Of a stretch of DNA of 64,000 nucleotides, positions 1 through 64,000 are shown piece by piece; within the stretch, counting starts at the first letter, position 1, and the number at the start of each line of letters is the position of its first letter. Location: assembly GCA_021779935.1 (NCBI GenBank), contig JAJXZT010000032.1, positions 1-64,000 of the forward strand, given 5' to 3'. The notes under the pieces were generated by a model, which saw only the letters and a list, made by a program, of their open reading frames with translations, was not told the DNA's origin and searched no databases. The translations under genes were made by a program, and so were the position numbers. Source of the DNA: Acidobacteriota bacterium. GTDB lineage: Bacteria > Acidobacteriota > Terriglobia > Terriglobales > Acidobacteriaceae.

Positions 1-177
1 AAGAAGAAAATCCTGCTCAGGAAAATACGGACGGAAAACCTTCGCCATGCGTTCAGATTCGCAGTTTCTTTCGCACAACTCAAGCCCATTGTGTATGACC
101 GGAACCATTACTCAGACAGGCTCCTAGGTTGCATCCGTCGCGCGAAGTTGAGAAGACCGGCGGCAAGAAGGGATTCG

Positions 178-648
178 ATGGAACGTCCAATCGGTGTGAG
201 TATCCTGGCATTGCTCTATTGGGCCGGAACGGCCGCACTTGCCCTGGTCGCGGTCCTGGCATTCATCGCGGGAAATCTCGTGGAACGTTGGATTACAGTT
301 GGCGGACACGAGCAGATTGGCGGGGCGGCGGCAATAACAATTGGAGTTGTGGCCGGCGTGATCTTCGGAATATTCGCCATCCTGATGGGCGCGACGGCGT
401 GGGGCCTGTGGAGTCTGCGCGAGTGGGCAAGAATTGTCGCCATCATCCTGTCATCGCTCTCCGCGCTCTCGCGACTGCGGGTACTCACCCTGCATCTTGG
501 CCCAATCGTTTCGACGGGCGCCATCATCAGCCTCGTCATCAGCTTGTTGATTATCTGGTACCTCTTCCAGCCACGCGTGGTAGCGGCATTCCGCGAGAAA
601 TCTCTGTCGGGACCCACTCCAACGTCAGAGCCCCCATTAGTGCCATAA
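178..648 (+). CDS. small multi-pass membrane protein, unknown function
   Basis: This encodes a 156-residue integral membrane protein with about four hydrophobic segments (roughly residues 7-32, 47-75, 85-98 and 108-130) and a polar tail rich in Ser, Thr and Pro. I chose the ATG at 178 over the upstream ATG at 91 because AAGAAGGG lies just 5' of it and the first transmembrane segment begins seven residues in. The start ERPIGVSILALLYW and the central GLWSLREWARI motif resemble small uncharacterised bacterial membrane proteins in which a Trp/Arg loop joins two helices. No catalytic motif is visible and I assign no function. It stands alone: a hairpin follows and the next gene starts about 340 bp downstream. 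Confidence 0.6.
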   Translation: MERPIGVSILALLYWAGTAALALVAVLAFIAGNLVERWITVGGHEQIGGAAAITIGVVAGVIFGIFAILMGATAWGLWSLREWARIVAIILSSLSALSRLRVLTLHLGPIVSTGAIISLVISLLIIWYLFQPRVVAAFREKSLSGPTPTSEPPLVP

Positions 649-673
649 ATAAGACCGGAAGCCCAACAGTAAT

Positions 674-703
674 GCCAAAGCCCGCATGGACGCGGGCTTT
701 GGC
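674..703. terminator. hairpin terminator after membrane protein gene
   Basis: Perfect 12-bp inverted repeat (GCCAAAGCCCGC at 674-685, GCGGGCTTTGGC at 692-703) with a 6-nt loop, 25 bp after the stop codon. No clear T tract follows, so its termination strength is uncertain. Confidence 0.5.
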
Positions 704-991
704 GCGTATGGGCATGGCCTGGAATGCAGGTGATTGCCGCTAAGTGACTTTTGATTCACACCAGACTTCCACCGGAGAAGCACTATCTATAAGATGAGTG
801 GCACCTTTGCACCGCCATCCGCAGGATGCACGGATGAGCGGATTCCCGTGGGGACGAATCTTCGGGAGAAAGGTGCGAGCCTGTCGCAGAAGCAACGCCG
901 CTCATTTTCCTCCGCCAATTTTTAACATGCGCGGATGTGAAGCGCGTTGCGAGCAGCAGCCGCACACTATATGCCGTACATGAGGAATTCC

Positions 992-3082
992 ATGGCCCAA
1001 AACTCGCACACCACCGCGCGCGCTTCGGAACCGTCGAAATGCGCCGCAATACAAAGGCTGGTTTCACGCGCGGTCTTATGCGTGACGCTTCTGGCACTCT
1101 TCGCCAGCTTTTCTCTCAGTTCATTCGCCGCCGATTCGGGAGCACAGGCAAAGAGCCGAGCGGAAGCGGCGCTGGCCAGCATGCCTCGCGTAAAAAATAT
1201 TCGCGGAGTGAGGATTTCTCCCGACGGAACAAAGCTTGCCTGGATTACGCGCGGCGGCATCATGGTGGAATCAACGGCCGCTGCGGAGAACGGCGCGCAA
1301 CTCGGCAGCCCAATCGCGGTTCCCGAGCGCCTGCCACTGCGAGATATTGCGTGGTCGGCGGACAGCAAGCGCCTGACGTTTCTTGCCGACATACGGGGAA
1401 CGGCGCCGGCTGCGCAGCTCTGGATGGTAGACGCTCCGGGTGGAACGCCGGAAAAGTTGGCGGACTTCAAGGGATACGTTTCCACGCCGAGCTTTTCTCC
1501 GGACGGAAAGACGATTGCCGTGCTGTTCATCGAAGGCATGCCGCGAATTGCAGGCCCGTTGATGCCAATGACACCGCCGGAGGGCGAGATCGACGAGCAC
1601 TACTACGAGCAGCGGATTACGACGGTCGACATCGCAACGCGCGCGGTGCAGCAGGTTTCGCCGAGCGATCTGTACGTCTACGAATATGACTGGGCTCCCG
1701 ATGGAAAGAGCTGGGCGGCGAGCGCCGCGCACGGCTCGGGCGATAACAACTGGTGGGTGGCGCGGCTCTACACGATCAGCACGGAGACGGGCCAACTGCA
1801 CGAAGTGGTGAAGCCGAAGCTGCAATTTGCGCAGCCGCGCTTCTCACCCGACGGAAAAGAAATCGCGTACATCAGCGGCATCATGAGCGACGAAGGTTCC
1901 ACGGGTGGCGACATATACGTTGTTTCCGCAGGCGGTGGACGGGCACGCAACCTGACGCCGAACATGAAAGCCTCGGCGACGTGGCTGACGTGGACCTCTC
2001 CCGGCAAGCTGCTCTTTACGGAGAACGTGGACGGAAACGCGGGGGTGGCGACGGTTTCCACGCGCGGCGGCGACGAGAAGACGCTGTGGAGTGGATTCGA
2101 ATCGATCTCGGCGGGCGGATGGGGACTGAGCCTGTCACTAGCGCGCGACGGAGTGACCTCGGCCGTGGTGCGGCAGTCGTTCACCGAACCTCCCGAGTTG
2201 TGGGCCGGACCGATTGGACAATGGAAGAAAGTGACATCGATAAATAGCGGCGTCAAACCAGGTTGGGGCGAAACGAAGAACGTTCACTGGCTGGGCGAAC
2301 CGCTTCCGCATAGCGGAGCGGCGGGCAAGAAGCAGCGCATCCAGGGATGGCTGATGTTCCCGCGGAACTACGATCCGCACCAGAAGTATCCGCTGGTGGT
2401 GACCGTGCACGGTGGGCCTTCAGCGGCATGCATGCCCCACTGGGACACCGCCAATGGCGCAGCATCGGCCCTGGGATACTTCGTGCTCTGCCCAAATCCG
2501 CGCGGCAGCTTTGGCCAGGGAGAAGCATTTACACTTGCAAATGTAGAGGATTTCGGCGGCGGGGATTACCGCGACATCATGGCGGGGATCGATTCGCTGG
2601 CGAAGCAGTACCCGATCGACCTGAATCTTCTAGGCATCCACGGACACAGCTACGGCGGCTACATGACGATGTGGACGGAGACGCAGACGCATCGCTTCAA
2701 GGCGGCGGTGGCGGGCGCGGGGCTTTCCGACTGGCTGAGCTACTACGGCGAAAACGACATCGACGAGTGGATGATTCCGTTCTTCGGTGCGTCGGTGTAT
2801 GACGATCCGGCAGTCTACGCGAAGAGTTCGCCGATTACGTTTGTGAAAAACGTGAAGACGCCGACACTGATCCTTGTAGGCGATCGTGACGGAGAGGTAC
2901 CGGCGCCACAATCGTTCGAATGGTGGCACGCGCTGAAGACGCTGCACGTTCCAGTGACGCTCGTCGTCTATAAAGACGAGGGCCACGCCATCAACAAACC
3001 GGCTGACCGGCACGACTACGAGCTTCGTTCGCTGGAGTGGTTCGAAGAGTGGTTCGGAAAGGTGCAGCAGACAAAGAAGTAA
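992..3082 (+). CDS. secreted S9 family peptidase (prolyl oligopeptidase / dipeptidyl aminopeptidase type)
   Basis: Exported serine peptidase of 696 residues. A long, basic N-region followed by a hydrophobic stretch (about residues 23-47, ending SSFAADS) acts as a signal peptide. The middle (about 60-430) is a WD40/TolB-like beta propeller with repeated FSPDGK-type motifs. The C-terminal third is the alpha/beta-hydrolase domain with nucleophile Ser553 in GHSYGGY, Asp633 in GDRDGEVP and His665 in DEGHAI, the S9 triad. The family cleaves short, often proline-containing peptides; the substrate here is unknown. The ATG at 992 is preceded by TGAGGAATTCC, a good ribosome binding site, so upstream in-frame ATGs are unlikely starts. 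A strong terminator follows, so it is probably monocistronic. Confidence 0.9.
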   Translation: MAQNSHTTARASEPSKCAAIQRLVSRAVLCVTLLALFASFSLSSFAADSGAQAKSRAEAALASMPRVKNIRGVRISPDGTKLAWITRGGIMVESTAAAENGAQLGSPIAVPERLPLRDIAWSADSKRLTFLADIRGTAPAAQLWMVDAPGGTPEKLADFKGYVSTPSFSPDGKTIAVLFIEGMPRIAGPLMPMTPPEGEIDEHYYEQRITTVDIATRAVQQVSPSDLYVYEYDWAPDGKSWAASAAHGSGDNNWWVARLYTISTETGQLHEVVKPKLQFAQPRFSPDGKEIAYISGIMSDEGSTGGDIYVVSAGGGRARNLTPNMKASATWLTWTSPGKLLFTENVDGNAGVATVSTRGGDEKTLWSGFESISAGGWGLSLSLARDGVTSAVVRQSFTEPPELWAGPIGQWKKVTSINSGVKPGWGETKNVHWLGEPLPHSGAAGKKQRIQGWLMFPRNYDPHQKYPLVVTVHGGPSAACMPHWDTANGAASALGYFVLCPNPRGSFGQGEAFTLANVEDFGGGDYRDIMAGIDSLAKQYPIDLNLLGIHGHSYGGYMTMWTETQTHRFKAAVAGAGLSDWLSYYGENDIDEWMIPFFGASVYDDPAVYAKSSPITFVKNVKTPTLILVGDRDGEVPAPQSFEWWHALKTLHVPVTLVVYKDEGHAINKPADRHDYELRSLEWFEEWFGKVQQTKK

Positions 3083-3110
3083 AAACGCCAGACAATTGGT
3101 TCTGTAATTG

Positions 3111-3146
3111 GGGCAAGTCCGCAGCAAAGCGGGTTTGCCCTTTTTG
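3111..3146 (+). terminator. rho-independent terminator of the S9 peptidase gene
   Basis: A 12-bp stem (GGGCAAGTCCGC / GCGGGTTTGCCC, with G-T pairs) is followed by TTTTT, 28 bp after the stop codon. It lies just before the 3' end of the opposing gene. Confidence 0.75.
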
Positions 3147-3153
3147 ATTAGCC

Positions 3154-4002
3154 TTATCGCAACGAGCTCTGATCGCGCGAGAAGAGGCCGTCCTGTAGCC
3201 GTGACTCGGAAGAGTTGTCATCCTTCGGCCCCCAGGTGTAGTAGAGACCGAGGTAAGCGACGGTGTGGCGATCACCGGCAGCGGTGTGTCCACCCATAAA
3301 CAGCAGTTGGAAATTCGGAGTGAAATTGTAGTAGCCGCCTACATCGACGAACGTAGTCTCACGCGTGCCGAGTTGCTGTGCCTGCTGCGAGAAAACTTCG
3401 GTTCCGAGTGTCAGCCTCTTGTTCAGATCGCGTTGCACAAGCCATCCAGCGAACCAGGAATTTTTCATTTCTGGCGCGTGGTTGATCTGGTAGCCAACGC
3501 CACCGTAAGTCGTCCATGGACCGCTGCTCTTCTGCACCCAGACGGGGAGTTTGGCCCACAGTTGGCCGTTGCCGAGGCCGCGCTGACTATCGCCGGTGGG
3601 AAGCTCAATCATGGGGAAAGCACCGACTTGGGGACGACGCTTCGTTTCCTGGATGAAGCGGTATTTCGCGCCAAGCTCAACATCGCCTGCACCGAAATTG
3701 TTGTCCGGATTGAGATAGACCATGGGCACGACGATGTGAAACTGAAGATTGGGCGCGGCGCCAACGTTGAACTCAAACGCCGGGCCCTGTGAGAAAGTGG
3801 AACCGCCACTGTGGTCGGTTGTGCCGAAAACGTATGCCTCGTAGTGATGAAACGGCACAGGCTCAGGATCATCGGTTTGAAACGGAGGTCCGGCGAAGGC
3901 GCGAGACGCGCTGAAGAAAATGCACAGAAGTGCTGCCTGAGACAGCAAGGCCGGGACGCCAACGCGGCGCAACCGATGAACGCGGGAGCGGAACCATCGC
4001 AT
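3154..4002 (-). CDS. outer-membrane beta-barrel protein (transporter/porin-like)
   Basis: A 282-residue exported protein. The N-terminus (MRWFRSRVHRLRR then a hydrophobic stretch to SRAFA) is a signal peptide; the mature chain starts near GPPFQTDDPEPV. The rest is rich in alternating hydrophobic/aromatic strands and ends in repeated YLGLYYTWG-type strands, as expected of an outer-membrane barrel. FQTDDPEPV and the EFNVGAAPNLQ stretch resemble the family often annotated as transporter or phenol MetA-type porin; this match is from memory of the family, not a search. The ATG at 4002 has GAAAGG about 10 nt upstream; the longer frame to 4164 would place a tail before the signal peptide. It lies 80 bp downstream of the DoxX gene on the same strand and may be co-transcribed. 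Confidence 0.6.
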   Translation of the reverse strand: MRWFRSRVHRLRRVGVPALLSQAALLCIFFSASRAFAGPPFQTDDPEPVPFHHYEAYVFGTTDHSGGSTFSQGPAFEFNVGAAPNLQFHIVVPMVYLNPDNNFGAGDVELGAKYRFIQETKRRPQVGAFPMIELPTGDSQRGLGNGQLWAKLPVWVQKSSGPWTTYGGVGYQINHAPEMKNSWFAGWLVQRDLNKRLTLGTEVFSQQAQQLGTRETTFVDVGGYYNFTPNFQLLFMGGHTAAGDRHTVAYLGLYYTWGPKDDNSSESRLQDGLFSRDQSSLR

Positions 4003-4081
4003 GAACAAGATACCTTTCAACCATCCCGCCGCGTGAGCGAGTGGGCCGAGAATTAGCGAGAATGGAAAACAAGCGCTCGCG

Positions 4082-4561
4082 CTACATTGGATGACTTGAA
4101 GACGGACGCGCTTCTCGATTTGAGAGCCGGTCGTCAACCGACCATCCTCCGCCGCCGGCAACAAAGAGGAACAACAGCGAAGTCAGCATCGCGAAGTCAG
4201 CACGGGCGTCGCTCACCATGAACCAGAATCCCTGCGTGGGCCGAAGGAGCTCAGGAATCTTGGTGGTTGCGATGGCGGTACAAATGACGATGAACAGTGG
4301 GAGTGCCGCGAGTCGAGTGAAGAGTCCCAGCAGAACAAGGATGCCGCAGACCATCTCGAAGGCGCCAACAAAGTGCGCGGTGAATGCAGGGTGGGGAAAG
4401 CCGATCCTGGTGAAACGAATCACACCCATGTTCGGGTCAGTGAATTTCAGCAACCCCTGCGTCGAGAAGATGAGCCCGACGGAAAGCCTGACAAACACCA
4501 CGGCGCGGGACCGCCATCCCGGACGAATGGTCCTGGACCAAAAAGACACTGAATCTGCCAT
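4082..4561 (-). CDS. DoxX family membrane protein
   Basis: A 159-residue, four-helix membrane protein. RLSVGLIFSTQGLLKF near the N-terminus, GAFEMVCGILVLLGLFTR in the middle and a C-terminal hydrophobic helix match the DoxX/DoxD family, whose members are linked to thiol or sulfur redox balance and to small-molecule resistance. I chose the ATG at 4561 because GGAGGG lies directly upstream; the ATG at 4573 would overlap that site. It is divergent from a PadR repressor gene, and the 54-bp space between them holds a palindrome. PadR control of DoxX is therefore a reasonable inference. Confidence 0.8.
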   Translation of the reverse strand: MADSVSFWSRTIRPGWRSRAVVFVRLSVGLIFSTQGLLKFTDPNMGVIRFTRIGFPHPAFTAHFVGAFEMVCGILVLLGLFTRLAALPLFIVICTAIATTKIPELLRPTQGFWFMVSDARADFAMLTSLLFLFVAGGGGWSVDDRLSNREARPSSSHPM

Positions 4562-4589
4562 GCCACCCTCCATTGGGACACATTATATA

Positions 4590-4615
4590 ATCGATGTTCG
4601 ATAACGAGCATCGAT
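4590..4615. promoter_or_regulatory. palindromic operator between doxX-like and padR-like genes
   Basis: ATCGATG (4590-4596) and CATCGAT (4609-4615) form a perfect 7-bp inverted repeat with a 12-bp centre that itself contains TTCGATAACGAG. It ends at the PadR start codon and is close to the DoxX start. PadR dimers bind dyads of this kind, so autorepression together with DoxX repression is inferred. Confidence 0.6.
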
Positions 4616-4933
4616 ATGAACAGAGTTTCCGCGCAACAATATCTCTATTCGGGGCTGATCCGGCTGCACATCCTGCACCACGCGTGCAAGGAGCCCATCT
4701 TTGGCCTGGGAATGATCGAAGAACTGGCACGTCATGGCTATCGGCTGAGTCCCGGGACGCTCTACCCGATCATGCACGGACTCGAAGCAAAAGGACTGCT
4801 TCGTTCGCAGCGAGTGCGGGCGGGAGGAAAGATCAGGCGCGTCTACACGGCTACCGCGCCGGGAAAAAGAGCGCTTGAGGCGGCAAGGGAAAGAGTGCAC
4901 GAACTCTTCGGCGAGATGTTCGAAGGTGAATAA
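4616..4933 (+). CDS. PadR family transcriptional regulator
   Basis: A 105-residue winged-helix repressor. The motif IRLHILHHACKEPIFGLGMIEEL followed by LSPGTLYPIMHGLEAKGLL is the PadR signature, and KIRRVYTATAPGKRALEAAR is the usual wing and helix alpha-4. The length fits PadR subfamily 2, which has a short C-terminal dimerisation helix. The start is the ATG at 4616 immediately after the palindrome, so bound protein would block its own promoter and initiation. The divergent DoxX gene is the probable target. The inducer is unknown; members of the family respond to phenolics, antibiotics or redox cues. Confidence 0.88.
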   Translation: MNRVSAQQYLYSGLIRLHILHHACKEPIFGLGMIEELARHGYRLSPGTLYPIMHGLEAKGLLRSQRVRAGGKIRRVYTATAPGKRALEAARERVHELFGEMFEGE

Positions 4934-5012
4934 GGACTAGAACTACCCGCGACAATCAGTTGCAATTCGGATTTTCCTCCGCCGGTCTGAATCTTTCAGG
5001 CCATACGTTCAC

Positions 5013-5041
5013 CACGTTGCCTGTTGCGGAAAGCGTATAAT
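5013..5041 (+). promoter_or_regulatory. candidate sigma-70 promoter of the kinase gene
   Basis: A perfect TATAAT lies at 5036-5041, about 105 bp before the kinase start. The -35 region at 17-bp spacing (CACGTT) is weak. Only the -10 match is strong. Confidence 0.35.
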
Positions 5042-5146
5042 CCTCAGTGTTGGCGCGGTCGCGCCGACATGGATCGAGTCCGGTCACAACTGGCAACCCC
5101 CTGTAGCTAAGCGGCCCGAATTAATCTTGCGGCATACGCAGGAAGA

Positions 5147-7390
5147 ATGGCGCTGCCTATGGCTCACGCGGCACAAGAGAACTTTGGCAAACATGCCGGG
5201 AATTACCGGATACTCGGTGAGGCCGGTGTGGGCGGCATGGGCAAGGTCTTCAAGGCCTTCGACGTCACTCTCCGGCGAACCGTAGCCCTGAAATTCCTGA
5301 CGCCTGTACAAGGTGTTGCCGACCGCGATCGTATCCTTCGCGAAGCCAGGGCCGCATCCACCCTCGATCACAAGAACATCGCGACAATTCATGCCGTGGA
5401 AGAGAGCGACGATGGACAATTGTTTATCGTCATGCCTTACTACGACGGCGAAACCCTTGCGGCCCACATGCGGCGCGAAGTTTCCTCATCCGAAGTCATC
5501 AATATTCTCGTGCAGATTGCCCAGGGACTTTCATACGCTCACGCTCACTGCATAGTGCATCGGGACATTAAGCCGTCGAACATCATCATTACTCGGGACG
5601 GCGTGGCAAAGATCGTCGACTTCGGGTTGGCGCGATCGACCGGCACGGACGCTACCACCCAGACGATGAATATCAGTGGCACGCTGGCCTACATGTCACC
5701 CGAACAGGTGTCTGGAAAAGCCGTTGATGCTCGCACCGATATCTGGTCATTCGGCGTTCTCATGTATGAATTGCTGACCCGGCAGTTACCGTTCCATGGT
5801 GAAAATGCCGGAGCGGCAATTGCTGCAATCCTGCATTCGCCTCCGTCCGACATGGTCGAGGTGCCGCCTGAATTGCAATCGATCGTCTACAAGGCAATGG
5901 CCAAGCGACCGGAGGAACGCTATCAGAACTGCACCGAACTTCTGTGCGACCTGGAAGAGGTAAAAACGGTAGAGCTTCGTCCGCCCTCCGGGGCGGTTGA
6001 ACGCCTGGTAAGGAGGCACCGCAGTGCTGTGCTCTCCTCGTCAAGGTTCTCTCTTCGCCGTCTCATGCATGGAGCCGTTTGGGTTGTGCCGTTGGTGGTA
6101 TTGGTGCTATCCGGAGCTCTGTATGTACGAAGGACGATTGCCAGTCGGGCACAGCAGGGCGGCGAGTCAAGCAATCAGATTGGTCAAACCTCCAGCGCCC
6201 GCACGGCGGCGTACCAATCCTATCTGCGAGGGCTCACCTACCTTCGGCGCTACGATCAACCAAAGAACATCGATGCGGCCATACCACTGCTTGAAGGCAC
6301 CATCAAGACCGACCCTAATTTTGCGCTGGCATTCGTCGCACTGGGCGAGGCGTATTGGGACAAGTACAGGCTTGACCAGGATGCACGCTGGTTCGATAAG
6401 GCTTCGGCATACTGTCAGCGCGCAGCAGAACTGAATAGCAACCTTCCGGCCGTATACGTGATGCTGGCTCGCATCCATAACGGTTCCGGCCAGAACGACC
6501 TGGCATTGCAGGAAGTGGAGCGAGCACTGCAACTCGACCGGCGGAATGCCGATGCGATACTGGCACTGGCAGACGTTTATGCAAGCACCGGTCGCGTCGC
6601 GGAAGCCGAGGAGGCTTATAGACGCGCGGCGGCGTCCCGCCCCAATGACTGGGATGGGCGATACCGGTTAGCCGTTTTCTATTATCGCCAGCATCGATAC
6701 GCCGACGCCGCTCAACAATTCCGCCGCGTTGTTGAGATGGTTCCAGACCATGCTCCGGCCCACACCAACCTGGGAGTCATGTTGAGACACCTGGGGCAAG
6801 AGGCTGAAGCCGAATCAAATTTCAAGACGTCGATCGCGTTGAATCCGAGCTATGCGGCGTTCGCAAATCTTGGCGACCTTTACTATCGCCAGAAACGCTA
6901 CGCCGAGTCGGCCAAAATGACTGACAACGCGCTGCGATTGAATCAAGAGGATTACCGGGTCTGGACGAATCTCGCGATCGCATACGAACGACTGGGGCGG
7001 TCCGAAAAGGCCGCGCGGGCATACGACTCCGCCCTGGAGAAGCTGAAAGTCATTGCTCCGCTCAAGGCTGACGACCCCGCGATTCAAGCGGAACTCGGGT
7101 TGATATACGCGAAGAAGCACATGAAAGATAAGGCCCTGCCGGCACTTGAAGCGGCAGTCGCACTTTCTCCCGAAGACGGTGAGGTTTGGGGAGATATTGC
7201 CGAAGGATATTATCTCCTCGGAGAGCAGCCGCAAGCCATCGATTGCATCCGGCAGGCACTGGCGAAAGGCTGGACGCTGCGGGATGTGGATCTGATTCCC
7301 GGCCTGCGTGCAATGTTGTCAGACCCCAGAATTCGTCGCCAGTTGCGGGCTCCAGAAACTCCGAAAGTTGTGCCCAATTCCCTACGATGA
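5147..7390 (+). CDS. serine/threonine protein kinase with C-terminal TPR repeats
   Basis: A 747-residue PknB-type kinase. The catalytic domain covers about residues 18-275: glycine loop GEAGVGGMGKV (24-34), Lys49 in VALKFL, HRDIKPSN with Asp140, Asp158-Phe-Gly and an SPEQ in place of APE. All residues needed for activity are present. A single transmembrane helix follows (about 308-328), so the kinase is cytoplasmic and the remaining about 400 residues, made of tandem TPRs, should face the periplasm. TPRs carry protein-protein contacts and may sense a partner. Kinase-TPR fusions are common in Acidobacteriota. The start could be the ATG at 5147 or at 5159; AGGAAG fits the second slightly better. 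The small gene at 7448 follows after 57 bp and may share the transcript. Confidence 0.9.
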   Translation: MALPMAHAAQENFGKHAGNYRILGEAGVGGMGKVFKAFDVTLRRTVALKFLTPVQGVADRDRILREARAASTLDHKNIATIHAVEESDDGQLFIVMPYYDGETLAAHMRREVSSSEVINILVQIAQGLSYAHAHCIVHRDIKPSNIIITRDGVAKIVDFGLARSTGTDATTQTMNISGTLAYMSPEQVSGKAVDARTDIWSFGVLMYELLTRQLPFHGENAGAAIAAILHSPPSDMVEVPPELQSIVYKAMAKRPEERYQNCTELLCDLEEVKTVELRPPSGAVERLVRRHRSAVLSSSRFSLRRLMHGAVWVVPLVVLVLSGALYVRRTIASRAQQGGESSNQIGQTSSARTAAYQSYLRGLTYLRRYDQPKNIDAAIPLLEGTIKTDPNFALAFVALGEAYWDKYRLDQDARWFDKASAYCQRAAELNSNLPAVYVMLARIHNGSGQNDLALQEVERALQLDRRNADAILALADVYASTGRVAEAEEAYRRAAASRPNDWDGRYRLAVFYYRQHRYADAAQQFRRVVEMVPDHAPAHTNLGVMLRHLGQEAEAESNFKTSIALNPSYAAFANLGDLYYRQKRYAESAKMTDNALRLNQEDYRVWTNLAIAYERLGRSEKAARAYDSALEKLKVIAPLKADDPAIQAELGLIYAKKHMKDKALPALEAAVALSPEDGEVWGDIAEGYYLLGEQPQAIDCIRQALAKGWTLRDVDLIPGLRAMLSDPRIRRQLRAPETPKVVPNSLR

Positions 7391-7447
7391 CGTTCGGCCC
7401 GCGTAGCTGCCAGATACGAAGAGCAAGTCCAAGAAAGGAGAACTTCC

Positions 7448-7810
7448 ATGGCAAAGACCACAAAGATTTCGGTCAGCTCCCCGCAATGCATCGCAATCGA
7501 TCCGACAACGGGAGATGCGAATCCACACACGCACCACACGAACCGTGCTGATTCCGTTCAATTTACTACTCCCACACACTGTCTTCTCAAATTCAGCAAT
7601 GACACTTTGTTCGGGACAACCGAGGTTCCCCTGAAGAAAGGAACTAACCTGCTGAAATTGAGCGATCCAAATCCGCCACACGAACTCAAGGCTACATACA
7701 CGGTTGAGAAGGCCACGGACAAAACCTTGCTGGCACAAAAGGCCTCGAGGCTTGAGAACAAAATATCCGTGGCGGCGATACCAAGTCCGCACGAGATCGT
7801 GGTTCCGTGA
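7448..7810 (+). CDS. hypothetical small protein downstream of the kinase
   Basis: A 120-residue protein of unknown function with an excellent ribosome binding site (AAAGGAG, 8 nt before ATG). There is no signal peptide or membrane helix. It is rich in short polar/hydrophobic alternation, consistent with a beta sandwich, and has a His cluster (HTHH near residue 28), two Cys and a repeated SPQ/SPH motif near each end. It follows the kinase-TPR gene closely and is closed by a strong terminator, so the pair may be one operon and the product may be a kinase substrate or partner; that is inference only. Confidence 0.6.
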   Translation: MAKTTKISVSSPQCIAIDPTTGDANPHTHHTNRADSVQFTTPTHCLLKFSNDTLFGTTEVPLKKGTNLLKLSDPNPPHELKATYTVEKATDKTLLAQKASRLENKISVAAIPSPHEIVVP

Positions 7811-7848
7811 TCTGCTCGCGATGACAATTGGAATCGCAGCCGCCGTCG

Positions 7849-7884
7849 AAAAGCCCTGTGTAACCGACAGTTACACAGGGCTTT
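7849..7884. terminator. bidirectional terminator between convergent genes
   Basis: AAGCCCTGTGTAAC (7851-7864) and GTTACACAGGGCTT (7870-7883) form a perfect 14-bp stem with a 5-nt loop, flanked by A-rich and T-rich ends. It sits between the small gene ending at 7810 and the opposing TlpA gene ending at 7954. Confidence 0.8.
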
Positions 7885-7953
7885 GATTGTTCTTGTGTCG
7901 AATCGGAGACCGAATACTTATCAAACATCTACGTTCGACGCACGAGAGCTTGT

Positions 7954-9585
7954 CTACTTATTCGCTTCCGCAGCCTTGAGCAGTGCTTCAATTTCGAGTT
8001 CGGTTGTACGCTGCTCTGCATGATCATAAACGTGCGGCTTGAAGTAAACCCGGCCATCTGCTCCGACAAGGAAGGTGGTTGGATAACCGCGAACGTGATA
8101 GACATCGCTGCACCACTTTGCATTGCCCTTGAGAGGGATGAATCCGACTCGTTTGCTTTTCAACAGCGGCAAAACGAACGGCGCCTGTCCTTCCATACCG
8201 TTGATGGCAAGCACAGCGACTCCCCGGTCCTTGAATTTCGTGAGGAGATTCTGCATGTAAGGAAATGACCTCATGCATGGACTGCAATTGGGGTAGAAAA
8301 AATCGACGAGTACAACGTGGCCTTTGTAGTCCTGCAAGGAAACCTGTTTACCGGTAAGAAAACTTTCGAGAGAAAATGGAATTGCCGGTTTCGCAGCAGC
8401 AGAGCGAAGTGTCCAGACTTCGGCATCGACTTGCTGCGCAGTCTTGTTGAGTTGCTTGCCGTAGACATAGAGAGCGGCCTGGGTCTTGTCTGTTGGATGT
8501 GTCGCAACATCGTTCAAAAGATTGGCATACGCTCCTCCGAGATCGCCGGAAGCGGATTTTGCGCGGGACTGAAGCAACTGCAAACGCGTTTTGCCAAACA
8601 CGAGTCCTGGAAGTTTTACCTTCCCGAGAATAGCTAGCGCCGCGCGAGCATCACCTGAATTTACTTTCTGGGTAGCCTCTGCCATGGCATCGGCATAGGC
8701 AGCGTTACGCTTCCACGTCTCATCGTTGGGAAGCTGCTTCAGCATGTTGTGCGCAAGAGCGAGGGCCTTCGCTGGATCGGTTTTGTCGTAATCACCAAAC
8801 AGCTCATTTTCAGCCTGGGAAGCGCTGTCGAACCGGGCAGGGGAATACCGCGCAACGACATCTTCCATCGCCTTCTGCCGTGCCTCAGGTTCAGTTTGCG
8901 CGTCGGCATAGCGGTAAAGTGCGTCCGCGGCCTGTTGTGTGTTGGGAAACTTGTTGCCTACATCGAAAGCGGCTTTGCGGAACTCCACGGGATCCGGTTG
9001 AACGAAGTAGAGATACTGCAACAGTTCATCGGGATTGTTCGGATTCGCCTCAATCACCTTGCGAAAGTATGCGGCGGCGGGCACGCTATCGCCGCGTAGC
9101 ATGGCAATCCCAGCCAGACACTGGTAGCCCGGAGTAAAGTCCGGAGATATGTCGACTGATTTTTGACAATACTGCTCCTGCAGAGTCGGGCTAGCTTCGT
9201 TGTACGTCTGCGCAATTACCCAGGGATAAATAGGATTCTTGGGGTTCTCTTTCGAGAGCGCCTCGTACTTCGCCATGATCTGGTCATGGAGTTTCTTGCT
9301 CTGCGCGGTTTTCTCAGCTTCCGTGGTCGCCTTTCCGGAGTACATGATCTCCATGAATTTGGCGAAAAGCAGGCTGTCATAGGCCGGCGCGAAGTTTGGG
9401 TCGCGCTTGATAATCCCTTCTAAAGAAGTAATCGCGTCGGCATACTTGCCAGGACGCATTTCCTGCTGGACCTTTTCAAATTCCGCCCGCGTAGCAGGGG
9501 TACCAGAGTATTTATCCGCGGCAAACACTCCGGAGGGAGTAAGTAACAAAATTGATGTTGCAAGGATGAAAGCTATCGTTCTCAT
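7954..9585 (-). CDS. exported TPR protein with C-terminal TlpA/ResA-like thioredoxin domain (paralogue 1)
   Basis: A 543-residue periplasmic protein. It has a signal peptide (MRTIAFILATSILLLTPSGVFA, cleaved before ADKYSGTPA), a TPR solenoid over about residues 30-390 and a TlpA-like domain from about 400 on. The redox motif is C434-S-P-C437 in a YPNCSPCMRSFPYM context, with the cis-Pro loop RGYPTTFLVG later. TlpA-type domains reduce disulfides or apocytochrome cysteines on the outer side of the inner membrane; the TPRs probably dock a partner. GGAG 9 nt before the ATG at 9585 supports the start. A homologous gene lies at 52,474-54,135 with CGPC instead of CSPC. The gene lies next to the TonB-dependent receptor on the same strand, separated by a terminator. 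Confidence 0.82.
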   Translation of the reverse strand: MRTIAFILATSILLLTPSGVFAADKYSGTPATRAEFEKVQQEMRPGKYADAITSLEGIIKRDPNFAPAYDSLLFAKFMEIMYSGKATTEAEKTAQSKKLHDQIMAKYEALSKENPKNPIYPWVIAQTYNEASPTLQEQYCQKSVDISPDFTPGYQCLAGIAMLRGDSVPAAAYFRKVIEANPNNPDELLQYLYFVQPDPVEFRKAAFDVGNKFPNTQQAADALYRYADAQTEPEARQKAMEDVVARYSPARFDSASQAENELFGDYDKTDPAKALALAHNMLKQLPNDETWKRNAAYADAMAEATQKVNSGDARAALAILGKVKLPGLVFGKTRLQLLQSRAKSASGDLGGAYANLLNDVATHPTDKTQAALYVYGKQLNKTAQQVDAEVWTLRSAAAKPAIPFSLESFLTGKQVSLQDYKGHVVLVDFFYPNCSPCMRSFPYMQNLLTKFKDRGVAVLAINGMEGQAPFVLPLLKSKRVGFIPLKGNAKWCSDVYHVRGYPTTFLVGADGRVYFKPHVYDHAEQRTTELEIEALLKAAEANK

Positions 9586-9694
9586 GATGAATGCTCCTTC
9601 GTGACGTCACCTGCGGCGGTACTGAGCTGAATGACAGCGGTGCGGATCGGATTTAGACGTCTGTCAGCGTCGTCATCGATTGGAAACAGACGAT

Positions 9695-9723
9695 AAAAAG
9701 CGGGGGTTGCAAGCAACCCCCGC
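9695..9723 (-). terminator. rho-independent terminator of the TonB-dependent receptor gene
   Basis: GCGGGGGTTGC and GCAACCCCCGC (9700-9723) form a perfect 11-bp stem with a 2-nt core gap, followed on the minus strand by TTTTT. It lies 10 bp after the receptor stop codon. Confidence 0.85.
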
Positions 9724-9733
9724 AATTACGTGG

Positions 9734-12700
9734 TTAGAAGGAAAGCCTCAAGGCAAACTGAATGGAGCGCGGGCCGCCATTCTGAAAGAGCGGATTAAAG
9801 CCGGCACCGTAGCCGCCGCCGTATCCACGGGCAAGTGTACTTTGGGCAAGTCCAAAGTTATTGTCGAACACCGGAACGCCGCTCGAGTAGTCGATTACGT
9901 TGTTCGGAGCGAGAAAATTCGGATGGTTAAGGATGTTAAAGAAGTCTGCCCGGAAGTCGAGACCCACGTTTTCCGTGATGTTGAACTTGCGATCGATTCC
10001 CATGTCAACCTGCCATGCCGGGAATCCATGCAGAGAGTTCCTTGCCATATTTCCCTGTCCGGTGGTTGCCGCAGGTATAGCAAATGCGCTGGGATTGAGC
10101 CGCCATCCTCCCGGGGCAGTGGGATCATTGATGATCTCAGGAACACCAGGCACGAGGTCAGGACGGCGAATTGACTGCGACTGACTGAAGGCGTTCTGCT
10201 CACTGATCTGCACGTTAAAGGGAAGACCTGTGTGGGCATAGAACGTGCTGCTAAGGGCCCAGTTATGGAGCACCTTTGCGGCCAGGTTGTTCCAGGGTAC
10301 CGAAGGAATGTCATACGTAACGGCGCCACTGAAGGAATGACGGATGTCGAAATCTGAATTGCCACGGTTGATATTTGCCGGATATACGTATCCCGGCATA
10401 TCGACCGCGCCGTCAGTAGAGCTGTTGTCAATGGAGTGCGCCCAGGTGTAATTCAGCAGTCCCTGCAAACCGTGCGCAAGGTTACGGGTGAATTGCGCCT
10501 GCAGCGAGTTGTAATCCGAGTTTGCGTCGTTGCCCACAATAGTGAGGCTGGAAAAGTCCGGACTGTAAAAAGCTGTCGGAGTCACACCCACTGCCGGAGG
10601 CCTCGCGATGAAAATCGTCGTGGTCCTTAACAGATCGCGTCCAGCGGCGCCAACGTATGCCAGTGAGAAGGATTGGTTTTGCCCGAGGGCCTGTTCCAGC
10701 GTGACGTTCCATTGGTAGGTGCGCGGCATGGTGAAGCCAGGCGCGGCAACTACGATTCCAGATGCACGGTTGGTTGGACTGGGAACAAAATTCACTGCCG
10801 GCAGAGGAATGGACGTCGCCTGCACCGGCACGGAAACGGGGGTGGAGGCCGTAGTGGTGTAGTTGTAAGGCCACCCGCCATTGGCGAACGGGGTGGAACC
10901 CAGGTCGTAGAAGATACCGCCACCGCCGCGCAGTACTAACTCATGACCTGGGTTGTCAGAAATGACATAAGCCACGCCGACTCGAGGTCCAAAATTTGCA
11001 TGGGTAGTGTTGTAAAACGGCTTCCCCGCAGGAGCTAAGGCAAGGGAGGACTGATTCAGCGTGGAAAGGTTTGGATATGCCGCAAGCGTGAAAAGAGTCT
11101 TGTCGCCGCGTGCCGTGGGCGCGGGATTGACGTCCCAACGCGTGCCATAGGTCAGTGTCAAACGGTGGTTGACCTTCCAGGTGTCCTGCGCATAGGCCGA
11201 GAAGTTCTTGTTCTCGAGCGTCATTTGCGGGGAACGTCCGTAGGTGAAAGACATGGGCTTGCCGCTATAGACATCGCCGCCCGTCGGGAGGAAACTCGTG
11301 AACGGTTCGATGTTCGCACCCATGAAAAAAGCGCTGACGACAAGGTCGTCCGAAGCCTGTCTCGGGTAATCCCAGCGACCGTCGACGCCGAACTTTAGCT
11401 GGTGACTGCCGAGGGTATAGGAAAGATTGTCTACGACGTTAACGCTCTGCCCCTTGTTTTTCGCCACATCGCCGTAGGTCATGGAGTCCATGAAGGCGAT
11501 GGAATATGTGTAGCGTCGCTGGGAGCCCGAGCCATTCGGCAGGAAGATGTCGGTTGGCAGAGGTTTACCGCCTCCCATGCCATCAAAAAAGGTTCCCGAC
11601 TGACTGGTCAGACGGCTACCGTTTAGACGAACCTCATTGACGATATGGGTGCCAAAGACCTGCGTGCTGCCGAGAGTCAACGTTGTGGTGTTCTGTTGAT
11701 CACGATCATAGATAGAGAGACTTCCCTCGCGGATATCCGTGGACGAGGGCGCGTAGTTGTAGCGTCCAAAGATGGAGAACCGTTGGTTGAAGTTGTGATC
11801 GACCCGAAGACTGTAAGAATTCATCGTGTTCGGATTCGAAAACGTCGCCTTCAGTTGGGAGGCAACCGCAATCATCTTCGTTGGATCCGTGAACGACGGA
11901 ATGATCAGATCGGGACCGTTCGGCAGGGCATAGGCGTCCAAGATCGCTTTCGCCGTCGCGTTCGGAGCGTTCTGACGATCGGCCAGAGTGGGCACGTAGC
12001 CCGTTACGGTCGGCTGAGGCAGGAGGAAACGCTGCCCTTCATAAGAGAAGAAGAAGAACGTGTGGTTCTTCCAGATCGGCCCACCGAATGTTCCGCCAAA
12101 GTCGTTGTAGCGAAGCGGCGGCTTCTTGAGGTCGAAGTAGTCCATGGAGTCGAGTATGTCATTGCGGAAATACTCGAACAACGAGCCGTGGAAATCGTTC
12201 GTGCCAGAGCGCGTTACGAGCGAGATCTGCGCGCCCGGCGAGCGGCCGAACTCGGGCGCGAAGGAAGAGGTGAGCACCTTGAATTCCTGCAAATCGTCTA
12301 CGCTCACCAGGTTGCTGAATCCGCCCTGGATATTCGTGGCGGGAAGCGACCCGCTTACACCCTGACCGAAAGCCTCGTTGACTCCCATTCCGAAATTCGC
12401 GCTTACACCATCCACCGTGAAGTAGTTGGCATTGGCGCGTTGTCCATTCACGCTGAACTGCCCCTGATCGTACCCATTCGCGCCCACCGGCACCATGACC
12501 ACGCCAGGAGAGAGGGATATCAATGTCTGGAAGCTGCGGCCATTGAGAGGAATATTCGATACAAAATTGCGGTCGATCACCGTCCCGACGGCGCCGTCAC
12601 TCGTATCAATAGGATTCTCGGCGGCGGATACCGAGATTGATTCCGAGGTCGCTCCCACCTGCAGGCTGAAGTTTCGATTGATCACGTCTTGAACATTGAG

Positions 12701-13021
12701 CGTTACATTGGTGACCGTAACCTGCTTAAATCCTTTGCATGTCACTACCATTCTGTAGCGTCCCGGCTTCAGTGCCGGAAGAACATATATTCCAGCATTG
12801 TTCGTTTTCGTTGTTGAGGTAATTCCGGTGTCAGAGTTAGTGGCCTGAACCTGCGTGCCGGGAATCACGGCTCCGCTCTGATCCGTCACACTGCCGGAGA
12901 GTGTCGCGCTTTCGGATTGGGCAAAGGTAACGGTGCTGAGTAATACAAGACACAATGAGACCTTCAAACAGAACGTGAGCGCATCACCTTGAGTGATGGA
13001 TTTCGGAAACCTTCTTGTCAT
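9734..13021 (-). CDS. TonB-dependent receptor with N-terminal carboxypeptidase-regulatory-like domain (Oar type)
   Basis: An outer-membrane receptor of 1,095 residues. The signal peptide ends near TVTFAQ; residues about 30-115 form a CarboxypepD_reg-like beta sandwich (LSGSVTDQSGAVIPGTQVQA, then GIYVLPALKPGRY). A plug domain follows (about 125-270, with NGRSFQTLISLSPGV) and then a 22-strand-type barrel ending in the C-terminal FALRLSF, the usual outer-membrane insertion signal. Such Oar/SusC-like proteins import large substrates with TonB energy; the ligand cannot be read from sequence. I chose the ATG at 13,021 (upstream GAGGGGG) over the longer frame to 13,114, which adds a tail before the signal peptide. 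It is directly downstream of sigma and anti-sigma genes. Confidence 0.88.
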   Translation of the reverse strand: MTRRFPKSITQGDALTFCLKVSLCLVLLSTVTFAQSESATLSGSVTDQSGAVIPGTQVQATNSDTGITSTTKTNNAGIYVLPALKPGRYRMVVTCKGFKQVTVTNVTLNVQDVINRNFSLQVGATSESISVSAAENPIDTSDGAVGTVIDRNFVSNIPLNGRSFQTLISLSPGVVMVPVGANGYDQGQFSVNGQRANANYFTVDGVSANFGMGVNEAFGQGVSGSLPATNIQGGFSNLVSVDDLQEFKVLTSSFAPEFGRSPGAQISLVTRSGTNDFHGSLFEYFRNDILDSMDYFDLKKPPLRYNDFGGTFGGPIWKNHTFFFFSYEGQRFLLPQPTVTGYVPTLADRQNAPNATAKAILDAYALPNGPDLIIPSFTDPTKMIAVASQLKATFSNPNTMNSYSLRVDHNFNQRFSIFGRYNYAPSSTDIREGSLSIYDRDQQNTTTLTLGSTQVFGTHIVNEVRLNGSRLTSQSGTFFDGMGGGKPLPTDIFLPNGSGSQRRYTYSIAFMDSMTYGDVAKNKGQSVNVVDNLSYTLGSHQLKFGVDGRWDYPRQASDDLVVSAFFMGANIEPFTSFLPTGGDVYSGKPMSFTYGRSPQMTLENKNFSAYAQDTWKVNHRLTLTYGTRWDVNPAPTARGDKTLFTLAAYPNLSTLNQSSLALAPAGKPFYNTTHANFGPRVGVAYVISDNPGHELVLRGGGGIFYDLGSTPFANGGWPYNYTTTASTPVSVPVQATSIPLPAVNFVPSPTNRASGIVVAAPGFTMPRTYQWNVTLEQALGQNQSFSLAYVGAAGRDLLRTTTIFIARPPAVGVTPTAFYSPDFSSLTIVGNDANSDYNSLQAQFTRNLAHGLQGLLNYTWAHSIDNSSTDGAVDMPGYVYPANINRGNSDFDIRHSFSGAVTYDIPSVPWNNLAAKVLHNWALSSTFYAHTGLPFNVQISEQNAFSQSQSIRRPDLVPGVPEIINDPTAPGGWRLNPSAFAIPAATTGQGNMARNSLHGFPAWQVDMGIDRKFNITENVGLDFRADFFNILNHPNFLAPNNVIDYSSGVPVFDNNFGLAQSTLARGYGGGYGAGFNPLFQNGGPRSIQFALRLSF

Positions 13022-13114
13022 GATTGGGAAGCCCCCTCTGACTAGTATCCAAAGGGGATCTCGGATTTTTCCCATCGGACAAAAAAAGTTGTAACCGCAA
13101 AAATGAATATGCAA

Positions 13115-14380
13115 TCACGGATGATTAACCGGAGTCCCGAGGAAGGCATTCAGGATGCGCTTGCCACTCGGGTGATGCATGCGCTTGCCGCTTGGCTCAA
13201 GCGTGACAAACACCGAATCGATTTCGGCGAGGACCTTGGGATTTGTTATCGTCAGCACCCATCGCTGCTGCGTGCCGCCATCTTTACTTAGAGCTCCCAG
13301 GCTCTTTACGCTTTTTGGAGCGCCGTCCCTCTTTCCCCAGAGGTAGAACGCGTACTTGCCGGAATCCGCCTCGTTGGCACCTAGATCGTACGCGTAGAAA
13401 ACCAGCGACCGTCCTTCCGTATAGAACACCCGTCCGAACGCATGGCTCGTCTTCCCTTTGCTGTTTGTGTCGTAAACGTCAATGATATGCAGATTTCTTG
13501 CAGCTATCAGATCCCGAATCTCTCGCCCGGCAGAAAGTAACTGCCGCTCGCGATCGAGACTTGCGGATTGATCGAGAAGCTTCTGCTGCAGAGTTTGTAT
13601 CTCCTGCTGCTCGGCAATGGTGATGGCATCCGATGTAGATTGCTTCAACCGAACTGCAGCAAGTTCCGTCTCTGCCCGTGCCTGGGACGAACGTGACGCA
13701 TCGAGTTGCTGCCGCAAGTCCGCAATCGTCCGAGCAGACTCCGTTCCCTGCTGGTGCAGTCCGGCTAACTCCGCAGTCTGCCGGTCAATTTGGAGTTGCA
13801 GAGCGGCCTGAGTTGCCCCCGACTCTTTCAGTTGTTGCCTCAGAGTCAGCTCCATCTGACGGGCATCCAGCATTCGCTGAACGGCAGTCTTGGCAAACTG
13901 AAGAGGTACGCTCTCCGAAGCCACTTTGGGAGCCGGCGGGGGACCGATTCTACTGAAAGCGCCATCTGTGAAATTCTGCTGGACGAACATGACTGATGCC
14001 GCACAGACGACTACAGCCGCAGCCGCAGCGATAAACCACGTCCTGTGGCGCGAGGGTTGCATGCGACGTCTGGCGCGATGACTGGATGCCCCGGCTGCTT
14101 CCGCGGAAAAATACGCGCCATGTTTCTCCGCGCGCCAGAGAATTGCATCGCGGAGCCGTGCGTCCGCAAGCGGATCACGCACCACCTCATGACCCGGATG
14201 TTCCGGCAGCCATTGGGCATGAATCTCTTCGAGGTCAGCCAGCACGCTGCGGCAAGATGGGCATTCGTCGAGATGAGCCTTCAGCGTCTGCCACTCGTCC
14301 AGACTCAACTCGCCGATGGTCGCAACCGCGCAGAGCTCCTCAAATTGGTCGTGGGGTAGGATCTGGCACCTCCAGTTCAA
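13115..14380 (-). CDS. anti-sigma factor with zinc finger, one membrane helix, coiled coil and RskA-like domain
   Basis: This is about 421 residues. Near residues 34-43, HLDECPSC gives the H-x3-C-x2-C motif of zinc-binding anti-sigma domains, which would clamp the ECF factor encoded upstream. One transmembrane helix (about 119-140, WFIAAAAAVVVCAASVMFV) is followed by a long coiled coil rich in Gln/Leu/Ala (about 170-290). The last 110 residues resemble the RskA periplasmic domain, with VFVTLEPSGK and a PSGK loop. The layout suggests a membrane-spanning regulator releasing sigma upon an envelope signal. The start is uncertain: the frame opens at TTG 14,380, 41 bp inside the sigma gene, and GGAGGT lies just after that TTG, so the true start may be a little downstream. 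Confidence 0.75.
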   Translation of the reverse strand: MNWRCQILPHDQFEELCAVATIGELSLDEWQTLKAHLDECPSCRSVLADLEEIHAQWLPEHPGHEVVRDPLADARLRDAILWRAEKHGAYFSAEAAGASSHRARRRMQPSRHRTWFIAAAAAVVVCAASVMFVQQNFTDGAFSRIGPPPAPKVASESVPLQFAKTAVQRMLDARQMELTLRQQLKESGATQAALQLQIDRQTAELAGLHQQGTESARTIADLRQQLDASRSSQARAETELAAVRLKQSTSDAITIAEQQEIQTLQQKLLDQSASLDRERQLLSAGREIRDLIAARNLHIIDVYDTNSKGKTSHAFGRVFYTEGRSLVFYAYDLGANEADSGKYAFYLWGKRDGAPKSVKSLGALSKDGGTQQRWVLTITNPKVLAEIDSVFVTLEPSGKRMHHPSGKRILNAFLGTPVNHP

Positions 14381-15020
14381 TTGGAACAGCGCTGATATTC
14401 TCCGCCAATGTGGAAGAAGTTGCAGTGATGAACTCGCGCAGCTTCATCAAGCCTCGATAATAATGATGGCGCATCGACGAGAGGGTTTCGCCAGTACGCT
14501 GTGCAGCCTCTTCCAAAGTTAATCCCTCGAAATACACCAACTCGATCGCCGATTGCTGTTTGGGATTCAATGCCTTTAAGGCTTGCCGTACAAATCGCGA
14601 CGTCTCGCCGGGTGAAAGCCGGTCGAACCGTACAACATCAGCTGAGTAGTTTTCGGCTTCAGCATCGTTGAGTTCAAGCTGCGAGTAGTGCTGGCGGTGC
14701 TCGAGATAGCGGCGCCGGTTAATGCTTCTACTGTATGCGTACTGCAGGAGCCACACTTTGAGTGTGCCTCGCGACGCGTCAAATTTTCCAACGTTTTTGA
14801 ATACTTCGAGAAAAACCGTTTGAACTACGTCCTCCGCTTCGCATTCTTCCTTGACGATGCGAAGCGCCACAGTCAACACAAGTCGCTGGTAGCGGTCCAC
14901 GATGACGGCGAAGGCGTCATTGTTTCCGGAACGCAATTGCCGGATCAACTCAGGGTCGGGAACGTTCTGGAGATCACTCCATGAAAGATTGCCGTCCTGA
15001 GACCTTGTGATGAAGGACAT
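14340..15020 (-). CDS. ECF-type RNA polymerase sigma factor
   Basis: A 226-residue sigma-70 family protein. Region 2 covers about residues 35-105 (NDAFAVIVDRYQRLVLTVALRI, then AEDVVQTVFLEVFKNV and WLLQYAYSRSINRRR). Region 4 covers about 140-200 (LNPKQQSAIELVYFEGLTLEEAAQRTGET, then RHHYYRGLMKLREFI). A linker without regions 1 or 3 marks it as ECF. Its 3' end overlaps the anti-sigma gene, showing translational coupling, and the TonB receptor gene follows 93 bp further on. The likely role is to drive its own operon and other envelope genes when released by the anti-sigma partner. Confidence 0.9.
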   Translation of the reverse strand: MSFITRSQDGNLSWSDLQNVPDPELIRQLRSGNNDAFAVIVDRYQRLVLTVALRIVKEECEAEDVVQTVFLEVFKNVGKFDASRGTLKVWLLQYAYSRSINRRRYLEHRQHYSQLELNDAEAENYSADVVRFDRLSPGETSRFVRQALKALNPKQQSAIELVYFEGLTLEEAAQRTGETLSSMRHHYYRGLMKLREFITATSSTLAENISAVPIELEVPDPTPRPI

Positions 15021-15266
15021 GCCAGCATTTCCTTTGGTGTGTTGTATCGTACGATGCTTAATTGCTTTGAGTAAAGAACGGATGCGGACGCGCAGAAAAA
15101 GAAAATAAAATTTGGGGTGAGTGGGAAGAATTCACGTGTTTCAGTGGAACTGCTGTCTTGCTGGCTTTGTTCTCAATTGTTTCACAACACAGTGGCTGGA
15201 TGACATCCCCTGTTCATGAGCTAACTCCCTGGGGCCACACCCACTTTGAGTCTGCGCGCTACAAGC

Positions 15267-15302
15267 AAAAAGCCTCTGGAAGTTGTTAGCTCCCAGAGGC
15301 TT
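15267..15302 (-). terminator. original host terminator of tRNA-Leu, now stranded at the left prophage end
   Basis: AAGCCTCTGG (15,270-15,279) and CCAGAGGCTT (15,293-15,302) form a perfect 10-bp stem; on the minus strand it is followed by TTTTTG. It lies 8 bp outside the left copy of the tRNA 3' end, exactly where a tRNA-Leu terminator would be in the uninterrupted chromosome. Confidence 0.75.
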
Positions 15303-15310
15303 AAAAATCT

Positions 15311-15328
15311 TGGTGCCGAAGAAGGGAC
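15311..15328. other. left attachment site core (copy of tRNA-Leu 3' end)
   Basis: TGGTGCCGAAGAAGGGAC is identical to the 3' end of tRNA-Leu at 50,836-50,853. The sequences diverge on the inner side (GCTC here, TCGA at the tRNA), as expected for a duplicated recombination core. Confidence 0.9.
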
Positions 15329-15474
15329 GCTCTTAGCGACTGGTCCCGGTTTTCCCAACAAAACTGTAAATCTCGATACCTCATAAATACAAGGGAAAAC
15401 AGGCAAAAAAAATCACGAGGTCTAAGTTATGCCAATAACGTTGGGACTTTTGACACCCCCGATTCCTTAAAAAG

Positions 15475-15503
15475 TGTTAGGAAATGTTAGGAAAATGTTA
15501 GGA
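15475..15503 (+). repeat. left arm-type integrase sites: three TGTTAGGA repeats
   Basis: TGTTAGGA occurs at 15,475, 15,485 and 15,496, spaced 10 and 11 bp, one helical turn apart. The same octamer occurs twice near the right end (50,762 and 50,774). The position near both ends of the element fits arm-type binding sites of a tyrosine integrase. The third copy overlaps the methylase stop codon. Confidence 0.6.
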
Positions 15504-16631
15504 CTTGCGCCTCAGTGCTGCCCATCGTTTTTTCGCCGCGTCGGACATTTTTTTCCTCGCCTCGGGTGAAAGATTGGGTCTGCCGGACTTCGCCCGTTTC
15601 GATTTTGTCGAGGGTGCGACGATGTTGGCGGCTGCGGTCGCCCGTAGAATTGCGCGGAGTGCAGCCTGCGCATCGTCAATCTGTTTTTCGAGAGTTTTGA
15701 TCAACTTGTTTGTTTCGGTGCCCATATTTAATCGCCCCATCCTTTTAAGGTTTGTTGCCGCAAAGTTTAACACATCAAAATTAGACCACACGCATTCCGT
15801 TATCGAGTCGCCCCGCCCGCCTCGATGGTTGCATTTGAACGAGGGAATGTGAAAAGGCTCACCCAGTGACCGATACATGTCATCGTCGCCCTCGTATTCC
15901 ATCAAAACCCATTTGTAGGGTGCCCGTTGAAGCCGTTTCACGAGGGCGGGGTAATCTTCGTCCGGTAGTGGAACGTAGGGGCCAGGTTTGCTGTTGCGAT
16001 ACGGGGGGTCTATAAGAACGATGTCTGATGGGAGGCACTCGTCCAAAACTTGCTGGTAATCTCTCAGTGTGAACTTCACGTTGTGCCGGGAGAACAGAGC
16101 GTGAGCGTTTGTGAGGTCGCGTAAATAGCCGTCCCGCGTTACGCCACCCTTGGTTGAAAGCGTAAATCCACCTCCGTCGGCAGTGCCCCGGCTGAAACTG
16201 TGAAAGGGCTCAGCCAGTGCTTCAAATGGTGCTGTTGCGTCACCTGGGTCCCTTTCCTTAAGACGATTCAAAACAAAACGCACGTCAGATTTTTTGTCCT
16301 CTGGTGCCTCGGCAAGCCAACGAGTGAATACCCGCTCGTACGTGGCGAACCTGAGCTTCCGCTGATTGGTTCGTGTCCGAGGCAAAACCTTGTGGGGGTA
16401 CAGGCGTGGGGAGATGGTCTTAAGCATGACCAAAAAATTCAGAGTTTCCCATTTGTTGTCATTAAGCCAGTAGTTGGGGTAATTCAAAAGCTGCATGGCA
16501 GCGAGGCTGAGGGATGCTCTACCGGCGAAGGGCTCAACAATGCGGCTGCCGGTGGGGGGGAGCATGGAGACAATCCTCCAAGCTACCCCACGCTTACCCC
16601 CGCGATAGGCGAATCCGGTGAGTCGAGCCAC
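15498..16631 (-). CDS. phage D12-class DNA adenine methyltransferase with NUMOD3-like tail
   Basis: A 377-residue Dam-type N6-adenine methylase. FAYRGGKRGVAWRI near the N-terminus and VEPFAGRASLSLAA are the SAM-binding motifs, and D208-P-P-Y211 is the catalytic motif of the class. The extension from about residue 300 contains a coiled-coil-like stretch and a basic end, SGRPNLSPEARKKMSDAAKK, that resembles the NUMOD3 DNA-binding module. The role is probably to protect phage DNA from host restriction or to mark it for replication or packaging. The start is GTG at 16,631 with no strong ribosome binding site. It is the last gene of the leftward early operon, next to the left attachment site. Confidence 0.82.
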   Translation of the reverse strand: MARLTGFAYRGGKRGVAWRIVSMLPPTGSRIVEPFAGRASLSLAAMQLLNYPNYWLNDNKWETLNFLVMLKTISPRLYPHKVLPRTRTNQRKLRFATYERVFTRWLAEAPEDKKSDVRFVLNRLKERDPGDATAPFEALAEPFHSFSRGTADGGGFTLSTKGGVTRDGYLRDLTNAHALFSRHNVKFTLRDYQQVLDECLPSDIVLIDPPYRNSKPGPYVPLPDEDYPALVKRLQRAPYKWVLMEYEGDDDMYRSLGEPFHIPSFKCNHRGGRGDSITECVWSNFDVLNFAATNLKRMGRLNMGTETNKLIKTLEKQIDDAQAALRAILRATAAANIVAPSTKSKRAKSGRPNLSPEARKKMSDAAKKRWAALRRKS

Positions 16632-16725
16632 GGGTGACAGGGTACACCACCGCTAAATTTTTGGCCAGCGAGTTAGCGAGTTATGCACCGATACAACACC
16701 GCGACGTATGCCCTTCCAAACCACA

Positions 16726-17244
16726 CTAGTAACAGACCGGCTCCTCGTGATAGTAGGAGGAGGTTGAGGTCGTGATTTCGATGGAATAAAACCCATCCAT
16801 GGTGGTTGGCAGGTCGCGCAGGGTGGCTTCTGCGTCAGCGACGTGCCGAGTTGCGTGCTTAGCAGTAACGAACAATGTTTCAGGGTGGTCGGGGACGAGG
16901 GAGCTACGGGTGCCGATTGGGTGCAGTCGCGAATGAAAACAGGCCATTCCTCCTTCGCCATACTCATAAACCGCTAGGCCCTGCGGGCTCTGCCCCACAT
17001 ACCGAAGGAGCCCTTGCCGGTAACCCTCCACAATGCCGCGCTCTTTGAGTGCGTAAAAATGACGTTTCTGGTGAGACGAGTATCTGGCAAGACCGTAGTT
17101 ACCAACTTGATACTGCCGTTGCGAAGCGTCGCGCCAACGGTGGGCAGCGCGGCTGACCTCGCGAATTGCCACCAGTAGAGGTAGCGTTTTGATGCCCTTG
17201 CCTTTGGTGCCCTTGCCTTTGTTCGTGTTGCTCATGTTGTTCAT
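16726..17244 (-). CDS. hypothetical early phage protein
   Basis: A 172-residue protein with no recognised domain. It begins with a basic low-complexity stretch (NKGKGTKGKGIK), then a charged helical part (EVSRAAHRWRDASQRQYQ) and a mixed alpha/beta C-terminal half rich in His and Tyr. Residues about 45-75, where RYSSHQKRHFYALKERGIV is followed by YRQGLLRYV, read like a small winged-helix-like segment, but this is weak. I chose ATG 17,244, preceded by GGGGGA at 7 nt, over in-frame ATGs at 17,262 and 17,235. A 10-bp element, AGATATGGGT (17,264-17,273), upstream of it recurs upstream of the HTH gene at 21,426, so this gene may have its own promoter. Confidence 0.6.
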   Translation of the reverse strand: MNNMSNTNKGKGTKGKGIKTLPLLVAIREVSRAAHRWRDASQRQYQVGNYGLARYSSHQKRHFYALKERGIVEGYRQGLLRYVGQSPQGLAVYEYGEGGMACFHSRLHPIGTRSSLVPDHPETLFVTAKHATRHVADAEATLRDLPTTMDGFYSIEITTSTSSYYHEEPVCY

Positions 17245-17432
17245 ACCAGTTCCCCCATACATAAGATATGGGTAGTAAGGAAACTCACTAATTATAAAAC
17301 TTGCAAAATTTTAGTACCAGTTGAACTCGGGCTACAAGTCCAGTTAAAAAATCTTACCACCCGCCCACAGGCCCAAGTCAAGGTGGGTCTGGGTGCCCGT
17401 GGGGTGCCAGGACCGGGGGTTCGGTTCTGGGT

Positions 17433-17609
17433 CTACCTGCCTGTGGGGCGACCGGGACGCCAGTCAAATCTATCACGCAACTCACGCTGAATCTCAGCCC
17501 CGCGACGGACAAGGTCCCAATACGCCTCCGTGTCCGCGCTGAACGACTCATACTTAGTGTGCTCAATCCGATTTAATTCCCGAAGTAACTGCTCTTTTGT
17601 TTTACCCAT
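17433..17609 (-). CDS. small charged phage protein
   Basis: A 58-residue, mostly helical and strongly charged protein (GKTKEQLLRELNRIEHTKYESFS at the start, RRGAEIQRELRDRF later). The ATG at 17,609 sits one base beyond the stop codon of the primase-helicase gene, and GGAGG in that gene's last codons is about 10 nt upstream, so translation is coupled. The function is unknown; a small DNA-binding or replication accessory role would fit its place. Confidence 0.55.
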   Translation of the reverse strand: MGKTKEQLLRELNRIEHTKYESFSADTEAYWDLVRRGAEIQRELRDRFDWRPGRPTGR

Positions 17610-17610
17610 T

Positions 17611-20361
17611 TTACATTGCCTCCACATCTGGAAGTGTTTCACAGTAGGTTAGTTTTGTGAACGTGTAGTAGGTGGTGTTCAGGTGCCTGTCTTTTTTCGC
17701 TACGAGACCAAAACGCTTCTCCAGTAGTTTAATGTTGCCTTTAAAGTAACGTGCTACCGCATTCTTGTTTGAAATCTGCCTGCGTAACACGGAGTCGTCG
17801 TACCCGGCAATGTTGGCAAATATGCCTCCCCACTCTTTGGCGGTCATGGAGCGGTTGTTGTAAGACGCCGGGACCTTAGCGATGAGGTCGATGATCTCGC
17901 AACTATCCACGACTGAATTCTCCTGCCTACCTTCTAGTCGCACCATGGAAGTCCGGAAAGCTGCCTCAGTGCCCTCAACCATGGCCATCGACAAACCAAA
18001 AACAAAGTAGTCAGACATGCGATGGCTCACGGTCAGGTTCCCACGCCCGGTCTCGTCTGCCATCTTTAGTTCTTTCATCGCACTGTATAAGCGCGAGACA
18101 AGCTCAGTCCATATGGTGTTACGCAACTCATCTGTCCAGTTGAGGTAGTAGGTTGCACGGTAGGGGTTTTTCTCCTCTCGGGCTGCGGCGTCAACTATAA
18201 GCATTCGGTTGGCGACTGACTCCTCTGCTGGATCACCCGTGTTCATAGTAAGCCACATGCGAGCTTGGTACGGTGACTCTTGCATCGTGCTTGTTGTGTA
18301 AAGCACTCGGCGGGTGTCAGTGCCACCCGTAGCGATGACCTTCAGGATGTTCGACAGTTCCTTCAAACGGTTGGCTTCGTCCAGACCAATAAACGGGTAG
18401 TTGATTGCCTTGTCTTTCAACTCTTGGATGCCAGTTCGCCCTTCGGGCGTATCAAACATCGCGAACTTGTTTCCTTGGATTAGGCGACCTACACAAGTAA
18501 CTAAGGCAGACTTCATGCTCCCGGTGACACCAGTGAAAGCTACAAACGGGGTGGCCTTCAAACGCTCGGTGAAATACAAGCTGAGGATGGAAGTCAGAAG
18601 CAACAATTGTGCGGACGACTTGCCGAGTCCATCGTCTGCATAGTTGATTGTGTCTAGGATGTGCGTGTGAATCAATCCTTTGGGCTCTAGGGCAGGAATC
18701 GGTTGCATGTTGTCAATATCACAGACCAGTGGATCACACTTACGCACTCCATGGTCAAACAAGATGCCCTCGTCCCCGTTGCGCATACGGGTAACACCCT
18801 CACTGGTGATCTTAAGGAAGTTGCCAGCATACTCATTGACATAGAGGGTGTGGGTCTCCCGGTCGTAGTAACTCATAAGTAGGATAATGTTTCGGTCACA
18901 TACCATGGAGCTTAAGTATTTCGTGATCTGGGCTGCGACCGGATCACCGGGCAGTACACCAAACTGTACGAGATAGTGAAGAAACTCTGGGGAGGTAACT
19001 AGCAGGTTTTCCCGACTGGAGTTTGGCACATAGACTACACCCGCGCCAGTAGACCAAAAAGTCCCGGCATTTCGCATGTGGCTGACTATAAGACTACACA
19101 CCATGCGATGTTTCTCCCTCCGGGGGTACCAAGGAATATCTTTTATGGGTTTCTCTGGTGCCCTCATTATTTCATCCACCTTTTCCCTGACATCATGAGC
19201 GATTTTTGTACCAACAGGGACCTGGGTCGTCTGCGCTGGCAGTGCGTCTGGCAACTCTGTTTTTGGTGACGATTCCTGGGCTTCTACATCGTCAAAGTCG
19301 CAGTCAAAACCCCGCATGATGTCAACAATGGTTGGCTTTCCAATCTTGTGCCCAGCCCGTTTCTCCATCTCGTCAACCCACTCTTTTGTGTTGAGTCCCC
19401 CGCAAGAATTGTGCGAACAAAAATATGTGACCCAACCATCTTTGTCCACAAACGTGTAGGCATCGGGTTTTTGGTGGTCGCCGTTGTTAAGGCAGTCGTG
19501 CTGGTACTTGGTTCCACCGTTGTAGGGAAGACCTGCACCATGCTCAATGTTGGCGTCCGTTAGTGCTTGGCTCACTAACTCGGGTGTCCACGATCCTTGA
19601 GTTGCCCTGCCCGACTTGTTCTTGCCTTTGTTGGTTGCTGGCGACATGGCAGCGAGAGCAGTAAGCTGCTCCAGAGTTACAATCTCTCCAGTGTACTGTG
19701 CGTTGGTAGGCATCTTGGCGATACGGTGCGGCCTGTCCTCGGTGCTGTCCCCCTTAGCTGCCAAAGACCCATAGGCTTTGATGATGCGTGCTGCGTTGAA
19801 CACTGAGGTGTCAACCTTCACTTTGTCGGTGGAGAACTTAGCATCCAGTGCTAACAGACAACTCTCGACGAGTTCCCTGCTCTCATTCGTGTTTGGAAGA
19901 TCGATGCGGTAGAGCAGATGGTAGCCGTTGCCTGAGTCGGCTACTAATGGTTCGGGCCAACCCAACTCAGTCAGCCACGTGTGCACCGCCGCGTGTAGTT
20001 CTTTAGCGAGTGCTTTCTCCTCATTCGTCGAACTGATACCAGCCGGACGTTGTGGGTCTACGTCAATGAACAGATAGCGTCTGCGGAGAATGTCTTGGTC
20101 CTGGGTCGTGGTTTTGGCATACGGCTTAAGCCAGTTATTTGCCCTCGCCCGTAGTGCGGGGTTAACGGGGTTTAGGGTGACATATACCGCCTCGACCTCA
20201 CCACTCTTACTAGCGATTGCGTCAGCTAGCTTGTCGAAGTCATTGAAGTAACCGCTACATGCCTTGTTTTTTGGGTCGGTGATGCGAACCTCAACCACAT
20301 CTCCGGGCTCGAACATCTTACTAATTGCGTGTTTGATGTACTGCGGATTGTAGGTAGCCAT
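17611..20361 (-). CDS. phage primase-helicase (AEP-type primase with superfamily 3-like helicase)
   Basis: A 916-residue replication protein. The N-terminal third looks like an archaeo-eukaryotic-type primase: D100-V-D102-P, then DSGNGYHLLYRIDLP, the typical acidic pair and Gly-rich loop. A zinc-type cluster (CLNNGDH... CSHNSCGG, about residues 275-310) follows. The second half is an AAA+/SF3-like helicase with Walker A GVTGSMKSA (Lys617) and IGLDEANRLKEL as Walker B, then a sensor-like region ending TTSTMQES. The combination primes and unwinds phage DNA in one chain. The ATG at 20,361 overlaps the stop of the preceding gene as TAATG. Iteron-like repeats in the hub about 1.2 kb away are its likely origin. 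Confidence 0.85.
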   Translation of the reverse strand: MATYNPQYIKHAISKMFEPGDVVEVRITDPKNKACSGYFNDFDKLADAIASKSGEVEAVYVTLNPVNPALRARANNWLKPYAKTTTQDQDILRRRYLFIDVDPQRPAGISSTNEEKALAKELHAAVHTWLTELGWPEPLVADSGNGYHLLYRIDLPNTNESRELVESCLLALDAKFSTDKVKVDTSVFNAARIIKAYGSLAAKGDSTEDRPHRIAKMPTNAQYTGEIVTLEQLTALAAMSPATNKGKNKSGRATQGSWTPELVSQALTDANIEHGAGLPYNGGTKYQHDCLNNGDHQKPDAYTFVDKDGWVTYFCSHNSCGGLNTKEWVDEMEKRAGHKIGKPTIVDIMRGFDCDFDDVEAQESSPKTELPDALPAQTTQVPVGTKIAHDVREKVDEIMRAPEKPIKDIPWYPRREKHRMVCSLIVSHMRNAGTFWSTGAGVVYVPNSSRENLLVTSPEFLHYLVQFGVLPGDPVAAQITKYLSSMVCDRNIILLMSYYDRETHTLYVNEYAGNFLKITSEGVTRMRNGDEGILFDHGVRKCDPLVCDIDNMQPIPALEPKGLIHTHILDTINYADDGLGKSSAQLLLLTSILSLYFTERLKATPFVAFTGVTGSMKSALVTCVGRLIQGNKFAMFDTPEGRTGIQELKDKAINYPFIGLDEANRLKELSNILKVIATGGTDTRRVLYTTSTMQESPYQARMWLTMNTGDPAEESVANRMLIVDAAAREEKNPYRATYYLNWTDELRNTIWTELVSRLYSAMKELKMADETGRGNLTVSHRMSDYFVFGLSMAMVEGTEAAFRTSMVRLEGRQENSVVDSCEIIDLIAKVPASYNNRSMTAKEWGGIFANIAGYDDSVLRRQISNKNAVARYFKGNIKLLEKRFGLVAKKDRHLNTTYYTFTKLTYCETLPDVEAM

Positions 20362-20804
20362 TATAATTTTCCCTGTGCAATTGCGTCTGTGGCCCAAACA
20401 AGTGCATCCTCTCTGGACTCAGTGAAGGGTGCGAACGGGCAGTTTTTTACCGTCCAACCGTGTTGCGTTTTGTGGACGACTATGGTTGTTGAGGATGTCC
20501 GGTTAACCCACCTAGAACCCTGTTGTTTCCAGTCCTTCATACATTGGGCTATTTTTTCCTGCCTTACCTGCTGTGCTAACTGCTGTGCCAACTGATGTTT
20601 ACGCTGTTTGTCCATCAACTTCTCAGCGTGGTTAATGTCGGCTCTCTGGCTGTAGCAGAGGTTGGCCGCACACTCACAACCAACCTCGATGACAGACCCG
20701 TCGTCTTTTTGGACCCTGTGAAGGTGCACCAAACGAGTGTTGCCACAATTTTCGCAACTGGAGGTTCCGAACTCAACTAAGCGATGCCCAATCCAGTTAG
20801 CCAT
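20361..20804 (-). CDS. small zinc-binding phage protein
   Basis: A 147-residue protein. A likely zinc site comes from C-E-N-C (near residue 18) and CECAANLC (about 45-52). A basic coiled-coil-like helix (HAEKLMDKQRKHQLAQQLAQ) and a C-terminal globular part with HKTQHGWTVKNCPF follow. It could be a single-stranded DNA, RNA or protein-binding factor of the early operon; I do not recognise a family. ATG 20,804 is preceded by AGGGGTGG; the frame could open at TTG 20,810. It overlaps its upstream neighbour by 8 bp and is coupled to the primase-helicase downstream. Confidence 0.65.
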   Translation of the reverse strand: MANWIGHRLVEFGTSSCENCGNTRLVHLHRVQKDDGSVIEVGCECAANLCYSQRADINHAEKLMDKQRKHQLAQQLAQQVRQEKIAQCMKDWKQQGSRWVNRTSSTTIVVHKTQHGWTVKNCPFAPFTESREDALVWATDAIAQGKL

Positions 20805-20991
20805 TTTCAACCACCCCTACTGTAAGTCTCAAGGAATGCAGCCTCCGACCTTTTACTTTTGGTAACGCCAAAAGAGTGTCTACGGCTCGTCCAATGGCGA
20901 CAGCCAAGGTTGAGCCCTGACCCTCAGACTCCTGATAGGCGTGACCTGCGGGTAGGTCAGGAATGAATGCGCTGATAGTTACTCTCTTCAT
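20797..20991 (-). CDS. hypothetical small early phage protein
   Basis: A 64-residue protein with a beta-rich start (MKRVTISAFIPDLPAG) and an amphipathic helix (TLAVAIGRAVDTLLALPKV). No domain is recognised. The 8-bp overlap with the following zinc-protein gene marks it as part of the early operon. Confidence 0.55.
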   Translation of the reverse strand: MKRVTISAFIPDLPAGHAYQESEGQGSTLAVAIGRAVDTLLALPKVKGRRLHSLRLTVGVVENG

Positions 20992-21123
20992 GCTAAAGGT
21001 TCCTTGTAGTCGAATTTATTTTTAGTTAGCGTTTTACAGGGCTGTGTCGTCCAACGGCTCTGCCAGAGTAACAATCGTCGCTGTAGTCATGGTCCAACCG
21101 AAAACAACTAACAGTCGCGGGTT

Positions 21124-21426
21124 TCATTCCTGACCCCCAACTCCATCTTTTGTGTGGTTTTCCTTGCATTCGTCACACTGGCATGTGTCCGGGTATGTAC
21201 GAGGAAGGGCGGTGGGTTGGGTGTTCTCGGCGGGTTTGGGCTTTGGACCTCGGCGACGAAGAAGACCTACCGCACCGTGTTGGCGAACAATTTTATTGAC
21301 CACCTGACAACTGACGTTGAACCGGGCGGCGATCATCTCATATGAGAGCTGGGTTTCCCGGATCATGTTCCAAATTGCCTCGTTACGCTCGTTCCTTAGT
21401 TGCTCAATCTTATCCTTGTAAGTCAT
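21124..21426 (-). CDS. phage helix-turn-helix protein (candidate early regulator)
   Basis: A 100-residue protein. Residues about 27-50 (LSYEMIAARFNVSCQVVNKI) form a clear helix-turn-helix. A basic RRRGPKPKP linker follows and the tail has CQCDECKENH, a possible metal site. It is the first gene of the leftward early operon and has a strong ribosome binding site (AAGGAG). A perfect palindrome lies in its leader 15 bp upstream of the start codon, so autoregulation is likely. It is the only HTH protein near the divergent hub and so the best candidate for the lysogeny or early switch, though it does not resemble CI or Cro. Confidence 0.65.
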   Translation of the reverse strand: MTYKDKIEQLRNERNEAIWNMIRETQLSYEMIAARFNVSCQVVNKIVRQHGAVGLLRRRGPKPKPAENTQPTALPRTYPDTCQCDECKENHTKDGVGGQE

Positions 21427-21440
21427 AAAACTCCTTTTTT

Positions 21441-21455
21441 GGTGAGTTACTCACC
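21441..21455. promoter_or_regulatory. palindromic operator upstream of the HTH gene
   Basis: GGTGAG-TTA-CTCACC is a perfect 6-bp inverted repeat with a 3-bp centre, located between the HTH gene's ribosome binding site and the hub. It is a likely binding site for the HTH protein or a repressor. Confidence 0.55.
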
Positions 21456-21610
21456 CACGCTACTTAATACCCACGTAAGTTAAAAATTTATGAATAAGAG
21501 ATATGGGTTTTTGATGAGTTGAGTGGTTTTTTGCCAGTATTACTGCGATTTTTGGGGTGAAAAATAAATTTTTGTGAATCGCTAATTGATGGTTTTGATG
21601 GTAGGCCGGA

Positions 21611-21649
21611 AATGTGGGCTAGGAATGTGGGCCCGAAATGTGGGCCAGG
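21611..21649 (+). repeat. three 13-bp tandem iteron-like repeats
   Basis: AATGTGGGC followed by four more conserved bases starts at 21,611, 21,624 and 21,637, an exact 13-bp period. A degenerate fourth unit (9 of 13 matches) precedes them at 21,598. The period rules out a coding repeat. The context suggests initiator or regulator binding. Confidence 0.65.
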
Positions 21650-21805
21650 TGTAATCCGGGAATATAGACCTGTTTTTTGCTAGTAGCCGCTAGCGGTCGC
21701 TAGTAGTAATAAGTAGCATATTTTTTCCCAGTAAAATGAGTAAAAAAGACCCCCTATGCTAGTACTTAAGTAAGAATGTTAACCTTTTTTTGGTATAAGA
21801 AGAAA

Positions 21806-21848
21806 TTATATATATATAAGAGAAAGGGAAGAGTGTATATATATATAA
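21806..21848. repeat. AT-only inverted repeat (possible unwinding element)
   Basis: TTATATATATATA and TATATATATATAA flank a 16-bp purine-rich centre. It can extrude or melt easily and lies about 160 bp from the iteron array. Confidence 0.55.
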
Positions 21849-22066
21849 CTTCTGAACAGCATGGTTGAGTACTAGCACTCGCTAGCTAAGGGGTGGATAA
21901 CCAACTTACTGGCTGACCTACCCCCGCTGGTCCCACCCTTAACTGGTTACCCTTTCTCTGCACCCAGACCCGGCACCACGCCGCCGCCGTACCCCCGATG
22001 ACCCTGACCCATCACCTCAACCCCTCCGACGCCTTAAAACGCTTCTAATCGCGTTTTTCAGTATTG

Positions 22067-22645
22067 ATGTCATGCATGACAATTTCAGAACGTACCCTTA
22101 CCCATCTCGCCTACTTAGTCGTCATCATTGCCCTATTGGGTCTCGGGTACCATGAGGCCCACCACCAACAGGCAGCCAACACCACCGCCCGGCAGGTGGA
22201 GAAGCAGTCCAGTAAAAATATTGAAACCGCCGAATCTCGTATCGTCACCCGAGACAAGGTCACCGCCGTGGCGGTAAAAACCATCCGGGCGAGAGCCCCG
22301 CACACCCCCGCTCAGGCGGTCGCGGTTTTAAACCCCACCCTGCCTGTACCCATCGCAACTCTCCCTGACAGCCCTAGCTACGTCCTACCCCCACTGGACA
22401 TCGAGGCTCTCGCCAATCAAAAACTTCAACTCGATACCTGCACACTAGAACTAACTACCTGCACTCAGGATTTGGAAGACACACGTAAGATTAACGCCGC
22501 TACCACAGCTACCGCTACGGCATGGAAGCAAGCAGCGACCCACAAGGCTGGGTTCCTTGCCTCCGTTTGGCGTACCACCAAAACGGTTGGCAAGTACGCA
22601 GCGGTTGCGGCTATTGCTTACGAAATCGGTCGTCATCGTCAATGA
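22067..22645 (+). CDS. membrane-anchored coiled-coil protein, spanin (Rz)-like
   Basis: A 192-residue protein with an N-terminal transmembrane helix (HLAYLVVIIALLGLGY), a long Ala/Thr/Gln-rich periplasmic region with coiled-coil character, a Cys-bearing segment (DTCTLELTTCTQDLEDTRK) and a final hydrophobic patch (GKYAAVAAIAYEIG). Inner-membrane spanins have this architecture, and a holin-like gene and lysozyme follow within 1.6 kb. I see no paired outer spanin lipoprotein. The start could be ATG 22,067 or 22,076; neither has a strong ribosome binding site. It is the first gene of the rightward operon. Confidence 0.5.
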   Translation: MSCMTISERTLTHLAYLVVIIALLGLGYHEAHHQQAANTTARQVEKQSSKNIETAESRIVTRDKVTAVAVKTIRARAPHTPAQAVAVLNPTLPVPIATLPDSPSYVLPPLDIEALANQKLQLDTCTLELTTCTQDLEDTRKINAATTATATAWKQAATHKAGFLASVWRTTKTVGKYAAVAAIAYEIGRHRQ

Positions 22646-22687
22646 GTGAAATTCCTTGCTACCGGCTCCCTAGGTAGGGAGATTTTT

Positions 22688-22837
22688 ATGCAAAGCAAAA
22701 GTAAGAGCAAGATTGATCCAGACGACCTCAGGGCACTTATAAACAAATTGAAACAGAGTGATCCAGACAAACGGGCAAAGTTGCTCAAGGTTTTGGAGGA
22801 CTTGCTCAACGAACTTACGGGTGCACACTGTGGGTAA
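22688..22837 (+). CDS. small charged helical phage protein
   Basis: A 49-residue Lys/Asp-rich helical protein (QSKSKSKIDPDDLRALINKL, then LLKVLEDLLNELTG). ATG 22,688 is preceded by GGGAG at 6 nt; an upstream GTG at 22,646 lacks a site. It overlaps the start of the next gene by 8 bp. Function unknown. Confidence 0.5.
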   Translation: MQSKSKSKIDPDDLRALINKLKQSDPDKRAKLLKVLEDLLNELTGAHCG

Positions 22838-23120
22838 GGACTACACCGCTATTTACGCACCCAAGGTGAGGGTCATTGCCGCCGCTGTTGCCCGCCGGTT
22901 TCATCTGTCCGCCGATGATCGAGATGACATTGCCCAGACGCTATTCCTACGACTCGTCAAACTCGGCAATGACCCACGTCTTGCCACCACTGCTTGGGCA
23001 CACACGGTGCTTAACAACGCCGCGATTGATTACCTGCGTCACCACAGGTACGTCTATTCTCACGAGTGCCTTACGGGCGAGTTGGACGACGACAATTTTG
23101 ACCCCGGTCAAACGTACTAG
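22830..23120 (+). CDS. sigma-70 region 2-like phage protein
   Basis: About 96 residues. RFHLSADDRDDIAQTLFLRL followed by AWAHTVLNNAAIDYLRHHR matches sigma region 2.1-2.4, including the core-binding helix and the aromatic melting helix, but there is no region 4. It could be a stand-alone core-RNA-polymerase binder that redirects transcription to late genes, or work with a separate DNA-recognition protein. The start is probably GTG 22,830 or 22,821, overlapping the preceding gene. A fuller sigma-like protein is encoded at 48,663. Confidence 0.55.
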   Translation: MGKDYTAIYAPKVRVIAAAVARRFHLSADDRDDIAQTLFLRLVKLGNDPRLATTAWAHTVLNNAAIDYLRHHRYVYSHECLTGELDDDNFDPGQTY

Positions 23121-23135
23121 TAGGTGGAGTCATCA

Positions 23136-23465
23136 ATGCCCGACCGTGCCCCACATCCCTGCTATCACGCCGGGTGCAAAAATCTTACGCACACACGTTT
23201 TTGTGTTGAGTGTGCAAAGACACATGACGCATGGGGTTGGACTAAGTCAGCCTCCGAGCGCGGGTATGGGTATGCATGGGAAAAGTTGAGAGTCAAAGTC
23301 TTACGACGTGACCCGGTTTGTAGGATGTGTGGTATTCGCGAGAGTAACAACGTTGACCATATCAAACCCAAGACAGCCGGTGGAAAAGATGACCTGAGCA
23401 ACTTACAGGGACTTTGTACTCAGTGTCACCGGGAAAAGACTCAGCAAGATAGGAAGAATGCATGA
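23136..23465 (+). CDS. phage HNH endonuclease
   Basis: A 109-residue HNH nuclease. Zinc-knuckle cysteines CRMCG and CTQC frame the catalytic NVDHIKPKTAGGKDDLSNLQGLC motif; a second Cys/His cluster (CYHAGC, CVECAKTH) is at the N-terminus. In HK97-type phages a small HNH protein sits near the terminase genes and is needed for cos cleavage with the large terminase; here it is about 0.8 kb before the small terminase. GGAG before ATG 23,136 sets the start. The stop overlaps the next ATG (ATGA). Confidence 0.88.
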   Translation: MPDRAPHPCYHAGCKNLTHTRFCVECAKTHDAWGWTKSASERGYGYAWEKLRVKVLRRDPVCRMCGIRESNNVDHIKPKTAGGKDDLSNLQGLCTQCHREKTQQDRKNA

Positions 23466-23671
23466 ACGTTAAACTTCACAACCTATGGCTTCACACACGT
23501 GTAACTGTACACGGTATTGGCGCGGCAATCATCTCAGGTGTTGCGACGGCAGTTACGGCGTCGGTAGTTACGCCTGACTTGAGTTACACCCAACTACTTA
23601 AGATGGCATCGATGGGCGCAATCATCGGCGTCATCGGGTACTTCGCTAAGTCTCCAGTAGAGCACGAGTAA
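23462..23671 (+). CDS. holin-like small membrane protein
   Basis: A 69-residue protein with two hydrophobic helices (GIGAAIISGVATAVTASVV and MASMGAIIGVIGYFA) joined by a short turn and a charged tail. Size, topology and position immediately before the lysozyme gene are those of a class II holin, which forms the lesion that lets the endolysin reach the wall. It is translationally coupled to the HNH gene. Confidence 0.7.
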   Translation: MNVKLHNLWLHTRVTVHGIGAAIISGVATAVTASVVTPDLSYTQLLKMASMGAIIGVIGYFAKSPVEHE

Positions 23672-23678
23672 TAACTCT

Positions 23679-24098
23679 ATGACACTGAGTGACCAACTCA
23701 TACGTGACGAAGGTGTAAGACTCTTCGCCTACCTTGACAGTCGTGGGTATGTGACGATTGGTGTGGGACGTTGCCTCGACAAAAACAAAGGACGTGGCAT
23801 TACGCGAAATGAAGCAATGGTTTTGCTTCAGAACGATATTGTTTGGGTAAAGTCGGAAATCGCATCCCACCTTCCATGGGCAGCGCATTTAGACGACGCA
23901 CGCATGGGCGTGCTTTGCAATATGGTATTTAACCTCGGCATGGATGGCTTGCTTGAGTTCCACGATTTTCTTGGGCACGTGCAACGCGGTGAGTACGGTG
24001 ATGCAGCCGACGCGATGTTGCACAGCACATGGGCAGGGCAGGTTGGCGACCGCGCAACTCGACTGTCTCGACAGATGACAGACGGCGTGATGTATTAA
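23679..24098 (+). CDS. phage lysozyme (glycoside hydrolase family 24 endolysin)
   Basis: A 139-residue muramidase of the T4 lysozyme type. The catalytic triad E11-8x-D20-5x-T26 is intact in RDEGVRLFAYLDSRGYVTIG, and the C-terminal half carries the family's helical bundle (LCNMVFNLGMDGL, then GDRATRLSRQM). It hydrolyses peptidoglycan at the end of the lytic cycle. No signal peptide is seen, so release through the holin is expected. It starts 7 bp after the holin-like gene. Confidence 0.92.
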   Translation: MTLSDQLIRDEGVRLFAYLDSRGYVTIGVGRCLDKNKGRGITRNEAMVLLQNDIVWVKSEIASHLPWAAHLDDARMGVLCNMVFNLGMDGLLEFHDFLGHVQRGEYGDAADAMLHSTWAGQVGDRATRLSRQMTDGVMY

Positions 24099-24145
24099 CT
24101 TGTGAGTAAACATAGGCATAGCGAAAATTTAACCCATTAGTAAAC

Positions 24146-24174
24146 GATTTAGAACCCTAGGGGGGCTCTAAATC
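24146..24174. terminator. hairpin between lysis and packaging modules
   Basis: GATTTAGA (24,146-24,153) pairs with TCTAAATC (24,167-24,174), with additional CCC/GGG pairing inside. The 156-bp gap is the largest in the left part of the late operon. There is no real T tract, so it may be an attenuator. Confidence 0.4.
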
Positions 24175-24254
24175 CTTTAGAATGAGTTGCTTACCGACCG
24201 CCGCCAAGTTTGATTTTTACGACCGCAAAATTTTAAAGTTTGGAACACATAAAA

Positions 24255-24671
24255 ATGGCAAGACCTCGCAAACCTTCAGTTGTATTAGAGATGAACGGCT
24301 CCTTTGACCATGACCCACAGCGTCGCACCGCTCGTGCGAACGAGCCTAAGATTGAAACCCCAGTTGGCAACCCACCAACCTGCCTCACGACAAAAGAGCG
24401 GCGCGTGTGGCGCGACATCTCCTCTACGGTTCCATGGCTTACGGTCGCCGACCGCTACGTTTTGATCCTTGCTTGCAAGCTCTCTATCAAGGTGATGGAT
24501 GGCACAGCCAAACCTCAGGAGTACAGCACATACATGACTACCCTGTCTCGTCTGGGTATGACCCCCGCTGATAAGAGCAGGGTTTCTATGCCAACGAGTA
24601 AGCAGCAAGCGGATGGATGGGATGATTTCGCAGTCACACCCGCTCATAGCGATGCACGGAAGGCGCAATAA
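24255..24671 (+). CDS. phage terminase small subunit (P27 family)
   Basis: A 138-residue protein. The pattern NPPTCLTTKERRVWRDISST, ADRYVLILAC and TTLSRLGMTPADKSR is characteristic of P27-type small terminases, which recognise the packaging site and stimulate the large subunit. The basic start (MARPRKPS) is usual. ATG 24,255 is preferred to TTG 24,240. The stop overlaps the next start (TAATG). The large subunit is not next to it but 2.4 kb downstream. Confidence 0.82.
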   Translation: MARPRKPSVVLEMNGSFDHDPQRRTARANEPKIETPVGNPPTCLTTKERRVWRDISSTVPWLTVADRYVLILACKLSIKVMDGTAKPQEYSTYMTTLSRLGMTPADKSRVSMPTSKQQADGWDDFAVTPAHSDARKAQ

Positions 24672-26098
24672 TGTCAACGAAAACTCCTAACTTGAATCTG
24701 ACGCTACCTGCAACGGGCGACACTGGTTGGGGCGATACCATCAACGCCGACCTAACTACCATCGACACCGCCGTTGCGTCAAAGGCGAACGCGTCTGCAC
24801 TGGCACCCGTTGCCTTGACTGGCTCCTACGCAGACCTCGTCAATGTTCCCCCATTCCCTGTTACCTCTGTCGCGGGTAAAACTGGCGCGGTAACTCTCGT
24901 TGAGGGTGACGTTGCCAACCTCACCACGGACCTGGCGTCCAAGTTGTCCCTCACTGGTGGCACACTGTCTGGTGCCCTATCTTTTGGTGCTAACTCAACC
25001 ACCCCCGACGTATACATTTACCGGGACGCACCGGGTACACTTGCACTCCGCAACGGTGTCACCCCGCAGGTGTTTAGCGCCTACAACTCCTACACCGATG
25101 CCGCTAACTACGAGCGGCTGTCAATCGCATGGGTTAGCAATCAGTGCAACATTAGCACGCAACACGCGGGTACAGGCGTAGCACGGCAGCTTATTTTCAA
25201 CGCTGACAACGGCTATATGGATTTTCGTTGTGGCGGGTCGCAGATAATTGAGCTTTACACGGGCGGTGTACTTCCCGGTTCCGGCAAGACTCTAGGTACA
25301 GGTGGCTCCCGCTGGACTGGAGTGTTTTCCAACGCAGATAATGTGCTCCTCACATCCCCATCCACAGTTGGGGTGACCGTCCAAGCCGCTGCATTACAGA
25401 CCGCCGACCTCCAAGACTGGAAGGATAGCAACGGCAATGTACTGTCGAGTGTCGATGCGAATGGCAACATTGTCGTGTCTGCTGCTAAGTCGATTGGCTG
25501 GGGCTCTACCGGCGTATCCACACCCGATACATTCTTGTACCGTGATGCTGCTGGTAGTTTGTCCGTCCGTGGTGTTGCGGGAGCAACCACCTACCTCAAC
25601 GTCGGCGGTTCTGGCAGCAATGGTATAAGCGGTCAGGCTCGACTCAGCCTGAACACCAACGTCCGCAACACCTACATCGAACTCGATAACGCATCGGGCA
25701 TGACCACATTTTCCGGCGCTCCGGGTGGCATTGTGATTACATCTTTGGCCGGTGTGCGGATACCTGCCGTAGCATTGGTGGCTAAGACCGCCAACTACAC
25801 GCTCCCCAACATCGGTTCCGCTGGCACAGTGTACACAAACACAGGGGCGGCAGGGGCGGTCACGATTACCCTGCTCAACTACAGTCAAGCGGGTGTGCAG
25901 GTCTCGTTTATTGTGGACGCGGCACAAAACTTGGTTATTCAAGCCCCAACCGGACAGACTATTTCAATCGGTGCCTCCAGTTCCACCAGCGGCGGCACCT
26001 GCACGGCTAGCACAGTGGGTAACACAATTACTCTGATTCAGGTGGCTTACGGTCGCTGGGTCGCTCTCAACTACGTCGGCACTTGGGCGCTGGCGTAA
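24671..26098 (+). CDS. tail-fibre-like appendage protein
   Basis: A 475-residue structural protein. The start (TPNLNLTLPATGDTGWGDTI, then DLTTIDTAVA) is the common N-terminal attachment motif of phage fibre-like proteins. The rest is a Gly/Ser/Thr-rich beta repeat with two copies of a VYIYRDAPGTLALR-like unit (about residues 114 and 290) and a C-terminal beta domain rich in Gly. It is placed between the two terminase genes, unusual for a fibre gene. It may be a receptor-binding or decoration protein. Confidence 0.65.
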   Translation: MSTKTPNLNLTLPATGDTGWGDTINADLTTIDTAVASKANASALAPVALTGSYADLVNVPPFPVTSVAGKTGAVTLVEGDVANLTTDLASKLSLTGGTLSGALSFGANSTTPDVYIYRDAPGTLALRNGVTPQVFSAYNSYTDAANYERLSIAWVSNQCNISTQHAGTGVARQLIFNADNGYMDFRCGGSQIIELYTGGVLPGSGKTLGTGGSRWTGVFSNADNVLLTSPSTVGVTVQAAALQTADLQDWKDSNGNVLSSVDANGNIVVSAAKSIGWGSTGVSTPDTFLYRDAAGSLSVRGVAGATTYLNVGGSGSNGISGQARLSLNTNVRNTYIELDNASGMTTFSGAPGGIVITSLAGVRIPAVALVAKTANYTLPNIGSAGTVYTNTGAAGAVTITLLNYSQAGVQVSFIVDAAQNLVIQAPTGQTISIGASSSTSGGTCTASTVGNTITLIQVAYGRWVALNYVGTWALA

Positions 26099-26119
26099 GG
26101 ACAAGGACAAGGACAAATT

Positions 26120-26512
26120 ATGGCAAAGCAAATGAACTACACCGATGCCGCAGGCAACAACTACACTGCCTCTTACTGGCGAGTGGTTCTCTACTCGTTC
26201 TCTCCAGCCGACCTAACTGGTCGCATCGTCTTCTACGGCTATGCATCCAAGGATGCACGCGACCAAAACAAGGCACCAGTCGGCGTCAAAGAGTACGCCG
26301 TCACCCAAGCACAGTACGCACAATACTTTGCTCCAACCATCGCAACCGGCGCGACCAACAGCGTGCAACAATGCTATGACTTCGCGGATGCGACCAAGGA
26401 TGTTTTGGTGTCGCCCGAAGTACCAGCCGTGCTTGACGCCAACGGCGTCGTCGTAACCCCGGCGGTCGCCGCTGTATACGCTGGCTATTTTGACACCGCG
26501 ACGGACTGCTAA
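26120..26512 (+). CDS. hypothetical phage structural protein
   Basis: A 130-residue protein (NYTDAAGNNYTASYWRVVLY at the start, GRIVFYGYASKDARDQNKAPVG in the middle). Beta-rich, with no signal peptide. Similar short proteins accompany fibre genes in other phages as far as I recall, but I cannot name a family. It lies 21 bp after the appendage gene. Confidence 0.55.
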   Translation: MAKQMNYTDAAGNNYTASYWRVVLYSFSPADLTGRIVFYGYASKDARDQNKAPVGVKEYAVTQAQYAQYFAPTIATGATNSVQQCYDFADATKDVLVSPEVPAVLDANGVVVTPAVAAVYAGYFDTATDC

Positions 26513-26514
26513 CC

Positions 26515-26718
26515 ATGAGTTTTGACCTTGGCAAATACGGGCTTGCCCCGTGGGACATCGGCGGGTATGACCTAGTATCCAACGGGATGCTTACGTCTGC
26601 TCAGCTATCCGCTGTCTCCACGCTGTTGCATGGCGACGCCATGGCAACATCCACATTGACATCGACAAATATAGAAGCGAGCAACACGCTCAGCTTCAGC
26701 GGAGTAAATAGTGACTAA
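26515..26718 (+). CDS. hypothetical small phage protein
   Basis: A 67-residue protein beginning MSFDLGKYGLAPWDIGGYDL, Ser/Thr-rich afterwards. Two bases separate it from the preceding gene and it overlaps the next by 8 bp. Possibly a minor structural protein. Confidence 0.5.
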   Translation: MSFDLGKYGLAPWDIGGYDLVSNGMLTSAQLSAVSTLLHGDAMATSTLTSTNIEASNTLSFSGVNSD

Positions 26719-27022
26719 ATTAACCCTATATCAGCTATGTTCCGCCGTGGTTACGGTTTCCGGCGTTGCTTATGCATCAACTGGTGCCATGGTGACTGGA
26801 GCCACAGTCACCGCCACCTTGTGCAACCCGGACGACTCGGTGGTTACCGGGTACGCCAATATGGTGATGACCGATGTAGCTAACACACCTGGGTCGTACT
26901 CGCTGACCCTTGGTGGTGACTTCAACCCCGTTGTCGGGAACTACTACCTGCTCATCACAGCGTCGCTAGGCGCGGATGGGCTCACGTTGCGCCAACCAGT
27001 AGAGGTCAGACAGCTATTTTAA
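26711..27022 (+). CDS. Ig-like phage structural protein
   Basis: A 103-residue beta-sandwich protein. VTGATVTATLCNPDDSVV followed by NTPGSYSLTLGGDF and YYLLITASLGADG has the pattern of small Ig-fold phage proteins found near terminase genes. It starts with GTG 26,711 inside the previous gene and overlaps terL through TAATG. A decoration or neck role is possible. Confidence 0.5.
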   Translation: MTKLTLYQLCSAVVTVSGVAYASTGAMVTGATVTATLCNPDDSVVTGYANMVMTDVANTPGSYSLTLGGDFNPVVGNYYLLITASLGADGLTLRQPVEVRQLF

Positions 27023-28713
27023 TGTCCAGCCGCGACTACATCGAGATTGCCACCCAATATGCTCGCGATGTTGTGCGGGGGAAAATCCTTGCGTCGAAAT
27101 GGATACACTTGGCTTGTCAGCGGATGCTTGACGACCTCGACTCATCGCACGATGATGAGTATACCTACGTCCTTAACTCGGCTAAGGCTACTCGGGCGTG
27201 CTCTTTCATTGAAAAACTACCCCACGTCAAGGGTAAGTGGGCAGCCAAACACGAGCTACTCGTTCTACAGCCATGGCAAGTATTCATCATTGTAAATATA
27301 TTTGGTTGGGTTGACCGCAGCACAGGATTGAGGAAGTACCGCCAAGCGTTTTTGCTCATCAGTCGTAAGAACGGCAAAAGTCCGCTCGCCGCTGCCATTG
27401 GTCTCTACATGCTGACCGCTGACGGAGAGCACGGTGCCGAGGTTTACTGTGGCGCAACCACGGAGCAACAAGCATGGGAAGTGTTCAGACCTGCTCGTCA
27501 GATGGCGAGTAAGACCCTGCCGTTGCAGACCCGATTGGGTGTACAGATTAACGCTCGCTCGCTCATCGTGCCTGATACCGGCTCACGATTTTTGCCAGTC
27601 ATTGGCAGCCCCGGTGATGGAGCATCCCCGTCGTGTGGCATCTGTGATGAGTATCACGAGGCGACGACCTCTGACTTATACGATACGTTTAAAACAGGCA
27701 TGGTAGGACGCGAGCAACCTTTGCTTCTGGTTATAACGACTGCTGGATACAACGTCGGCTCCCCCTGTCACCTCCTGCAACAAGAAGCAGAGAAAGTGCT
27801 GAGTGGCACCGTCATCGACGACCAGTGGTTTGTCGCTATTTTCACCGCCGACGCCACCGTTGATTGGACATCCGACGACGCCCTGCGCATGGCTAACCCC
27901 AACTATGGGGTGAGCGTCAACGTCGCTACCTTGCAGCACGATCAGTTGGAAGCCAAGCAAAACGCCTCCAAGCAGAACGTATTTAAAACCAAACACCTTA
28001 ACATCTGGTGCAACGCCTCTGTTGCTTGGATGAACATGGTCAGGTGGCGTGAGTGTGGCGACGCCACGCTCAACATCGAAGATTTTAAAGGTGATGACTG
28101 TTGGATAGGGCTTGACCTTGCGTCCAAGATTGACATTGCAGCAGCGGTCAGGGTGTTTCGTCGCGTGGAGAAGAACAAACCCCATTACTACATATTCCCA
28201 CGGTTTTACCTGCCCACCGCACGCACCCAAGACCCCACGTGCCAGCACTATCAAAAATGGGTACATGATGGACACCTTATTGACACCGAGGGTGCTGAGA
28301 TTGACTATCAGACTATTTTGCGTGACTTAGTAAGTGATGCACAGACGTACAAGATTAAGTGTCTCGCATTTGACCCCTACAATGCGACCGACCTAACGCA
28401 GCAATTTACAGCCAAAACACGAGTGAACCGGGTGGAAGTTCCACAAAACGTGAAGAATTTAAGCGACCCAATGAAGTCTCTGGAGGCAGGTGTAATCGGA
28501 GGCACGGTGCACCATGACGCCAACCCAGTGATGACATGGATGGTGTCCAATATCGTGGCGCACGTGGACGCCAACGATAACATTTTCCCCCGTAAACAGA
28601 AACCCGAAAACAAGATCGACGGGGTGGTTGCTACAATCATCGCGCTATCGCAGGCTGTGTCGGCACCAGTACAGGCTAGCTATTCTCCCTATTACCGTAT
28701 TCAGTATTTGTAA
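27022..28713 (+). CDS. terL: phage terminase large subunit
   Basis: A 563-residue packaging motor. The ATPase domain has Walker A in ISRKNGKSPLAA (Lys119) and Walker B CGICDEYHE (Asp209-Glu210), followed by a coupling motif (LLLVITTAGYN). The C-terminal RNase H-like nuclease has WIGLDLASKIDIAA and LAFDPYNATD acidic motifs. This is the HK97/Terminase_1 class. It pumps DNA into the prohead and cuts concatemers. The ATG overlaps the previous stop (TAATG). Confidence 0.93.
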   Translation: MSSRDYIEIATQYARDVVRGKILASKWIHLACQRMLDDLDSSHDDEYTYVLNSAKATRACSFIEKLPHVKGKWAAKHELLVLQPWQVFIIVNIFGWVDRSTGLRKYRQAFLLISRKNGKSPLAAAIGLYMLTADGEHGAEVYCGATTEQQAWEVFRPARQMASKTLPLQTRLGVQINARSLIVPDTGSRFLPVIGSPGDGASPSCGICDEYHEATTSDLYDTFKTGMVGREQPLLLVITTAGYNVGSPCHLLQQEAEKVLSGTVIDDQWFVAIFTADATVDWTSDDALRMANPNYGVSVNVATLQHDQLEAKQNASKQNVFKTKHLNIWCNASVAWMNMVRWRECGDATLNIEDFKGDDCWIGLDLASKIDIAAAVRVFRRVEKNKPHYYIFPRFYLPTARTQDPTCQHYQKWVHDGHLIDTEGAEIDYQTILRDLVSDAQTYKIKCLAFDPYNATDLTQQFTAKTRVNRVEVPQNVKNLSDPMKSLEAGVIGGTVHHDANPVMTWMVSNIVAHVDANDNIFPRKQKPENKIDGVVATIIALSQAVSAPVQASYSPYYRIQYL

Positions 28714-28725
28714 CACAGGATGACC

Positions 28726-30360
28726 ATGAGCAAATTGATAAGTCTCAATCTACCCGCACCCGAGACGAGGAATGTAAACCTCGAAAACCCCAACGTGTCG
28801 CTATCGGCTGCCCTGTTGGGCATGGGCATGGGTGCCTACACCGACAGCAACGAGCGGGTGACGGAGCAAACATCTCTAGAGGTTCCAACCGTACTTGCGT
28901 GCGTCCGTATTTTGTCTGAGTCAATCGGCTCGCTGCCTTTCCGCGTTTACGAGGAGTTGCCCCGTGGTCGGCGTGTGGCAAAAGACCACCCGCTCTACTA
29001 CCTGCTTACGCAAGAGGCAAACCCTGAGACCACAGCGGTCACTTTCCTGACTACCATGGCTGTACACGCCACTCTCTGGCAGAACGCCTACGCGGAAATT
29101 GAGCGAGACCCAATGGGACGGGTGACGGGACTCTGGCCACGTTTGCCATGGCGCACAAAGGCGAAGAGAGCTAACGGTCGGCTGGTCTACGAAACAACGG
29201 ATACGCCACAGGGATTGCCCCGTGTCATCCACCCGGATGACATGCTCCATGTGGTTGGGTTCTCTCTCGACGGTTTAACTGGCACACAAATTATCACCGC
29301 TGCCCGTCAGTCGATTGGACTGGCGATGGTGGCTGCACGTTTTGGTGCAAGGTTCTACGCCAACGGAGCACGCCCCGGATTTTTCCTACAACCTGAAAAT
29401 CCACTGTCCCCAGAGGATATGAAACTCCTACGTGAGGACGTGGAGATCATGTCCAGCGGTGGCAACGCTCACCGTGTAGCAGCCGTGCCAAACGGAATCA
29501 AGATTACTCCTGTCCCCATTGACCCAAGCCAAGCGGAATACATCGCCACTCGTAAATTGGAGCGGTCTGAGATTGCAGCGATTTTCCGAGTGCCCCGCTA
29601 CATGGTTGGCGACGACGGCGAGAAAATGGGAACAAAGTCAACTGTTGAACAGCAGAACAGCGACTTCCTGAATTCCACGCTGCGCCCGTGGCTTGATAGA
29701 TTCTCACAAGAGTTCGAGCGCAAGTTGCTTCCGGTCATCGGACGCAACGCGGGGAAATTCAGCCTGCACTTTTACACGGATGCTCTCTTGTCCATTGACA
29801 GAGCTACCCGGTACGCGACATACACGCAGGGTCGTAATGGTGGATGGCTGAGCATCAACGACATTCGAGAGATGGAAGGGTTGCCCCCTGTCCCATCCGC
29901 GCTCGCTGACGACTATTTGCAACCACTAAACATGGAGAGCGTTATCAACGCATCGGCGGATATTGAAGTCGCTGACGAGGAAGCAGACAGCGGGGAAGTT
30001 ACCAGTGATGAGTCTCTGGGCGCTGAGGACATCCCCAATGCCTCACGAGCACGGGCACTATACCTGCCCCTTTATCGCGACGCGATTAACCGCCTTCAGC
30101 ACCGTGGTAAGCCTGATTTCGAGTCGATGAAGGTGGCATTAACGCCTCTTTGTAGCTCATTGGGTACCTATTTCCGCACGTCTGAGACAGCGGGAAACTC
30201 GGAGCAGGGGGCATTAGACAAGTACCTCAGGGGTCTGTCTACCCGCGTTTCCAACGTAAACCCCGATGAGGATTTTGAAAAATTGCTTAAAGCTATCGTG
30301 TTCGCGACGCAGCAGGACGAGGCAGAGGCAAAAGCTAAGGAGATTTTGAGCCATGAGTAA
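28726..30360 (+). CDS. HK97-family portal protein
   Basis: A 544-residue portal. VPTVLACVRILSESIGSLPF, the WQNAYAEIERDPMGRVTGLW segment and SEIAAIFRVPRYMVGD are diagnostic of the HK97 portal family, which forms the dodecameric DNA channel. The acidic, disordered C-terminal 120 residues (from about 415) are longer than in HK97. ATG 28,726 has AGGA at 6 nt; ATG 28,720 is too close to it. It overlaps the protease gene by 8 bp. Confidence 0.92.
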   Translation: MSKLISLNLPAPETRNVNLENPNVSLSAALLGMGMGAYTDSNERVTEQTSLEVPTVLACVRILSESIGSLPFRVYEELPRGRRVAKDHPLYYLLTQEANPETTAVTFLTTMAVHATLWQNAYAEIERDPMGRVTGLWPRLPWRTKAKRANGRLVYETTDTPQGLPRVIHPDDMLHVVGFSLDGLTGTQIITAARQSIGLAMVAARFGARFYANGARPGFFLQPENPLSPEDMKLLREDVEIMSSGGNAHRVAAVPNGIKITPVPIDPSQAEYIATRKLERSEIAAIFRVPRYMVGDDGEKMGTKSTVEQQNSDFLNSTLRPWLDRFSQEFERKLLPVIGRNAGKFSLHFYTDALLSIDRATRYATYTQGRNGGWLSINDIREMEGLPPVPSALADDYLQPLNMESVINASADIEVADEEADSGEVTSDESLGAEDIPNASRARALYLPLYRDAINRLQHRGKPDFESMKVALTPLCSSLGTYFRTSETAGNSEQGALDKYLRGLSTRVSNVNPDEDFEKLLKAIVFATQQDEAEAKAKEILSHE

Positions 30361-31198
30361 ACTAGAACGCCGTTTTATTTCCCAACCCATCACCGTGGAC
30401 ACCACGGGCAGTCCAAAAATCCGTGGCTACGCTGCCGTCTTTAATTCAGACTCGGAGAACCTTGGTGGATTCATCGAGCGGGTTGACCCCCACGCCTTCG
30501 ATGACACCCTCAACGAGGATGTTCGGGCACTGTGGAACCACGACCCCAATACTGTGCTTGGTCGAACCGCGTCCGGAACCCTCAGACTGAGTGTGGACAG
30601 TAAGGGTTTGGCTTATGAGATTGACCCACCCGACACTCAGGCAGCCCGTGATTTAATGACCCTTATGCAACGTGGTGACGTTAATCAGTCGTCGTTTGGC
30701 TTTTACTGCCTCGACGACCAGTGGGACTACGCGAGTAAACCTGCCGTCCGAACCGTGCTTAAGGCGTCGCTCGTTGATGTGAGCCCGGTAACTTACCCGG
30801 CCTACCCCGATGCCACCTCCGAGGCTCGCGCCCTATTCCCGGATGGTGTACCTGCAACTATCCAAGAGTCGCTGACTCGTGCGGAAACTAAGACCCTCAA
30901 GGTTGACGGTGAGGACTTGACAGCGGATTGTTTTCTCATTGCCACTGACAAAAACGACACCTCGACGTGGCACCTTCCGTGGAAATTTTCCACCGAGGAG
31001 AAGACCCAAGCCCACCTACGCGACGCCCTCGCTAGGTTTGACCAGCTTAAGGGTGTTTCCGACGCCGAGAAGAAAGTGGCGTGGGACAAGTTGGTTCAAC
31101 TCTGTAAGGAGCATGACATCCAAGTAGGTGCGTCGGACGCCGAAAACAAGTCCTACCAGCTTATGCAGATGCAACTCCAGTTAGCCTCGCTCGACTAA
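30353..31198 (+). CDS. HK97-family prohead protease with C-terminal extension
   Basis: A 281-residue capsid maturation protease. IRGYAAVFNSDSENLGGFIE is the family start, His63 lies in LWNHDPNTVLGR and the nucleophile is Ser113 or Ser114 in NQSSFGF; VSPVTYPAYPDA follows. The core ends near residue 165. The last 110 residues form a second module (TADCFLIATDKNDTSTWHLP, then QAHLRDALARFDQL) that may act as a scaffold or as a removable domain. It cleaves the N-terminal delta domain of the capsid protein. Confidence 0.9.
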   Translation: MSKLERRFISQPITVDTTGSPKIRGYAAVFNSDSENLGGFIERVDPHAFDDTLNEDVRALWNHDPNTVLGRTASGTLRLSVDSKGLAYEIDPPDTQAARDLMTLMQRGDVNQSSFGFYCLDDQWDYASKPAVRTVLKASLVDVSPVTYPAYPDATSEARALFPDGVPATIQESLTRAETKTLKVDGEDLTADCFLIATDKNDTSTWHLPWKFSTEEKTQAHLRDALARFDQLKGVSDAEKKVAWDKLVQLCKEHDIQVGASDAENKSYQLMQMQLQLASLD

Positions 31199-31268
31199 CT
31201 CCCCACCTATAGAAGCAGCCAGAGCGCCGGAGGGAAGTTCGATAGCCGGGCTGGCATCACCTACCCCC

Positions 31269-31299
31269 AACCCCACCAGAGTATCGGTGGGGTTTTTTA
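31269..31299 (+). terminator. rho-independent terminator upstream of the capsid gene
   Basis: AACCCCACC and GGTGGGGTT (9-bp stem, 8-nt loop) are followed by TTTTA. It lies after the protease gene and 150 bp before the capsid start, so the capsid gene may need its own promoter in 31,300-31,440. Confidence 0.8.
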
Positions 31300-31450
31300 T
31301 TGCCTGACAAAAATCCCTATCTCAAACGTATAAGCCAATGGACGAAATCCAGCCAAGTGCGGCCCTTGAATGGGCAATGGGTTCGTAGTAGTCGCTGACG
31401 CTTGTACCCCGTCGGACAAGCCCACAGCTAAATCCATTCAAGGAAATGTT

Positions 31451-32614
31451 ATGAACTCCAAAGAAATTCGTGAACAGCGCAGCAAGCTGGTCGCCGACGC
31501 ACAGGCACTTTTGCCCAAAGAAGCTAAGGACATCACGTCCGAGATTCGCACTAAGTTTGAAGCCCTGATGGCAGACGCCTCTGGTCTTGCTGAGATGGCT
31601 AAAACGCTGGAAACCGAAGAGCGCAACGCCGCTGAACAGCGTGGCCAGCGTCTCCAACTCGCAGACATCGGCGAACACGCCGAGAACAAAGAAGAGCGTG
31701 CAGCCCAGGAACGTGCATCTTTCCGCAGCTACCTTAAGACGGGTGTTGCTGAAACCCGCGACCTCACGGTCTCGGCGGATGGTGTGTTGATTCCTACCAG
31801 CGTTGCAGCCCCCGTGGTTGCCAAACTGTCCCCCGGCTCCATCTACAGTGTTGTTGGCAAGATTAGCACCAGCACGGGCAGCCCAATTAAGGTTCCAACG
31901 TGGAACGACACCGCCAATGGTTTCGTTCTGAATTCCACCTCCATCACGACAACTGACCCAACGGTTAGCCTCGGTGCAACCCTCGCAGTCGATGACTACC
32001 GTAGCAACCCCCTGTTGCTCGACAACTCGTTGGTTCAGGACGCCGGTTTTGACCTCGAAGGTCGTGTAGTTAACGACATCTCGCTCCGCTATCAGCGTGA
32101 TGTGTCGAAGGCTATCACGATTGGCAACTCCAGCAACGTGGCTGCTTTAACCAGCATCACCGCTGGCATCACGACCGCAACGACCGCAACGGTCGCCTAC
32201 GCGGACTTCGTTAAATTGATGTCTGCTCTTGACCCTGCCTACCAGATCAACGCTTGCTGGACGATGAGCAACGCCACCCTCGGCGCTGTGCTCAGCATCG
32301 TGGACTCGAACAACCGCCCGATTTTCCTGCCCTACATGACGGGAACTAACAGCGGCTTCACTGGTTCACTGTTCGGCTACGCCGTTAAAATCAACCAGTA
32401 CCTCCCTGCTGTCGCGACCGCGAACGTTGCAGTGCAGTTCGGGGACTTTGAGCAGGGATACATGCTGCGTGAAGTTCTCCCCGGTGTGGTTGTCCGTCGC
32501 CTGACGGAACGCTACGCCGAACTCAACCGTACGGGTTATGTCGCGTTCTGCCGCTTCGGTGGCGTCGTGACGGATGCCGGTACGCATCCAATCCTCTCGA
32601 TGACCATTAAGTAA
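31451..32614 (+). CDS. HK97-family major capsid protein
   Basis: A 387-residue capsid protein. Residues about 1-100 are a Glu/Ala-rich coiled-coil delta (scaffold) domain that the protease should remove; the HK97 fold follows (SADGVLIPTSVAAPVV, ISTSTGSPIKVPTWN, and NACWTMSNATLGAVLSIVDS). The end RYAELNRTGYVAFCRFGG is typical. ATG 31,451 is preceded by AAGGAAATG; the frame opens upstream but lacks a site there. It is flanked by a terminator on each side, which should set its expression apart from the rest. Confidence 0.92.
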   Translation: MNSKEIREQRSKLVADAQALLPKEAKDITSEIRTKFEALMADASGLAEMAKTLETEERNAAEQRGQRLQLADIGEHAENKEERAAQERASFRSYLKTGVAETRDLTVSADGVLIPTSVAAPVVAKLSPGSIYSVVGKISTSTGSPIKVPTWNDTANGFVLNSTSITTTDPTVSLGATLAVDDYRSNPLLLDNSLVQDAGFDLEGRVVNDISLRYQRDVSKAITIGNSSNVAALTSITAGITTATTATVAYADFVKLMSALDPAYQINACWTMSNATLGAVLSIVDSNNRPIFLPYMTGTNSGFTGSLFGYAVKINQYLPAVATANVAVQFGDFEQGYMLREVLPGVVVRRLTERYAELNRTGYVAFCRFGGVVTDAGTHPILSMTIK

Positions 32615-32630
32615 CTTGGTCTCCACCCAA

Positions 32631-32658
32631 GGGAGGGCAATAACATGCCCTCCCGTTT
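32631..32658 (+). terminator. rho-independent terminator downstream of the capsid gene
   Basis: GGGAGGGCA and TGCCCTCCC form a perfect 9-bp stem with a 6-nt loop, followed by GTTTCTTC. It begins 17 bp after the capsid stop codon. Confidence 0.7.
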
Positions 32659-32673
32659 CTTCAAGTGACCGAG

Positions 32674-32841
32674 ATGCAAGTCAAAGCTCTTACATCCTAC
32701 ATCACCACGGGTAATACGGTCGTCGCGCACGGTCAGATTATTGACGTGCCCGGCGAGCTAGTGGATGAGTACATCGCGGCTGGCTTAGTTGCCCTCATTG
32801 AACCAGAGGACAACAGAAACCAACGCAGAAAACGGAAATAA
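32674..32841 (+). CDS. 55-residue head-associated small protein
   Basis: A very short frame that fits exactly between the capsid terminator and the connector gene. It starts MQVKALTSYITTGNTVVAHG, continues with a DVPGELVDEYIAAGLV motif and ends in a basic Arg/Lys tail. Small proteins of this plan (a beta hairpin, then an AAGLV-type turn) regularly sit between capsid and connector genes of HK97-like phages. The function is unknown. The ATG at 32,674 has only a weak upstream site. Confidence 0.6.
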   Translation: MQVKALTSYITTGNTVVAHGQIIDVPGELVDEYIAAGLVALIEPEDNRNQRRKRK

Positions 32842-32844
32842 CCT

Positions 32845-33483
32845 ATGCCTGTATCTTTGCACCGGATTGAGACAACGGGTGTCGAGCCTGTCACGCTTGA
32901 CGAGATGAAAAACCACCTGCGGGTGGATTTCACCGACGATGATGACCTCATCACATCGCTGATTGTGGCTGCCCGCCAACGTGCGGAAGACATTACAGGT
33001 AGGACTCTGGTTAATTCCACGTGGGTCTACTGCCGTGACTCTTTCCCGTACAACTGGCAAACAACAACCGCACCATCACGTGCCATGCTTACCGAGTTTT
33101 GCGAGTGGTGGGCAAACGCCCAGACCATCCGCCTGCCTAAGACGCCCGTTATCGCGGTGCAGTCAGTCCAGTATGTGCAGGACACGACGCAAAGTTACGT
33201 GACCTTAGACCCGACGTTGTACGTTGTAGACACACTCTCAGTTCCATCCATGATTTACCCCGCAGCCAATTACTACTGGCCACCTGTCTACGTGGTGAAA
33301 GACGCGGTGAAAATCACTTACACAGCCGGGTGCGACGTATCCGACATCCCGGAACCTATCAAGGTAGCCATCCGCATGATGGTAGCGTTTTGGTATGAGC
33401 AGCGTGAGGACACCGTCGCTGTGCCAAAAGTCGCCGAGTATTTGCTTGCGTCATATCGGGTGCAAGCCTGTGGGTTGATCTAA
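32845..33483 (+). CDS. head-tail connector protein (gp6-like)
   Basis: A 212-residue protein. EPVTLDEMKNHLRVDFTDDD followed by LIVAARQRAEDITGRTLV is the HK97 gp6-type adaptor signature, a ring bound under the portal. The middle insert with LPKTPVIAVQSVQYVQD and the helical end (IRMMVAFWYEQRED) are usual. It overlaps the next gene by TAATG. Confidence 0.88.
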   Translation: MPVSLHRIETTGVEPVTLDEMKNHLRVDFTDDDDLITSLIVAARQRAEDITGRTLVNSTWVYCRDSFPYNWQTTTAPSRAMLTEFCEWWANAQTIRLPKTPVIAVQSVQYVQDTTQSYVTLDPTLYVVDTLSVPSMIYPAANYYWPPVYVVKDAVKITYTAGCDVSDIPEPIKVAIRMMVAFWYEQREDTVAVPKVAEYLLASYRVQACGLI

Positions 33484-33824
33484 TGACAGTCAGGGTTAAC
33501 GGCGGTGCATTACGTCGTCGTCTCAGCTTCCAGTCGCTCAGTGGCACCCCCAACAGTGTTGGTGAGCGTACTCAGTGGACTGAGTATTACTCGTGTTGGG
33601 GTAGCGTGGACGTGTTACGCGGTCAATTGATTTTTTCCACCGCTGAGTTTATCTCACAGTCTACCTACACCATCACAATCAGGCACCCGCAAGCTATCAC
33701 GTTCAAGGTGGCAGACCACATCGTGTGCGAGGGCAAGACGTTTGAGATTCAATCAATTTTAGACCCTGAGATGCGGCACAAGACGCTTAACTTCCTGTGC
33801 TACGTCATCAACGACGTGGGTTAA
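33483..33824 (+). CDS. phage head closure / head-tail joining protein
   Basis: A 113-residue beta-barrel protein. GALRRRLSFQSLSGTPNSVG, then WTEYYSCWGSVDVLRG and a YTITIRH strand followed by HIVCEGKTFEIQSI, are typical of head-closure proteins (SPP1 gp16 type), which seal the DNA channel before tail attachment. Position after the connector supports it. Confidence 0.82.
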   Translation: MTVRVNGGALRRRLSFQSLSGTPNSVGERTQWTEYYSCWGSVDVLRGQLIFSTAEFISQSTYTITIRHPQAITFKVADHIVCEGKTFEIQSILDPEMRHKTLNFLCYVINDVG

Positions 33825-33828
33825 TGGC

Positions 33829-34263
33829 ATGAGTAGCGACATCGAGATTACAGGCTTAGAAGAGTTGGAAGCCACACTTACAGAGATGGGTCCTCAGTTG
33901 GTGCGTAAGGCACTACATGATGCCCTTGACTACGCAGGCTCGGTATTACAAGAGGGTCAGGTAGTCACGGCACCCATACTCAAGGGTGAGCATAGCCCCC
34001 ACCCAGCGGGTCAACTCAAGCAGGACATTAGACGCAAGATTATGTTGTACCCGGAAGACGGCATCGGTGTTGTAGCGGTCGGTCCATCGAGCCACTCGTT
34101 TTTTGGTTCGTTCGCCGAGTTTGGCACAAGTCACCAACCGGCACGCCCGTGGATGCGCCCAGCTTTTGAGGCGACACAGGATGTGGCGTTGGATGTGTTT
34201 ATCGAAGTGATTGATGCCTACATCTCGGAATATTGCAAAGAGCACGAGGGAGAGACAAAGTAA
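33829..34263 (+). CDS. HK97 gp10-family tail-head joining protein
   Basis: A 144-residue protein. ITGLEELEATLTEMG at the start, a helix with ALDYAGSVLQEG, VGPSSHSFFGSFAEFGTSHQ and PARPWMRPAFEAT match the gp10-like tail completion family. The FxEFGT and RPWMRPA motifs are diagnostic. It overlaps the next gene (TAATG). Confidence 0.85.
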   Translation: MSSDIEITGLEELEATLTEMGPQLVRKALHDALDYAGSVLQEGQVVTAPILKGEHSPHPAGQLKQDIRRKIMLYPEDGIGVVAVGPSSHSFFGSFAEFGTSHQPARPWMRPAFEATQDVALDVFIEVIDAYISEYCKEHEGETK

Positions 34264-34643
34264 TGTTGGTTGAGGGCATCTACACGCTGCTGATGGGTTA
34301 CGCCCCGCTCGCAACTATTGTGAGTGACCGCATCTCTCCAATTATTCTGCCGAAAAATCCACAGCTACCAGCGGTTACCTACTTTGAGGTTGTGAGTAGT
34401 GCCTCCATAGGCATGGACTCCACTGCCCTGACGACCTCACACGTACAAGTAGATGTCTGGGCACTGGACTACCTGACGGCTAAGCGTGGGTGTGATGCTA
34501 TCCACTCATTGCTCGATGGCTTCAGTGGAACGCTATCAGATGGGACAGTCGTCAAGACGGTTACGTCCACGGACATTCCAGACATTTTTGAGAAGGATTC
34601 TTTGTATTACCGCTGTGGGACAACTTACAGCGTTCAACACTAA
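34263..34643 (+). CDS. tail terminator-like protein (DUF3168 type)
   Basis: A 126-residue protein. MLVEGIYTLLMGYAPLATIV, LPAVTYFEVVSS and HVQVDVWALDYLTAKRG follow the pattern of DUF3168 tail-completion proteins, the ring that ends tail-tube assembly and docks to the head. ATG 34,263 is chosen; the frame extends upstream only inside the previous gene. Confidence 0.75.
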   Translation: MLVEGIYTLLMGYAPLATIVSDRISPIILPKNPQLPAVTYFEVVSSASIGMDSTALTTSHVQVDVWALDYLTAKRGCDAIHSLLDGFSGTLSDGTVVKTVTSTDIPDIFEKDSLYYRCGTTYSVQH

Positions 34644-34671
34644 ACCAACCTAAACAGGAGCAACTAACTAT

Positions 34672-35112
34672 ATGAGCAGCTACACTAGCTCTCAAGCACA
34701 TCCAGACCTCGGTACCACCATCGGCATCGGGGCTACACCCACGGTCATCGGCGAAGTCAAGACCATCAAGCAGAGCGGTCGCAAGACTGACACCGAGGAA
34801 GTTACCAACATGAACAGCACCGCCAAGGAATTCATCCCGACCATCGCGGATTGGGGTGAGTGGGACGTTGAAGGCAACCTCGTCTCCAGTGACGCTGGCA
34901 TCATCGCGGTCGAGACCGCTTTCTCGTCGAAGGCTGTTTCCGCTTTCACGATTCAGCGTTCGAAGACCGCAACACAGGTCACGTCGGGCGACAAGTACAC
35001 CTTTAACGCCATCGTGACCGAACTTGACTACAACTTTGACGCGGTTAAGGCTGCCACGTTCAGCCTCAAGCTGAAGGTATCCGGCGTGGTTACATTCATC
35101 GCTGGCACTTAA
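34672..35112 (+). CDS. major tail (tube) protein
   Basis: A 146-residue protein with AGGAG before its ATG. IGIGATPTVIGEVKTIKQ, EFIPTIADWGEWDVEGNLV and the beta-rich C-terminus fit the tail tube fold. It comes just before the tail chaperone pair, the normal place, and is followed by a hairpin that may limit read-through from this highly expressed gene. Confidence 0.8.
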   Translation: MSSYTSSQAHPDLGTTIGIGATPTVIGEVKTIKQSGRKTDTEEVTNMNSTAKEFIPTIADWGEWDVEGNLVSSDAGIIAVETAFSSKAVSAFTIQRSKTATQVTSGDKYTFNAIVTELDYNFDAVKAATFSLKLKVSGVVTFIAGT

Positions 35113-35138
35113 TCTCCCGCTGTTTAGGTTGGTTTGTA

Positions 35139-35162
35139 CCCCGGTGGGGGAACTCACCGGGG
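35139..35162. terminator. hairpin between tail tube and tail chaperone genes
   Basis: CCCCGGTG (35,139-35,146) and CACCGGGG (35,155-35,162) form a perfect 8-bp stem with an 8-nt loop. There is no T tract; it may attenuate transcription or protect the upstream mRNA. Confidence 0.5.
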
Positions 35163-35184
35163 GAATCGCATTAAAGGGTGAAAG

Positions 35185-35529
35185 ATGAAGACTCCGAAAG
35201 TCGTACCGATGATAAAAGATGTGACCCTGACTATTAAGGGTGTCACATATCGTTTTTTCTTTGACTTCAACGCCATTGCAGCAGCGGAACAACTGACAAA
35301 TCACAGCGTTAATCTGCTTCGAGCTTTGGAGTTTAAGGCGATGACCGCTGCCCAGTTGCGTGCGTTGCTTTACGCCTCGTTGCTCAGGCACCAGCCCGAC
35401 ATCACGTTGGAAGACGCAGGGGGCATGTTGAGCAACCCCATGCATACGGCGTCTATCGTGCAAGCCATCGCTGACGCCTACATGGCCGCGTGTGCGGAGC
35501 CGGAAGAGGGCGACTCAAAAAACGAGTAA
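35185..35529 (+). CDS. tail assembly chaperone, short form (gpG-like)
   Basis: A 114-residue helical protein (VTYRFFFDFNAIAAAEQLT, TAAQLRALLYASLLRHQPD). Siphoviral tail chaperones of this kind bind the tape measure while the tube polymerises. Its end carries a slippery heptanucleotide, so a fraction of ribosomes should continue into the following frame to make a longer form. RBS: AAGGGTGAAAG. Confidence 0.82.
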   Translation: MKTPKVVPMIKDVTLTIKGVTYRFFFDFNAIAAAEQLTNHSVNLLRALEFKAMTAAQLRALLYASLLRHQPDITLEDAGGMLSNPMHTASIVQAIADAYMAACAEPEEGDSKNE

Positions 35530-35885
35530 CCGCTGAGCACTACGACTCAGCGGGGCACTGGATGGCACTGTGGTCAACCGCACTGATTGATTTTGGCTTG
35601 TCCGAGTCACAGTTTTTTGCCCTCACCCCTCGACAGTATCACGCACTCGTGAAGCGCAAGGAGCGGGACATCGAGCATCGTGAGTTACTCGCGGGAATAG
35701 TGGCAAGCACTACGGCTAACTTTTCAATGGGGGCACCCGAAAGGGCATTGAGCCCTAGGGATTTTATGCCCAGTCAGTGGGTAAAGGAACTCCCCGAGCC
35801 CGAGGATGTACGGGCACTGCAAGAATCCCGAATCACCGGATTTTTAACTGGCATCATGCAGCTTCAGGAAACATTAGGGTACTAA
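35490..35885 (+). CDS. tail assembly chaperone, frameshifted extension (gpT-like part of gpG-T)
   Basis: This -1 frame is not expected to start on its own: no ribosome binding site precedes its first GTG at 35,490. It is entered at 35,523 by frameshifting, giving a fusion of about 233 residues (113 from the upstream gene plus 120). The extension (GHWMALWSTALIDFGLSESQ, then LTPRQYHALVKRKERDIEHR and LAGIVASTTANF) has the helical make-up of T-domains that recruit tube subunits. The next gene, as expected, is the tape measure. Confidence 0.8.
   Translation: MCGAGRGRLKKRVTAEHYDSAGHWMALWSTALIDFGLSESQFFALTPRQYHALVKRKERDIEHRELLAGIVASTTANFSMGAPERALSPRDFMPSQWVKELPEPEDVRALQESRITGFLTGIMQLQETLGY
35517..35553 (+). 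promoter_or_regulatory. programmed -1 ribosomal frameshift signal
   Basis: The slippery heptamer A-AAA-AAC (35,517-35,523) is in the correct zero-frame register (TCA AAA AAC GAG TAA). Six bases later a perfect 8-bp stem-loop begins: CCGCTGAG (35,530-35,537), loop CACTACGA, CTCAGCGG (35,546-35,553). The -1 frame is open through to 35,885. All three parts of a classic -1 signal are present, as in the lambda G/GT gene. Confidence 0.88.
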
Positions 35886-35888
35886 ACG

Positions 35889-38204
35889 ATGGCCAACGTA
35901 TTAGCGGGAATCCAAGTACAACTTAGAGCTAACGTCACACCGTTTGCGTCAGACATGGACAAAGCGGCTGCCAAGGCTCGCTCTGCCTCACGTGAGATGC
36001 GTCAAAGTATCACGGAGTCGGCGGAAAAATCCCGTGGCGGTCTTGCAATGCTTGGTGACTCCATAGGTGTGCGCCTGCCGCGTGAGTTGCGCCGGTTTGT
36101 GTCCAAGATGCCAGCAGTATCCCAAGCCATGAATGCCGCTTTTGACGCGGTGATTGTATTGGCACTCATCAATGTAGTGGTGGAGTTGGGCAAGAAAGTT
36201 TACGAGGTAGTCGAGGCATTCAATAAGTCGCGTGAATCTGCGGAAGCAGCTAGCGCGGCATTTGAAAAGGTAGACCACGCCATCCTCGGTCAAAACGAGT
36301 CGCTAACAGCTACTAATGACGAGTTGGACGCAGCTATAGCTAAGTTGAAGGGTAAACCAGAAAACGGGCTCGCCCTCGCGATAGATGACGCACTCAAGGT
36401 TGCAAAGCAACTCAACGATTCCCTCTCGGACTCGGCGGCTAAGATTGAGGCTAATTTTAAAAAGAATGAACTTGGTACATGGTCACTCCCCCGGCTAGCG
36501 ACCGGCGCTCGCGAGACACCGACGGACTGGATGGAACCGATTACGACCCGCGTTACCAGTGCACTAGCCATTATCACCGCTAATGATGACAGGGCAACGG
36601 AGGCAATCAAGGACAAATATGTGGCGCTGCCACAAACCAAGGGAAATCAGGCAAACGAAAATGCAGAACTCCTAAGTCAAAAAAATAGAGTTGCTGGGCT
36701 TCGCCACAACATACTAAATGCGGCTATTGAGGAATTACAGGCGGGTGTTAAAAGCAGAATTGCCGACGCGGCAGAGTACAACTCACATTTGCATAACCCA
36801 AATGGTGCCGATAGAAAAAGCACAGATGTGCTTGAGCAGCAGTATGCGTACTTGAAAGCCCAGTATGAGCATTTAGATACTGGTAACACAACCGCAAAAG
36901 AGATAGTACCAAAGACCTACCAAAAGGACGTGTTGACCCGAGAAGCCGAAGCTAAAAAGGCTGCTGCCGAGGCTACCAAGGCACAGGGCGAGATTGCAAA
37001 AAACACCAAAAAGCAGATTGACGAGCTAAACGCAGCCCTGACCACACTGGCTGAGACCAGTCGAGTGTTTGACACAAACTCGCAACGCCAACGTTTTGCT
37101 GGTGCAAAACTTTCCCCCGACGACCAGAAGATGATGAGTGTTGTGAGTAAATCCACACTTGACTATGTTCGGGCGATTGGCGAGGGTGCGAACATCACAG
37201 ACAAGAACTCCGACGCCCTGAAAGAGCAAAACATTAGATTGCAGTTGGCTAACGGGGCGATCACACAGCAGGAGGCAGCAGCATCCCTAGCTGCCCTGCA
37301 CACCAGTCAGTACAACGCTACGATGGCTGACCTCGACGCACAACTGCAAATCATCGCAAGCATGACACTTCCTGCGATGGAGAAAAAGGCGGCTGAGCAA
37401 AACATTCGCAACGCGAAAAATGTGGCAACGGGACAATACACGCTCCAGCACGGTGCGGACGTTGCGGGCATCAACGACGCTGCAACCACTGCCAGTAAGG
37501 GGATGAACGACTTCTTCCGTGAGTTCCAACGTGACGCTCAGGATTCTGCTAGGACTGTACACGACGCCCTGACTCAGATGATGGATGGCATCAACAGTGA
37601 GCTAACCAAAGCCATCATGGGTGATAAGACCAGCTTTGCTAGCGTCTTTAAATCCGTGGGTGCGACGATGATTAACGCCAGTCTCAAAAAAGCTGAGAGC
37701 GGTGTGCTGAATGCGTTGCATCTGGGTAAGAAAGATGGAAGCAGCGCAGGCAACGCACTGTATGTACAGGTGGTTAATGGCTCAAGCATGGGTCTCGGCG
37801 GTTTGTTCGGTGGCTTAACTTCCGGTGACGGCAGCGACAGCGGTGACAGTGGAGGTGGCAAAGGATTCTTGGGTAAGATCGGTGGATTTTTCGCATCCAT
37901 TTTTGGTGGTCATCACGCCAATGGCGGAGACATTGACCCATACAAGGTAAGCGTCGTCGGCGAGAATGGACCGGAATTGCTTACGGGCGTCCGTGGTCAC
38001 ATTACGCCTAACCACAAAATCGCTGGGATGCTCTCGTCGAACAAGGGGACAAATGTGTACAACATTGACGCTACAGGAACTAACCCAGCGGAAGTAGATA
38101 TGCGTGTTCGTCAAGGTATGACGCAGGCGCACAACCAAGCGGTGGCGACTACCATGCAAGCGGAGCACGAGAAGAATCGTCGTCGTCCGCAGTCGTTCAG
38201 GTAA
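35889..38204 (+). CDS. tail tape measure protein
   Basis: A 771-residue protein that sets tail length and leads DNA into the host. The start (VLAGIQVQLRANVTPFASDM, then KAARSASREMRQS-type repeats) is the common TMP head; residues about 40-115 include a hydrophobic helix (AFDAVIVLALINVVVELG). Long coiled coils follow, then a Gly-rich hinge (LGGLFGGLTSGDGSDSG) and the usual end GGHHANGGDIDPYKVSVVGE with GPELLTG. The size predicts a tail of about 110-120 nm by the usual 0.15 nm per residue. Starts 4 bp after the chaperone frame. Confidence 0.88.
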   Translation: MANVLAGIQVQLRANVTPFASDMDKAAAKARSASREMRQSITESAEKSRGGLAMLGDSIGVRLPRELRRFVSKMPAVSQAMNAAFDAVIVLALINVVVELGKKVYEVVEAFNKSRESAEAASAAFEKVDHAILGQNESLTATNDELDAAIAKLKGKPENGLALAIDDALKVAKQLNDSLSDSAAKIEANFKKNELGTWSLPRLATGARETPTDWMEPITTRVTSALAIITANDDRATEAIKDKYVALPQTKGNQANENAELLSQKNRVAGLRHNILNAAIEELQAGVKSRIADAAEYNSHLHNPNGADRKSTDVLEQQYAYLKAQYEHLDTGNTTAKEIVPKTYQKDVLTREAEAKKAAAEATKAQGEIAKNTKKQIDELNAALTTLAETSRVFDTNSQRQRFAGAKLSPDDQKMMSVVSKSTLDYVRAIGEGANITDKNSDALKEQNIRLQLANGAITQQEAAASLAALHTSQYNATMADLDAQLQIIASMTLPAMEKKAAEQNIRNAKNVATGQYTLQHGADVAGINDAATTASKGMNDFFREFQRDAQDSARTVHDALTQMMDGINSELTKAIMGDKTSFASVFKSVGATMINASLKKAESGVLNALHLGKKDGSSAGNALYVQVVNGSSMGLGGLFGGLTSGDGSDSGDSGGGKGFLGKIGGFFASIFGGHHANGGDIDPYKVSVVGENGPELLTGVRGHITPNHKIAGMLSSNKGTNVYNIDATGTNPAEVDMRVRQGMTQAHNQAVATTMQAEHEKNRRRPQSFR

Positions 38205-38213
38205 GGGTGAGGC

Positions 38214-39314
38214 ATGTTTATTTCGACGTTTCAAGGCGCACAGTTTTCGTGGGGTACGGGTTACAACGTCGTGCTCACCAGTGGGGCTGGCGGCCCGAGT
38301 GACCAGTGGTTACAGTTCGGCTGCCCAACGCTAACATCCACCCCAACGCTGGATTACACGGGACTGGATGGAGTGCCCATTGCTGGCACCATCATCACCT
38401 GCTCCGCATGGCTTAACTCATCCTCACTGACGGGGCACCCGACGGATGGTCACAACTGGACTACCGGCGTCGGCATTGTGTTCAACCTATACGATGGTTC
38501 CCAATCATTCGTCACCGCTGCCACAATCCCCGCTGGTCAGACATGGACAAAAGTGTCCGGCACGGTGACGGTACCGGCAAACGCCAAAACAATGGCAGCG
38601 TACCTGGCCCTCGATATGGCGGCTGCCTCCGAGGCACCAAGCCTGTATTCGCTGGCTGCTGGTATCACCTACGCGGTCGGATTTAACGGGTACACGATCA
38701 TACCCATGCCCACTACTGCTGTTCCCATGCAACTGGACATGGAGATTACCGACTCGGTGGGTGTGGTTCAGTCACCGTTTACGTTGCAAAGCCAATTCCA
38801 GCAGTGGCCGGGTGCAGAGCAGTGGACATGCAATGTTGGCTTGCCCCCGGTTACGCGGGGCACATCCGACTCTTGGATAAGTTGGTACATGGCGTTGCAA
38901 GGCATCCTCAACACTTTTTTCATGGGGGACTTCTCCCACACCGTACCCACGGGCACCGCTCTGGGCACTCCACTGGTGGATGGCACCAGCTTGGGTTACA
39001 ACTTGCCAACGTCTTACTATCTGCACACCAAGGGATGGACGGCAAACCAACCCGCTGTGCTTAATCCCGGTGACTATCTCCAGATTGGTGTCAGGTTGCA
39101 TCGCATCGCTGGATTCGTACCTGTCAATTCAGACCAGACGGGCAACGCCGTGATTCCTATCTGGCCTGCCATACGTGAACAGCCCGCTGACAACCAGCTA
39201 GTTATCCTCAATCATGCACGGGGGCTATGGCGGTTGGCAGACAACAAACGTGTGTGGACGGAACGCCCAACAAAAGTTTTGGGGTTGAGTTTCAAAGCTA
39301 GCGAGGCACGATAA
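38214..39314 (+). CDS. distal/minor tail protein with inserted carbohydrate-binding-like module
   Basis: 366 residues. The second half (from about residue 170) has the plan of a phage distal-tail protein: LQSQFQQWPGAEQWTCNVGL, WYMALQGILNTFFMGD, GTALGTPLVDG and a final IWPAIREQPADNQLVILNHA. Residues about 64-158 look like a beta-sandwich carbohydrate-binding module (SSLTGHPTDGHNW, WTKVSGTVTVPANAKT, PSLYSLAAG). A closely similar module is found in the giant tail-tip protein (about residues 1343-1430), so the two share a duplicated domain. It may help contact surface sugars. Confidence 0.72.
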   Translation: MFISTFQGAQFSWGTGYNVVLTSGAGGPSDQWLQFGCPTLTSTPTLDYTGLDGVPIAGTIITCSAWLNSSSLTGHPTDGHNWTTGVGIVFNLYDGSQSFVTAATIPAGQTWTKVSGTVTVPANAKTMAAYLALDMAAASEAPSLYSLAAGITYAVGFNGYTIIPMPTTAVPMQLDMEITDSVGVVQSPFTLQSQFQQWPGAEQWTCNVGLPPVTRGTSDSWISWYMALQGILNTFFMGDFSHTVPTGTALGTPLVDGTSLGYNLPTSYYLHTKGWTANQPAVLNPGDYLQIGVRLHRIAGFVPVNSDQTGNAVIPIWPAIREQPADNQLVILNHARGLWRLADNKRVWTERPTKVLGLSFKASEAR

Positions 39315-39892
39315 TGAGTGAACGCGGACTTACAACTGACCAAGTAACTGTGGTCAACTCGCCCGTCATCCATCCCGCCATGTTGTTTGACCTGACCTTT
39401 GCCGATAATATTTACCACGTATGGCTTGGCATCGGGAGTCTGGTAGTTACAGACCCGGTGACTCTTGTCCAAACAACTTATTTAGGTGTGGGGACTCTGG
39501 GCAAGCTGTCAGCTATTGAAGAGGGTGTCACCGTAGAGGCACGGGGCATAAACCTTACCCTGTCAGGGATTGACCCATCGCTACTGGCTGAGTCCATGGG
39601 TGAAATCAATCTCGCGTCACGCGCCAAGGTGTACTTGGCTTTCCTGTCATCCGCTGGGCAACTGGTGGATAACCCCATCTGCATTTTTAGCGGCATCATG
39701 GATGCACCGCAGATCGACATGGACACCAAAACAGCGAGTATCTCTATCGATGTGGAAAATAAAATGGTTGATCTTAACCGAAGCCGTGGTGGTCGCCTCA
39801 CCGACCAAGACCAGAGAGCCCGATACCCCAATGACAACGGGCTCAAATGGACGAGCTACAACACCGACCGCAACCTAGTGTGGAAGGCATAA
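39314..39892 (+). CDS. minor tail protein (DUF2163-like)
   Basis: 192 residues. MLFDLTFADNIYHVWLGIGS, YLGVGTLGKLSAIEEGV, LTLSGIDPSLLAESM and a VENKMVDLNRSRGGR segment followed by LTDQDQRARYP form the usual pattern of a minor tail or hub protein found just upstream of tail-tip genes. The end (YNTDRNLVWKA) is also characteristic. The ATG overlaps the previous stop. Confidence 0.75.
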   Translation: MSERGLTTDQVTVVNSPVIHPAMLFDLTFADNIYHVWLGIGSLVVTDPVTLVQTTYLGVGTLGKLSAIEEGVTVEARGINLTLSGIDPSLLAESMGEINLASRAKVYLAFLSSAGQLVDNPICIFSGIMDAPQIDMDTKTASISIDVENKMVDLNRSRGGRLTDQDQRARYPNDNGLKWTSYNTDRNLVWKA

Positions 39893-39894
39893 CT

Positions 39895-40332
39895 GTGTCT
39901 AGGGTTGACCGTTGGGAACTATCACTACAGGATTATCTAGACTCGCGCATGGAGATGCCGTTTGAGTATGGCACCCATGATTGCGTGATGTTCGTACTGG
40001 GGGCAATCAGTTGCTTGTTGGGTGTGGATGTCACCGAGGGATACCTGGGCACCTACAAGACCGCAAATGGTGCGTTACGCAAGATAAAAAAAGCCACGGG
40101 TGGCACCACGGTTGTGGCTGTCATGGACTACCTCGCAAAAACATATCCCGACGCCATTAAACGTGCCTCAAACGTACTAGCTACTAGACGCGGGGATGTT
40201 GTTTGTGTGGAAAACAACGGCGAATTGTCCCTAGGCATCGTAAGTTTCAACGGGAAATATGCGTGGTTTGTCGGGGAAAAGTTGACGCCCATACGCGTAG
40301 CAACCTGCATCAAAGCTTGGCACATAGGATAG
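39895..40332 (+). CDS. tail assembly protein (DUF6950-like)
   Basis: 145 residues from GTG 39,895, which has GGAAGG at 7 nt; the frame to 39,847 lies inside the preceding gene. MEMPFEYGTHDCVMFVLGAI, then YLGTYKTANGALRKIKKATG and ATRRGDVVCVENNG, match the DUF6950 pattern, distantly like NlpC/P60 with Cys and His (HDC) at the helix start. It may be a peptidase or a structural relative near the tail tip. Confidence 0.7.
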   Translation: MSRVDRWELSLQDYLDSRMEMPFEYGTHDCVMFVLGAISCLLGVDVTEGYLGTYKTANGALRKIKKATGGTTVVAVMDYLAKTYPDAIKRASNVLATRRGDVVCVENNGELSLGIVSFNGKYAWFVGEKLTPIRVATCIKAWHIG

Positions 40333-40351
40333 AAACCCCAGAGGTAACACA

Positions 40352-43300
40352 TTGGCGAAGATAATCATGGGAGCGGCTCTCATAGCCGCTGCGGTCACGG
40401 TGGAGGTTGCCTCAGGCGGCACGATGTCCGCCCTCGCCCTGCGTATGGGTATGATGGGCGGTGGAATGCTCATGTCAGGCATCGCTGCTGCCATGCAGGG
40501 TGGTGGCGTAAGCATGAGCCAGTCGGTGAAAAATCCTGCTGGCACCCGGCAGTCTATTTATGGGCAGACCCGCACCAACGGCACCGTCATCTATATGTCT
40601 TCGATTGGGCACACCATCAATCAGGTGGTGGCGTGGGCATCCCATCCTTGCGAGTCTGTCGATTACATCTATGCCGATGGTCGTCAAGTCTACTTTTATG
40701 GCGGAGCCACTGAGGGCTACTGTGATGGAAGTAAGCACACAGACCCATCGGGTAACGTCTACAGTTTCCGGGCATCCAGTGGTAACTATAAGTTTGCCGC
40801 GTGGTCTACTCTCGGCTCTTACTCGGGACACTGGATTAGTCAGCTAGGTACAGGTGCGGCTCCACCAAGCAACGACTCCAACATCAATGGAGACCCTAAC
40901 TGGGATTCAACATGCACCCTAAATGGCATCTGTGCCACCTATGCTGCGGCGGTTTACGACGCCACGATTTACTCCAGCATTCCCCAGATCAAGGCGGCGA
41001 TTAAGGGAAAAAACGACATTTTCGACCCGCGCCTTGGCCCACTCAACACAGATGGCACGGTCAATCCCGCCTATTGTGGGTGGACGGACAACGCTGCTCT
41101 CGTCATAGCTGATTTTCTCGTCAACACCGATTACGGCATGGCGTACACATGGGATGAGATTGATATTCCTCAATTAATCGCTGCTGCCAACATCTGTGAC
41201 ACGCCTATTGCTCTGGCTGATGCCACCGTAACCAACGCTTTCCAAGCGTGGCAAAGCAACTATGCTTATGTGTTGGGTCAGACAATCCTCGACTCAAATG
41301 GTCGCCAACAAACAGTATCGGGATACACATACATGACATCGGGCACACCCACGTCAGGTAGCGGTCATCCCATCTGGCAGGTTGCGTCGGGGCAATACAC
41401 CACTGACCATGACATTATCTGGTTGTCCGGCGCAATGGGAGCGACGACCACTGAAAAACAATACACCATCAATGGAGCGGTGGACTGGGCAGAGTCACCG
41501 GGCAATACGCTGACTCAAATGCTTGACGCTTGCGCTGGTCGCATCTCCATCTGGAATGGCAAAGTACAGATTTTCCCCGGTGCATGGTATGGCACCACCA
41601 CGTCGTTTGGGTTGGGGGACATTGTAGGTAAAGTAAGCTTTAAAAAAGCCAAGTACCGCGACATTTGCAACGCTGTCAGGGCGAAATACATCTGCCCAAG
41701 CTACCCATACAACCTTGTTGGTTATGACAAGAATCATCCCGCCTCTGGCATCTTCGACGGGCAATACCAACCGCAAGACGCACCAGAGTATGCGCAGGAC
41801 TCACTTCACGGATACGCGAGTGACGCCAACCTTGCGGCTGACGGTGGCGTGAAACTCTATCAGGATAAGAGCTACAAATTTGTGACCTCATGTGGGCAAG
41901 CGCAAAGATTGATGAAAATCTATCTTCTCCGCTCGCGCCAGATGTGGTCAGGAACAATTCGCGTCAACGCGAAGGGTCTGCAAAATGTTCCCAACGATGT
42001 CATCAAGCTGACCATCCCGCAATACGGGTGGAATAACAAACTGTTTGAGATTGTTGCTGTCCGCCATATCCCGGAAATCAGCGATAACAATCCTCCCGTG
42101 CTGTATTGGGAGTTTGACCTTGTCGAGACAGACCCATCCGTCTACACGTGGTCAATCGCAGAAGAGCGCACACAGGTTAACAGCGCGTCGCCTCGCCTTG
42201 ATGAGCCACGCACCAACGTGGTTGACATCACCGGCTTAACGCTGGAGTCCGACATCACCACTGCGGTGGTCTCTCTCGATGGCATTGTCTCGCCTCGCAT
42301 CAAAGCGACGTGGACAGAGCCCTTCGACTCTTACACCACGTCGGGTGGTTCCATCGCCGTACAGTTTCAAAAGGTTGGAGACACCGACTGGAAAACACTT
42401 GGCAAACTGCCGGGAAACGTAACCCAGACATACATCACTGCTGCTGAGGGAGTGGTAGCGGGGCAAAGCTACAATGTCGCCGTTCAACCAATCCACGGTG
42501 GCGGAGCGGCTGGCGACTGGACGGTGCAAACAATCACCGTCCCAGACCAACTCTCAAACATCTCGCTCAACATCGTGAGCGACAGCCCCGAGTACATCCG
42601 TACACCGGCTGGTGGTGCCCCTATTGTTGGTGCCGGGGACTTAGGTGCAACCCCCAACGCAAACACAACCGACGCTGCTATCAACTACGGTAGCGTCATT
42701 GCGGGTGGTGCTGCATTGCCCGGTGGCGTGAACTCAACGTACACCTACGCCCGTTGGACGGGCTACCTCATCCCCAGCGTTTCTGGCTCCTATCAGATTG
42801 GCTGTAACTTCAGCGGTGGCTGCAATCTGTTTATCGCGCAAGTACCGGCAATCTACATGCTCAACGCCAACGCGACGGCGAACCCGAACCCCAACACATT
42901 CATCCAGTACAGCAGCGTAACGCTGCAAGCTGGCACACCCTACCAAGTGGTGTTGGAATGGGCACAGGGCACAAACCCTGCTGAGTTACAGCTATTGTGG
43001 CTCGCACCGGGTGCGGGGTCAGTGTGCTTGATTCCAGCGGCAAATCTGTCTACGTCTTGGACATCGACAAGTGGCAATCTTTCGGGTAAGTGGTGGAATG
43101 GTACGTCGGGATTGTGGTATCCGACTGGAGCCAACCACATTGATTTTTCATCACCAACACACATTGGCAAGACGCAGGACAACATCCCCGATGGAAGCAA
43201 CTATCACCGCGTACTGGGCACCTACACCAATGGAAACCGCCCAGTAATCAATTTGGCTGATGGTATCCACGTCAATGTAGATGGTACCCACATCCCGTAT

Positions 43301-46300
43301 GGTTCGGGTGGAACGTTGGACTCACTGAAACCGGCTGAGGCTGGAGCGGAAGTAACCACAGGTAAACCCATCGACATCCTTGCCGATGGTGTGTACAAAC
43401 GCTCGTTCCAGACCCACGGTTTGTGCAACAACTACTCGGTGTCTGGCTCGCGCACGGGATGGGGTGTGGGTGGGTCTCTGACAGCGACAACCAAGGATGG
43501 AAACACCATCACTGCTGACGGTGTCACTACGTCGGGAAACGTCGCGGTGTGGTCGGACTACATTCCGGTGGACCCGGCACAAACCTATAAGGTCTCGTTG
43601 TCCATCTCATGCACAAATACGATTGGTACGCGGTACTTCGGGATGATGGCATACGACGCCAACAAAAATGTGATTGCAGTTGACCAGTTCGACATCCCAA
43701 GTCGCACGTTCAACGCGAGCACTACAAATCCATATTTTTGGTGGGGCGCTGACGCCGCAAACACATGGCGTGACATCGTAGCTTACATTGTTGGCTACAA
43801 TACCCCCGTGTCTGCGGTACCAGCGGGTCGTAATGCGTTTTTGAACTTCCGGCTTCCGAGCAACACAGCGTACGTCCAAATCCGCTACTTAAACTACGAT
43901 AACGCTGGCACCACAACCACCGCCTTTTTCTATTCGCCATCGATGGTGTCTACTGACACCGTGGGTGACGTTGATGGTCTGAACGATGGTGGAACCTATC
44001 ACCGCACGATAGGCACCTATGTTAGTGCGGGTCGTCCTGTCATCAACTTGGCTGACGGCATCCACCAAAACGTCAACGGAAGTTACATCCCGTATGGTTC
44101 GGGTGGGACACTGGACTCACTGAAACCAGCAGAATCCGGGGCAACGCTCGGCGCAAGCTGGGGCACCAACGTCTCGAACCAACCACAAGACTTGCACAAC
44201 CTTATTCTACACCCGGCATTCTCGACGGTTACGGGGAGCGACTCAACGTGGGGTCAACCTACAGTCGCGGTGACAGGGCAGGATTTCCCCGTAGCTCTGA
44301 AAGCAACAACACGCGATGTAAACGAGACAGGTAACCAATTCCCGGTTGTGGCTGGCGAAAAATACTTTGTCTCCGCGACGTTCAATTCTCAAAATTTAGT
44401 AGGTCACCCTAGTGATGGTGGGTCGTGGAATACACGTATAGGGCTGCTGCTGTATGACAAGACAAGCACCCCCACATGGGCGGCTGGCGCAAGCGTCGCG
44501 CCGGGTAGCAACTGGACAACGGTGTCAGGAACCGTGACCATCCCGGCAGGGTACGTCACAGCGGTGCCGTGGTTGCAGATCGACGGCTCCGCTACTAGTT
44601 TCACGCCATCTCTGTACTCGTTAGCCACCAACCTGTACATCGGAAAATATCAACCGGGTGCGGACATCACGGCTGGGAACGACCTATCCGTGCTCGTTGG
44701 TCGCACGGCTGATAAACTGCTCTACGGTAACGGTATGGCTGTGGAGGCTTTACGGCCAGCCGAGGCTGGTGCGGAAGTAACCACGGGTAAAGACCTGTCC
44801 GTCCTCTCAGGACGTACGGCTGACAAACTGAACTATGTAAGTGGAGCTACTGTTGACTCGTTGAAACCGGCTGAGGCTGGTGCAGATGTCACAGGGGCTA
44901 ACACATCGGCAGACACAGCCGCCGTATCGGGCACGTTGGCATCCAGTGTAGTGGGAAACCTGTCGGGAACACACATCCTCACCAATCCAGACTTTGCAAC
45001 TCTGACGGGCTGGAGTGTGTACGACAACCTCACATCGGGCAACGTCTATCTAACCTTGATCGCCGACAGCGCAGCACCCAACACGTCGGGAAATAAGCTA
45101 CAGGTCGCCTACGTCAACAACGGTGCTGGCATCTCTCCGGGTTGGGGTGGGTTCACCTGCCAAGTCTACCCGGACAGTGGCGTGGCACAACCCAACAAGT
45201 ATCACCGGGGGTCAACGCTGGTATGGCGTGTCATCGCCAACATCCCGGTTGGCTACACAATTAATTTTGGTGGCAACCCGGTGGGGACAGGGTCGGTGCA
45301 AACATCACTATCCTCGATGGCGGGTACAGGCACATGGACAGAGTATGTGTGGCGGTTACAGATTGGGAACAGCGGCACATTTAGCACCACGGGATTCGTT
45401 TATCTGACGGGCGGCTCGGTGGCGGCAACATGGTATGTAGCAGTGTGCGAAGCCATCGACATCACCGCACCGACACAACTGTATGGCAGCAAGGTCATCT
45501 ACAGCAGCGGTAACAAGATGGACGACCTAGAGCCGCTGGAGATGGGTGCAGAGAAAACCACGGGTAAAGACTTGTCCGTGCTCGTTGGTCGCACGGCTGA
45601 CAAGCTTAACTATGTAAGTGGAGCTACTGTTGACTCACTAAAACCAGCCGAGGCTGGTGCAGAAGTGACCACGGGTAAGTCGCTGGACATTTTGAGCGAC
45701 GGTGCAACCTATCGCCGTATCAAATTTGTGGCTACAGATGGCACGCTGCACACGTCGTCTGTGCTCAACGCACAAGGTAGTGTCGCGCCGACACAGCCAG
45801 TTGCATATAGCTACACCTACACGAGCAACAGCATCACGTTGACCGTGCCAGCACAATCCCTGATGCGCATGGACGGGACATCTTTGTCCATCGCGTACCA
45901 GACATACACGTGGTCGTCGCTGTCGGCAAGCACAACGTATTTCATTTATGGGTATGTGGATGCCGTGAGCGGGACACTAGGATTTACCAATCCCAATCCA
46001 CCAAGCACAACGGCTAGCGTCGTGTACGCCACGCAGGCTTACTACGATGGGCGCGTACCCATTCCAGCATTCTCCGTGACTACCACGGCGGTCGGACTAC
46101 CCGCCGGTGGTGGCACCGACACGGGTGGTGTGTGCCCTGAAGCTAACGTGTTGGTTGATGTTCAGGGTAAAGGTAACGTTCGGGCTGGTGATGTTGTGGT
46201 TGGCGACTACCTCCGGGGCAAGTGTTTTGCCACTGGGTTGGACACGTACCGCAAAGTAATTAAGGTCAGCAGCACCTCGAACCACCAGTGGCGTGTGGTG

Positions 46301-46504
46301 AACGGCTACCGCGTTACGCCAACGGAGCCCGTGTGGTTCAACGACGCATGGACACCCGCCTACAAGGTAGGACAACAGAATTCCTTCAACGGGCAACGAG
46401 TGGACATCACGCTGGAATCGGACGAGTACGACGAGCAAAACTACTACGTGGTGGGCGAAGCTGCGGAGCTACTGATACACAACGCCATCATCATGAGTTG
46501 CTAA
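40352..46504 (+). CDS. giant tail-tip / host-specificity protein with C-terminal Hint (intein-like) domain
   Basis: 2,050 residues, starting at TTG 40,352 with GAGGT 7 nt upstream. Residues 1-50 carry a hydrophobic helix with Gly/Met zippers; about 60-600 are the tail-hub part (DFLVNTDYGMAYTWDEIDIP, FDLVETDPSVYTWSIAEERT). About 647-730 is FN3-like and 750-900 PA14-like (YTYARWTGYLIPSVSGSYQI). The middle has six PAEAGA repeats and a carbohydrate-binding-like module (about 1343-1430) shared with the 38,214 gene. The last 123 residues form a Hint domain: Cys1928 in GGVCPEANVLVD, RAGDVVVGDYLRG, VTPTEPVWFNDAWTPAYKVG and terminal IHN (Asn2044). Block B normally reads TxxH; here it is T1989-x-x-E1992. 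Autoprocessing of the tail tip is possible but untested. Confidence 0.8.
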   Translation: MAKIIMGAALIAAAVTVEVASGGTMSALALRMGMMGGGMLMSGIAAAMQGGGVSMSQSVKNPAGTRQSIYGQTRTNGTVIYMSSIGHTINQVVAWASHPCESVDYIYADGRQVYFYGGATEGYCDGSKHTDPSGNVYSFRASSGNYKFAAWSTLGSYSGHWISQLGTGAAPPSNDSNINGDPNWDSTCTLNGICATYAAAVYDATIYSSIPQIKAAIKGKNDIFDPRLGPLNTDGTVNPAYCGWTDNAALVIADFLVNTDYGMAYTWDEIDIPQLIAAANICDTPIALADATVTNAFQAWQSNYAYVLGQTILDSNGRQQTVSGYTYMTSGTPTSGSGHPIWQVASGQYTTDHDIIWLSGAMGATTTEKQYTINGAVDWAESPGNTLTQMLDACAGRISIWNGKVQIFPGAWYGTTTSFGLGDIVGKVSFKKAKYRDICNAVRAKYICPSYPYNLVGYDKNHPASGIFDGQYQPQDAPEYAQDSLHGYASDANLAADGGVKLYQDKSYKFVTSCGQAQRLMKIYLLRSRQMWSGTIRVNAKGLQNVPNDVIKLTIPQYGWNNKLFEIVAVRHIPEISDNNPPVLYWEFDLVETDPSVYTWSIAEERTQVNSASPRLDEPRTNVVDITGLTLESDITTAVVSLDGIVSPRIKATWTEPFDSYTTSGGSIAVQFQKVGDTDWKTLGKLPGNVTQTYITAAEGVVAGQSYNVAVQPIHGGGAAGDWTVQTITVPDQLSNISLNIVSDSPEYIRTPAGGAPIVGAGDLGATPNANTTDAAINYGSVIAGGAALPGGVNSTYTYARWTGYLIPSVSGSYQIGCNFSGGCNLFIAQVPAIYMLNANATANPNPNTFIQYSSVTLQAGTPYQVVLEWAQGTNPAELQLLWLAPGAGSVCLIPAANLSTSWTSTSGNLSGKWWNGTSGLWYPTGANHIDFSSPTHIGKTQDNIPDGSNYHRVLGTYTNGNRPVINLADGIHVNVDGTHIPYGSGGTLDSLKPAEAGAEVTTGKPIDILADGVYKRSFQTHGLCNNYSVSGSRTGWGVGGSLTATTKDGNTITADGVTTSGNVAVWSDYIPVDPAQTYKVSLSISCTNTIGTRYFGMMAYDANKNVIAVDQFDIPSRTFNASTTNPYFWWGADAANTWRDIVAYIVGYNTPVSAVPAGRNAFLNFRLPSNTAYVQIRYLNYDNAGTTTTAFFYSPSMVSTDTVGDVDGLNDGGTYHRTIGTYVSAGRPVINLADGIHQNVNGSYIPYGSGGTLDSLKPAESGATLGASWGTNVSNQPQDLHNLILHPAFSTVTGSDSTWGQPTVAVTGQDFPVALKATTRDVNETGNQFPVVAGEKYFVSATFNSQNLVGHPSDGGSWNTRIGLLLYDKTSTPTWAAGASVAPGSNWTTVSGTVTIPAGYVTAVPWLQIDGSATSFTPSLYSLATNLYIGKYQPGADITAGNDLSVLVGRTADKLLYGNGMAVEALRPAEAGAEVTTGKDLSVLSGRTADKLNYVSGATVDSLKPAEAGADVTGANTSADTAAVSGTLASSVVGNLSGTHILTNPDFATLTGWSVYDNLTSGNVYLTLIADSAAPNTSGNKLQVAYVNNGAGISPGWGGFTCQVYPDSGVAQPNKYHRGSTLVWRVIANIPVGYTINFGGNPVGTGSVQTSLSSMAGTGTWTEYVWRLQIGNSGTFSTTGFVYLTGGSVAATWYVAVCEAIDITAPTQLYGSKVIYSSGNKMDDLEPLEMGAEKTTGKDLSVLVGRTADKLNYVSGATVDSLKPAEAGAEVTTGKSLDILSDGATYRRIKFVATDGTLHTSSVLNAQGSVAPTQPVAYSYTYTSNSITLTVPAQSLMRMDGTSLSIAYQTYTWSSLSASTTYFIYGYVDAVSGTLGFTNPNPPSTTASVVYATQAYYDGRVPIPAFSVTTTAVGLPAGGGTDTGGVCPEANVLVDVQGKGNVRAGDVVVGDYLRGKCFATGLDTYRKVIKVSSTSNHQWRVVNGYRVTPTEPVWFNDAWTPAYKVGQQNSFNGQRVDITLESDEYDEQNYYVVGEAAELLIHNAIIMSC

Positions 46505-46512
46505 GGACACGT

Positions 46513-48030
46513 ATGCAAAATATTTGGATGTTATCGCCGACAGCTATAGATGGAAGTGGGAACACTTACCCCACTTGCAACGCCTACGCATCGGCATGGA
46601 CATGCCCCGCATTTCCAGTTGCAGCGGGGACACCCGCACCTATCGTGCATGTGCAGGATGCGGCTGGCACTTCCTCGTGCACCTTTGGAAGCAGCGTCGC
46701 TGTGGGCGACTTGATCTTTGTCACGGTGGTGTACGGCTGGACAACCATCGGAGCCCCGAGCACAACGGTCGCGGTCACCGACAATGGGGGTAATAATTAT
46801 TTTCGCCCTGTAGAGGCTGATGCCCTTATGGACTCATCCACGGGTAACGGGGGCATGGTGTTCGCCAATTTTTACACAATTGCGACGGCTGCCGCCACAA
46901 CCATTACTGCCAGCGTGACTGGCGCAACCACCCTGTCTGTAAAAGCACACGAATACAGCGGTGTGGACGGGGTCAAGCCCCTGTTGGTCACCAACGCTGG
47001 CTACAGCGGACTACCGAAAAACACAGCGGTGTACACAGCGCCCACGCTGACGGTACACATTCCCGTTACTACTGCGGGTGAACTTATTTTTGCAGTGGGA
47101 GGCGCGTCGGCAAACCTCGGCGTGACCTGCACCACGGGTTACACCCTGCGAGACACCACCACCTACACCGTGTCCCCCGCGACGTGGACAACGCACGGAT
47201 GGGAGTTGATAAGCAGCGGTGGGGACTCCAGTGTGTCGTTCACGGCGACCGGAACATCTGATTCAAACTCCGCCCTGTGGGGTTACCTGTTTTGTTTCCA
47301 GCCGAAAGTGCAACCCACTGGTCTAGGACTTGTGTGGTGCCAAAGCACCGACACACAGATTGCGGCTGCCAATGCCGATAGCACCATAACCGTGTGCCCC
47401 ACAGACTATAACCAGATGGCACCCAAGGTGGTCACCGATAGCTACTATGCACAAGGTGCCATCACGGGTATGTCAATGGCGTCGCTACTGTCGCTGCTAG
47501 GTTCCACGTACACACCCGGGTATCTGGTAGACCCGACGGTACTAAACGTCACCAAGTCATTGCCTTACTACATGCCGACTGGCACCAGCAGCACGCTACT
47601 TACGCAGAGTGCAATGATGTTGGCCGCCAATGGTATCCTCATCACGCCGATGAGCCTGCCCTATCCGGTGACGTTCTCTCAAATTTATGCCGCGCTGAGC
47701 GGTACTGATACCACCAATCTGCACAGCTTTGGAATTTACGACATCGCCGGAAACCTGATTGTGGCTGCGACGCCGACCGTTTACCCAAGCAATGGTGTGT
47801 TTGGTGTGTCTACGACCGTGCTAAGTGCGGGTGTGTATTACGTGGCGTGGACGTGCAATGGAACCACAGCGGTCACCCTGCCGGGGGTCTTGCAGGTTGT
47901 GCCCGGCTGGATGATGCAGGGCACAAGCAGCCAAGCAAGCGGTGGCGCTCTGCCAGCAACAATTAGCACACCACAAGAGGCAAACTTGCAGCCGGTGTCG
48001 GCACCTGTGCTGGCGATTGGCTTATTCTAA
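46513..48030 (+). CDS. tail-associated receptor-binding-like protein
   Basis: 505 residues from ATG 46,513 (AAGGA upstream). It is beta-rich, with Ig-like modules (GDLIFVTVVYGW, VAVTDNGGNNYFRP, TTAGELIFAVGGASANLGVT). The C-terminal part (from about 370) resembles fibre-like beta repeats (LYPVTFSQIYAALSG, TVLSAGVYYVAWTC). It directly follows the tail-tip gene, where spike or receptor-binding proteins reside. There is no known enzymatic motif. Confidence 0.65.
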   Translation: MQNIWMLSPTAIDGSGNTYPTCNAYASAWTCPAFPVAAGTPAPIVHVQDAAGTSSCTFGSSVAVGDLIFVTVVYGWTTIGAPSTTVAVTDNGGNNYFRPVEADALMDSSTGNGGMVFANFYTIATAAATTITASVTGATTLSVKAHEYSGVDGVKPLLVTNAGYSGLPKNTAVYTAPTLTVHIPVTTAGELIFAVGGASANLGVTCTTGYTLRDTTTYTVSPATWTTHGWELISSGGDSSVSFTATGTSDSNSALWGYLFCFQPKVQPTGLGLVWCQSTDTQIAAANADSTITVCPTDYNQMAPKVVTDSYYAQGAITGMSMASLLSLLGSTYTPGYLVDPTVLNVTKSLPYYMPTGTSSTLLTQSAMMLAANGILITPMSLPYPVTFSQIYAALSGTDTTNLHSFGIYDIAGNLIVAATPTVYPSNGVFGVSTTVLSAGVYYVAWTCNGTTAVTLPGVLQVVPGWMMQGTSSQASGGALPATISTPQEANLQPVSAPVLAIGLF

Positions 48031-48040
48031 GGATTTACAC

Positions 48041-48226
48041 ATGTCGATACAGTACGAAAATAAGATGATGCAATTCTTCCCGACTGCGAAGCCCGATACC
48101 CGTAAGATTATCTGTAAAGGCGGCGCAGCCAGTGTAATTGCGGACGGGGATAAGTGCCCGTCTGGACGGCACAACACGAAGTTAACAGATTGCTGGTGTA
48201 CCGAGCATGACTCGAAAACTAAATAA
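48041..48226 (+). CDS. small Cys-rich phage protein
   Basis: 61 residues from ATG 48,041 with AAGGA upstream; the longer frame lies inside the previous gene. Contains CKGG, DKCPSGRH and DCWCTEH, so possibly metal-binding. Function unknown. Confidence 0.5.
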   Translation: MSIQYENKMMQFFPTAKPDTRKIICKGGAASVIADGDKCPSGRHNTKLTDCWCTEHDSKTK

Positions 48227-48244
48227 CTAACTAAGGCTCCCAAA

Positions 48245-48607
48245 ATGAACACCCCTCGTCACTTCCTGCGTCTAACTCTACACGTACTAACTATCGTGCT
48301 CTGCTTGATGATTTTTGCCAAGGCTGACTCGTTCGCTGGGAGCCCAACTAGGCACCAAAAAAATGTGGTCGTGCGGTCTTACACTGGCTCGGACTATGAC
48401 CAAGTACAAGACCAGCGGTTGGACAACCTAGACAACGTCCTGAGTGAGATGCGAAAGTCCAGCGATATACAAGGTCAGAAAATAGCCGAGCTAATGGCGG
48501 TGACAGACCAGTGGATGGGTGGGATAAAAGCCCTGATGGGGCTGCTAGGACTGACGAGTATTGTTGGGTTGGGACTTCAAATAAACGACCGCAGAAAACG
48601 ACCCTAG
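48245..48607 (+). CDS. small membrane protein, possible second holin or antiholin
   Basis: 120 residues with an N-terminal hydrophobic segment (LTLHVLTIVLCLMIFAKADS, signal-like), a charged, coiled-coil-like central part (QDQRLDNLDNVLSEMRKSSD) and a C-terminal transmembrane helix (MGGIKALMGLLGLTSIVGLG). It lies after the tail genes, separate from the left lysis cassette. Topology fits a holin or inhibitor, but it could also be an accessory membrane protein of the lysogen. Confidence 0.5.
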   Translation: MNTPRHFLRLTLHVLTIVLCLMIFAKADSFAGSPTRHQKNVVVRSYTGSDYDQVQDQRLDNLDNVLSEMRKSSDIQGQKIAELMAVTDQWMGGIKALMGLLGLTSIVGLGLQINDRRKRP

Positions 48608-48662
48608 AGGGCAGGAATCAGGCCCTTGCACGGAGAACCGTACTAGATAGTAGGGGGAGACC

Positions 48663-49283
48663 GTGAAGCCTGAAACCCAATTTGTTCCACCAAAAACTGC
48701 TGATGAATTTTTTGACCGCTTCCCGTTGGCGGTCCACAACTTTGTACACAAAAACCCGCGCATACCCTACGCGATGAAAGATGATCTCGTGCAGGAGCTA
48801 TCGCTCAAACTGGTTAGGAGCCGCGTTATCGAAGCGTTTGACCCTGCGAAAACGGGGGGCAGCGACGCTGGATTGTTTTTCAATTTCGTACACATGACCA
48901 TGCGCCGTGAAATTGTGAACCGCATAAATAGGGACAGGCGCGACGCGCACGGGCACTTAATAAACTACGTGGACGAGACCCCAGAAGAAGTCAAAAAGCA
49001 GCTTCACAAGGCGGAGGTTGAAACCGCCACCATACCCGACCATGGGACCCAGGAATTTCGGGATTTTGTCGAGGCGCACCGCCCGTATTTACTGGACACA
49101 TTGGACATGCTGCTGGCGGGGTACACATTGCCCGAAATTGCAGAGGCATATGGGGTGCGTGCCAGTGCAATCGATTACCGCCGTAGGCACCTGCGCACAC
49201 TATACCGGGTCATGGTGGCTGGACGGGTGCCCGCCACTGTACGCCGAGGAAGACCGCCCCACATGATGACGAAAAAACAGTAA
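48663..49283 (+). CDS. phage sigma-70-like protein with regions 2 and 4
   Basis: 206 residues. MKDDLVQELSLKLVRSRVIE with FFNFVHMTMRREIVNRINRD resembles sigma region 2, and DTLDMLLAGYTLPEIAEAYG with RASAIDYRRRHLRTLYRV resembles a region 4 helix-turn-helix. The tail is basic (VRRGRPPHMMTKK). GTG 48,663 has a very good ribosome binding site (GGGGGAGACC), the same as that of the integrase gene. It may direct late transcription of the phage or act in the lysogen. Confidence 0.6.
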   Translation: MKPETQFVPPKTADEFFDRFPLAVHNFVHKNPRIPYAMKDDLVQELSLKLVRSRVIEAFDPAKTGGSDAGLFFNFVHMTMRREIVNRINRDRRDAHGHLINYVDETPEEVKKQLHKAEVETATIPDHGTQEFRDFVEAHRPYLLDTLDMLLAGYTLPEIAEAYGVRASAIDYRRRHLRTLYRVMVAGRVPATVRRGRPPHMMTKKQ

Positions 49284-49326
49284 GTAAATTCCGCTGCTGC
49301 CAGCCCCTATGTAGAGGGCGCAAAAA

Positions 49327-49539
49327 ATGAAAACCAAGGAAGCAGCGAAGAAAGCAATGAAAAAACCACCGGCAACCGAGCAACTAAAAGCGATGACACC
49401 CACACGTGTGAAACGCGAAATACAGGCACTCGAATATTTGTATGAACACGGTGATGCTCAGCTCTACAGCGATGCTTGGTACAACGAGCAAAGGGCTCGG
49501 ATACACGAGGCGTCAAGCCTGTGGGCCAAAAAACGCTAG
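49327..49539 (+). CDS. small basic phage protein
   Basis: 70 residues, Lys/Ala-rich start (KTKEAAKKAMKKPP), then a helix with RVKREIQALEYLYEHG. The 3' end overlaps the end of the convergent integrase gene by 27 bp. Could be a DNA-binding accessory factor such as an excisionase, but no family match is seen. Confidence 0.45.
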   Translation: MKTKEAAKKAMKKPPATEQLKAMTPTRVKREIQALEYLYEHGDAQLYSDAWYNEQRARIHEASSLWAKKR

Positions 49540-50700
49540 AGGGAACTCAACCTGCTGCACCCATGCCTGTAACCTTCCCCGGCTAAGGCAAGCCATATAC
49601 CTCATGGTACTTTCCACATCTCGGTGCCCCATGAGTCGCATAACGTCAGGCACCGGGGTGTGCTGACGCAGGTGTGTTGTGCAAAAGGTTGCGCGAAATG
49701 TGTGTGGGTGAGCCTTGTCCATCGGCACGACGTTGCCATTCCGCTTGTTCACCTTCCTAAAAAGTGCCTGCACGTCGTCCCACAGTTGTAGCAGTGGTTT
49801 GCCACTCGCGGTGTGGAACACGAGGTCGTACTTCGCCGTCTGTTTGAGATGCTTCAATTTTTCCAGTGTCTCCGCTCTTAGGGGGATGTCCCGGCAGTGA
49901 TGCTTTTTTGGGGTGTACCCCCATTCTGGTCGTGGCTGAACGCGGATGATGCCCTCATTAAAAATGACATCTTTCCAGCGAAGGGTTTCGATTTCCTGTT
50001 TTCGCAAACCACACGTGAGCAGTACCTCATATCTAAGCACCTTATGCGGGGGGCAAACCGACCAAAAGTGCCTCAACTCCTCATCCTCGAACGCAACCGG
50101 GTCCTTAACCGAGTACGCAGGGGCGTCGCGGGTGGTAAGTAGGGCACCTAGGCCCTGCGACTGTAGAAACTGACGCAGATGCAGGAATTTGTTAAACCTT
50201 GTGCGGTCGCTGTTGCCCCTTTGCCTGAGGTAGGCGTTGACATACTGCAAGCAGTGCTTTCGCGTGACGGCGGAAAGCAGTTTGACACCTTTGCACGAGG
50301 CACAAAACTCGTCCGCCACTAGGCGTTTGGCGTCGTAGGTGTCGCGGTGAAAACCCCCATCCTTTATTTCATCTAGCCAAGCGTCAAGCTGACCGCGTAA
50401 TGTCCCTCCCACAACTGGTGTGGTGTCACCACTGGCTAGGGTGCCCCCGCTGGATACGGTTAATAGCTCACCGCGCCTCAACATCAGGGCTCGGAAAGCG
50501 TCCTGTGGGTCGTCTCCCACGGGTTCCCATCGGCGAGCAAAGTGCAAATAATACTGACCCTCCCGGATGACTTGGTCGCCCGTAGGGGTCAGGACAGCGT
50601 GGGGCTTAATTCGATTGTTTGGGTAGAAAACGGCGCGGCAGTAACGCCAGCCGGTGGACAGTGGAACATATTTGTAAAGTTGGACGCTTCGGTTCGACAT
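49513..50700 (-). CDS. int: tyrosine-type phage integrase
   Basis: 395 residues. The catalytic residues are present: Arg233 in CGLRKQEIETLRW, His333-x-x-Arg336 in HPHTFRATFC, a GHRDVESTMRYMA box and Tyr368 as nucleophile. Residues about 105-195 form the core-binding domain (HRDTYDAKRLVADEF and LQYVNAYLRQRG). It recombines the attachment cores in tRNA-Leu. GGGGGAGACC precedes ATG 50,700. TGTTAGGA repeats 60-80 bp upstream lie in its promoter region and may let the integrase repress itself. Confidence 0.93.
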   Translation of the reverse strand: MSNRSVQLYKYVPLSTGWRYCRAVFYPNNRIKPHAVLTPTGDQVIREGQYYLHFARRWEPVGDDPQDAFRALMLRRGELLTVSSGGTLASGDTTPVVGGTLRGQLDAWLDEIKDGGFHRDTYDAKRLVADEFCASCKGVKLLSAVTRKHCLQYVNAYLRQRGNSDRTRFNKFLHLRQFLQSQGLGALLTTRDAPAYSVKDPVAFEDEELRHFWSVCPPHKVLRYEVLLTCGLRKQEIETLRWKDVIFNEGIIRVQPRPEWGYTPKKHHCRDIPLRAETLEKLKHLKQTAKYDLVFHTASGKPLLQLWDDVQALFRKVNKRNGNVVPMDKAHPHTFRATFCTTHLRQHTPVPDVMRLMGHRDVESTMRYMACLSRGRLQAWVQQVEFPLAFFGPQA

Positions 50701-50761
50701 CGGTCTCCCCCGTGTGCTTACTACTGTGTTTTTGGGAAACCGAGAACAAATCTCTAAAAAT

Positions 50762-50793
50762 TGTTAGGAAGAGTGTTAGGATGCGCTTCCTAA
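50762..50793. repeat. right arm-type integrase sites
   Basis: TGTTAGGA at 50,762 and 50,774, plus an inverted CTTCCTAA at 50,786. The same octamer occurs three times at the left end of the element, so these are the likely arm-type sites of the integrase. Confidence 0.6.
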
Positions 50794-50799
50794 TCCCTC

Positions 50800-50829
50800 A
50801 AAAACCCCAATAATACTGCGGTTATTGGG
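50800..50829 (-). terminator. phage-borne terminator placed after host tRNA-Leu
   Basis: On the minus strand CCCAATAA and TTATTGGG (50,806-50,829) form a perfect 8-bp stem with an 8-nt loop, followed by GTTTTT. It starts 6 bp after the tRNA 3' end and so replaces the host terminator moved away by integration; it also shields the integrase gene from tRNA transcription. Confidence 0.8.
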
Positions 50830-50835
50830 TGAATC

Positions 50836-50853
50836 TGGTGCCGAAGAAGGGAC
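50836..50853. other. right attachment site core
   Basis: 18 bp identical to 15,311-15,328, covering the CCA end, acceptor strand and part of the T stem of tRNA-Leu. This is the junction with the intact tRNA. Confidence 0.9.
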
Positions 50854-50922
50854 TCGAACCCCCACACCCTTGCGGGTACATGGACCTGAACCATGCGCGT
50901 CTGCCAATTCCGCCACTTCGGC
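50836..50922 (-). tRNA. tRNA-Leu (anticodon CAG)
   Basis: 87 nt including the encoded CCA. Acceptor stem GCCGAAG/CTTCGGC, anticodon loop TTCAGGT in stem CATGG/CCATG, a long variable arm with a CCC/GGG stem as in class II tRNAs, and T-loop TTCGAGT. The T stem has two G-T pairs. The phage is integrated at its 3' end and restores the full sequence. Confidence 0.95.
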
Positions 50923-51011
50923 ACTGGGTAAGTCGCCCAACAGCACCGCGTCGGCGGGCGTTCGGGCCGCACAGCCCTGAAACGGGCCGGCTGCATCAGG
51001 CTTGCAAAGGT

Positions 51012-51042
51012 ATTGTAACATCATAGTGCGAACCGCGGTCAA
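51012..51042 (-). promoter_or_regulatory. candidate promoter of tRNA-Leu in a gene-free 360-bp stretch
   Basis: On the minus strand TTGACC and TACAAT with a TG before the -10 are separated by 19 bp, about 90 bp upstream of the tRNA 5' end. Nothing else is supported between 50,923 and 51,282. Confidence 0.35.
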
Positions 51043-51282
51043 CTTGCCGCAACCCGCGCGATTCCTGCACTTTCGCGATACCATGTGTTTCACTTCGCGT
51101 CGGGGTTTGGCGCCGGGATACACAATTAACCGGTGATCCTGAGCACCGTTTCGGAATAGCTGACATCTCGTTCTTTACTTTGCACGCAACTCCAAGGATG
51201 GAAGCTGCTTCCAATCCAATCGGCACCGTACCCGGGGCAAACATCACTCATAGCAGCGATCGCGCGGGTTGCGAGGAAGATG

Positions 51283-51537
51283 ATGGCACTCGAATCAAAG
51301 AAGACAGCCAGCACAACGATACCTCTCTCCATCAGCAAGAACCTGAGCGTGCTGGCGCATGATCTCAGCAACTCGATTGAAACGATCATGCAAGCTTCGT
51401 ACCTGCTGGGCCAGACGGCGCTCGACGACACCAACAAGAAGTGGCTGGAGTTGATTGACCAGGCAGCCCGCGACGCAGCACGAATCAATCGGGAGATACG
51501 AGACATCCTGCGGTCGCACGGCGAAAGCCAGCAGTGA
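51283..51537 (+). CDS. small stand-alone histidine-kinase DHp-like protein
   Basis: 84 residues. NLSVLAHDLSNSIETIMQAS with LLGQTALDD and a following helix (KKWLELIDQAARDAARINRE) resembles the two-helix dimerisation/phosphoacceptor domain of histidine kinases, with His in the HDLSN box. No ATPase domain follows. It could accept phosphate from another kinase or inhibit one by dimer exchange. ATG 51,283 has GAGGAAG upstream. It is closed by a strong hairpin. Confidence 0.5.
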   Translation: MALESKKTASTTIPLSISKNLSVLAHDLSNSIETIMQASYLLGQTALDDTNKKWLELIDQAARDAARINREIRDILRSHGESQQ

Positions 51538-51569
51538 CTGCGGCGCTGATGGTGCGCGGCAAAAGGAAT

Positions 51570-51590
51570 GGGCCCGATGACTCGGGCCCT
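51570..51590. terminator. bidirectional hairpin terminator
   Basis: GGGCCCGA and TCGGGCCC (51,570-51,589) form a perfect 8-bp stem with a 4-nt loop, between the convergent DHp-like and OsmC genes. T tracts are short. Confidence 0.6.
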
Positions 51591-51617
51591 TCCGCTTGAA
51601 GCTTGACTTTCGCACAA

Positions 51618-52046
51618 CTAGACAAGCTGCGCGTTCAACGTAATTTTCGCGTTGTTGGCAAAGAGTTTCGAGATCGGACAACCTGCCTTGGCATTATTCG
51701 CGGCCTGTTCGAACTTCGCCTTGTCGGCTCCCGGAATTTTCGCCTTGAGATCCAAATGAATTGCGGTGACGGCGAACCCGTCGCCGACTTTCTCAAAAGT
51801 CACGGTCGCGGTGGTGTCGATGCTCTCGGCAGTCATGCCAGCCGCACCGAGTTGGCCGGAAAGCGCCATTGAGAAGCATCCGGCGTGGGCGGCACCGATC
51901 AATTCTTCGGGATTGGTGCCGATGCCGTTTTCAAAGCGCGTGCTGAAAGAATACTGCGTGTTCGACAGGACTCCGCTGGCAGTGGAAACCGTTCCCTTGC
52001 CATCCTTCAAACCGCCCGACCAGTGTGCACTTCCAGTTCTCTGCAT
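51618..52046 (-). CDS. OsmC family peroxiredoxin-like protein
   Basis: 142 residues. GTNPEELIGAAHAGCFSMAL carries the first reactive Cys and AKAGCPISKLFANN the second, the thiol pair that reduces organic hydroperoxides in the OsmC/Ohr group. The length and the beta-rich N-terminal half (SAHWSGGLKDGKGTVS) fit the OsmC branch (general stress). AGGAGA precedes the ATG. It is the closest recognisable oxidative-stress gene to bacterioferritin in the window, though they are 5.6 kb apart. Confidence 0.88.
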   Translation of the reverse strand: MQRTGSAHWSGGLKDGKGTVSTASGVLSNTQYSFSTRFENGIGTNPEELIGAAHAGCFSMALSGQLGAAGMTAESIDTTATVTFEKVGDGFAVTAIHLDLKAKIPGADKAKFEQAANNAKAGCPISKLFANNAKITLNAQLV

Positions 52047-52124
52047 TCCGTTCTCCTAACGCGCGGCATGCGCCGCGTCTGTCATCTAGAAAATTGACAA
52101 ATGGCAGCAATTGAATGCGGCCGC

Positions 52125-52301
52125 CTAGTAGAAATCCGCACAGCTCAGGTAAAACCCACATGTGCGGCAGAGCAACTTGCAGCGATGCTCCTCAAGCTGC
52201 GAGCCACAGGTGGGACAAATTCGCATTGCGTCCACCTGCGATGAGGCCGGTTCCGCCTGCGGCGGATTTTGCGACGGAACAGGCTTTGAGTCGAAACTCA
52301 T
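52125..52301 (-). CDS. mini zinc-ribbon protein
   Basis: 58 residues. Two Cys pairs, ICPTCGSQLEEHRCK and LLCRTCGFYLSCADFY, make one compact zinc ribbon after a Pro/Gln-rich leader. I start it at ATG 52,301; a longer open frame to 52,664 is antisense to the TlpA gene and not used. There is no strong ribosome binding site. Similar small proteins are common in Acidobacteriota as far as I recall; their role is unknown. Confidence 0.6.
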   Translation of the reverse strand: MSFDSKPVPSQNPPQAEPASSQVDAMRICPTCGSQLEEHRCKLLCRTCGFYLSCADFY

Positions 52302-52439
52302 TAGACGCAGTATAAGCGACACTGGGCAAATGCGAGCATGATTTCGGCCTGGAGGTGCACTTGTCCTCCACCCGGATTTTGAAGAGCGCATTCTGATCCG
52401 CATGTTCGGCGGGGAGCACGTCGAGTGCAGGCGCAACAA

Positions 52440-52460
52440 GGGCCCGCGAAAAGCGGGCCC
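52440..52460 (-). terminator. terminator of the second TPR-TlpA gene
   Basis: GGGCCCGC and GCGGGCCC (8-bp perfect stem, 5-nt loop) lie 13 bp after the stop codon; a short T-rich stretch follows on the minus strand. Confidence 0.65.
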
Positions 52461-52473
52461 CAGGGCTTGAAGG

Positions 52474-54135
52474 CTACTGACCGCCTGACTGGCTGGACTT
52501 CCCTTCCTGTTGCGCACGCAGCAAAGCTTCGATCTGCAACTCTGCCATGGACTGCGTTTCAGGACTGTAGACATGCGTCTTGAAATAAACGCGGCCATCG
52601 GCGCCGATGAAGAATGTGGTTGGAAATCCGCGCACATGATAGACGTCACTGCACCACTTCTCATTGCCCCTGAGCGGAATGAAATCGTCGAGTCCCTTGC
52701 TCTTTAACAGAGGCAGCACAAACGGAGCCTGGCCTTCAATGCCATTGATAGCGAGCAGCACTACACCCTGGTCCTTGAATTTCTCAAGAATGCCGTGCAA
52801 GTAAGGAAACGACGCCATGCAAGGACCGCAGTTGGGGTACCAGAAATCAACGATGACGACGTGGCCCTTATAGTCATCCAACGATACTTTCTTGCCCGTG
52901 GTGAACGATTCAAGCGAGAACGGAATTGCCGGGGTGGAAGCGGCAGAGCGTGCGCCCCAAAGTTCGGCGTCGACCTGCTCCCTGTTTTTGCCAAGCTTTT
53001 TTCCGGAAGCATAGAGCGCCAATATTTCCCGGTCGGAAGGAAACGCAGCGACGTCTTTTAAAAGAAATACGTAGGATTCCGCAGGACCAGCGGAAATCTC
53101 CTTCGCCTCGGCCGTAAGAAGATTCAGACGAACCTTGCTGAAGACGTAGCCGGGAGTCTTCACTTTGCCGAGTATGGCCAGGGCCCCAGCGCCATCATGC
53201 GCATCAATTTTCCGCTTGGCCTCGACCATGGCGTCGGAATAGGCAACATCTGCCTTCCAAGTCTTGCTGGCAGGCATCTGCTCCAACATCTTCTGTGCGA
53301 GGCGACGGGCCTTGGCGGGATCGGTCTGATCGTAATACGCAAACAGGTCGTCGGCGGCGTCGGAGGCAGAGTCGAACTTTGCCGGCGAATACTTTGCGAG
53401 TAATTGCTTCAGGTCCTTCACTCGTTCGTCACGGTCTGTTTCGGCCATCGCGTAGCGATAGAGCGCCTGAGCCGCTTGTTGGCTGTTGGGAAACTTTTTA
53501 CCTACTTCCAGAGCGGCGGCCTTGTACTCCTTTGGATCGGCATGGACGTAATACATGTACTGGAGCGCAACGTCGGGGCTGTCAGGATTGGCAGCGAGAA
53601 CTCTTCGAAAGTATTCGGCACCGTGAACTGAATCCCCCCGCAGCATGGCGACCGTTGCCAGACACTCATACCCCGGGGTGAAATCCTCACTGATTTTCAC
53701 CGACTGGCGGCAGTACTTCTCTTGCAGGTCAGGGTCGGATTCGTTGTAAAGCTGCGCAACCACCCACGGGTAAACTGGGTTGTCGGGATGCTGGCTGGCC
53801 AGTGTTGTGTACTTTGCGACAGTCTCGTCGTGGGACTTTTTGAGCAGAGCTGCTTTTTCCTCGTTGGACTTTCCTTTGCCCTGACTACCGAGATACATCT
53901 GCAGGGTTCGCGCAAACAAAAGGTCGGAATAAGCCTTGGCGAAATTGTGATCGAGATCAATGGCCTTTTGATAATCGGCCGCGGCAGTATCGAAATCACC
54001 CGATTCACGGGCCTTTTCGGCTTTTTTGTACTCCGCCTGAGCTGCGGGTGTGCCTGAATACTTGTCGGCTGCATACATGGTGGAAGAACACAGAAAGAAA
54101 ATTGCCACTAGACAAAATGCCCCGAATCTCTTCAC
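52474..54135 (-). CDS. exported TPR protein with C-terminal TlpA-like thioredoxin domain (paralogue 2)
   Basis: 553 residues, start at GTG 54,135 with CAGGAG upstream. The signal peptide ends before ADKYSGTPA, the same sequence as in paralogue 1. TPRs run over about residues 30-395 and the TlpA domain follows, with C436-G-P-C439 in WYPNCGPCMASFPYL, the canonical form of the motif. The two proteins align over their full length and share IEGQAPFVLPLLKSK or MEGQAPFVLPLLKSK and KWCSDVYHVRG. They flank the prophage. Differences in the active site (CGPC and CSPC) suggest different redox potentials. Confidence 0.82.
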   Translation of the reverse strand: MKRFGAFCLVAIFFLCSSTMYAADKYSGTPAAQAEYKKAEKARESGDFDTAAADYQKAIDLDHNFAKAYSDLLFARTLQMYLGSQGKGKSNEEKAALLKKSHDETVAKYTTLASQHPDNPVYPWVVAQLYNESDPDLQEKYCRQSVKISEDFTPGYECLATVAMLRGDSVHGAEYFRRVLAANPDSPDVALQYMYYVHADPKEYKAAALEVGKKFPNSQQAAQALYRYAMAETDRDERVKDLKQLLAKYSPAKFDSASDAADDLFAYYDQTDPAKARRLAQKMLEQMPASKTWKADVAYSDAMVEAKRKIDAHDGAGALAILGKVKTPGYVFSKVRLNLLTAEAKEISAGPAESYVFLLKDVAAFPSDREILALYASGKKLGKNREQVDAELWGARSAASTPAIPFSLESFTTGKKVSLDDYKGHVVIVDFWYPNCGPCMASFPYLHGILEKFKDQGVVLLAINGIEGQAPFVLPLLKSKGLDDFIPLRGNEKWCSDVYHVRGFPTTFFIGADGRVYFKTHVYSPETQSMAELQIEALLRAQQEGKSSQSGGQ

Positions 54136-54345
54136 GTAGTGCGCTCCTGGATTGAAATTCTCGGAAGTATGGGACTCGCGAGACAGGGAAAGACTTCGCC
54201 CACACGTACCCCACGCGAAAGCCAGCCAACCTTATATATAGAATTAACGCGAGCAGGGGCGAACTGTACCATTACCCACAGAATAAACACGTCGGAAACC
54301 CAGGAAATCCCCACGCTGACGAGGGTCGCTCGAAATTTGCCAGTT

Positions 54346-54552
54346 TTATTCGCGCTCAATTCCGAGTTGTATTCGCGTTTCATGCACCTTGTGGTGCAAC
54401 ACACGAAAATAGGCAGGTTGCATCATGTTAGAGTCAGCCATGCTGGCAGCTACCGGAGTCGCCAGGTAGGCAGCGATCAACTGGAGTTGGTCCGATAACA
54501 GTTCCAGCAATTCATTCGTCCTCTGTGCCTGGGACAGTTCCGACGTTTGCAT
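54346..54552 (-). CDS. hypothetical small protein
   Basis: 68 residues from ATG 54,552 with a very good ribosome binding site (GAGGAG at 7 nt). Helical (SQAQRTNELLELLSDQLQLI), no known domain. The frame opens further upstream but is then antisense-like and lacks a site. Confidence 0.55.
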   Translation of the reverse strand: MQTSELSQAQRTNELLELLSDQLQLIAAYLATPVAASMADSNMMQPAYFRVLHHKVHETRIQLGIERE

Positions 54553-54712
54553 AATCAACTCCTCACTGCCGAACAAACTACGTGTCCGATGGAGGACATT
54601 CTGACGGACTATGCACGCACTCCCAATGAATCGCAGGTTTGTAGGCTTTGCGACGTTCCTTTTTGTGACAGTATGCGGGACTGTTCCAGAGCAAGAACAA
54701 CTCCCACTGGGG

Positions 54713-55402
54713 CTAGCCGCCCGCGCCATAGACGGGGATGACCGCCCCGTTGACGTCGCTCCCGCTACCCCCGGAGAGCCAAACAATCAGGCTGGCGATG
54801 CTCGATGGGGCCACCCAAGCGGAGGTGTCTGCGTCCGGCATGGCGGCACGGTTCGCCCGAGTATCGATGGTGCCCGGCAACAGGACGTTGGCGGTGATGC
54901 CGGCTTTACCATTCTCCAAGGCAACCGTTCGGATCAGCGAGACGATGGCAGCCTTGGATGCGCTATACGCGCCGACGCCAGGACCGGGGGATTCGGCGGC
55001 ACGACTGCCAATGGCGATGATGCGTCCACCCTGCTGGCGCCTCATGTGTGGAAGCACGGCACGCAAGACGTAAAAAGCGGTGAAGAGGTTGATGTCGAAC
55101 ATGGCCCGGAAGCTGGCCTCGTCGGACCCTGCGATCGGTTTCCCGCCATCGAATCCGCCGACGAGATGCGCAAGCACGTCGATTCGGCCAAAGCGTTTGA
55201 TAACACCGTCGACGAGAGCCGCGGAAGATTCCAGGGTAGACAAAGAACCTGGAAGTGCAACGAAGGATGGGTGCGGGACGTCGCTCGCCGTGATATTCCG
55301 CGAGACTCCAATGACAGTCATTTCAGCATCGAGCAAAGCCTTTACCACGGACGTTCCGAGGCCACCGCTTGCTCCAGTCACGAGCGCAATCTTCGGTTCC
55401 AT
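54713..55402 (-). CDS. SDR-family NAD(P)-dependent oxidoreductase
   Basis: 229 residues. The cofactor loop TGASGGLG is near the N-terminus; the catalytic Ser is in IIAIGSRAAE and the Tyr-x3-Lys in AYSASK. LVGGFDGG occupies the NNAG position, a variation on the family. This is the classical SDR fold. Substrate unknown. ATG 55,402 with GGGGAGATAGCG upstream sets the start; the frame to 55,552 is not used. Confidence 0.85.
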   Translation of the reverse strand: MEPKIALVTGASGGLGTSVVKALLDAEMTVIGVSRNITASDVPHPSFVALPGSLSTLESSAALVDGVIKRFGRIDVLAHLVGGFDGGKPIAGSDEASFRAMFDINLFTAFYVLRAVLPHMRRQQGGRIIAIGSRAAESPGPGVGAYSASKAAIVSLIRTVALENGKAGITANVLLPGTIDTRANRAAMPDADTSAWVAPSSIASLIVWLSGGSGSDVNGAVIPVYGAGG

Positions 55403-55735
55403 CGCTATCTCCCCATCAAGGAAAAACACAAACTCGGCAAAGTGTAGCAGACCGCTTTCCGGTTGCCGCTCGGTACGACTCCAAGACTTACATTTCCGAA
55501 AGCAGCGTGGGCAGACAAACGGCGATTTGCACGTCGGCGATGCATCCTTCATTCAGTTCACCATGTCACGACAAACCCGTTGTGAGTAAACTCCCTGCAT
55601 AGAAGCGTGGGGTGGCGCGGCGGCGAAATGCCGCAGCCAACATGGACAATCAATGACTCACAAAACTCTCCGACGGCGAGAAGTTTCCTGCTGCCTCAAG
55701 CCAACGCGGCGGACGGAGAGGACGGGAGGTGAATC
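55403..55735. other. divergent intergenic region between SDR and phhA
   Basis: 333 bp without a supported gene. It must hold the promoters of both genes. GGAGGTGAATC at 55,724 or so is the strong ribosome binding site of phhA. I see no clear -10/-35 pair or inverted repeat worth naming. Confidence 0.4.
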
Positions 55736-56488
55736 GTGGCGACTGGTTCGTTGACGCTATCAGTGCCGTACCTGGTGGAACAGAAGTACGCGGAGTACAC
55801 GGCGGAACAGCACGCGGTGTGGTCCGAACTGGTGCGAAGGCGCATGCCGCAGCTGGAGCAGCATGCCTGCCGCGAATACCTCGATGGCTACGAAGTCATC
55901 GGTCTACAGAACGACCGATTGCCGAACCTGTACTCGATCAGCAACAGGCTGCGTCCAAGAACCGGTTGGAGCACGACTCCGGTGAGCGGATTCATGCCGG
56001 GCGATGCCTTCTTCGAGATGCTGGCCGATCGCCAGTTCCCGACAACGACATGGTTGCGCGACCGCAACTCGCTGGAATACACGCCGGAACCGGACATCTT
56101 CCACGACGTCTTCGGACACGTTCCGATGCATGCTCATGCGGTGTTCGCGGACTTTCTGCAGCACTACGGGAAAGTGTGCGCGGGAGTGAAGGACGAAGAG
56201 ATACGCGAGAAGCTCGGACGTTTGTTCTGGTACACGGTTGAGTTCGGCGTGATCCGGCAGAACGGCAAGCTGAAGGTTTACGGAAGCGGAGTGATCAGCT
56301 CGCACGGCGAATGCACGAACGTGATCAACGGCGGTTGCGCGATTCACGACTTCGACCTCGACGAAGTGCTTTCGACGACGGTGAAGGTCGACGAGATGCA
56401 CAAGCTGCTGTTCGCGATCGAAAGTTTCGACCAGATTTATGAAGCGATGCGCGCGGCGGAAATAAAGCTGCTGGGCAGCGCTCAGTAG
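55736..56488 (+). CDS. phhA: phenylalanine 4-monooxygenase (aromatic amino acid hydroxylase)
   Basis: 250 residues, starting at GTG 55,736 after GGAGGTGAATC. It converts phenylalanine to tyrosine with tetrahydropterin and O2. The Fe ligands are His123 and His128 in PDIFHDVFGHVPM and Glu169 in FWYTVEFGV; the pterin loop TGWSTTPVSGFMP is present. The length fits the single-domain bacterial enzyme without an ACT regulatory part. It is convergent with an Lrp/AsnC gene, which may regulate it; a good terminator separates them. Confidence 0.93.
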   Translation: MATGSLTLSVPYLVEQKYAEYTAEQHAVWSELVRRRMPQLEQHACREYLDGYEVIGLQNDRLPNLYSISNRLRPRTGWSTTPVSGFMPGDAFFEMLADRQFPTTTWLRDRNSLEYTPEPDIFHDVFGHVPMHAHAVFADFLQHYGKVCAGVKDEEIREKLGRLFWYTVEFGVIRQNGKLKVYGSGVISSHGECTNVINGGCAIHDFDLDEVLSTTVKVDEMHKLLFAIESFDQIYEAMRAAEIKLLGSAQ

Positions 56489-56513
56489 GATGTCCATCCG
56501 TGGGGGATGGGCT

Positions 56514-56566
56514 GCGGAGGCTGGTGGCGCGGGGCCGCGCAACATCAGCCTCCGCTAACTTTTTTT
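56514..56566 (+). terminator. rho-independent terminator of phhA
   Basis: GCGGAGGCTG and CAGCCTCCGC form a perfect 10-bp outer stem, with a further GCGCGG/CCGCGC inner stem, followed by TAAC and seven T. Confidence 0.9.
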
Positions 56567-56574
56567 GCGGCGGA

Positions 56575-57111
56575 TCAGCGCGCCGGTTGGTGGTTCTCGA
56601 CGTGGTGATGACGGACGATCTTGCGCTTGAGCGGCGTGGATAGAACGATATTTGTCGATGTCATGCCGTAAGAGGTAAGGCGTTCAATCATTTCATCCAA
56701 GTGCTCGACGGTGAGCAACTGGGCCTTGATGATGAACGAGTCGGAGCCGGTGGTGCAGTGGAACTCCTGTACCTCGTCCATCTGACGGATGGCCTCGATG
56801 ACGCGCGCGATGGTCGCCTTCTCGGTACCCGCGATCTGCATGCGGATGAAAACCGTCATCGGCAGACCGACCTTGGCGGGGTTGATCGAGGCGTAATAGC
56901 CGGTGATGATTCCCGCCTCCTCCATTTTGCGAACGCGCTCGGCGGCCGCAGGAGTGGAGAGTCCGACGCGACGCCCAAGCTCGGCGTTGGAGATACGCGC
57001 ATCTTCCTGAAGCTCTTCCAGGATCTTCCAGCCAATCGAATCGAGAAGCTTGTGGGGATCGAGCAAGTCCATGAGCGGCCTATTTTCTCTCCGATGAATG
57101 GAACTTGCCAT
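56575..57111 (-). CDS. Lrp/AsnC family transcriptional regulator
   Basis: 178 residues. An N-terminal winged HTH (LDSIGWKILEELQEDARISN, AELGRRVGLSTPAAAERVRK) is joined to a RAM ligand-binding domain (VFIRMQIAGTEKATIARV, VQEFHCTTGSDSFIIKAQL). Such proteins sense amino acids. The neighbouring phenylalanine hydroxylase suggests an aromatic amino acid ligand, but that is inference. The start could be 57,111 or the ATG at 57,072; neither has a strong site. Confidence 0.88.
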   Translation of the reverse strand: MASSIHRRENRPLMDLLDPHKLLDSIGWKILEELQEDARISNAELGRRVGLSTPAAAERVRKMEEAGIITGYYASINPAKVGLPMTVFIRMQIAGTEKATIARVIEAIRQMDEVQEFHCTTGSDSFIIKAQLLTVEHLDEMIERLTSYGMTSTNIVLSTPLKRKIVRHHHVENHQPAR

Positions 57112-57678
57112 TTTACCGTGAGGCGCGCTGCGAAGGTGGATGCGTGTTGCATTCCTACCCCCACCCCCCTATTTTTAAATACTTTGTTTTCTAATATTTA
57201 GCGGTATTCGATGCAAATATTAGATAACAAGGCAGTTAGCTGTTTGAGCTTAGCCCCTAGCCGTTAGCCAACAACAAAACGACAAAAGCCCGCGCGGGGC
57301 GGGCTCGAATGTTTTGCCTCTATATCCAGTGTGACATACGAGAGGGGGAAAAGGGGACATCGAATTGAGAACTCTATTTCCTTGCGAATGAGATCAGTGC
57401 GGAGAATGTGTGACCAAGAACATCTTGACGTGTGATAAAGAAGTCACGAGTCGCTAGTCGCGAGTCACGAACTGCAAAGGCAAAGGATCACCACGGAGGT
57501 CACAGAGGATCACAGAGAACAGACAGACACGAAGAGTGGGACGGAGCGTGGGCGGTTTCATTGGCACAGCGCGGGGGATTGTCCTAGGATGGAAACGCAC
57601 GGTGCAGTCATAGTCCATCCGCTGCGGAGGTGGTTTGCGCAGCACATCACACAGAACATAAGGAAGGGGAACTCTGCG
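57112..57678. other. 567-bp intergenic region with degenerate repeats and an orphan terminator
   Basis: No supported gene. It contains a minus-strand hairpin with T4 (57,283-57,305: AGCCCGC/GCGGGCT) that has no upstream gene, two AGTCACGA copies with TCGCTAGTCGCGA between (57,442-57,470), and a CACGGAGGTCACAGAGGA type stretch (57,490-57,520). These families of short degenerate repeats are common in Acidobacteriota intergenic DNA, from memory. Confidence 0.4.
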
Positions 57679-58149
57679 ATGAAGGGAAATGCAAAAGTCC
57701 TAGTGGCACTGAACCACGCATTGAAAGAAGAATTGACGGCGATCAACCAGTATTTTCTGCACGCCGAGATGTGCGAGAACTGGCACTACGAAAAGCTCGG
57801 AAGCTTTATCAAGAAGCAGTCGATTGACGAGATGAAACACGCGGAAGCGCTGATCGAGAGGATCCTCTTCCTGGACGGAAGCCCGACGCTGACGGAAGCG
57901 ATGAAGCTGAACATCGGTCAGACGGTGAAAGAGCAAATCGAGGGCGACCTGAAGCTGGAAGTGGACGCGGTGGCGATGTACAACGCGTCGATCAAACTGG
58001 CGCGCGAGGAAGGCGACAACGTGTCGGCCGAACTGTTCCAGCGTCTGCTGAAGGACGAAGAAAAACACGCCGACTGGCTGGAAGCACAACTCCACTTGAT
58101 CAAGGAGATTGGGTACGAACGGTACCTGAGCCAGCAGATGGAAGGGTAG
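57679..58149 (+). CDS. bfr: bacterioferritin
   Basis: 156 residues. The ferroxidase residues E18, E51, H54 and the later DEEKH (E127/H130 in E. coli numbering) are present, and so is Met52 for the intersubunit haem (SIDEMKHAE). The length and MKGNAKVLVALNHALKEELT start are those of Bfr. It stores iron in a 24-mer in the cytoplasm. ATG 57,679 has AGGGG upstream; the longer frame to 57,589 adds a non-family tail. Confidence 0.92.
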   Translation: MKGNAKVLVALNHALKEELTAINQYFLHAEMCENWHYEKLGSFIKKQSIDEMKHAEALIERILFLDGSPTLTEAMKLNIGQTVKEQIEGDLKLEVDAVAMYNASIKLAREEGDNVSAELFQRLLKDEEKHADWLEAQLHLIKEIGYERYLSQQMEG

Positions 58150-58167
58150 TAAGAAGGTATGGAATAC

Positions 58168-58191
58168 CGGGCGGGTACTACGACCCGCCCG
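58168..58191. terminator. hairpin after bacterioferritin gene
   Basis: GGGCGGGT (58,169-58,176) and ACCCGCCC (58,183-58,190) form a perfect 8-bp stem with a 6-nt loop, about 20 bp after the stop. No clear T tract. Confidence 0.5.
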
Positions 58192-58209
58192 TGCAATTCA
58201 ATAGACAGA

Positions 58210-58452
58210 CTACGCTGATTTCTTCATTGCCTTGCGCCGCTCGGCCCAACGCTTCTTCATCATGTCTGAGATACGTTTGCGACCGGCGGCACTCATCTGC
58301 CGGGGGCCACCTTTGGACTTTGGCTGAGTTGCGTTCGAACCGTGCCCACGGGGAGATGAGCTGGCTCCTGCAAGAGCTTCGAGTGCCCGAATTGCTGCAT
58401 CGATCCGGTCACGTTCCGCCCTAAGGTCTGCGATGATCTTGGTGGTGTTCAT
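58210..58452 (-). CDS. small basic protein with NUMOD3-like tail
   Basis: 80 residues. A coiled-coil helix (KIIADLRAERDRIDAAIRAL) is joined by a Ser/Gly linker to a strongly basic tail (MSAAGRKRISDMMKKRWAER). The tail closely resembles the end of the phage methylase at 15,498 (LSPEARKKMSDAAKKRWA). It may bind DNA. No strong ribosome binding site; the family is unknown to me but the type recurs in Acidobacteriota. Confidence 0.6.
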   Translation of the reverse strand: MNTTKIIADLRAERDRIDAAIRALEALAGASSSPRGHGSNATQPKSKGGPRQMSAAGRKRISDMMKKRWAERRKAMKKSA

Positions 58453-58508
58453 ATGAATGGAAGTATAACAACCATCCCGTATTTGAGCGTAAATGCCTAA
58501 TACGACAG

Positions 58509-59768
58509 TCAGGCGGGTTCGTTAGCGGGATTGCCGTTTTCGACCATTTCCTCGCCACGCGCCAGGAACGCTCCGGCGGCGATCAACATCGAGAGCACAC
58601 CCAAACCGCAGACGCCGTGCCATCCCCAACGTCCCCAAGCCCACGTTCCCAGCAACGATCCCACCGATCCCCCAGTGAAATAAGAAATCATGTAGACGGT
58701 ATTCACGCGGTTGCGGGCCTGCGGGTGGAGCGAGAGGACGCGGCTCTGGTTGGCGACCTGCGCCGCCTGCACGCCGCCATCAAGTAGAACAACTCCGATT
58801 ACCAGTCCCCAGAGATGGAAGCCAAAGAGCCAGAAGACCACAAAGGCGGCGACGACGGCGACGATGGCGTTGGCAACGACAAAGCGCGGCGAGCGCCGGT
58901 CGGAGAGGCGTCCGGCGATGGGAGCAATGAAGACTCCCGTGGCGCCAACGATGCCGAAGAGTCCGGCGGCCTGGCTGCCGAAGTGATACGGCGGCGTCTC
59001 GAGCAGGAAGACGAGGGTGGTCCAGAAGGCAGTGAAGGCGGCAAAGAACATTGCCGCGACGAAGGAGACCTGACGCAACTTGGAAGTCTGGCGCGCGAGG
59101 TCCCAGATGGAGCGGATGAGCGCGGGATACGTGGTTTGCGAATGCGGTTTGAAGCTGGGAAGTTGGAGCCGAAGCAAGACGCCGAAGATGAAAGCTAATC
59201 CGGCAGCGATCCAGAACATGGTGCGCCAGCCAAGATGTTCAGCCACAACGCCGCTCAAAGTGCGCGCAAGAAGGATTCCGAGCAGAATGCCGCTCAAGAT
59301 GGTGCCGATGGTTTTTCCCTGCTCCTCCGGTGACGCAAGTTCGGAGGCGAGCGGAATGAGGATCTGAGATATGACCGTAGTAAGCCCGATCAGGAAGCTG
59401 GCGGCGATAAGCGCCGGCAGCGTGCGGGACTCAGCGGCAAAGACGAGAGCGCAGGCAACGGCGAAGAATAACGACACGACCAGGCGACGGCGGTTGACGA
59501 AGGCGCCGAGCGGAATGAAGAGCGGCATTCCGAGGGCATAGCCGACCTGGGTGAAGGTTGCGACGAGGCCGATCTCCTTGGGCGACACATTGAGGGCGCG
59601 CATCATGTCGGCAAGCATCGGCTGGTTGTAATAGATGTTGGCGACAGCAACGGCGGAAGCCACCGTCATGGTCCAAAGAAGCGCCCGCGAGAGCTGCGGC
59701 CGGACGATGGCGGATGCAGTGTCCAAGACGGAATTTTGAGAATCGGAAGTCAGCGGCTCAGAATGCAA
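58509..59768 (-). CDS. MFS transporter (probable drug or metabolite exporter)
   Basis: About 419 residues, 12 transmembrane helices. NIYYNQPMLADMMRALNVSP and the MFS loop (GAFVNRRRLVV) after helix 2 are typical of the YgaY/AraJ-like exporter group; IAGRLSDRRSPR repeats the motif in the second half. The frame begins at TTG 59,768 without a good site; the next in-frame ATG would cut into helix 1, so the start is uncertain. Substrate unknown. Confidence 0.82.
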   Translation of the reverse strand: MHSEPLTSDSQNSVLDTASAIVRPQLSRALLWTMTVASAVAVANIYYNQPMLADMMRALNVSPKEIGLVATFTQVGYALGMPLFIPLGAFVNRRRLVVSLFFAVACALVFAAESRTLPALIAASFLIGLTTVISQILIPLASELASPEEQGKTIGTILSGILLGILLARTLSGVVAEHLGWRTMFWIAAGLAFIFGVLLRLQLPSFKPHSQTTYPALIRSIWDLARQTSKLRQVSFVAAMFFAAFTAFWTTLVFLLETPPYHFGSQAAGLFGIVGATGVFIAPIAGRLSDRRSPRFVVANAIVAVVAAFVVFWLFGFHLWGLVIGVVLLDGGVQAAQVANQSRVLSLHPQARNRVNTVYMISYFTGGSVGSLLGTWAWGRWGWHGVCGLGVLSMLIAAGAFLARGEEMVENGNPANEPA

Positions 59769-59869
59769 AACGAATTACTTCCCCTACAAAACAATGACAC
59801 GCAATGTTTGGATGCGGCAAGCGAGGATTGTTGTGCAAATTCAGAAGAGAGGGATTCTTCGGGACTTGA

Positions 59870-59900
59870 TAAAAAGCAACGGCGCGACTATCGTCGCGCC
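59870..59900 (-). terminator. rho-independent terminator of nrdJ
   Basis: On the minus strand GGCGCGAC and GTCGCGCC (59,881-59,900) form a perfect 8-bp stem, followed by GTTGCTTTTT. A second hairpin (GCGGGCC/GGCCCGC, 59,919-59,936) lies between it and the stop codon. Confidence 0.75.
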
Positions 59901-59958
59901 GTGATTGACCCAGGTGACGCGGGCCTGAAGGCCCGCTCTACCGTCACTTCCCTTCTCG

Positions 59959-62940
59959 CTAGCTGCAACCGCTGGTGGAACCGCAGGACATGCAGCGGTA
60001 GCAGGAGCCGTTGCGGGTCATGATGGCGCCGCAGGTTGGGCAGCTTGGGGCGTCACCCATGTCGACGAAGCCCTTGAGGGCGTCGGAGGCGTGGTGGACA
60101 GAACCGGTTTCAAGCCGCGAATTGCGCGGTTCCGCCGAGGGTGAATACTCGGAGGCGTGAATGGAGTCGATGGCCGATTCGCCAAGCTGCGCCTTGGGAT
60201 GCGGGTGCAGGTCCTCGAACAACGACTGCTGCTGTCCGGTGAGGAAGCGCAGCTCGAGCCAGCGGAAGATGTAATCCATGATGGACTTGGCAAAGCCGAT
60301 GTCGGGATTGCCGGACCAGCCGCTGGGTTCGAAACGGCTGTGCGCGAACTTCTCACAGAAGAGCTTGAGCGGGACGCCGTGTTGCAACGAGATGGAAACG
60401 GCGGTGGCGAAGCAATCCATGAGACCGCTGACGGTGGAACCTTCCTTCGCCATGGTGATGAAGATTTCGCCGGGCTGTCCGTTGGGATAAAGGCCAACGG
60501 TGATGTAGCCCTCGTGTCCGCCGATGTTGAATTTGTGCGTCAACGAGATGCGCTCGTCGGGGAGCTTGTGGCGACGTGCGCGAGGAGGCGACTTGGGATC
60601 TTCTTCCTCGACGGCCACCGTCTTCTCCTCCTTCTTGCCGTCCTGCCGGGTGGTGAGCACCTGGTTTTTCTTGGAACCGTCGCGATAGATGGCGACGGCC
60701 TTGAGGCCGTGACGCCAAGCTTCAACATACGCGTCGGCGATCTCCTCGATGGTGGCCGACTCGGGCATGTTGATGGTCTTGGAGATGGCGCCGGAGATGA
60801 AGGGCTGCGTGGCAGCCATCATCTTGAGATGGCCCATGTGGTGGATGCTGCGCGTTCCCTTGGCCGGCTTGAAAGAGCAATCGAAGACGGCAAGGTGCTC
60901 TTCCTTGACGTGGGGCGCGCCTTCAATGGTTCCGGTAGCGTCAATGTAGCTGACGATGGCGTTGGCCTGGTCCTGGGTGTAGCCGAGCTTGAAGAGCGCC
61001 TGCGGCACGGTGCCGTTGACGATCTTGATCATGCCGCCGCCGACAAGCTTCTTGAACTTGACGAGCGCGAGGTCGGGCTCGACGCCGGTGGTGTCGCAAT
61101 CCATCATGAAACCGATGGTGCCGGTGGGCGCAAGCACGGTGACCTGCGCGTTGCGATAACCGAACTTTTCGCCATGAGAGAGCGCCTGATCCCAGCAGTC
61201 GCGGCTGGCTGCAAAGAGTTCCTTGGGAACGCGGGCGCGGCTGATGCTGTTGACCGAGGCGCGATGCATGCGAATGACATCGAGGAACGGTTCGCGGTTG
61301 AAATAGAAGCCGGGGCAGGCGCCACCGGGAGTGCCGGACTCGCCGTAGTACTCCTTGAGCTTGTCGCCGGCGGAAGCGAGCGAAGGACACTGCTCGGCGA
61401 TGCGAGCAGATTGGAGATACGCCTCGCCGCACATGATGGCGGTGACGCAGGCGGCGTAGTCGCGGCCAGCATCGGAGTCGTACGGAAGGCCGCTGGCCAT
61501 GAGAAGGGCGCCAAGATTGGCGTAGCCAAGGCCAAGCGGACGGAAGTCGTGAGAGTTGCGCGAGATGGATTCAGTGGGATAACCGGAGTTATCGACGAGA
61601 ATCTCCTGCGCGGTGATCAGGACATCGACGGCGAAGCGGTAGGACTCGACATCGAAAGTTCCGCTGGGCGCGAACTTCATCAGGTTCAACGACGCCAGGT
61701 TGCAGGCGGAGTCGTCGAGGAACATGTACTCCGAACAGGGGTTGGAGGCGTTGATGCGCGCGGTGTTCTTCGAGGTGTGCCACTTGTTGACCGTGGTGTC
61801 GTACTGCATGCCAGGGTCGCCACACTTCCAGGTGGCTTCGGCAATTCTGTTCAGGAGGTCGCGAGCCTTGTAGGTGGCGACGACGTGGCCGTCCTTGACG
61901 GCGCGGGTGGAGAAATCGGCATCGCGAACGACGGCATCCATGAACTCGTCGGTGACGCGGACGGAGTTGTTGGCGTTCTGGAAAAAGATGGACGAGTAGG
62001 CTTCGCTGTCGGGCGTGGAGCCGTCATAACCGGCCTGGATGAGAGACCACGCCTTGGCCTCCTCCTTCGACTTGCACTCGATGAAGTCGACAACATCGGG
62101 ATGGTCGATGTTGAGGATGACCATCTTGGCGGCACGGCGAGTCTTGCCGCCGGACTTGATGACTCCGGCAAAAGCATCAAAGCCCTTCATGAACGAAAGC
62201 GGACCGCTGGCAGTACCTCCGCCGGCGAGCTTCTCGGTGGAGCCGCGCAGAGGCGAGAGATTGGTGCCGGTGCCCGATCCCCACTTGAAGAGCATGCCCT
62301 CGGTCTTGGCAAGAGTGAGGATGGAATCCATGGTGTCGCGCACGGAGTTGATGAAGCAGGCGGAACACTGGGGATTGCGATAACCGGAGACGCCAAACTC
62401 GACGCGTCCAAGCTGCGGGTTCCAGTGCCAGGTGGCGGCATCAGAATTGGGTTCGAGACGATCGCAGCCGACATTGAACCAGACGGGCGAGTTGAAGGCC
62501 GCGTACTGGTGGAGCAGCAGATAGACGAGCTCGTCATGGAAGATGGCTGCGTCGTCAGCAGAACGGAAGTAGCCGCCGTTCATGCCCCAGTCGCGAATGG
62601 TTTCAGCAACGCGGGAGATGAGCTGACGGACACCGGTTTCGCGCTCGGGCGTGCCAAGCTGGCCGTGAAGATACTTGCTGGCGACGATGTTGGTGGCGGT
62701 CATCGACCAATCCTTGGGAGTCTCAACGTCCTTCTGTTCGAAGATGACGTTGCCCTTGGCGTCGGTGATCTGGGCGATACGGAGTTCCCACTGGATCTCG
62801 TCGTAAGGCGAGACCTCGGCGTGGGTGAAATATCGCTTGAAGGAGAGTCCAGGAGCCTTCCTCGTCGTCTTCTGGGCTGGTGTGGTTGCCGGCGCGGTCG
62901 TTGCCGCGGCATTTGTGGTCTTGTTGCCTACTTCGGCCAT
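59959..62940 (-). CDS. nrdJ: vitamin B12-dependent (class II) ribonucleoside-diphosphate reductase
   Basis: 993 residues. It makes deoxyribonucleotides using adenosylcobalamin, with or without O2. The substrate-site motif NPCSEYMF has Cys402; KWGSGTGTNLSPLRG and the PTGTIGFMMDCDTTG loop are class II hallmarks. The C-terminus holds a zinc ribbon (CPTCGAIMTRNGSCYRCMSC) used for thiol reduction. ATG 62,940 is preceded by AGGAG at 9 nt; the in-frame ATG at 62,976 lacks a site. No class I nrdAB is in the window. A cobalamin riboswitch is not evident in the leader. Confidence 0.93.
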   Translation of the reverse strand: MAEVGNKTTNAAATTAPATTPAQKTTRKAPGLSFKRYFTHAEVSPYDEIQWELRIAQITDAKGNVIFEQKDVETPKDWSMTATNIVASKYLHGQLGTPERETGVRQLISRVAETIRDWGMNGGYFRSADDAAIFHDELVYLLLHQYAAFNSPVWFNVGCDRLEPNSDAATWHWNPQLGRVEFGVSGYRNPQCSACFINSVRDTMDSILTLAKTEGMLFKWGSGTGTNLSPLRGSTEKLAGGGTASGPLSFMKGFDAFAGVIKSGGKTRRAAKMVILNIDHPDVVDFIECKSKEEAKAWSLIQAGYDGSTPDSEAYSSIFFQNANNSVRVTDEFMDAVVRDADFSTRAVKDGHVVATYKARDLLNRIAEATWKCGDPGMQYDTTVNKWHTSKNTARINASNPCSEYMFLDDSACNLASLNLMKFAPSGTFDVESYRFAVDVLITAQEILVDNSGYPTESISRNSHDFRPLGLGYANLGALLMASGLPYDSDAGRDYAACVTAIMCGEAYLQSARIAEQCPSLASAGDKLKEYYGESGTPGGACPGFYFNREPFLDVIRMHRASVNSISRARVPKELFAASRDCWDQALSHGEKFGYRNAQVTVLAPTGTIGFMMDCDTTGVEPDLALVKFKKLVGGGMIKIVNGTVPQALFKLGYTQDQANAIVSYIDATGTIEGAPHVKEEHLAVFDCSFKPAKGTRSIHHMGHLKMMAATQPFISGAISKTINMPESATIEEIADAYVEAWRHGLKAVAIYRDGSKKNQVLTTRQDGKKEEKTVAVEEEDPKSPPRARRHKLPDERISLTHKFNIGGHEGYITVGLYPNGQPGEIFITMAKEGSTVSGLMDCFATAVSISLQHGVPLKLFCEKFAHSRFEPSGWSGNPDIGFAKSIMDYIFRWLELRFLTGQQQSLFEDLHPHPKAQLGESAIDSIHASEYSPSAEPRNSRLETGSVHHASDALKGFVDMGDAPSCPTCGAIMTRNGSCYRCMSCGSTSGCS

Positions 62941-63769
62941 CTTGCGTGCTCCTTCTGAATCGCTCGTCTGCTGCATCCCCAGCAGAGCATGTCAGGGGCA
63001 AGAGCCCCATGGTTCCTAGTCACAAACGCGGGTAGGGGGTACCCGGTCACCCAATCCTCGACAGCTTGCGTCCAACTGCATTCACATATACGACGCGGAT
63101 ACGAGGCCCACTGCACCACCGTAATTTTGGGAACAAACATCCCTGTCCGGGACGGGCGTAAAAAATGCGCACAGCCCCGGTGCCTTACCGCGACACGACT
63201 CGCGGTTTGCTTGCCTTCTCCCGGCGCCACCGCAGCAAAATCACGGGAGGAGGCCATGTTTTAGAGATCACACCCAGAGTTCCGTCAGTCTCACGCTGGC
63301 GAACCACGATTTGTGTCCGGCAATACTCTTGCCGGTGCTCCAGATAAGGGCCGAACCGAGTGATACCGGAACGGCTGCGATCACTGGAGTTGAACGCGAG
63401 TCACCTCTGGCTCACGCTCTGCCGCCAGGTGCCCAAATCTGGCCCTGACGGTCTACCTACACAGTCCGTACTGCCCGAGAGCAGAACGGAGGTCCGAGGA
63501 AGAAAATACCCTTGGGAAGCGAACAGTACGCCCTCAGGTTGTGCGTGTCAAGAGGGTACCGCTATATGTTGTATTTTACTAGCCAACAGCAGCAAATGCC
63601 AGTGGAACGGCGCCAAATCCGCACCGGAAGAGGACCGAACCCGGAAACCAAGGGTTTCCGCATGTACGGGGATTCAGCTACGGCAGGCTGAAGGCCACCC
63701 CGGTCGCTTCCGAAACCCGGGGGCCCCGCGTCGCACTCGGCGAAAAGAATCACCAAAGTGACGGCTGGA
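62941..63769. other. nrdJ leader and unassigned sequence
   Basis: No supported gene. The part next to nrdJ is its promoter/leader region on the minus strand; I looked for and did not find the B12-box type sequence of cobalamin riboswitches. The remainder (63,264-63,769) has no frame with a convincing start and composition, and no recognisable RNA. Confidence 0.35.
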
Positions 63770-64000
63770 ATGCTGCAATTCGGAGAGTACGGCGTGCGAG
63801 AGGCGGGGTCAATAACCCAATTCTTGTGCAAGTGTGGAAAAGGAGGTGGGAGGCTGTGGATTTGCGGGGAGAAGTTCTCCAGCCAGAGGATTTTTCCGCC
63901 AAAGTGCGGCATCCCGGCCACCAGTTTGCCAAGGGACAGCACCCGCAACCGAGGAGTCAAACCTCACCACATCGAACTTTCACCCTGGGAGAGCATGTGG
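63770..64000 (+). CDS. possible partial gene running off the window
   Basis: An ATG at 63,770 opens a frame that remains open for 77 codons to the window end. It encodes FLCKCGKGGGRLWICGEKF and PPKCGIPATSLPRDSTRN, with Cys pairs suggesting a zinc ribbon. The upstream GGCTGGA is a weak site. The frame may also be chance; low certainty. Confidence 0.25.
   Translation, partial: MLQFGEYGVREAGSITQFLCKCGKGGGRLWICGEKFSSQRIFPPKCGIPATSLPRDSTRNRGVKPHHIELSPWESMW

Follow-up and report, generated by a model that had tools for sequence, protein, structure and literature searches.

Among the described Hint domains, the closest to the one reported here are the type A BILs, which, in the excerpts of PMC4031507 drawn on here, carry a terminal His-Asn (HN) but no +1 nucleophile, and in which splicing is still possible while cleavage is the dominant outcome. 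With regard to the block-B His, excerpts of two papers on inteins indicate that it is missing in a small subset of the known inteins and that some inteins without it remain active (PMC7765530, PMC6333167). Its replacement is tolerated in a working intein (PMC7765530), which counts in favour of self-processing by a domain lacking this His, but it is essential in many inteins (PMC6333167), which counts against it. In the Tko CDC21-1 intein, there is no His at position B:10 and a Lys compensates (PMC7765530), and no intein with Glu at the block-B His position was found in the cited literature, as far as these excerpts extend. As for other systems, again according to excerpts, the Hog domain uses the N-terminal step alone (PMC7664689), Vint belongs to eukaryotic VWA proteins (PMC2362128), and the Peptidase S74 or intramolecular chaperone autocleavage domain detaches itself from tail-fibre and tail-spike proteins (PMC7824862). 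Within the open full-text literature (subscription papers and preprints being outside it), there was no report of a Hint domain in a gpJ-like tail-tip protein; where papers on related subjects have a Hint at all, their excerpts put it in a terminase, a helicase or a toxin protein (further related literature, likewise in excerpt: PMC3556154, PMC5259590, PMC5512222, PMC8790156, PMC9263626, PMC5105087).

The locus described in this work is part of a soil bacterium's prophage in the window (the whole stretch of DNA analysed, 64,000 nucleotides), with the following features:

15311..50853, no strand assigned, prophage with the tail-tip locus, bounded by an 18-bp exact repeat
40352..46504, + strand, gpJ-like tail-tip protein of 2050 aa that carries the Hint domain (open reading frame, phrog_5616 match, gene order)
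42731..43018, + strand, PA14 domain, residues 794-889 (32.4 bits; cut-off 24)
45902..46132, + strand, stretch of conserved sequence with a Gly-rich linker (..GGGTDTGGV) that reaches residue 1927 (8-sequence alignment)
46133..46483, + strand, Hint domain, Cys1928 to Asn2044 (AF2 model, Foldseek, VIA-align, alignment)
46133..46135, + strand, Cys1928, Hint residue 1 and block A nucleophile (invariant in the alignments; structural register)
46316..46327, + strand, block B TPTE, Thr1989-Pro-Thr-Glu1992, in place of TxxH (Glu in 24/24 members and in L034)
46433..46441, + strand, block F-like Glu2028-Gln-Asn2030 (Asn invariant; an acidic residue two before it)
46478..46483, + strand, block G His2043-Asn2044 (invariant; many structural alignment ranges end there)
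46484..46501, + strand, C-terminal tail AIIMSC, from Ala2045 to the last residue, Cys2050, following His-Asn
46513..48030, + strand, partner gene of 505 aa directly downstream of the Hint domain (profile matches at 46513-46632 and 47299-47508)

The right copy of the 18-bp repeat lies at the 3' end of a tRNA-Leu. Residues 362-736 of the gpJ-like protein match the tail fiber profile phrog_5616 (E 4.8e-54 in a profile search), and the genes upstream are those for tape measure, distal tail, tail and DUF6950 proteins; both this profile match and the place after the DUF6950 gene assign the protein to the gpJ-like tail-tip proteins. The Gly-rich linker precedes Cys1 in further members of this Hint type as well. 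Position 46130, given earlier as the start of the domain, falls in Val1927.

The original prediction had placed a Hint domain at the C-terminus of this protein, and a comparison of its predicted fold with Hint folds had been set beforehand as the check; what was obtained is a Hint fold and not an unrelated one. The AF2 model, built from 18 natural sequences without templates, has a pLDDT of 88.2 and a pTM of 0.81, the pLDDT being below 50 at its ends (residues 1-8 and 130-133). Its top Foldseek matches are BIL2 6y75 (E 2.9e-5, TM 0.71) and the C. thermocellum BIL 2lwy (TM 0.72), VIA-align gives Z 13.9 over 120 residues with an rmsd of 2.4, and the closest PDB structures are BIL domains and inteins with Z of about 13-14. 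The aligned range runs exactly from the Cys to the Asn of the model (11..127) in 14 of the best 50 VIA-align rows, one of them opposite 1..440 of the Mtu RecA intein, and ranges starting at the model Cys (residue 11) begin at intein residue 1 or hedgehog Cys258. The C-terminal domain is thus predicted with high confidence to adopt the Hint fold. It also has one of the Cys/Ser/Thr residues at position 1, but the TxxH of block B is absent. Re-reading of the DNA bore out Cys1928 at the start of block A, the Glu of TPTE at the block-B His position, the terminal His2043-Asn2044 and the Ala (Ala2045) after Asn. Glu1992 is predicted to occupy B:10 from the order of the motifs and the predicted strands rather than from a residue-level superposition. 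By sequence alone, block B of two canonical inteins from the same bacterial family is left unaligned with this Hint, and a gapless register test against these inteins is weak (mean z 1.94 and 0.64).

What the original prediction had missed is that the Glu is invariant across a family, that the last residue is always Cys or Ser, and that the domain comes with a coupled small gene. Cys1, the block-B Glu and His-Asn are present in all 25 distinct members read, in which block B has the form [S/T]-[P/Q]-x-Glu. A motif scan that fixed Cys, S/T-P/Q and HN, and placed no constraint on the residue in block B or on the last one, recovered 24 distinct members, every one of them with Glu, the last residue being Cys in 13 and Ser in 11; the 25th (L034), which reads C..VTPCE..IHNFFVLPC, was hidden from the scan by an insertion. 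In a 16-sequence alignment inclusive of the window, the residues C, P, D, G, R, W, V, E, A, N, H and N are invariant, and C, E and HN are still invariant with 18 sequences. All members read stop 5-8 residues past His-Asn, in Cys or Ser. For nine unsaturated pairs among the 20 closest, the dN/dS estimates (0.06-0.13 in seven and 0.21 in two) show that close pairs of this family are under purifying selection.

Due to the invariance of Glu, Cys1 and HN and the low dN/dS, the Glu should be interpreted as a signature of the family and not as decay, and a decayed intein is ruled out on the same grounds. The conservation of the motif residues, together with the fold, likewise rules out a chance resemblance to Hint. 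For the terminal Cys/Ser, an origin as a by-product of the next gene's ribosome site (TGC TAA GGA) was rejected on the variety of the codons in the 24 members (TGC 9, AGC 9, TGT 4, TCG 1 and TCA 1, with the stops TAA 18, TAG 5 and TGA 1), and a disulfide between Cys1 and a terminal Cys as a general switch was rejected in view of the terminal Ser in 11/24. It can also be considered that the domain is an inactive, purely structural Hint serving as a tail-tip cap or docking knob, in which the Glu marks lost catalysis. The absence of the block-B His in the whole family, the extreme C-terminal place with no passenger protein after it, and the lack of a Hint-like end in 16 of the 20 other J-core loci read are in accordance with such a role. 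However, Cys1 and His-Asn, which are relevant to chemistry and not to folding, are kept in 25/25 members and the close pairs are under purifying selection, and this interpretation is considered unlikely.

These results suggest that the tail protein cleaves itself, and does so through an unusual chemistry. The confident Hint model, the BIL domains as top matches, the presence of Cys1, Glu and HN in all members and the low dN/dS, along with the replaceability of the block-B His in a working intein, make it moderately probable that a BIL-like Hint at the C-terminus of this lambda-gpJ-like protein acts as a one-shot self-processing device. Cys1928 would attack the preceding bond, an N-S acyl shift giving a thioester, and Glu1992 may stand in for the block-B His as hydrogen-bond acceptor or donor at the scissile amide. 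Hydrolysis of the thioester, or its resolution by another nucleophile, would then free the tail-tip protein at the Gly-rich linker, and cyclisation at His2043-Asn2044 would remove the short terminal peptide, whose re-joining may be a minor outcome as in type A BILs. The likely use of such a device is timing: the domain would cap the growing tail tip and then be shed, or leave a processed end, during assembly, and the small partner protein may perhaps take part in the capping or shedding. Self-processing of the gpJ-like protein is plausible, and the earlier statement that normal splicing is ruled out was too strong, since in excerpts of the literature type A BILs with HN and no +1 nucleophile can splice (PMC4031507) and some inteins without the block-B His are active (PMC7765530, PMC6333167). 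The residues at +1 in the 24 members are Met, Gln and Pro (four each), Thr (three), Asn and Tyr (two each), and Leu, Trp, Gly, Phe and Ala (once each), and never Cys or Ser. Pro at +1 should hinder C-terminal cleavage, and its presence in 4/24 members counts against self-processing. Further, the terminal Cys/Ser, 5-8 residues past Asn, could be viewed as a displaced +n nucleophile by which the tail tip and its own C-terminal peptide are spliced together again, or the tip is passed on to the partner protein. This residue would take the acyl group from the Cys1928 thioester via a larger ring, and once Asn has cyclised the short peptide would capture it with its newly released amino end; we give this variant little credence. 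If true, the displaced nucleophile together with the block-B Glu would give Hint chemistry one more mode, one that serves to complete a phage receptor-binding tip. A family with a fixed Glu, both reactive ends and purifying selection offers a clean test of how the N-S acyl shift can be driven when His is lacking, and a small cleavage tag may come of it. In phage biology, the maturation of a tail-tip host-recognition protein would then include a self-processing step and a gene coupled to it.

In comparison with the known systems, the domain resembles the type A BILs in its Hint fold, Cys1, terminal His-Asn (25/25) and lack of a fixed +1 nucleophile, with no Cys/Ser at +1 in the 24 members, and differs from them in the block-B Glu in place of His, the tail of 5-8 residues ending in Cys/Ser, and the phage tail-tip carrier with its coupled gene. 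The Tko CDC21-1 intein also has Cys1 and is likewise a Hint without His at B:10; however, it has Lys and two exteins, whereas here the Glu is fixed, a C-extein protein is absent and a +1 nucleophile is rare (Thr in 3/24). The Cys/Ser/Thr of class 1 inteins at +1 is replaced by Ala in the window and otherwise found only as this Thr. Class 3 inteins lack Cys1 and have a W-C-T triad at set positions, whereas Cys1 is invariant here, and HN is preceded by Ile, Val or Thr, with no fixed Thr in the 18-sequence alignment. The likeness to Vint (PF14623) is a weak profile match, with 3/18 members matching at E up to 1 (best E 7.6e-5); however, the window member, at 17.2 bits, is under the cut-off of 27, and Vint comes from eukaryotic VWA proteins (PMC2362128, in excerpt). 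The Peptidase S74 domain, in the excerpts cited above, is alike in outline as a self-detaching domain on a tail protein.

Ser/Lys chemistry and a fold unrelated to Hint characterize the Peptidase S74 domain. The Hog domain of Hedgehog is similarly a C-terminal Hint with Cys1 (Z 13.1 against 1at0), but the proteins of this family, which end 5-8 residues past HN, leave no space for its sterol recognition region. A Hedgehog-like transfer, in which an outside nucleophile resolves the Cys1928 thioester and the tail tip becomes covalently joined to the partner or the host surface, would suit the flexible Gly-rich linker right before Cys1, the location on a host-recognition protein and the coupled small gene. 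However, HN is invariant here though Hog domains do not need it, neither a Cys nor a Lys is invariant in the partner (11 aligned sequences) and no adduct is known, and this transfer is quite improbable. Hint-like C-termini with Thr at B:10 were also seen in phage virion proteins (L104, L107, L109 and L110; Xanthomonas phages LucasX, XacN1 and PhiXhv-12; Stenotrophomonas phage DLP_6). They share Cys1, the lack of the block-B His, HN, a short C-terminal tail and mostly the Gly-rich linker with the Glu type, but have Thr in place of Glu and are known here only as sequences. A sequence link between the two types was not established: hhalign (E 0.0033, probability 9.6%) aligned just 18 block-A columns.

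The small partner gene lies immediately 3' of the Hint in 18/18 aligned members, and in the window an insert of about 230 aa interrupts the small conserved protein that it encodes, which also carries a C-terminal extension. When searched alone, the partner was found solely beside the Hint, in 6/6 places (5 of 329 genomes) and in 13/13 viral loci; these 13 loci, obtained with a query holding no Hint sequence, all keep Cys1, Glu and HN, and six distinct Hints among them were new. It has nearly an even chance, and is compatible with self-processing, that this coupling is mere phage synteny, one lineage having both genes and the partner being an ordinary tail protein or tail-fibre chaperone that is functionally unconnected with the Hint. 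The order of tail genes is generally conserved, the large insert and C-terminal extension are such as a virion display protein might have, and the Hint-like J ends L107, L109 and L110 of the same bacterial family precede other small genes. Against this stand the exclusive occurrence beside the Hint and the J-core homologues without the Glu-type Hint, which occur in the same bacterial family and of which 20 loci show no clearly similar partner as the first downstream frame. This J-core control detects the window's kind of J alone (the Hint genomes G169, G187 and G261, 3/5, are outside its matches); it matched 23 genomes, 20 loci from 18 were read with G092, G098 and G311 left out, and the first frame above 60 aa was taken at each, L103 yielding none. 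The Thr-type Hint L104 is followed by a 112-aa gene that may or may not be homologous to the partner; the two align over 69 columns with 30% identity (E 0.0098 with 6 rows, 0.3 with 11 rows).

With respect to its spread, Pfam barely detects the Glu-type domain (Vint E 0.004-0.014, 15.6-17.5 bits against 27). Locus L038, which has a Glu-type Hint, is in a prophage of the soil bacterium Acidobacteriaceae bacterium KBS 96, and its partner protein has 113 aa. Among 50,697 phage records, neither the Hint domain of the window nor the L038 partner protein found any match with an E of 1 or less, and the L038 Hint domain gave a single insignificant match (E 3). The weak matches L007-L010 and L020-L022, when read, were not Hints (14 further weak ones were left out), and the 34 pattern matches of a first genome_contigs scan included no relative. 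A phylum-wide sample (7-row profile, at most 10 candidates scored per genome) yielded 1/396 genomes, the window's own. The carriers are prophages and viral contigs whose hosts, where named, are Acidobacteria, and the second genome_contigs scan added 3 loci, every title of which names Acidobacteria.

All of the residues named in the original prediction, which placed a Hint (intein-like) domain with Glu at the block-B His position at the end of the tail-tip protein, were found where it had placed them when the sequence was read again. With Pfam, the C-terminal end of the protein gave solely a sub-threshold Vint match, searches of PHROGs and NCBIfam with it returned nothing useful, and PDB sequence searches with the domain found no Hint relative. 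A first structural model of the domain, based on 7 sequences, had a pLDDT of 72, with BILs and inteins already among its matches, and a second AF2-type model, based on 18 sequences, reached a pLDDT of 88.2 and a pTM of 0.81. The proposed fold is borne out by this model, as all 13 of its Foldseek matches in the PDB at E 0.001 or better are Hint domains, the top match being the BIL2 domain of Tetrahymena, with a Clostridium BIL matching at TM 0.72. In VIA-align, the Z scores among the 50 entries listed range from 11.0 to 13.9, including BIL2 (Z 13.9, 120 residues, rmsd 2.4) and hedgehog (Z 13.1). For 14 of the 50, the exact Cys-to-Asn span of the model (Cys1928 to Asn2044) is aligned to the intein from residue 1 to the last, and in the remaining rows the span extends into the flanks, or begins or ends a few residues off. 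Based on the model, the region is predicted to be a Hint domain whose reactive ends are placed as in inteins. Since the VIA-align rows give the first and last aligned residues and supply no residue-level map, the placement of Glu1992 at the block-B His position rests on the order of the motifs, viz. C..GD..V(S/T)PxE-P..W..A, and on the strand-loop-strand arrangement in the model, where strands 69-71 and 76-79 flank TPTE.

Whole-genome protein searches identified strong relatives (35-56% identity) at five places, spread over four further genomes from the same bacterial family; a first GTDB scan found no relative, and scans of IMG/VR and GTDB added further ones. Part of the scans used DNA patterns that include the Glu, and due to this such scans alone cannot test its conservation. 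Two sets do not require the Glu, viz. the protein searches of genomes, where similarity was scored across the whole domain, and a scan in which only the downstream gene served as query. In the first set the Cys, the Glu and the His-Asn pair (HN) are retained in all 5 strong relatives; in the second, whose query rows were taken from Hint-bearing loci, a Hint domain with these residues lies directly upstream in 13 of 13 loci, six distinct Hints being previously unseen. When all fetched sequences were examined using a motif with the block-B residue left free, Glu was present in 24 of 24 distinct sequences; a 25th member (locus L034) carries a long insertion. Judged from these sequences, the Glu is a fixed trait of this Hint family, and this is the correction required in an earlier interpretation that was otherwise mostly right. 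Synonymous sites were unsaturated in nine of the 20 closest pairs, and dN/dS was 0.06-0.13 in seven of these and 0.21 in two, values that are rough because dS exceeds 1 in several of the nine.

Cys1 and HN are both invariant, and hence both ends of the domain are probably reactive. BIL-like cleavage would be the simplest reading; according to PMC4031507, type A BILs mostly cleave, and they can splice even when a +1 nucleophile is missing. The Glu, as a carboxylate, could accept a hydrogen bond from the scissile amide, or when protonated could donate one. Passages of PMC7765530 and PMC6333167 provide precedents for replacement of the block-B His, by a Lys in Tko CDC21-1 and by bulky residues at -1 in a mutant of Ssp DnaB. 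Among the systems that we met, the S74 autocleavage domain found on tail fibres and spikes, as described in PMC7824862, comes nearest in function. The tail beyond HN is 5-8 residues long, and the +1 residue after Asn is unconstrained (eleven kinds). The last residue of the Hint proteins is Cys in 13 and Ser in 11, and the terminal Ser is encoded from both Ser codon boxes, indicating that selection acts on the amino acid. In the portions of the BIL and intein literature consulted, no description of a fixed terminal Cys/Ser after HN was found. On one reading this residue would be a displaced nucleophile; on another, the tail would be recognised by an assembly partner.

The tail-tip gene belongs to an apparently complete prophage within a genome of 4.49 Mb, delimited on the basis of 18-bp att repeats and an integrase beside tRNA-Leu(CAG):

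15311-50853, prophage, about 35.5 kb
starts 15311 and 50836, exact 18-bp repeat bounding the prophage, the second copy lying at the 3' end of tRNA-Leu(CAG)
40352-46504, plus strand, tail-tip protein of 2050 aa, matching tail-fibre profiles and carrying a PA14 domain
49513-50700, integrase, within the prophage
50836-50922, minus strand, tRNA-Leu(CAG)

Its head-module genes encode a terminase, portal, protease, major head protein and adaptor, and the tail genes run in the order tape measure, distal tail protein, tail protein, DUF6950 protein and the tail-tip protein. Six copies of a SLKPAEAGAEVTTGK-type motif lie between domains of the latter (43322-45680). The gene at 48663-49283, close to the right-hand prophage boundary, has a weak match to an RNA polymerase sigma factor (PHROG E 4.4e-4). 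Outside the prophage, two very long open frames, 59959-62976 (minus) and 60157-62958 (plus), overlap on opposite strands.

The gene directly downstream of the Hint domain, referred to here as the partner, begins 2-14 bases past the Hint stop codon in all 18 alignment members, and its common pattern comprises a W close to the N-terminus, L-S/T, P..P, a stretch resembling QDPR, and AY. In 17 of the 18 members the partner is 109-120 aa long. However, the partner in the window (46513-48030) is 505 aa long and, unlike the 17 others, is split by an insert of ~230 aa and bears a C-terminal extension; insert and extension would suit a virion display protein, and the insert is possibly an inserted receptor-binding domain. 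The partner profile was detected in 5 of 329 genomes, adjoining a Hint domain with Glu at 6 of 6 places, the window included. A control search with the core of the gpJ-like tail-tip protein (J) of the window gave matches in 23 of the 329 genomes, but three of the five Hint genomes were not among them, and it therefore covers one kind of J alone. Among 20 further J loci, 16 end without Hint-like motifs, some being broken or partial frames, and four (L104, L107, L109, L110) end in Hint-like domains with Thr at the block-B His position; a partner of clear similarity was the first downstream frame in 0 of the 20.

This Thr kind is seen at the C-termini of these four J proteins and in phage proteins (loci L113-L116), mostly after a Gly-rich linker. 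Cys1, HN and a short tail are common to both kinds, as is the absence of His from block B, but alignment between them is limited to block A, and a Pfam Hint family match was obtained for one of eight Thr-kind sequences (Hint_2, E 0.0012). If the Thr kind holds up, C-terminal Hint domains lacking the His would, judging from sequence, recur among the tail proteins of phages. In large Xanthomonas phages and in Stenotrophomonas phage DLP_6, the Thr kind follows runs of Gly at the C-terminus of virion proteins or hypothetical proteins, and it was found again in two viral contigs.
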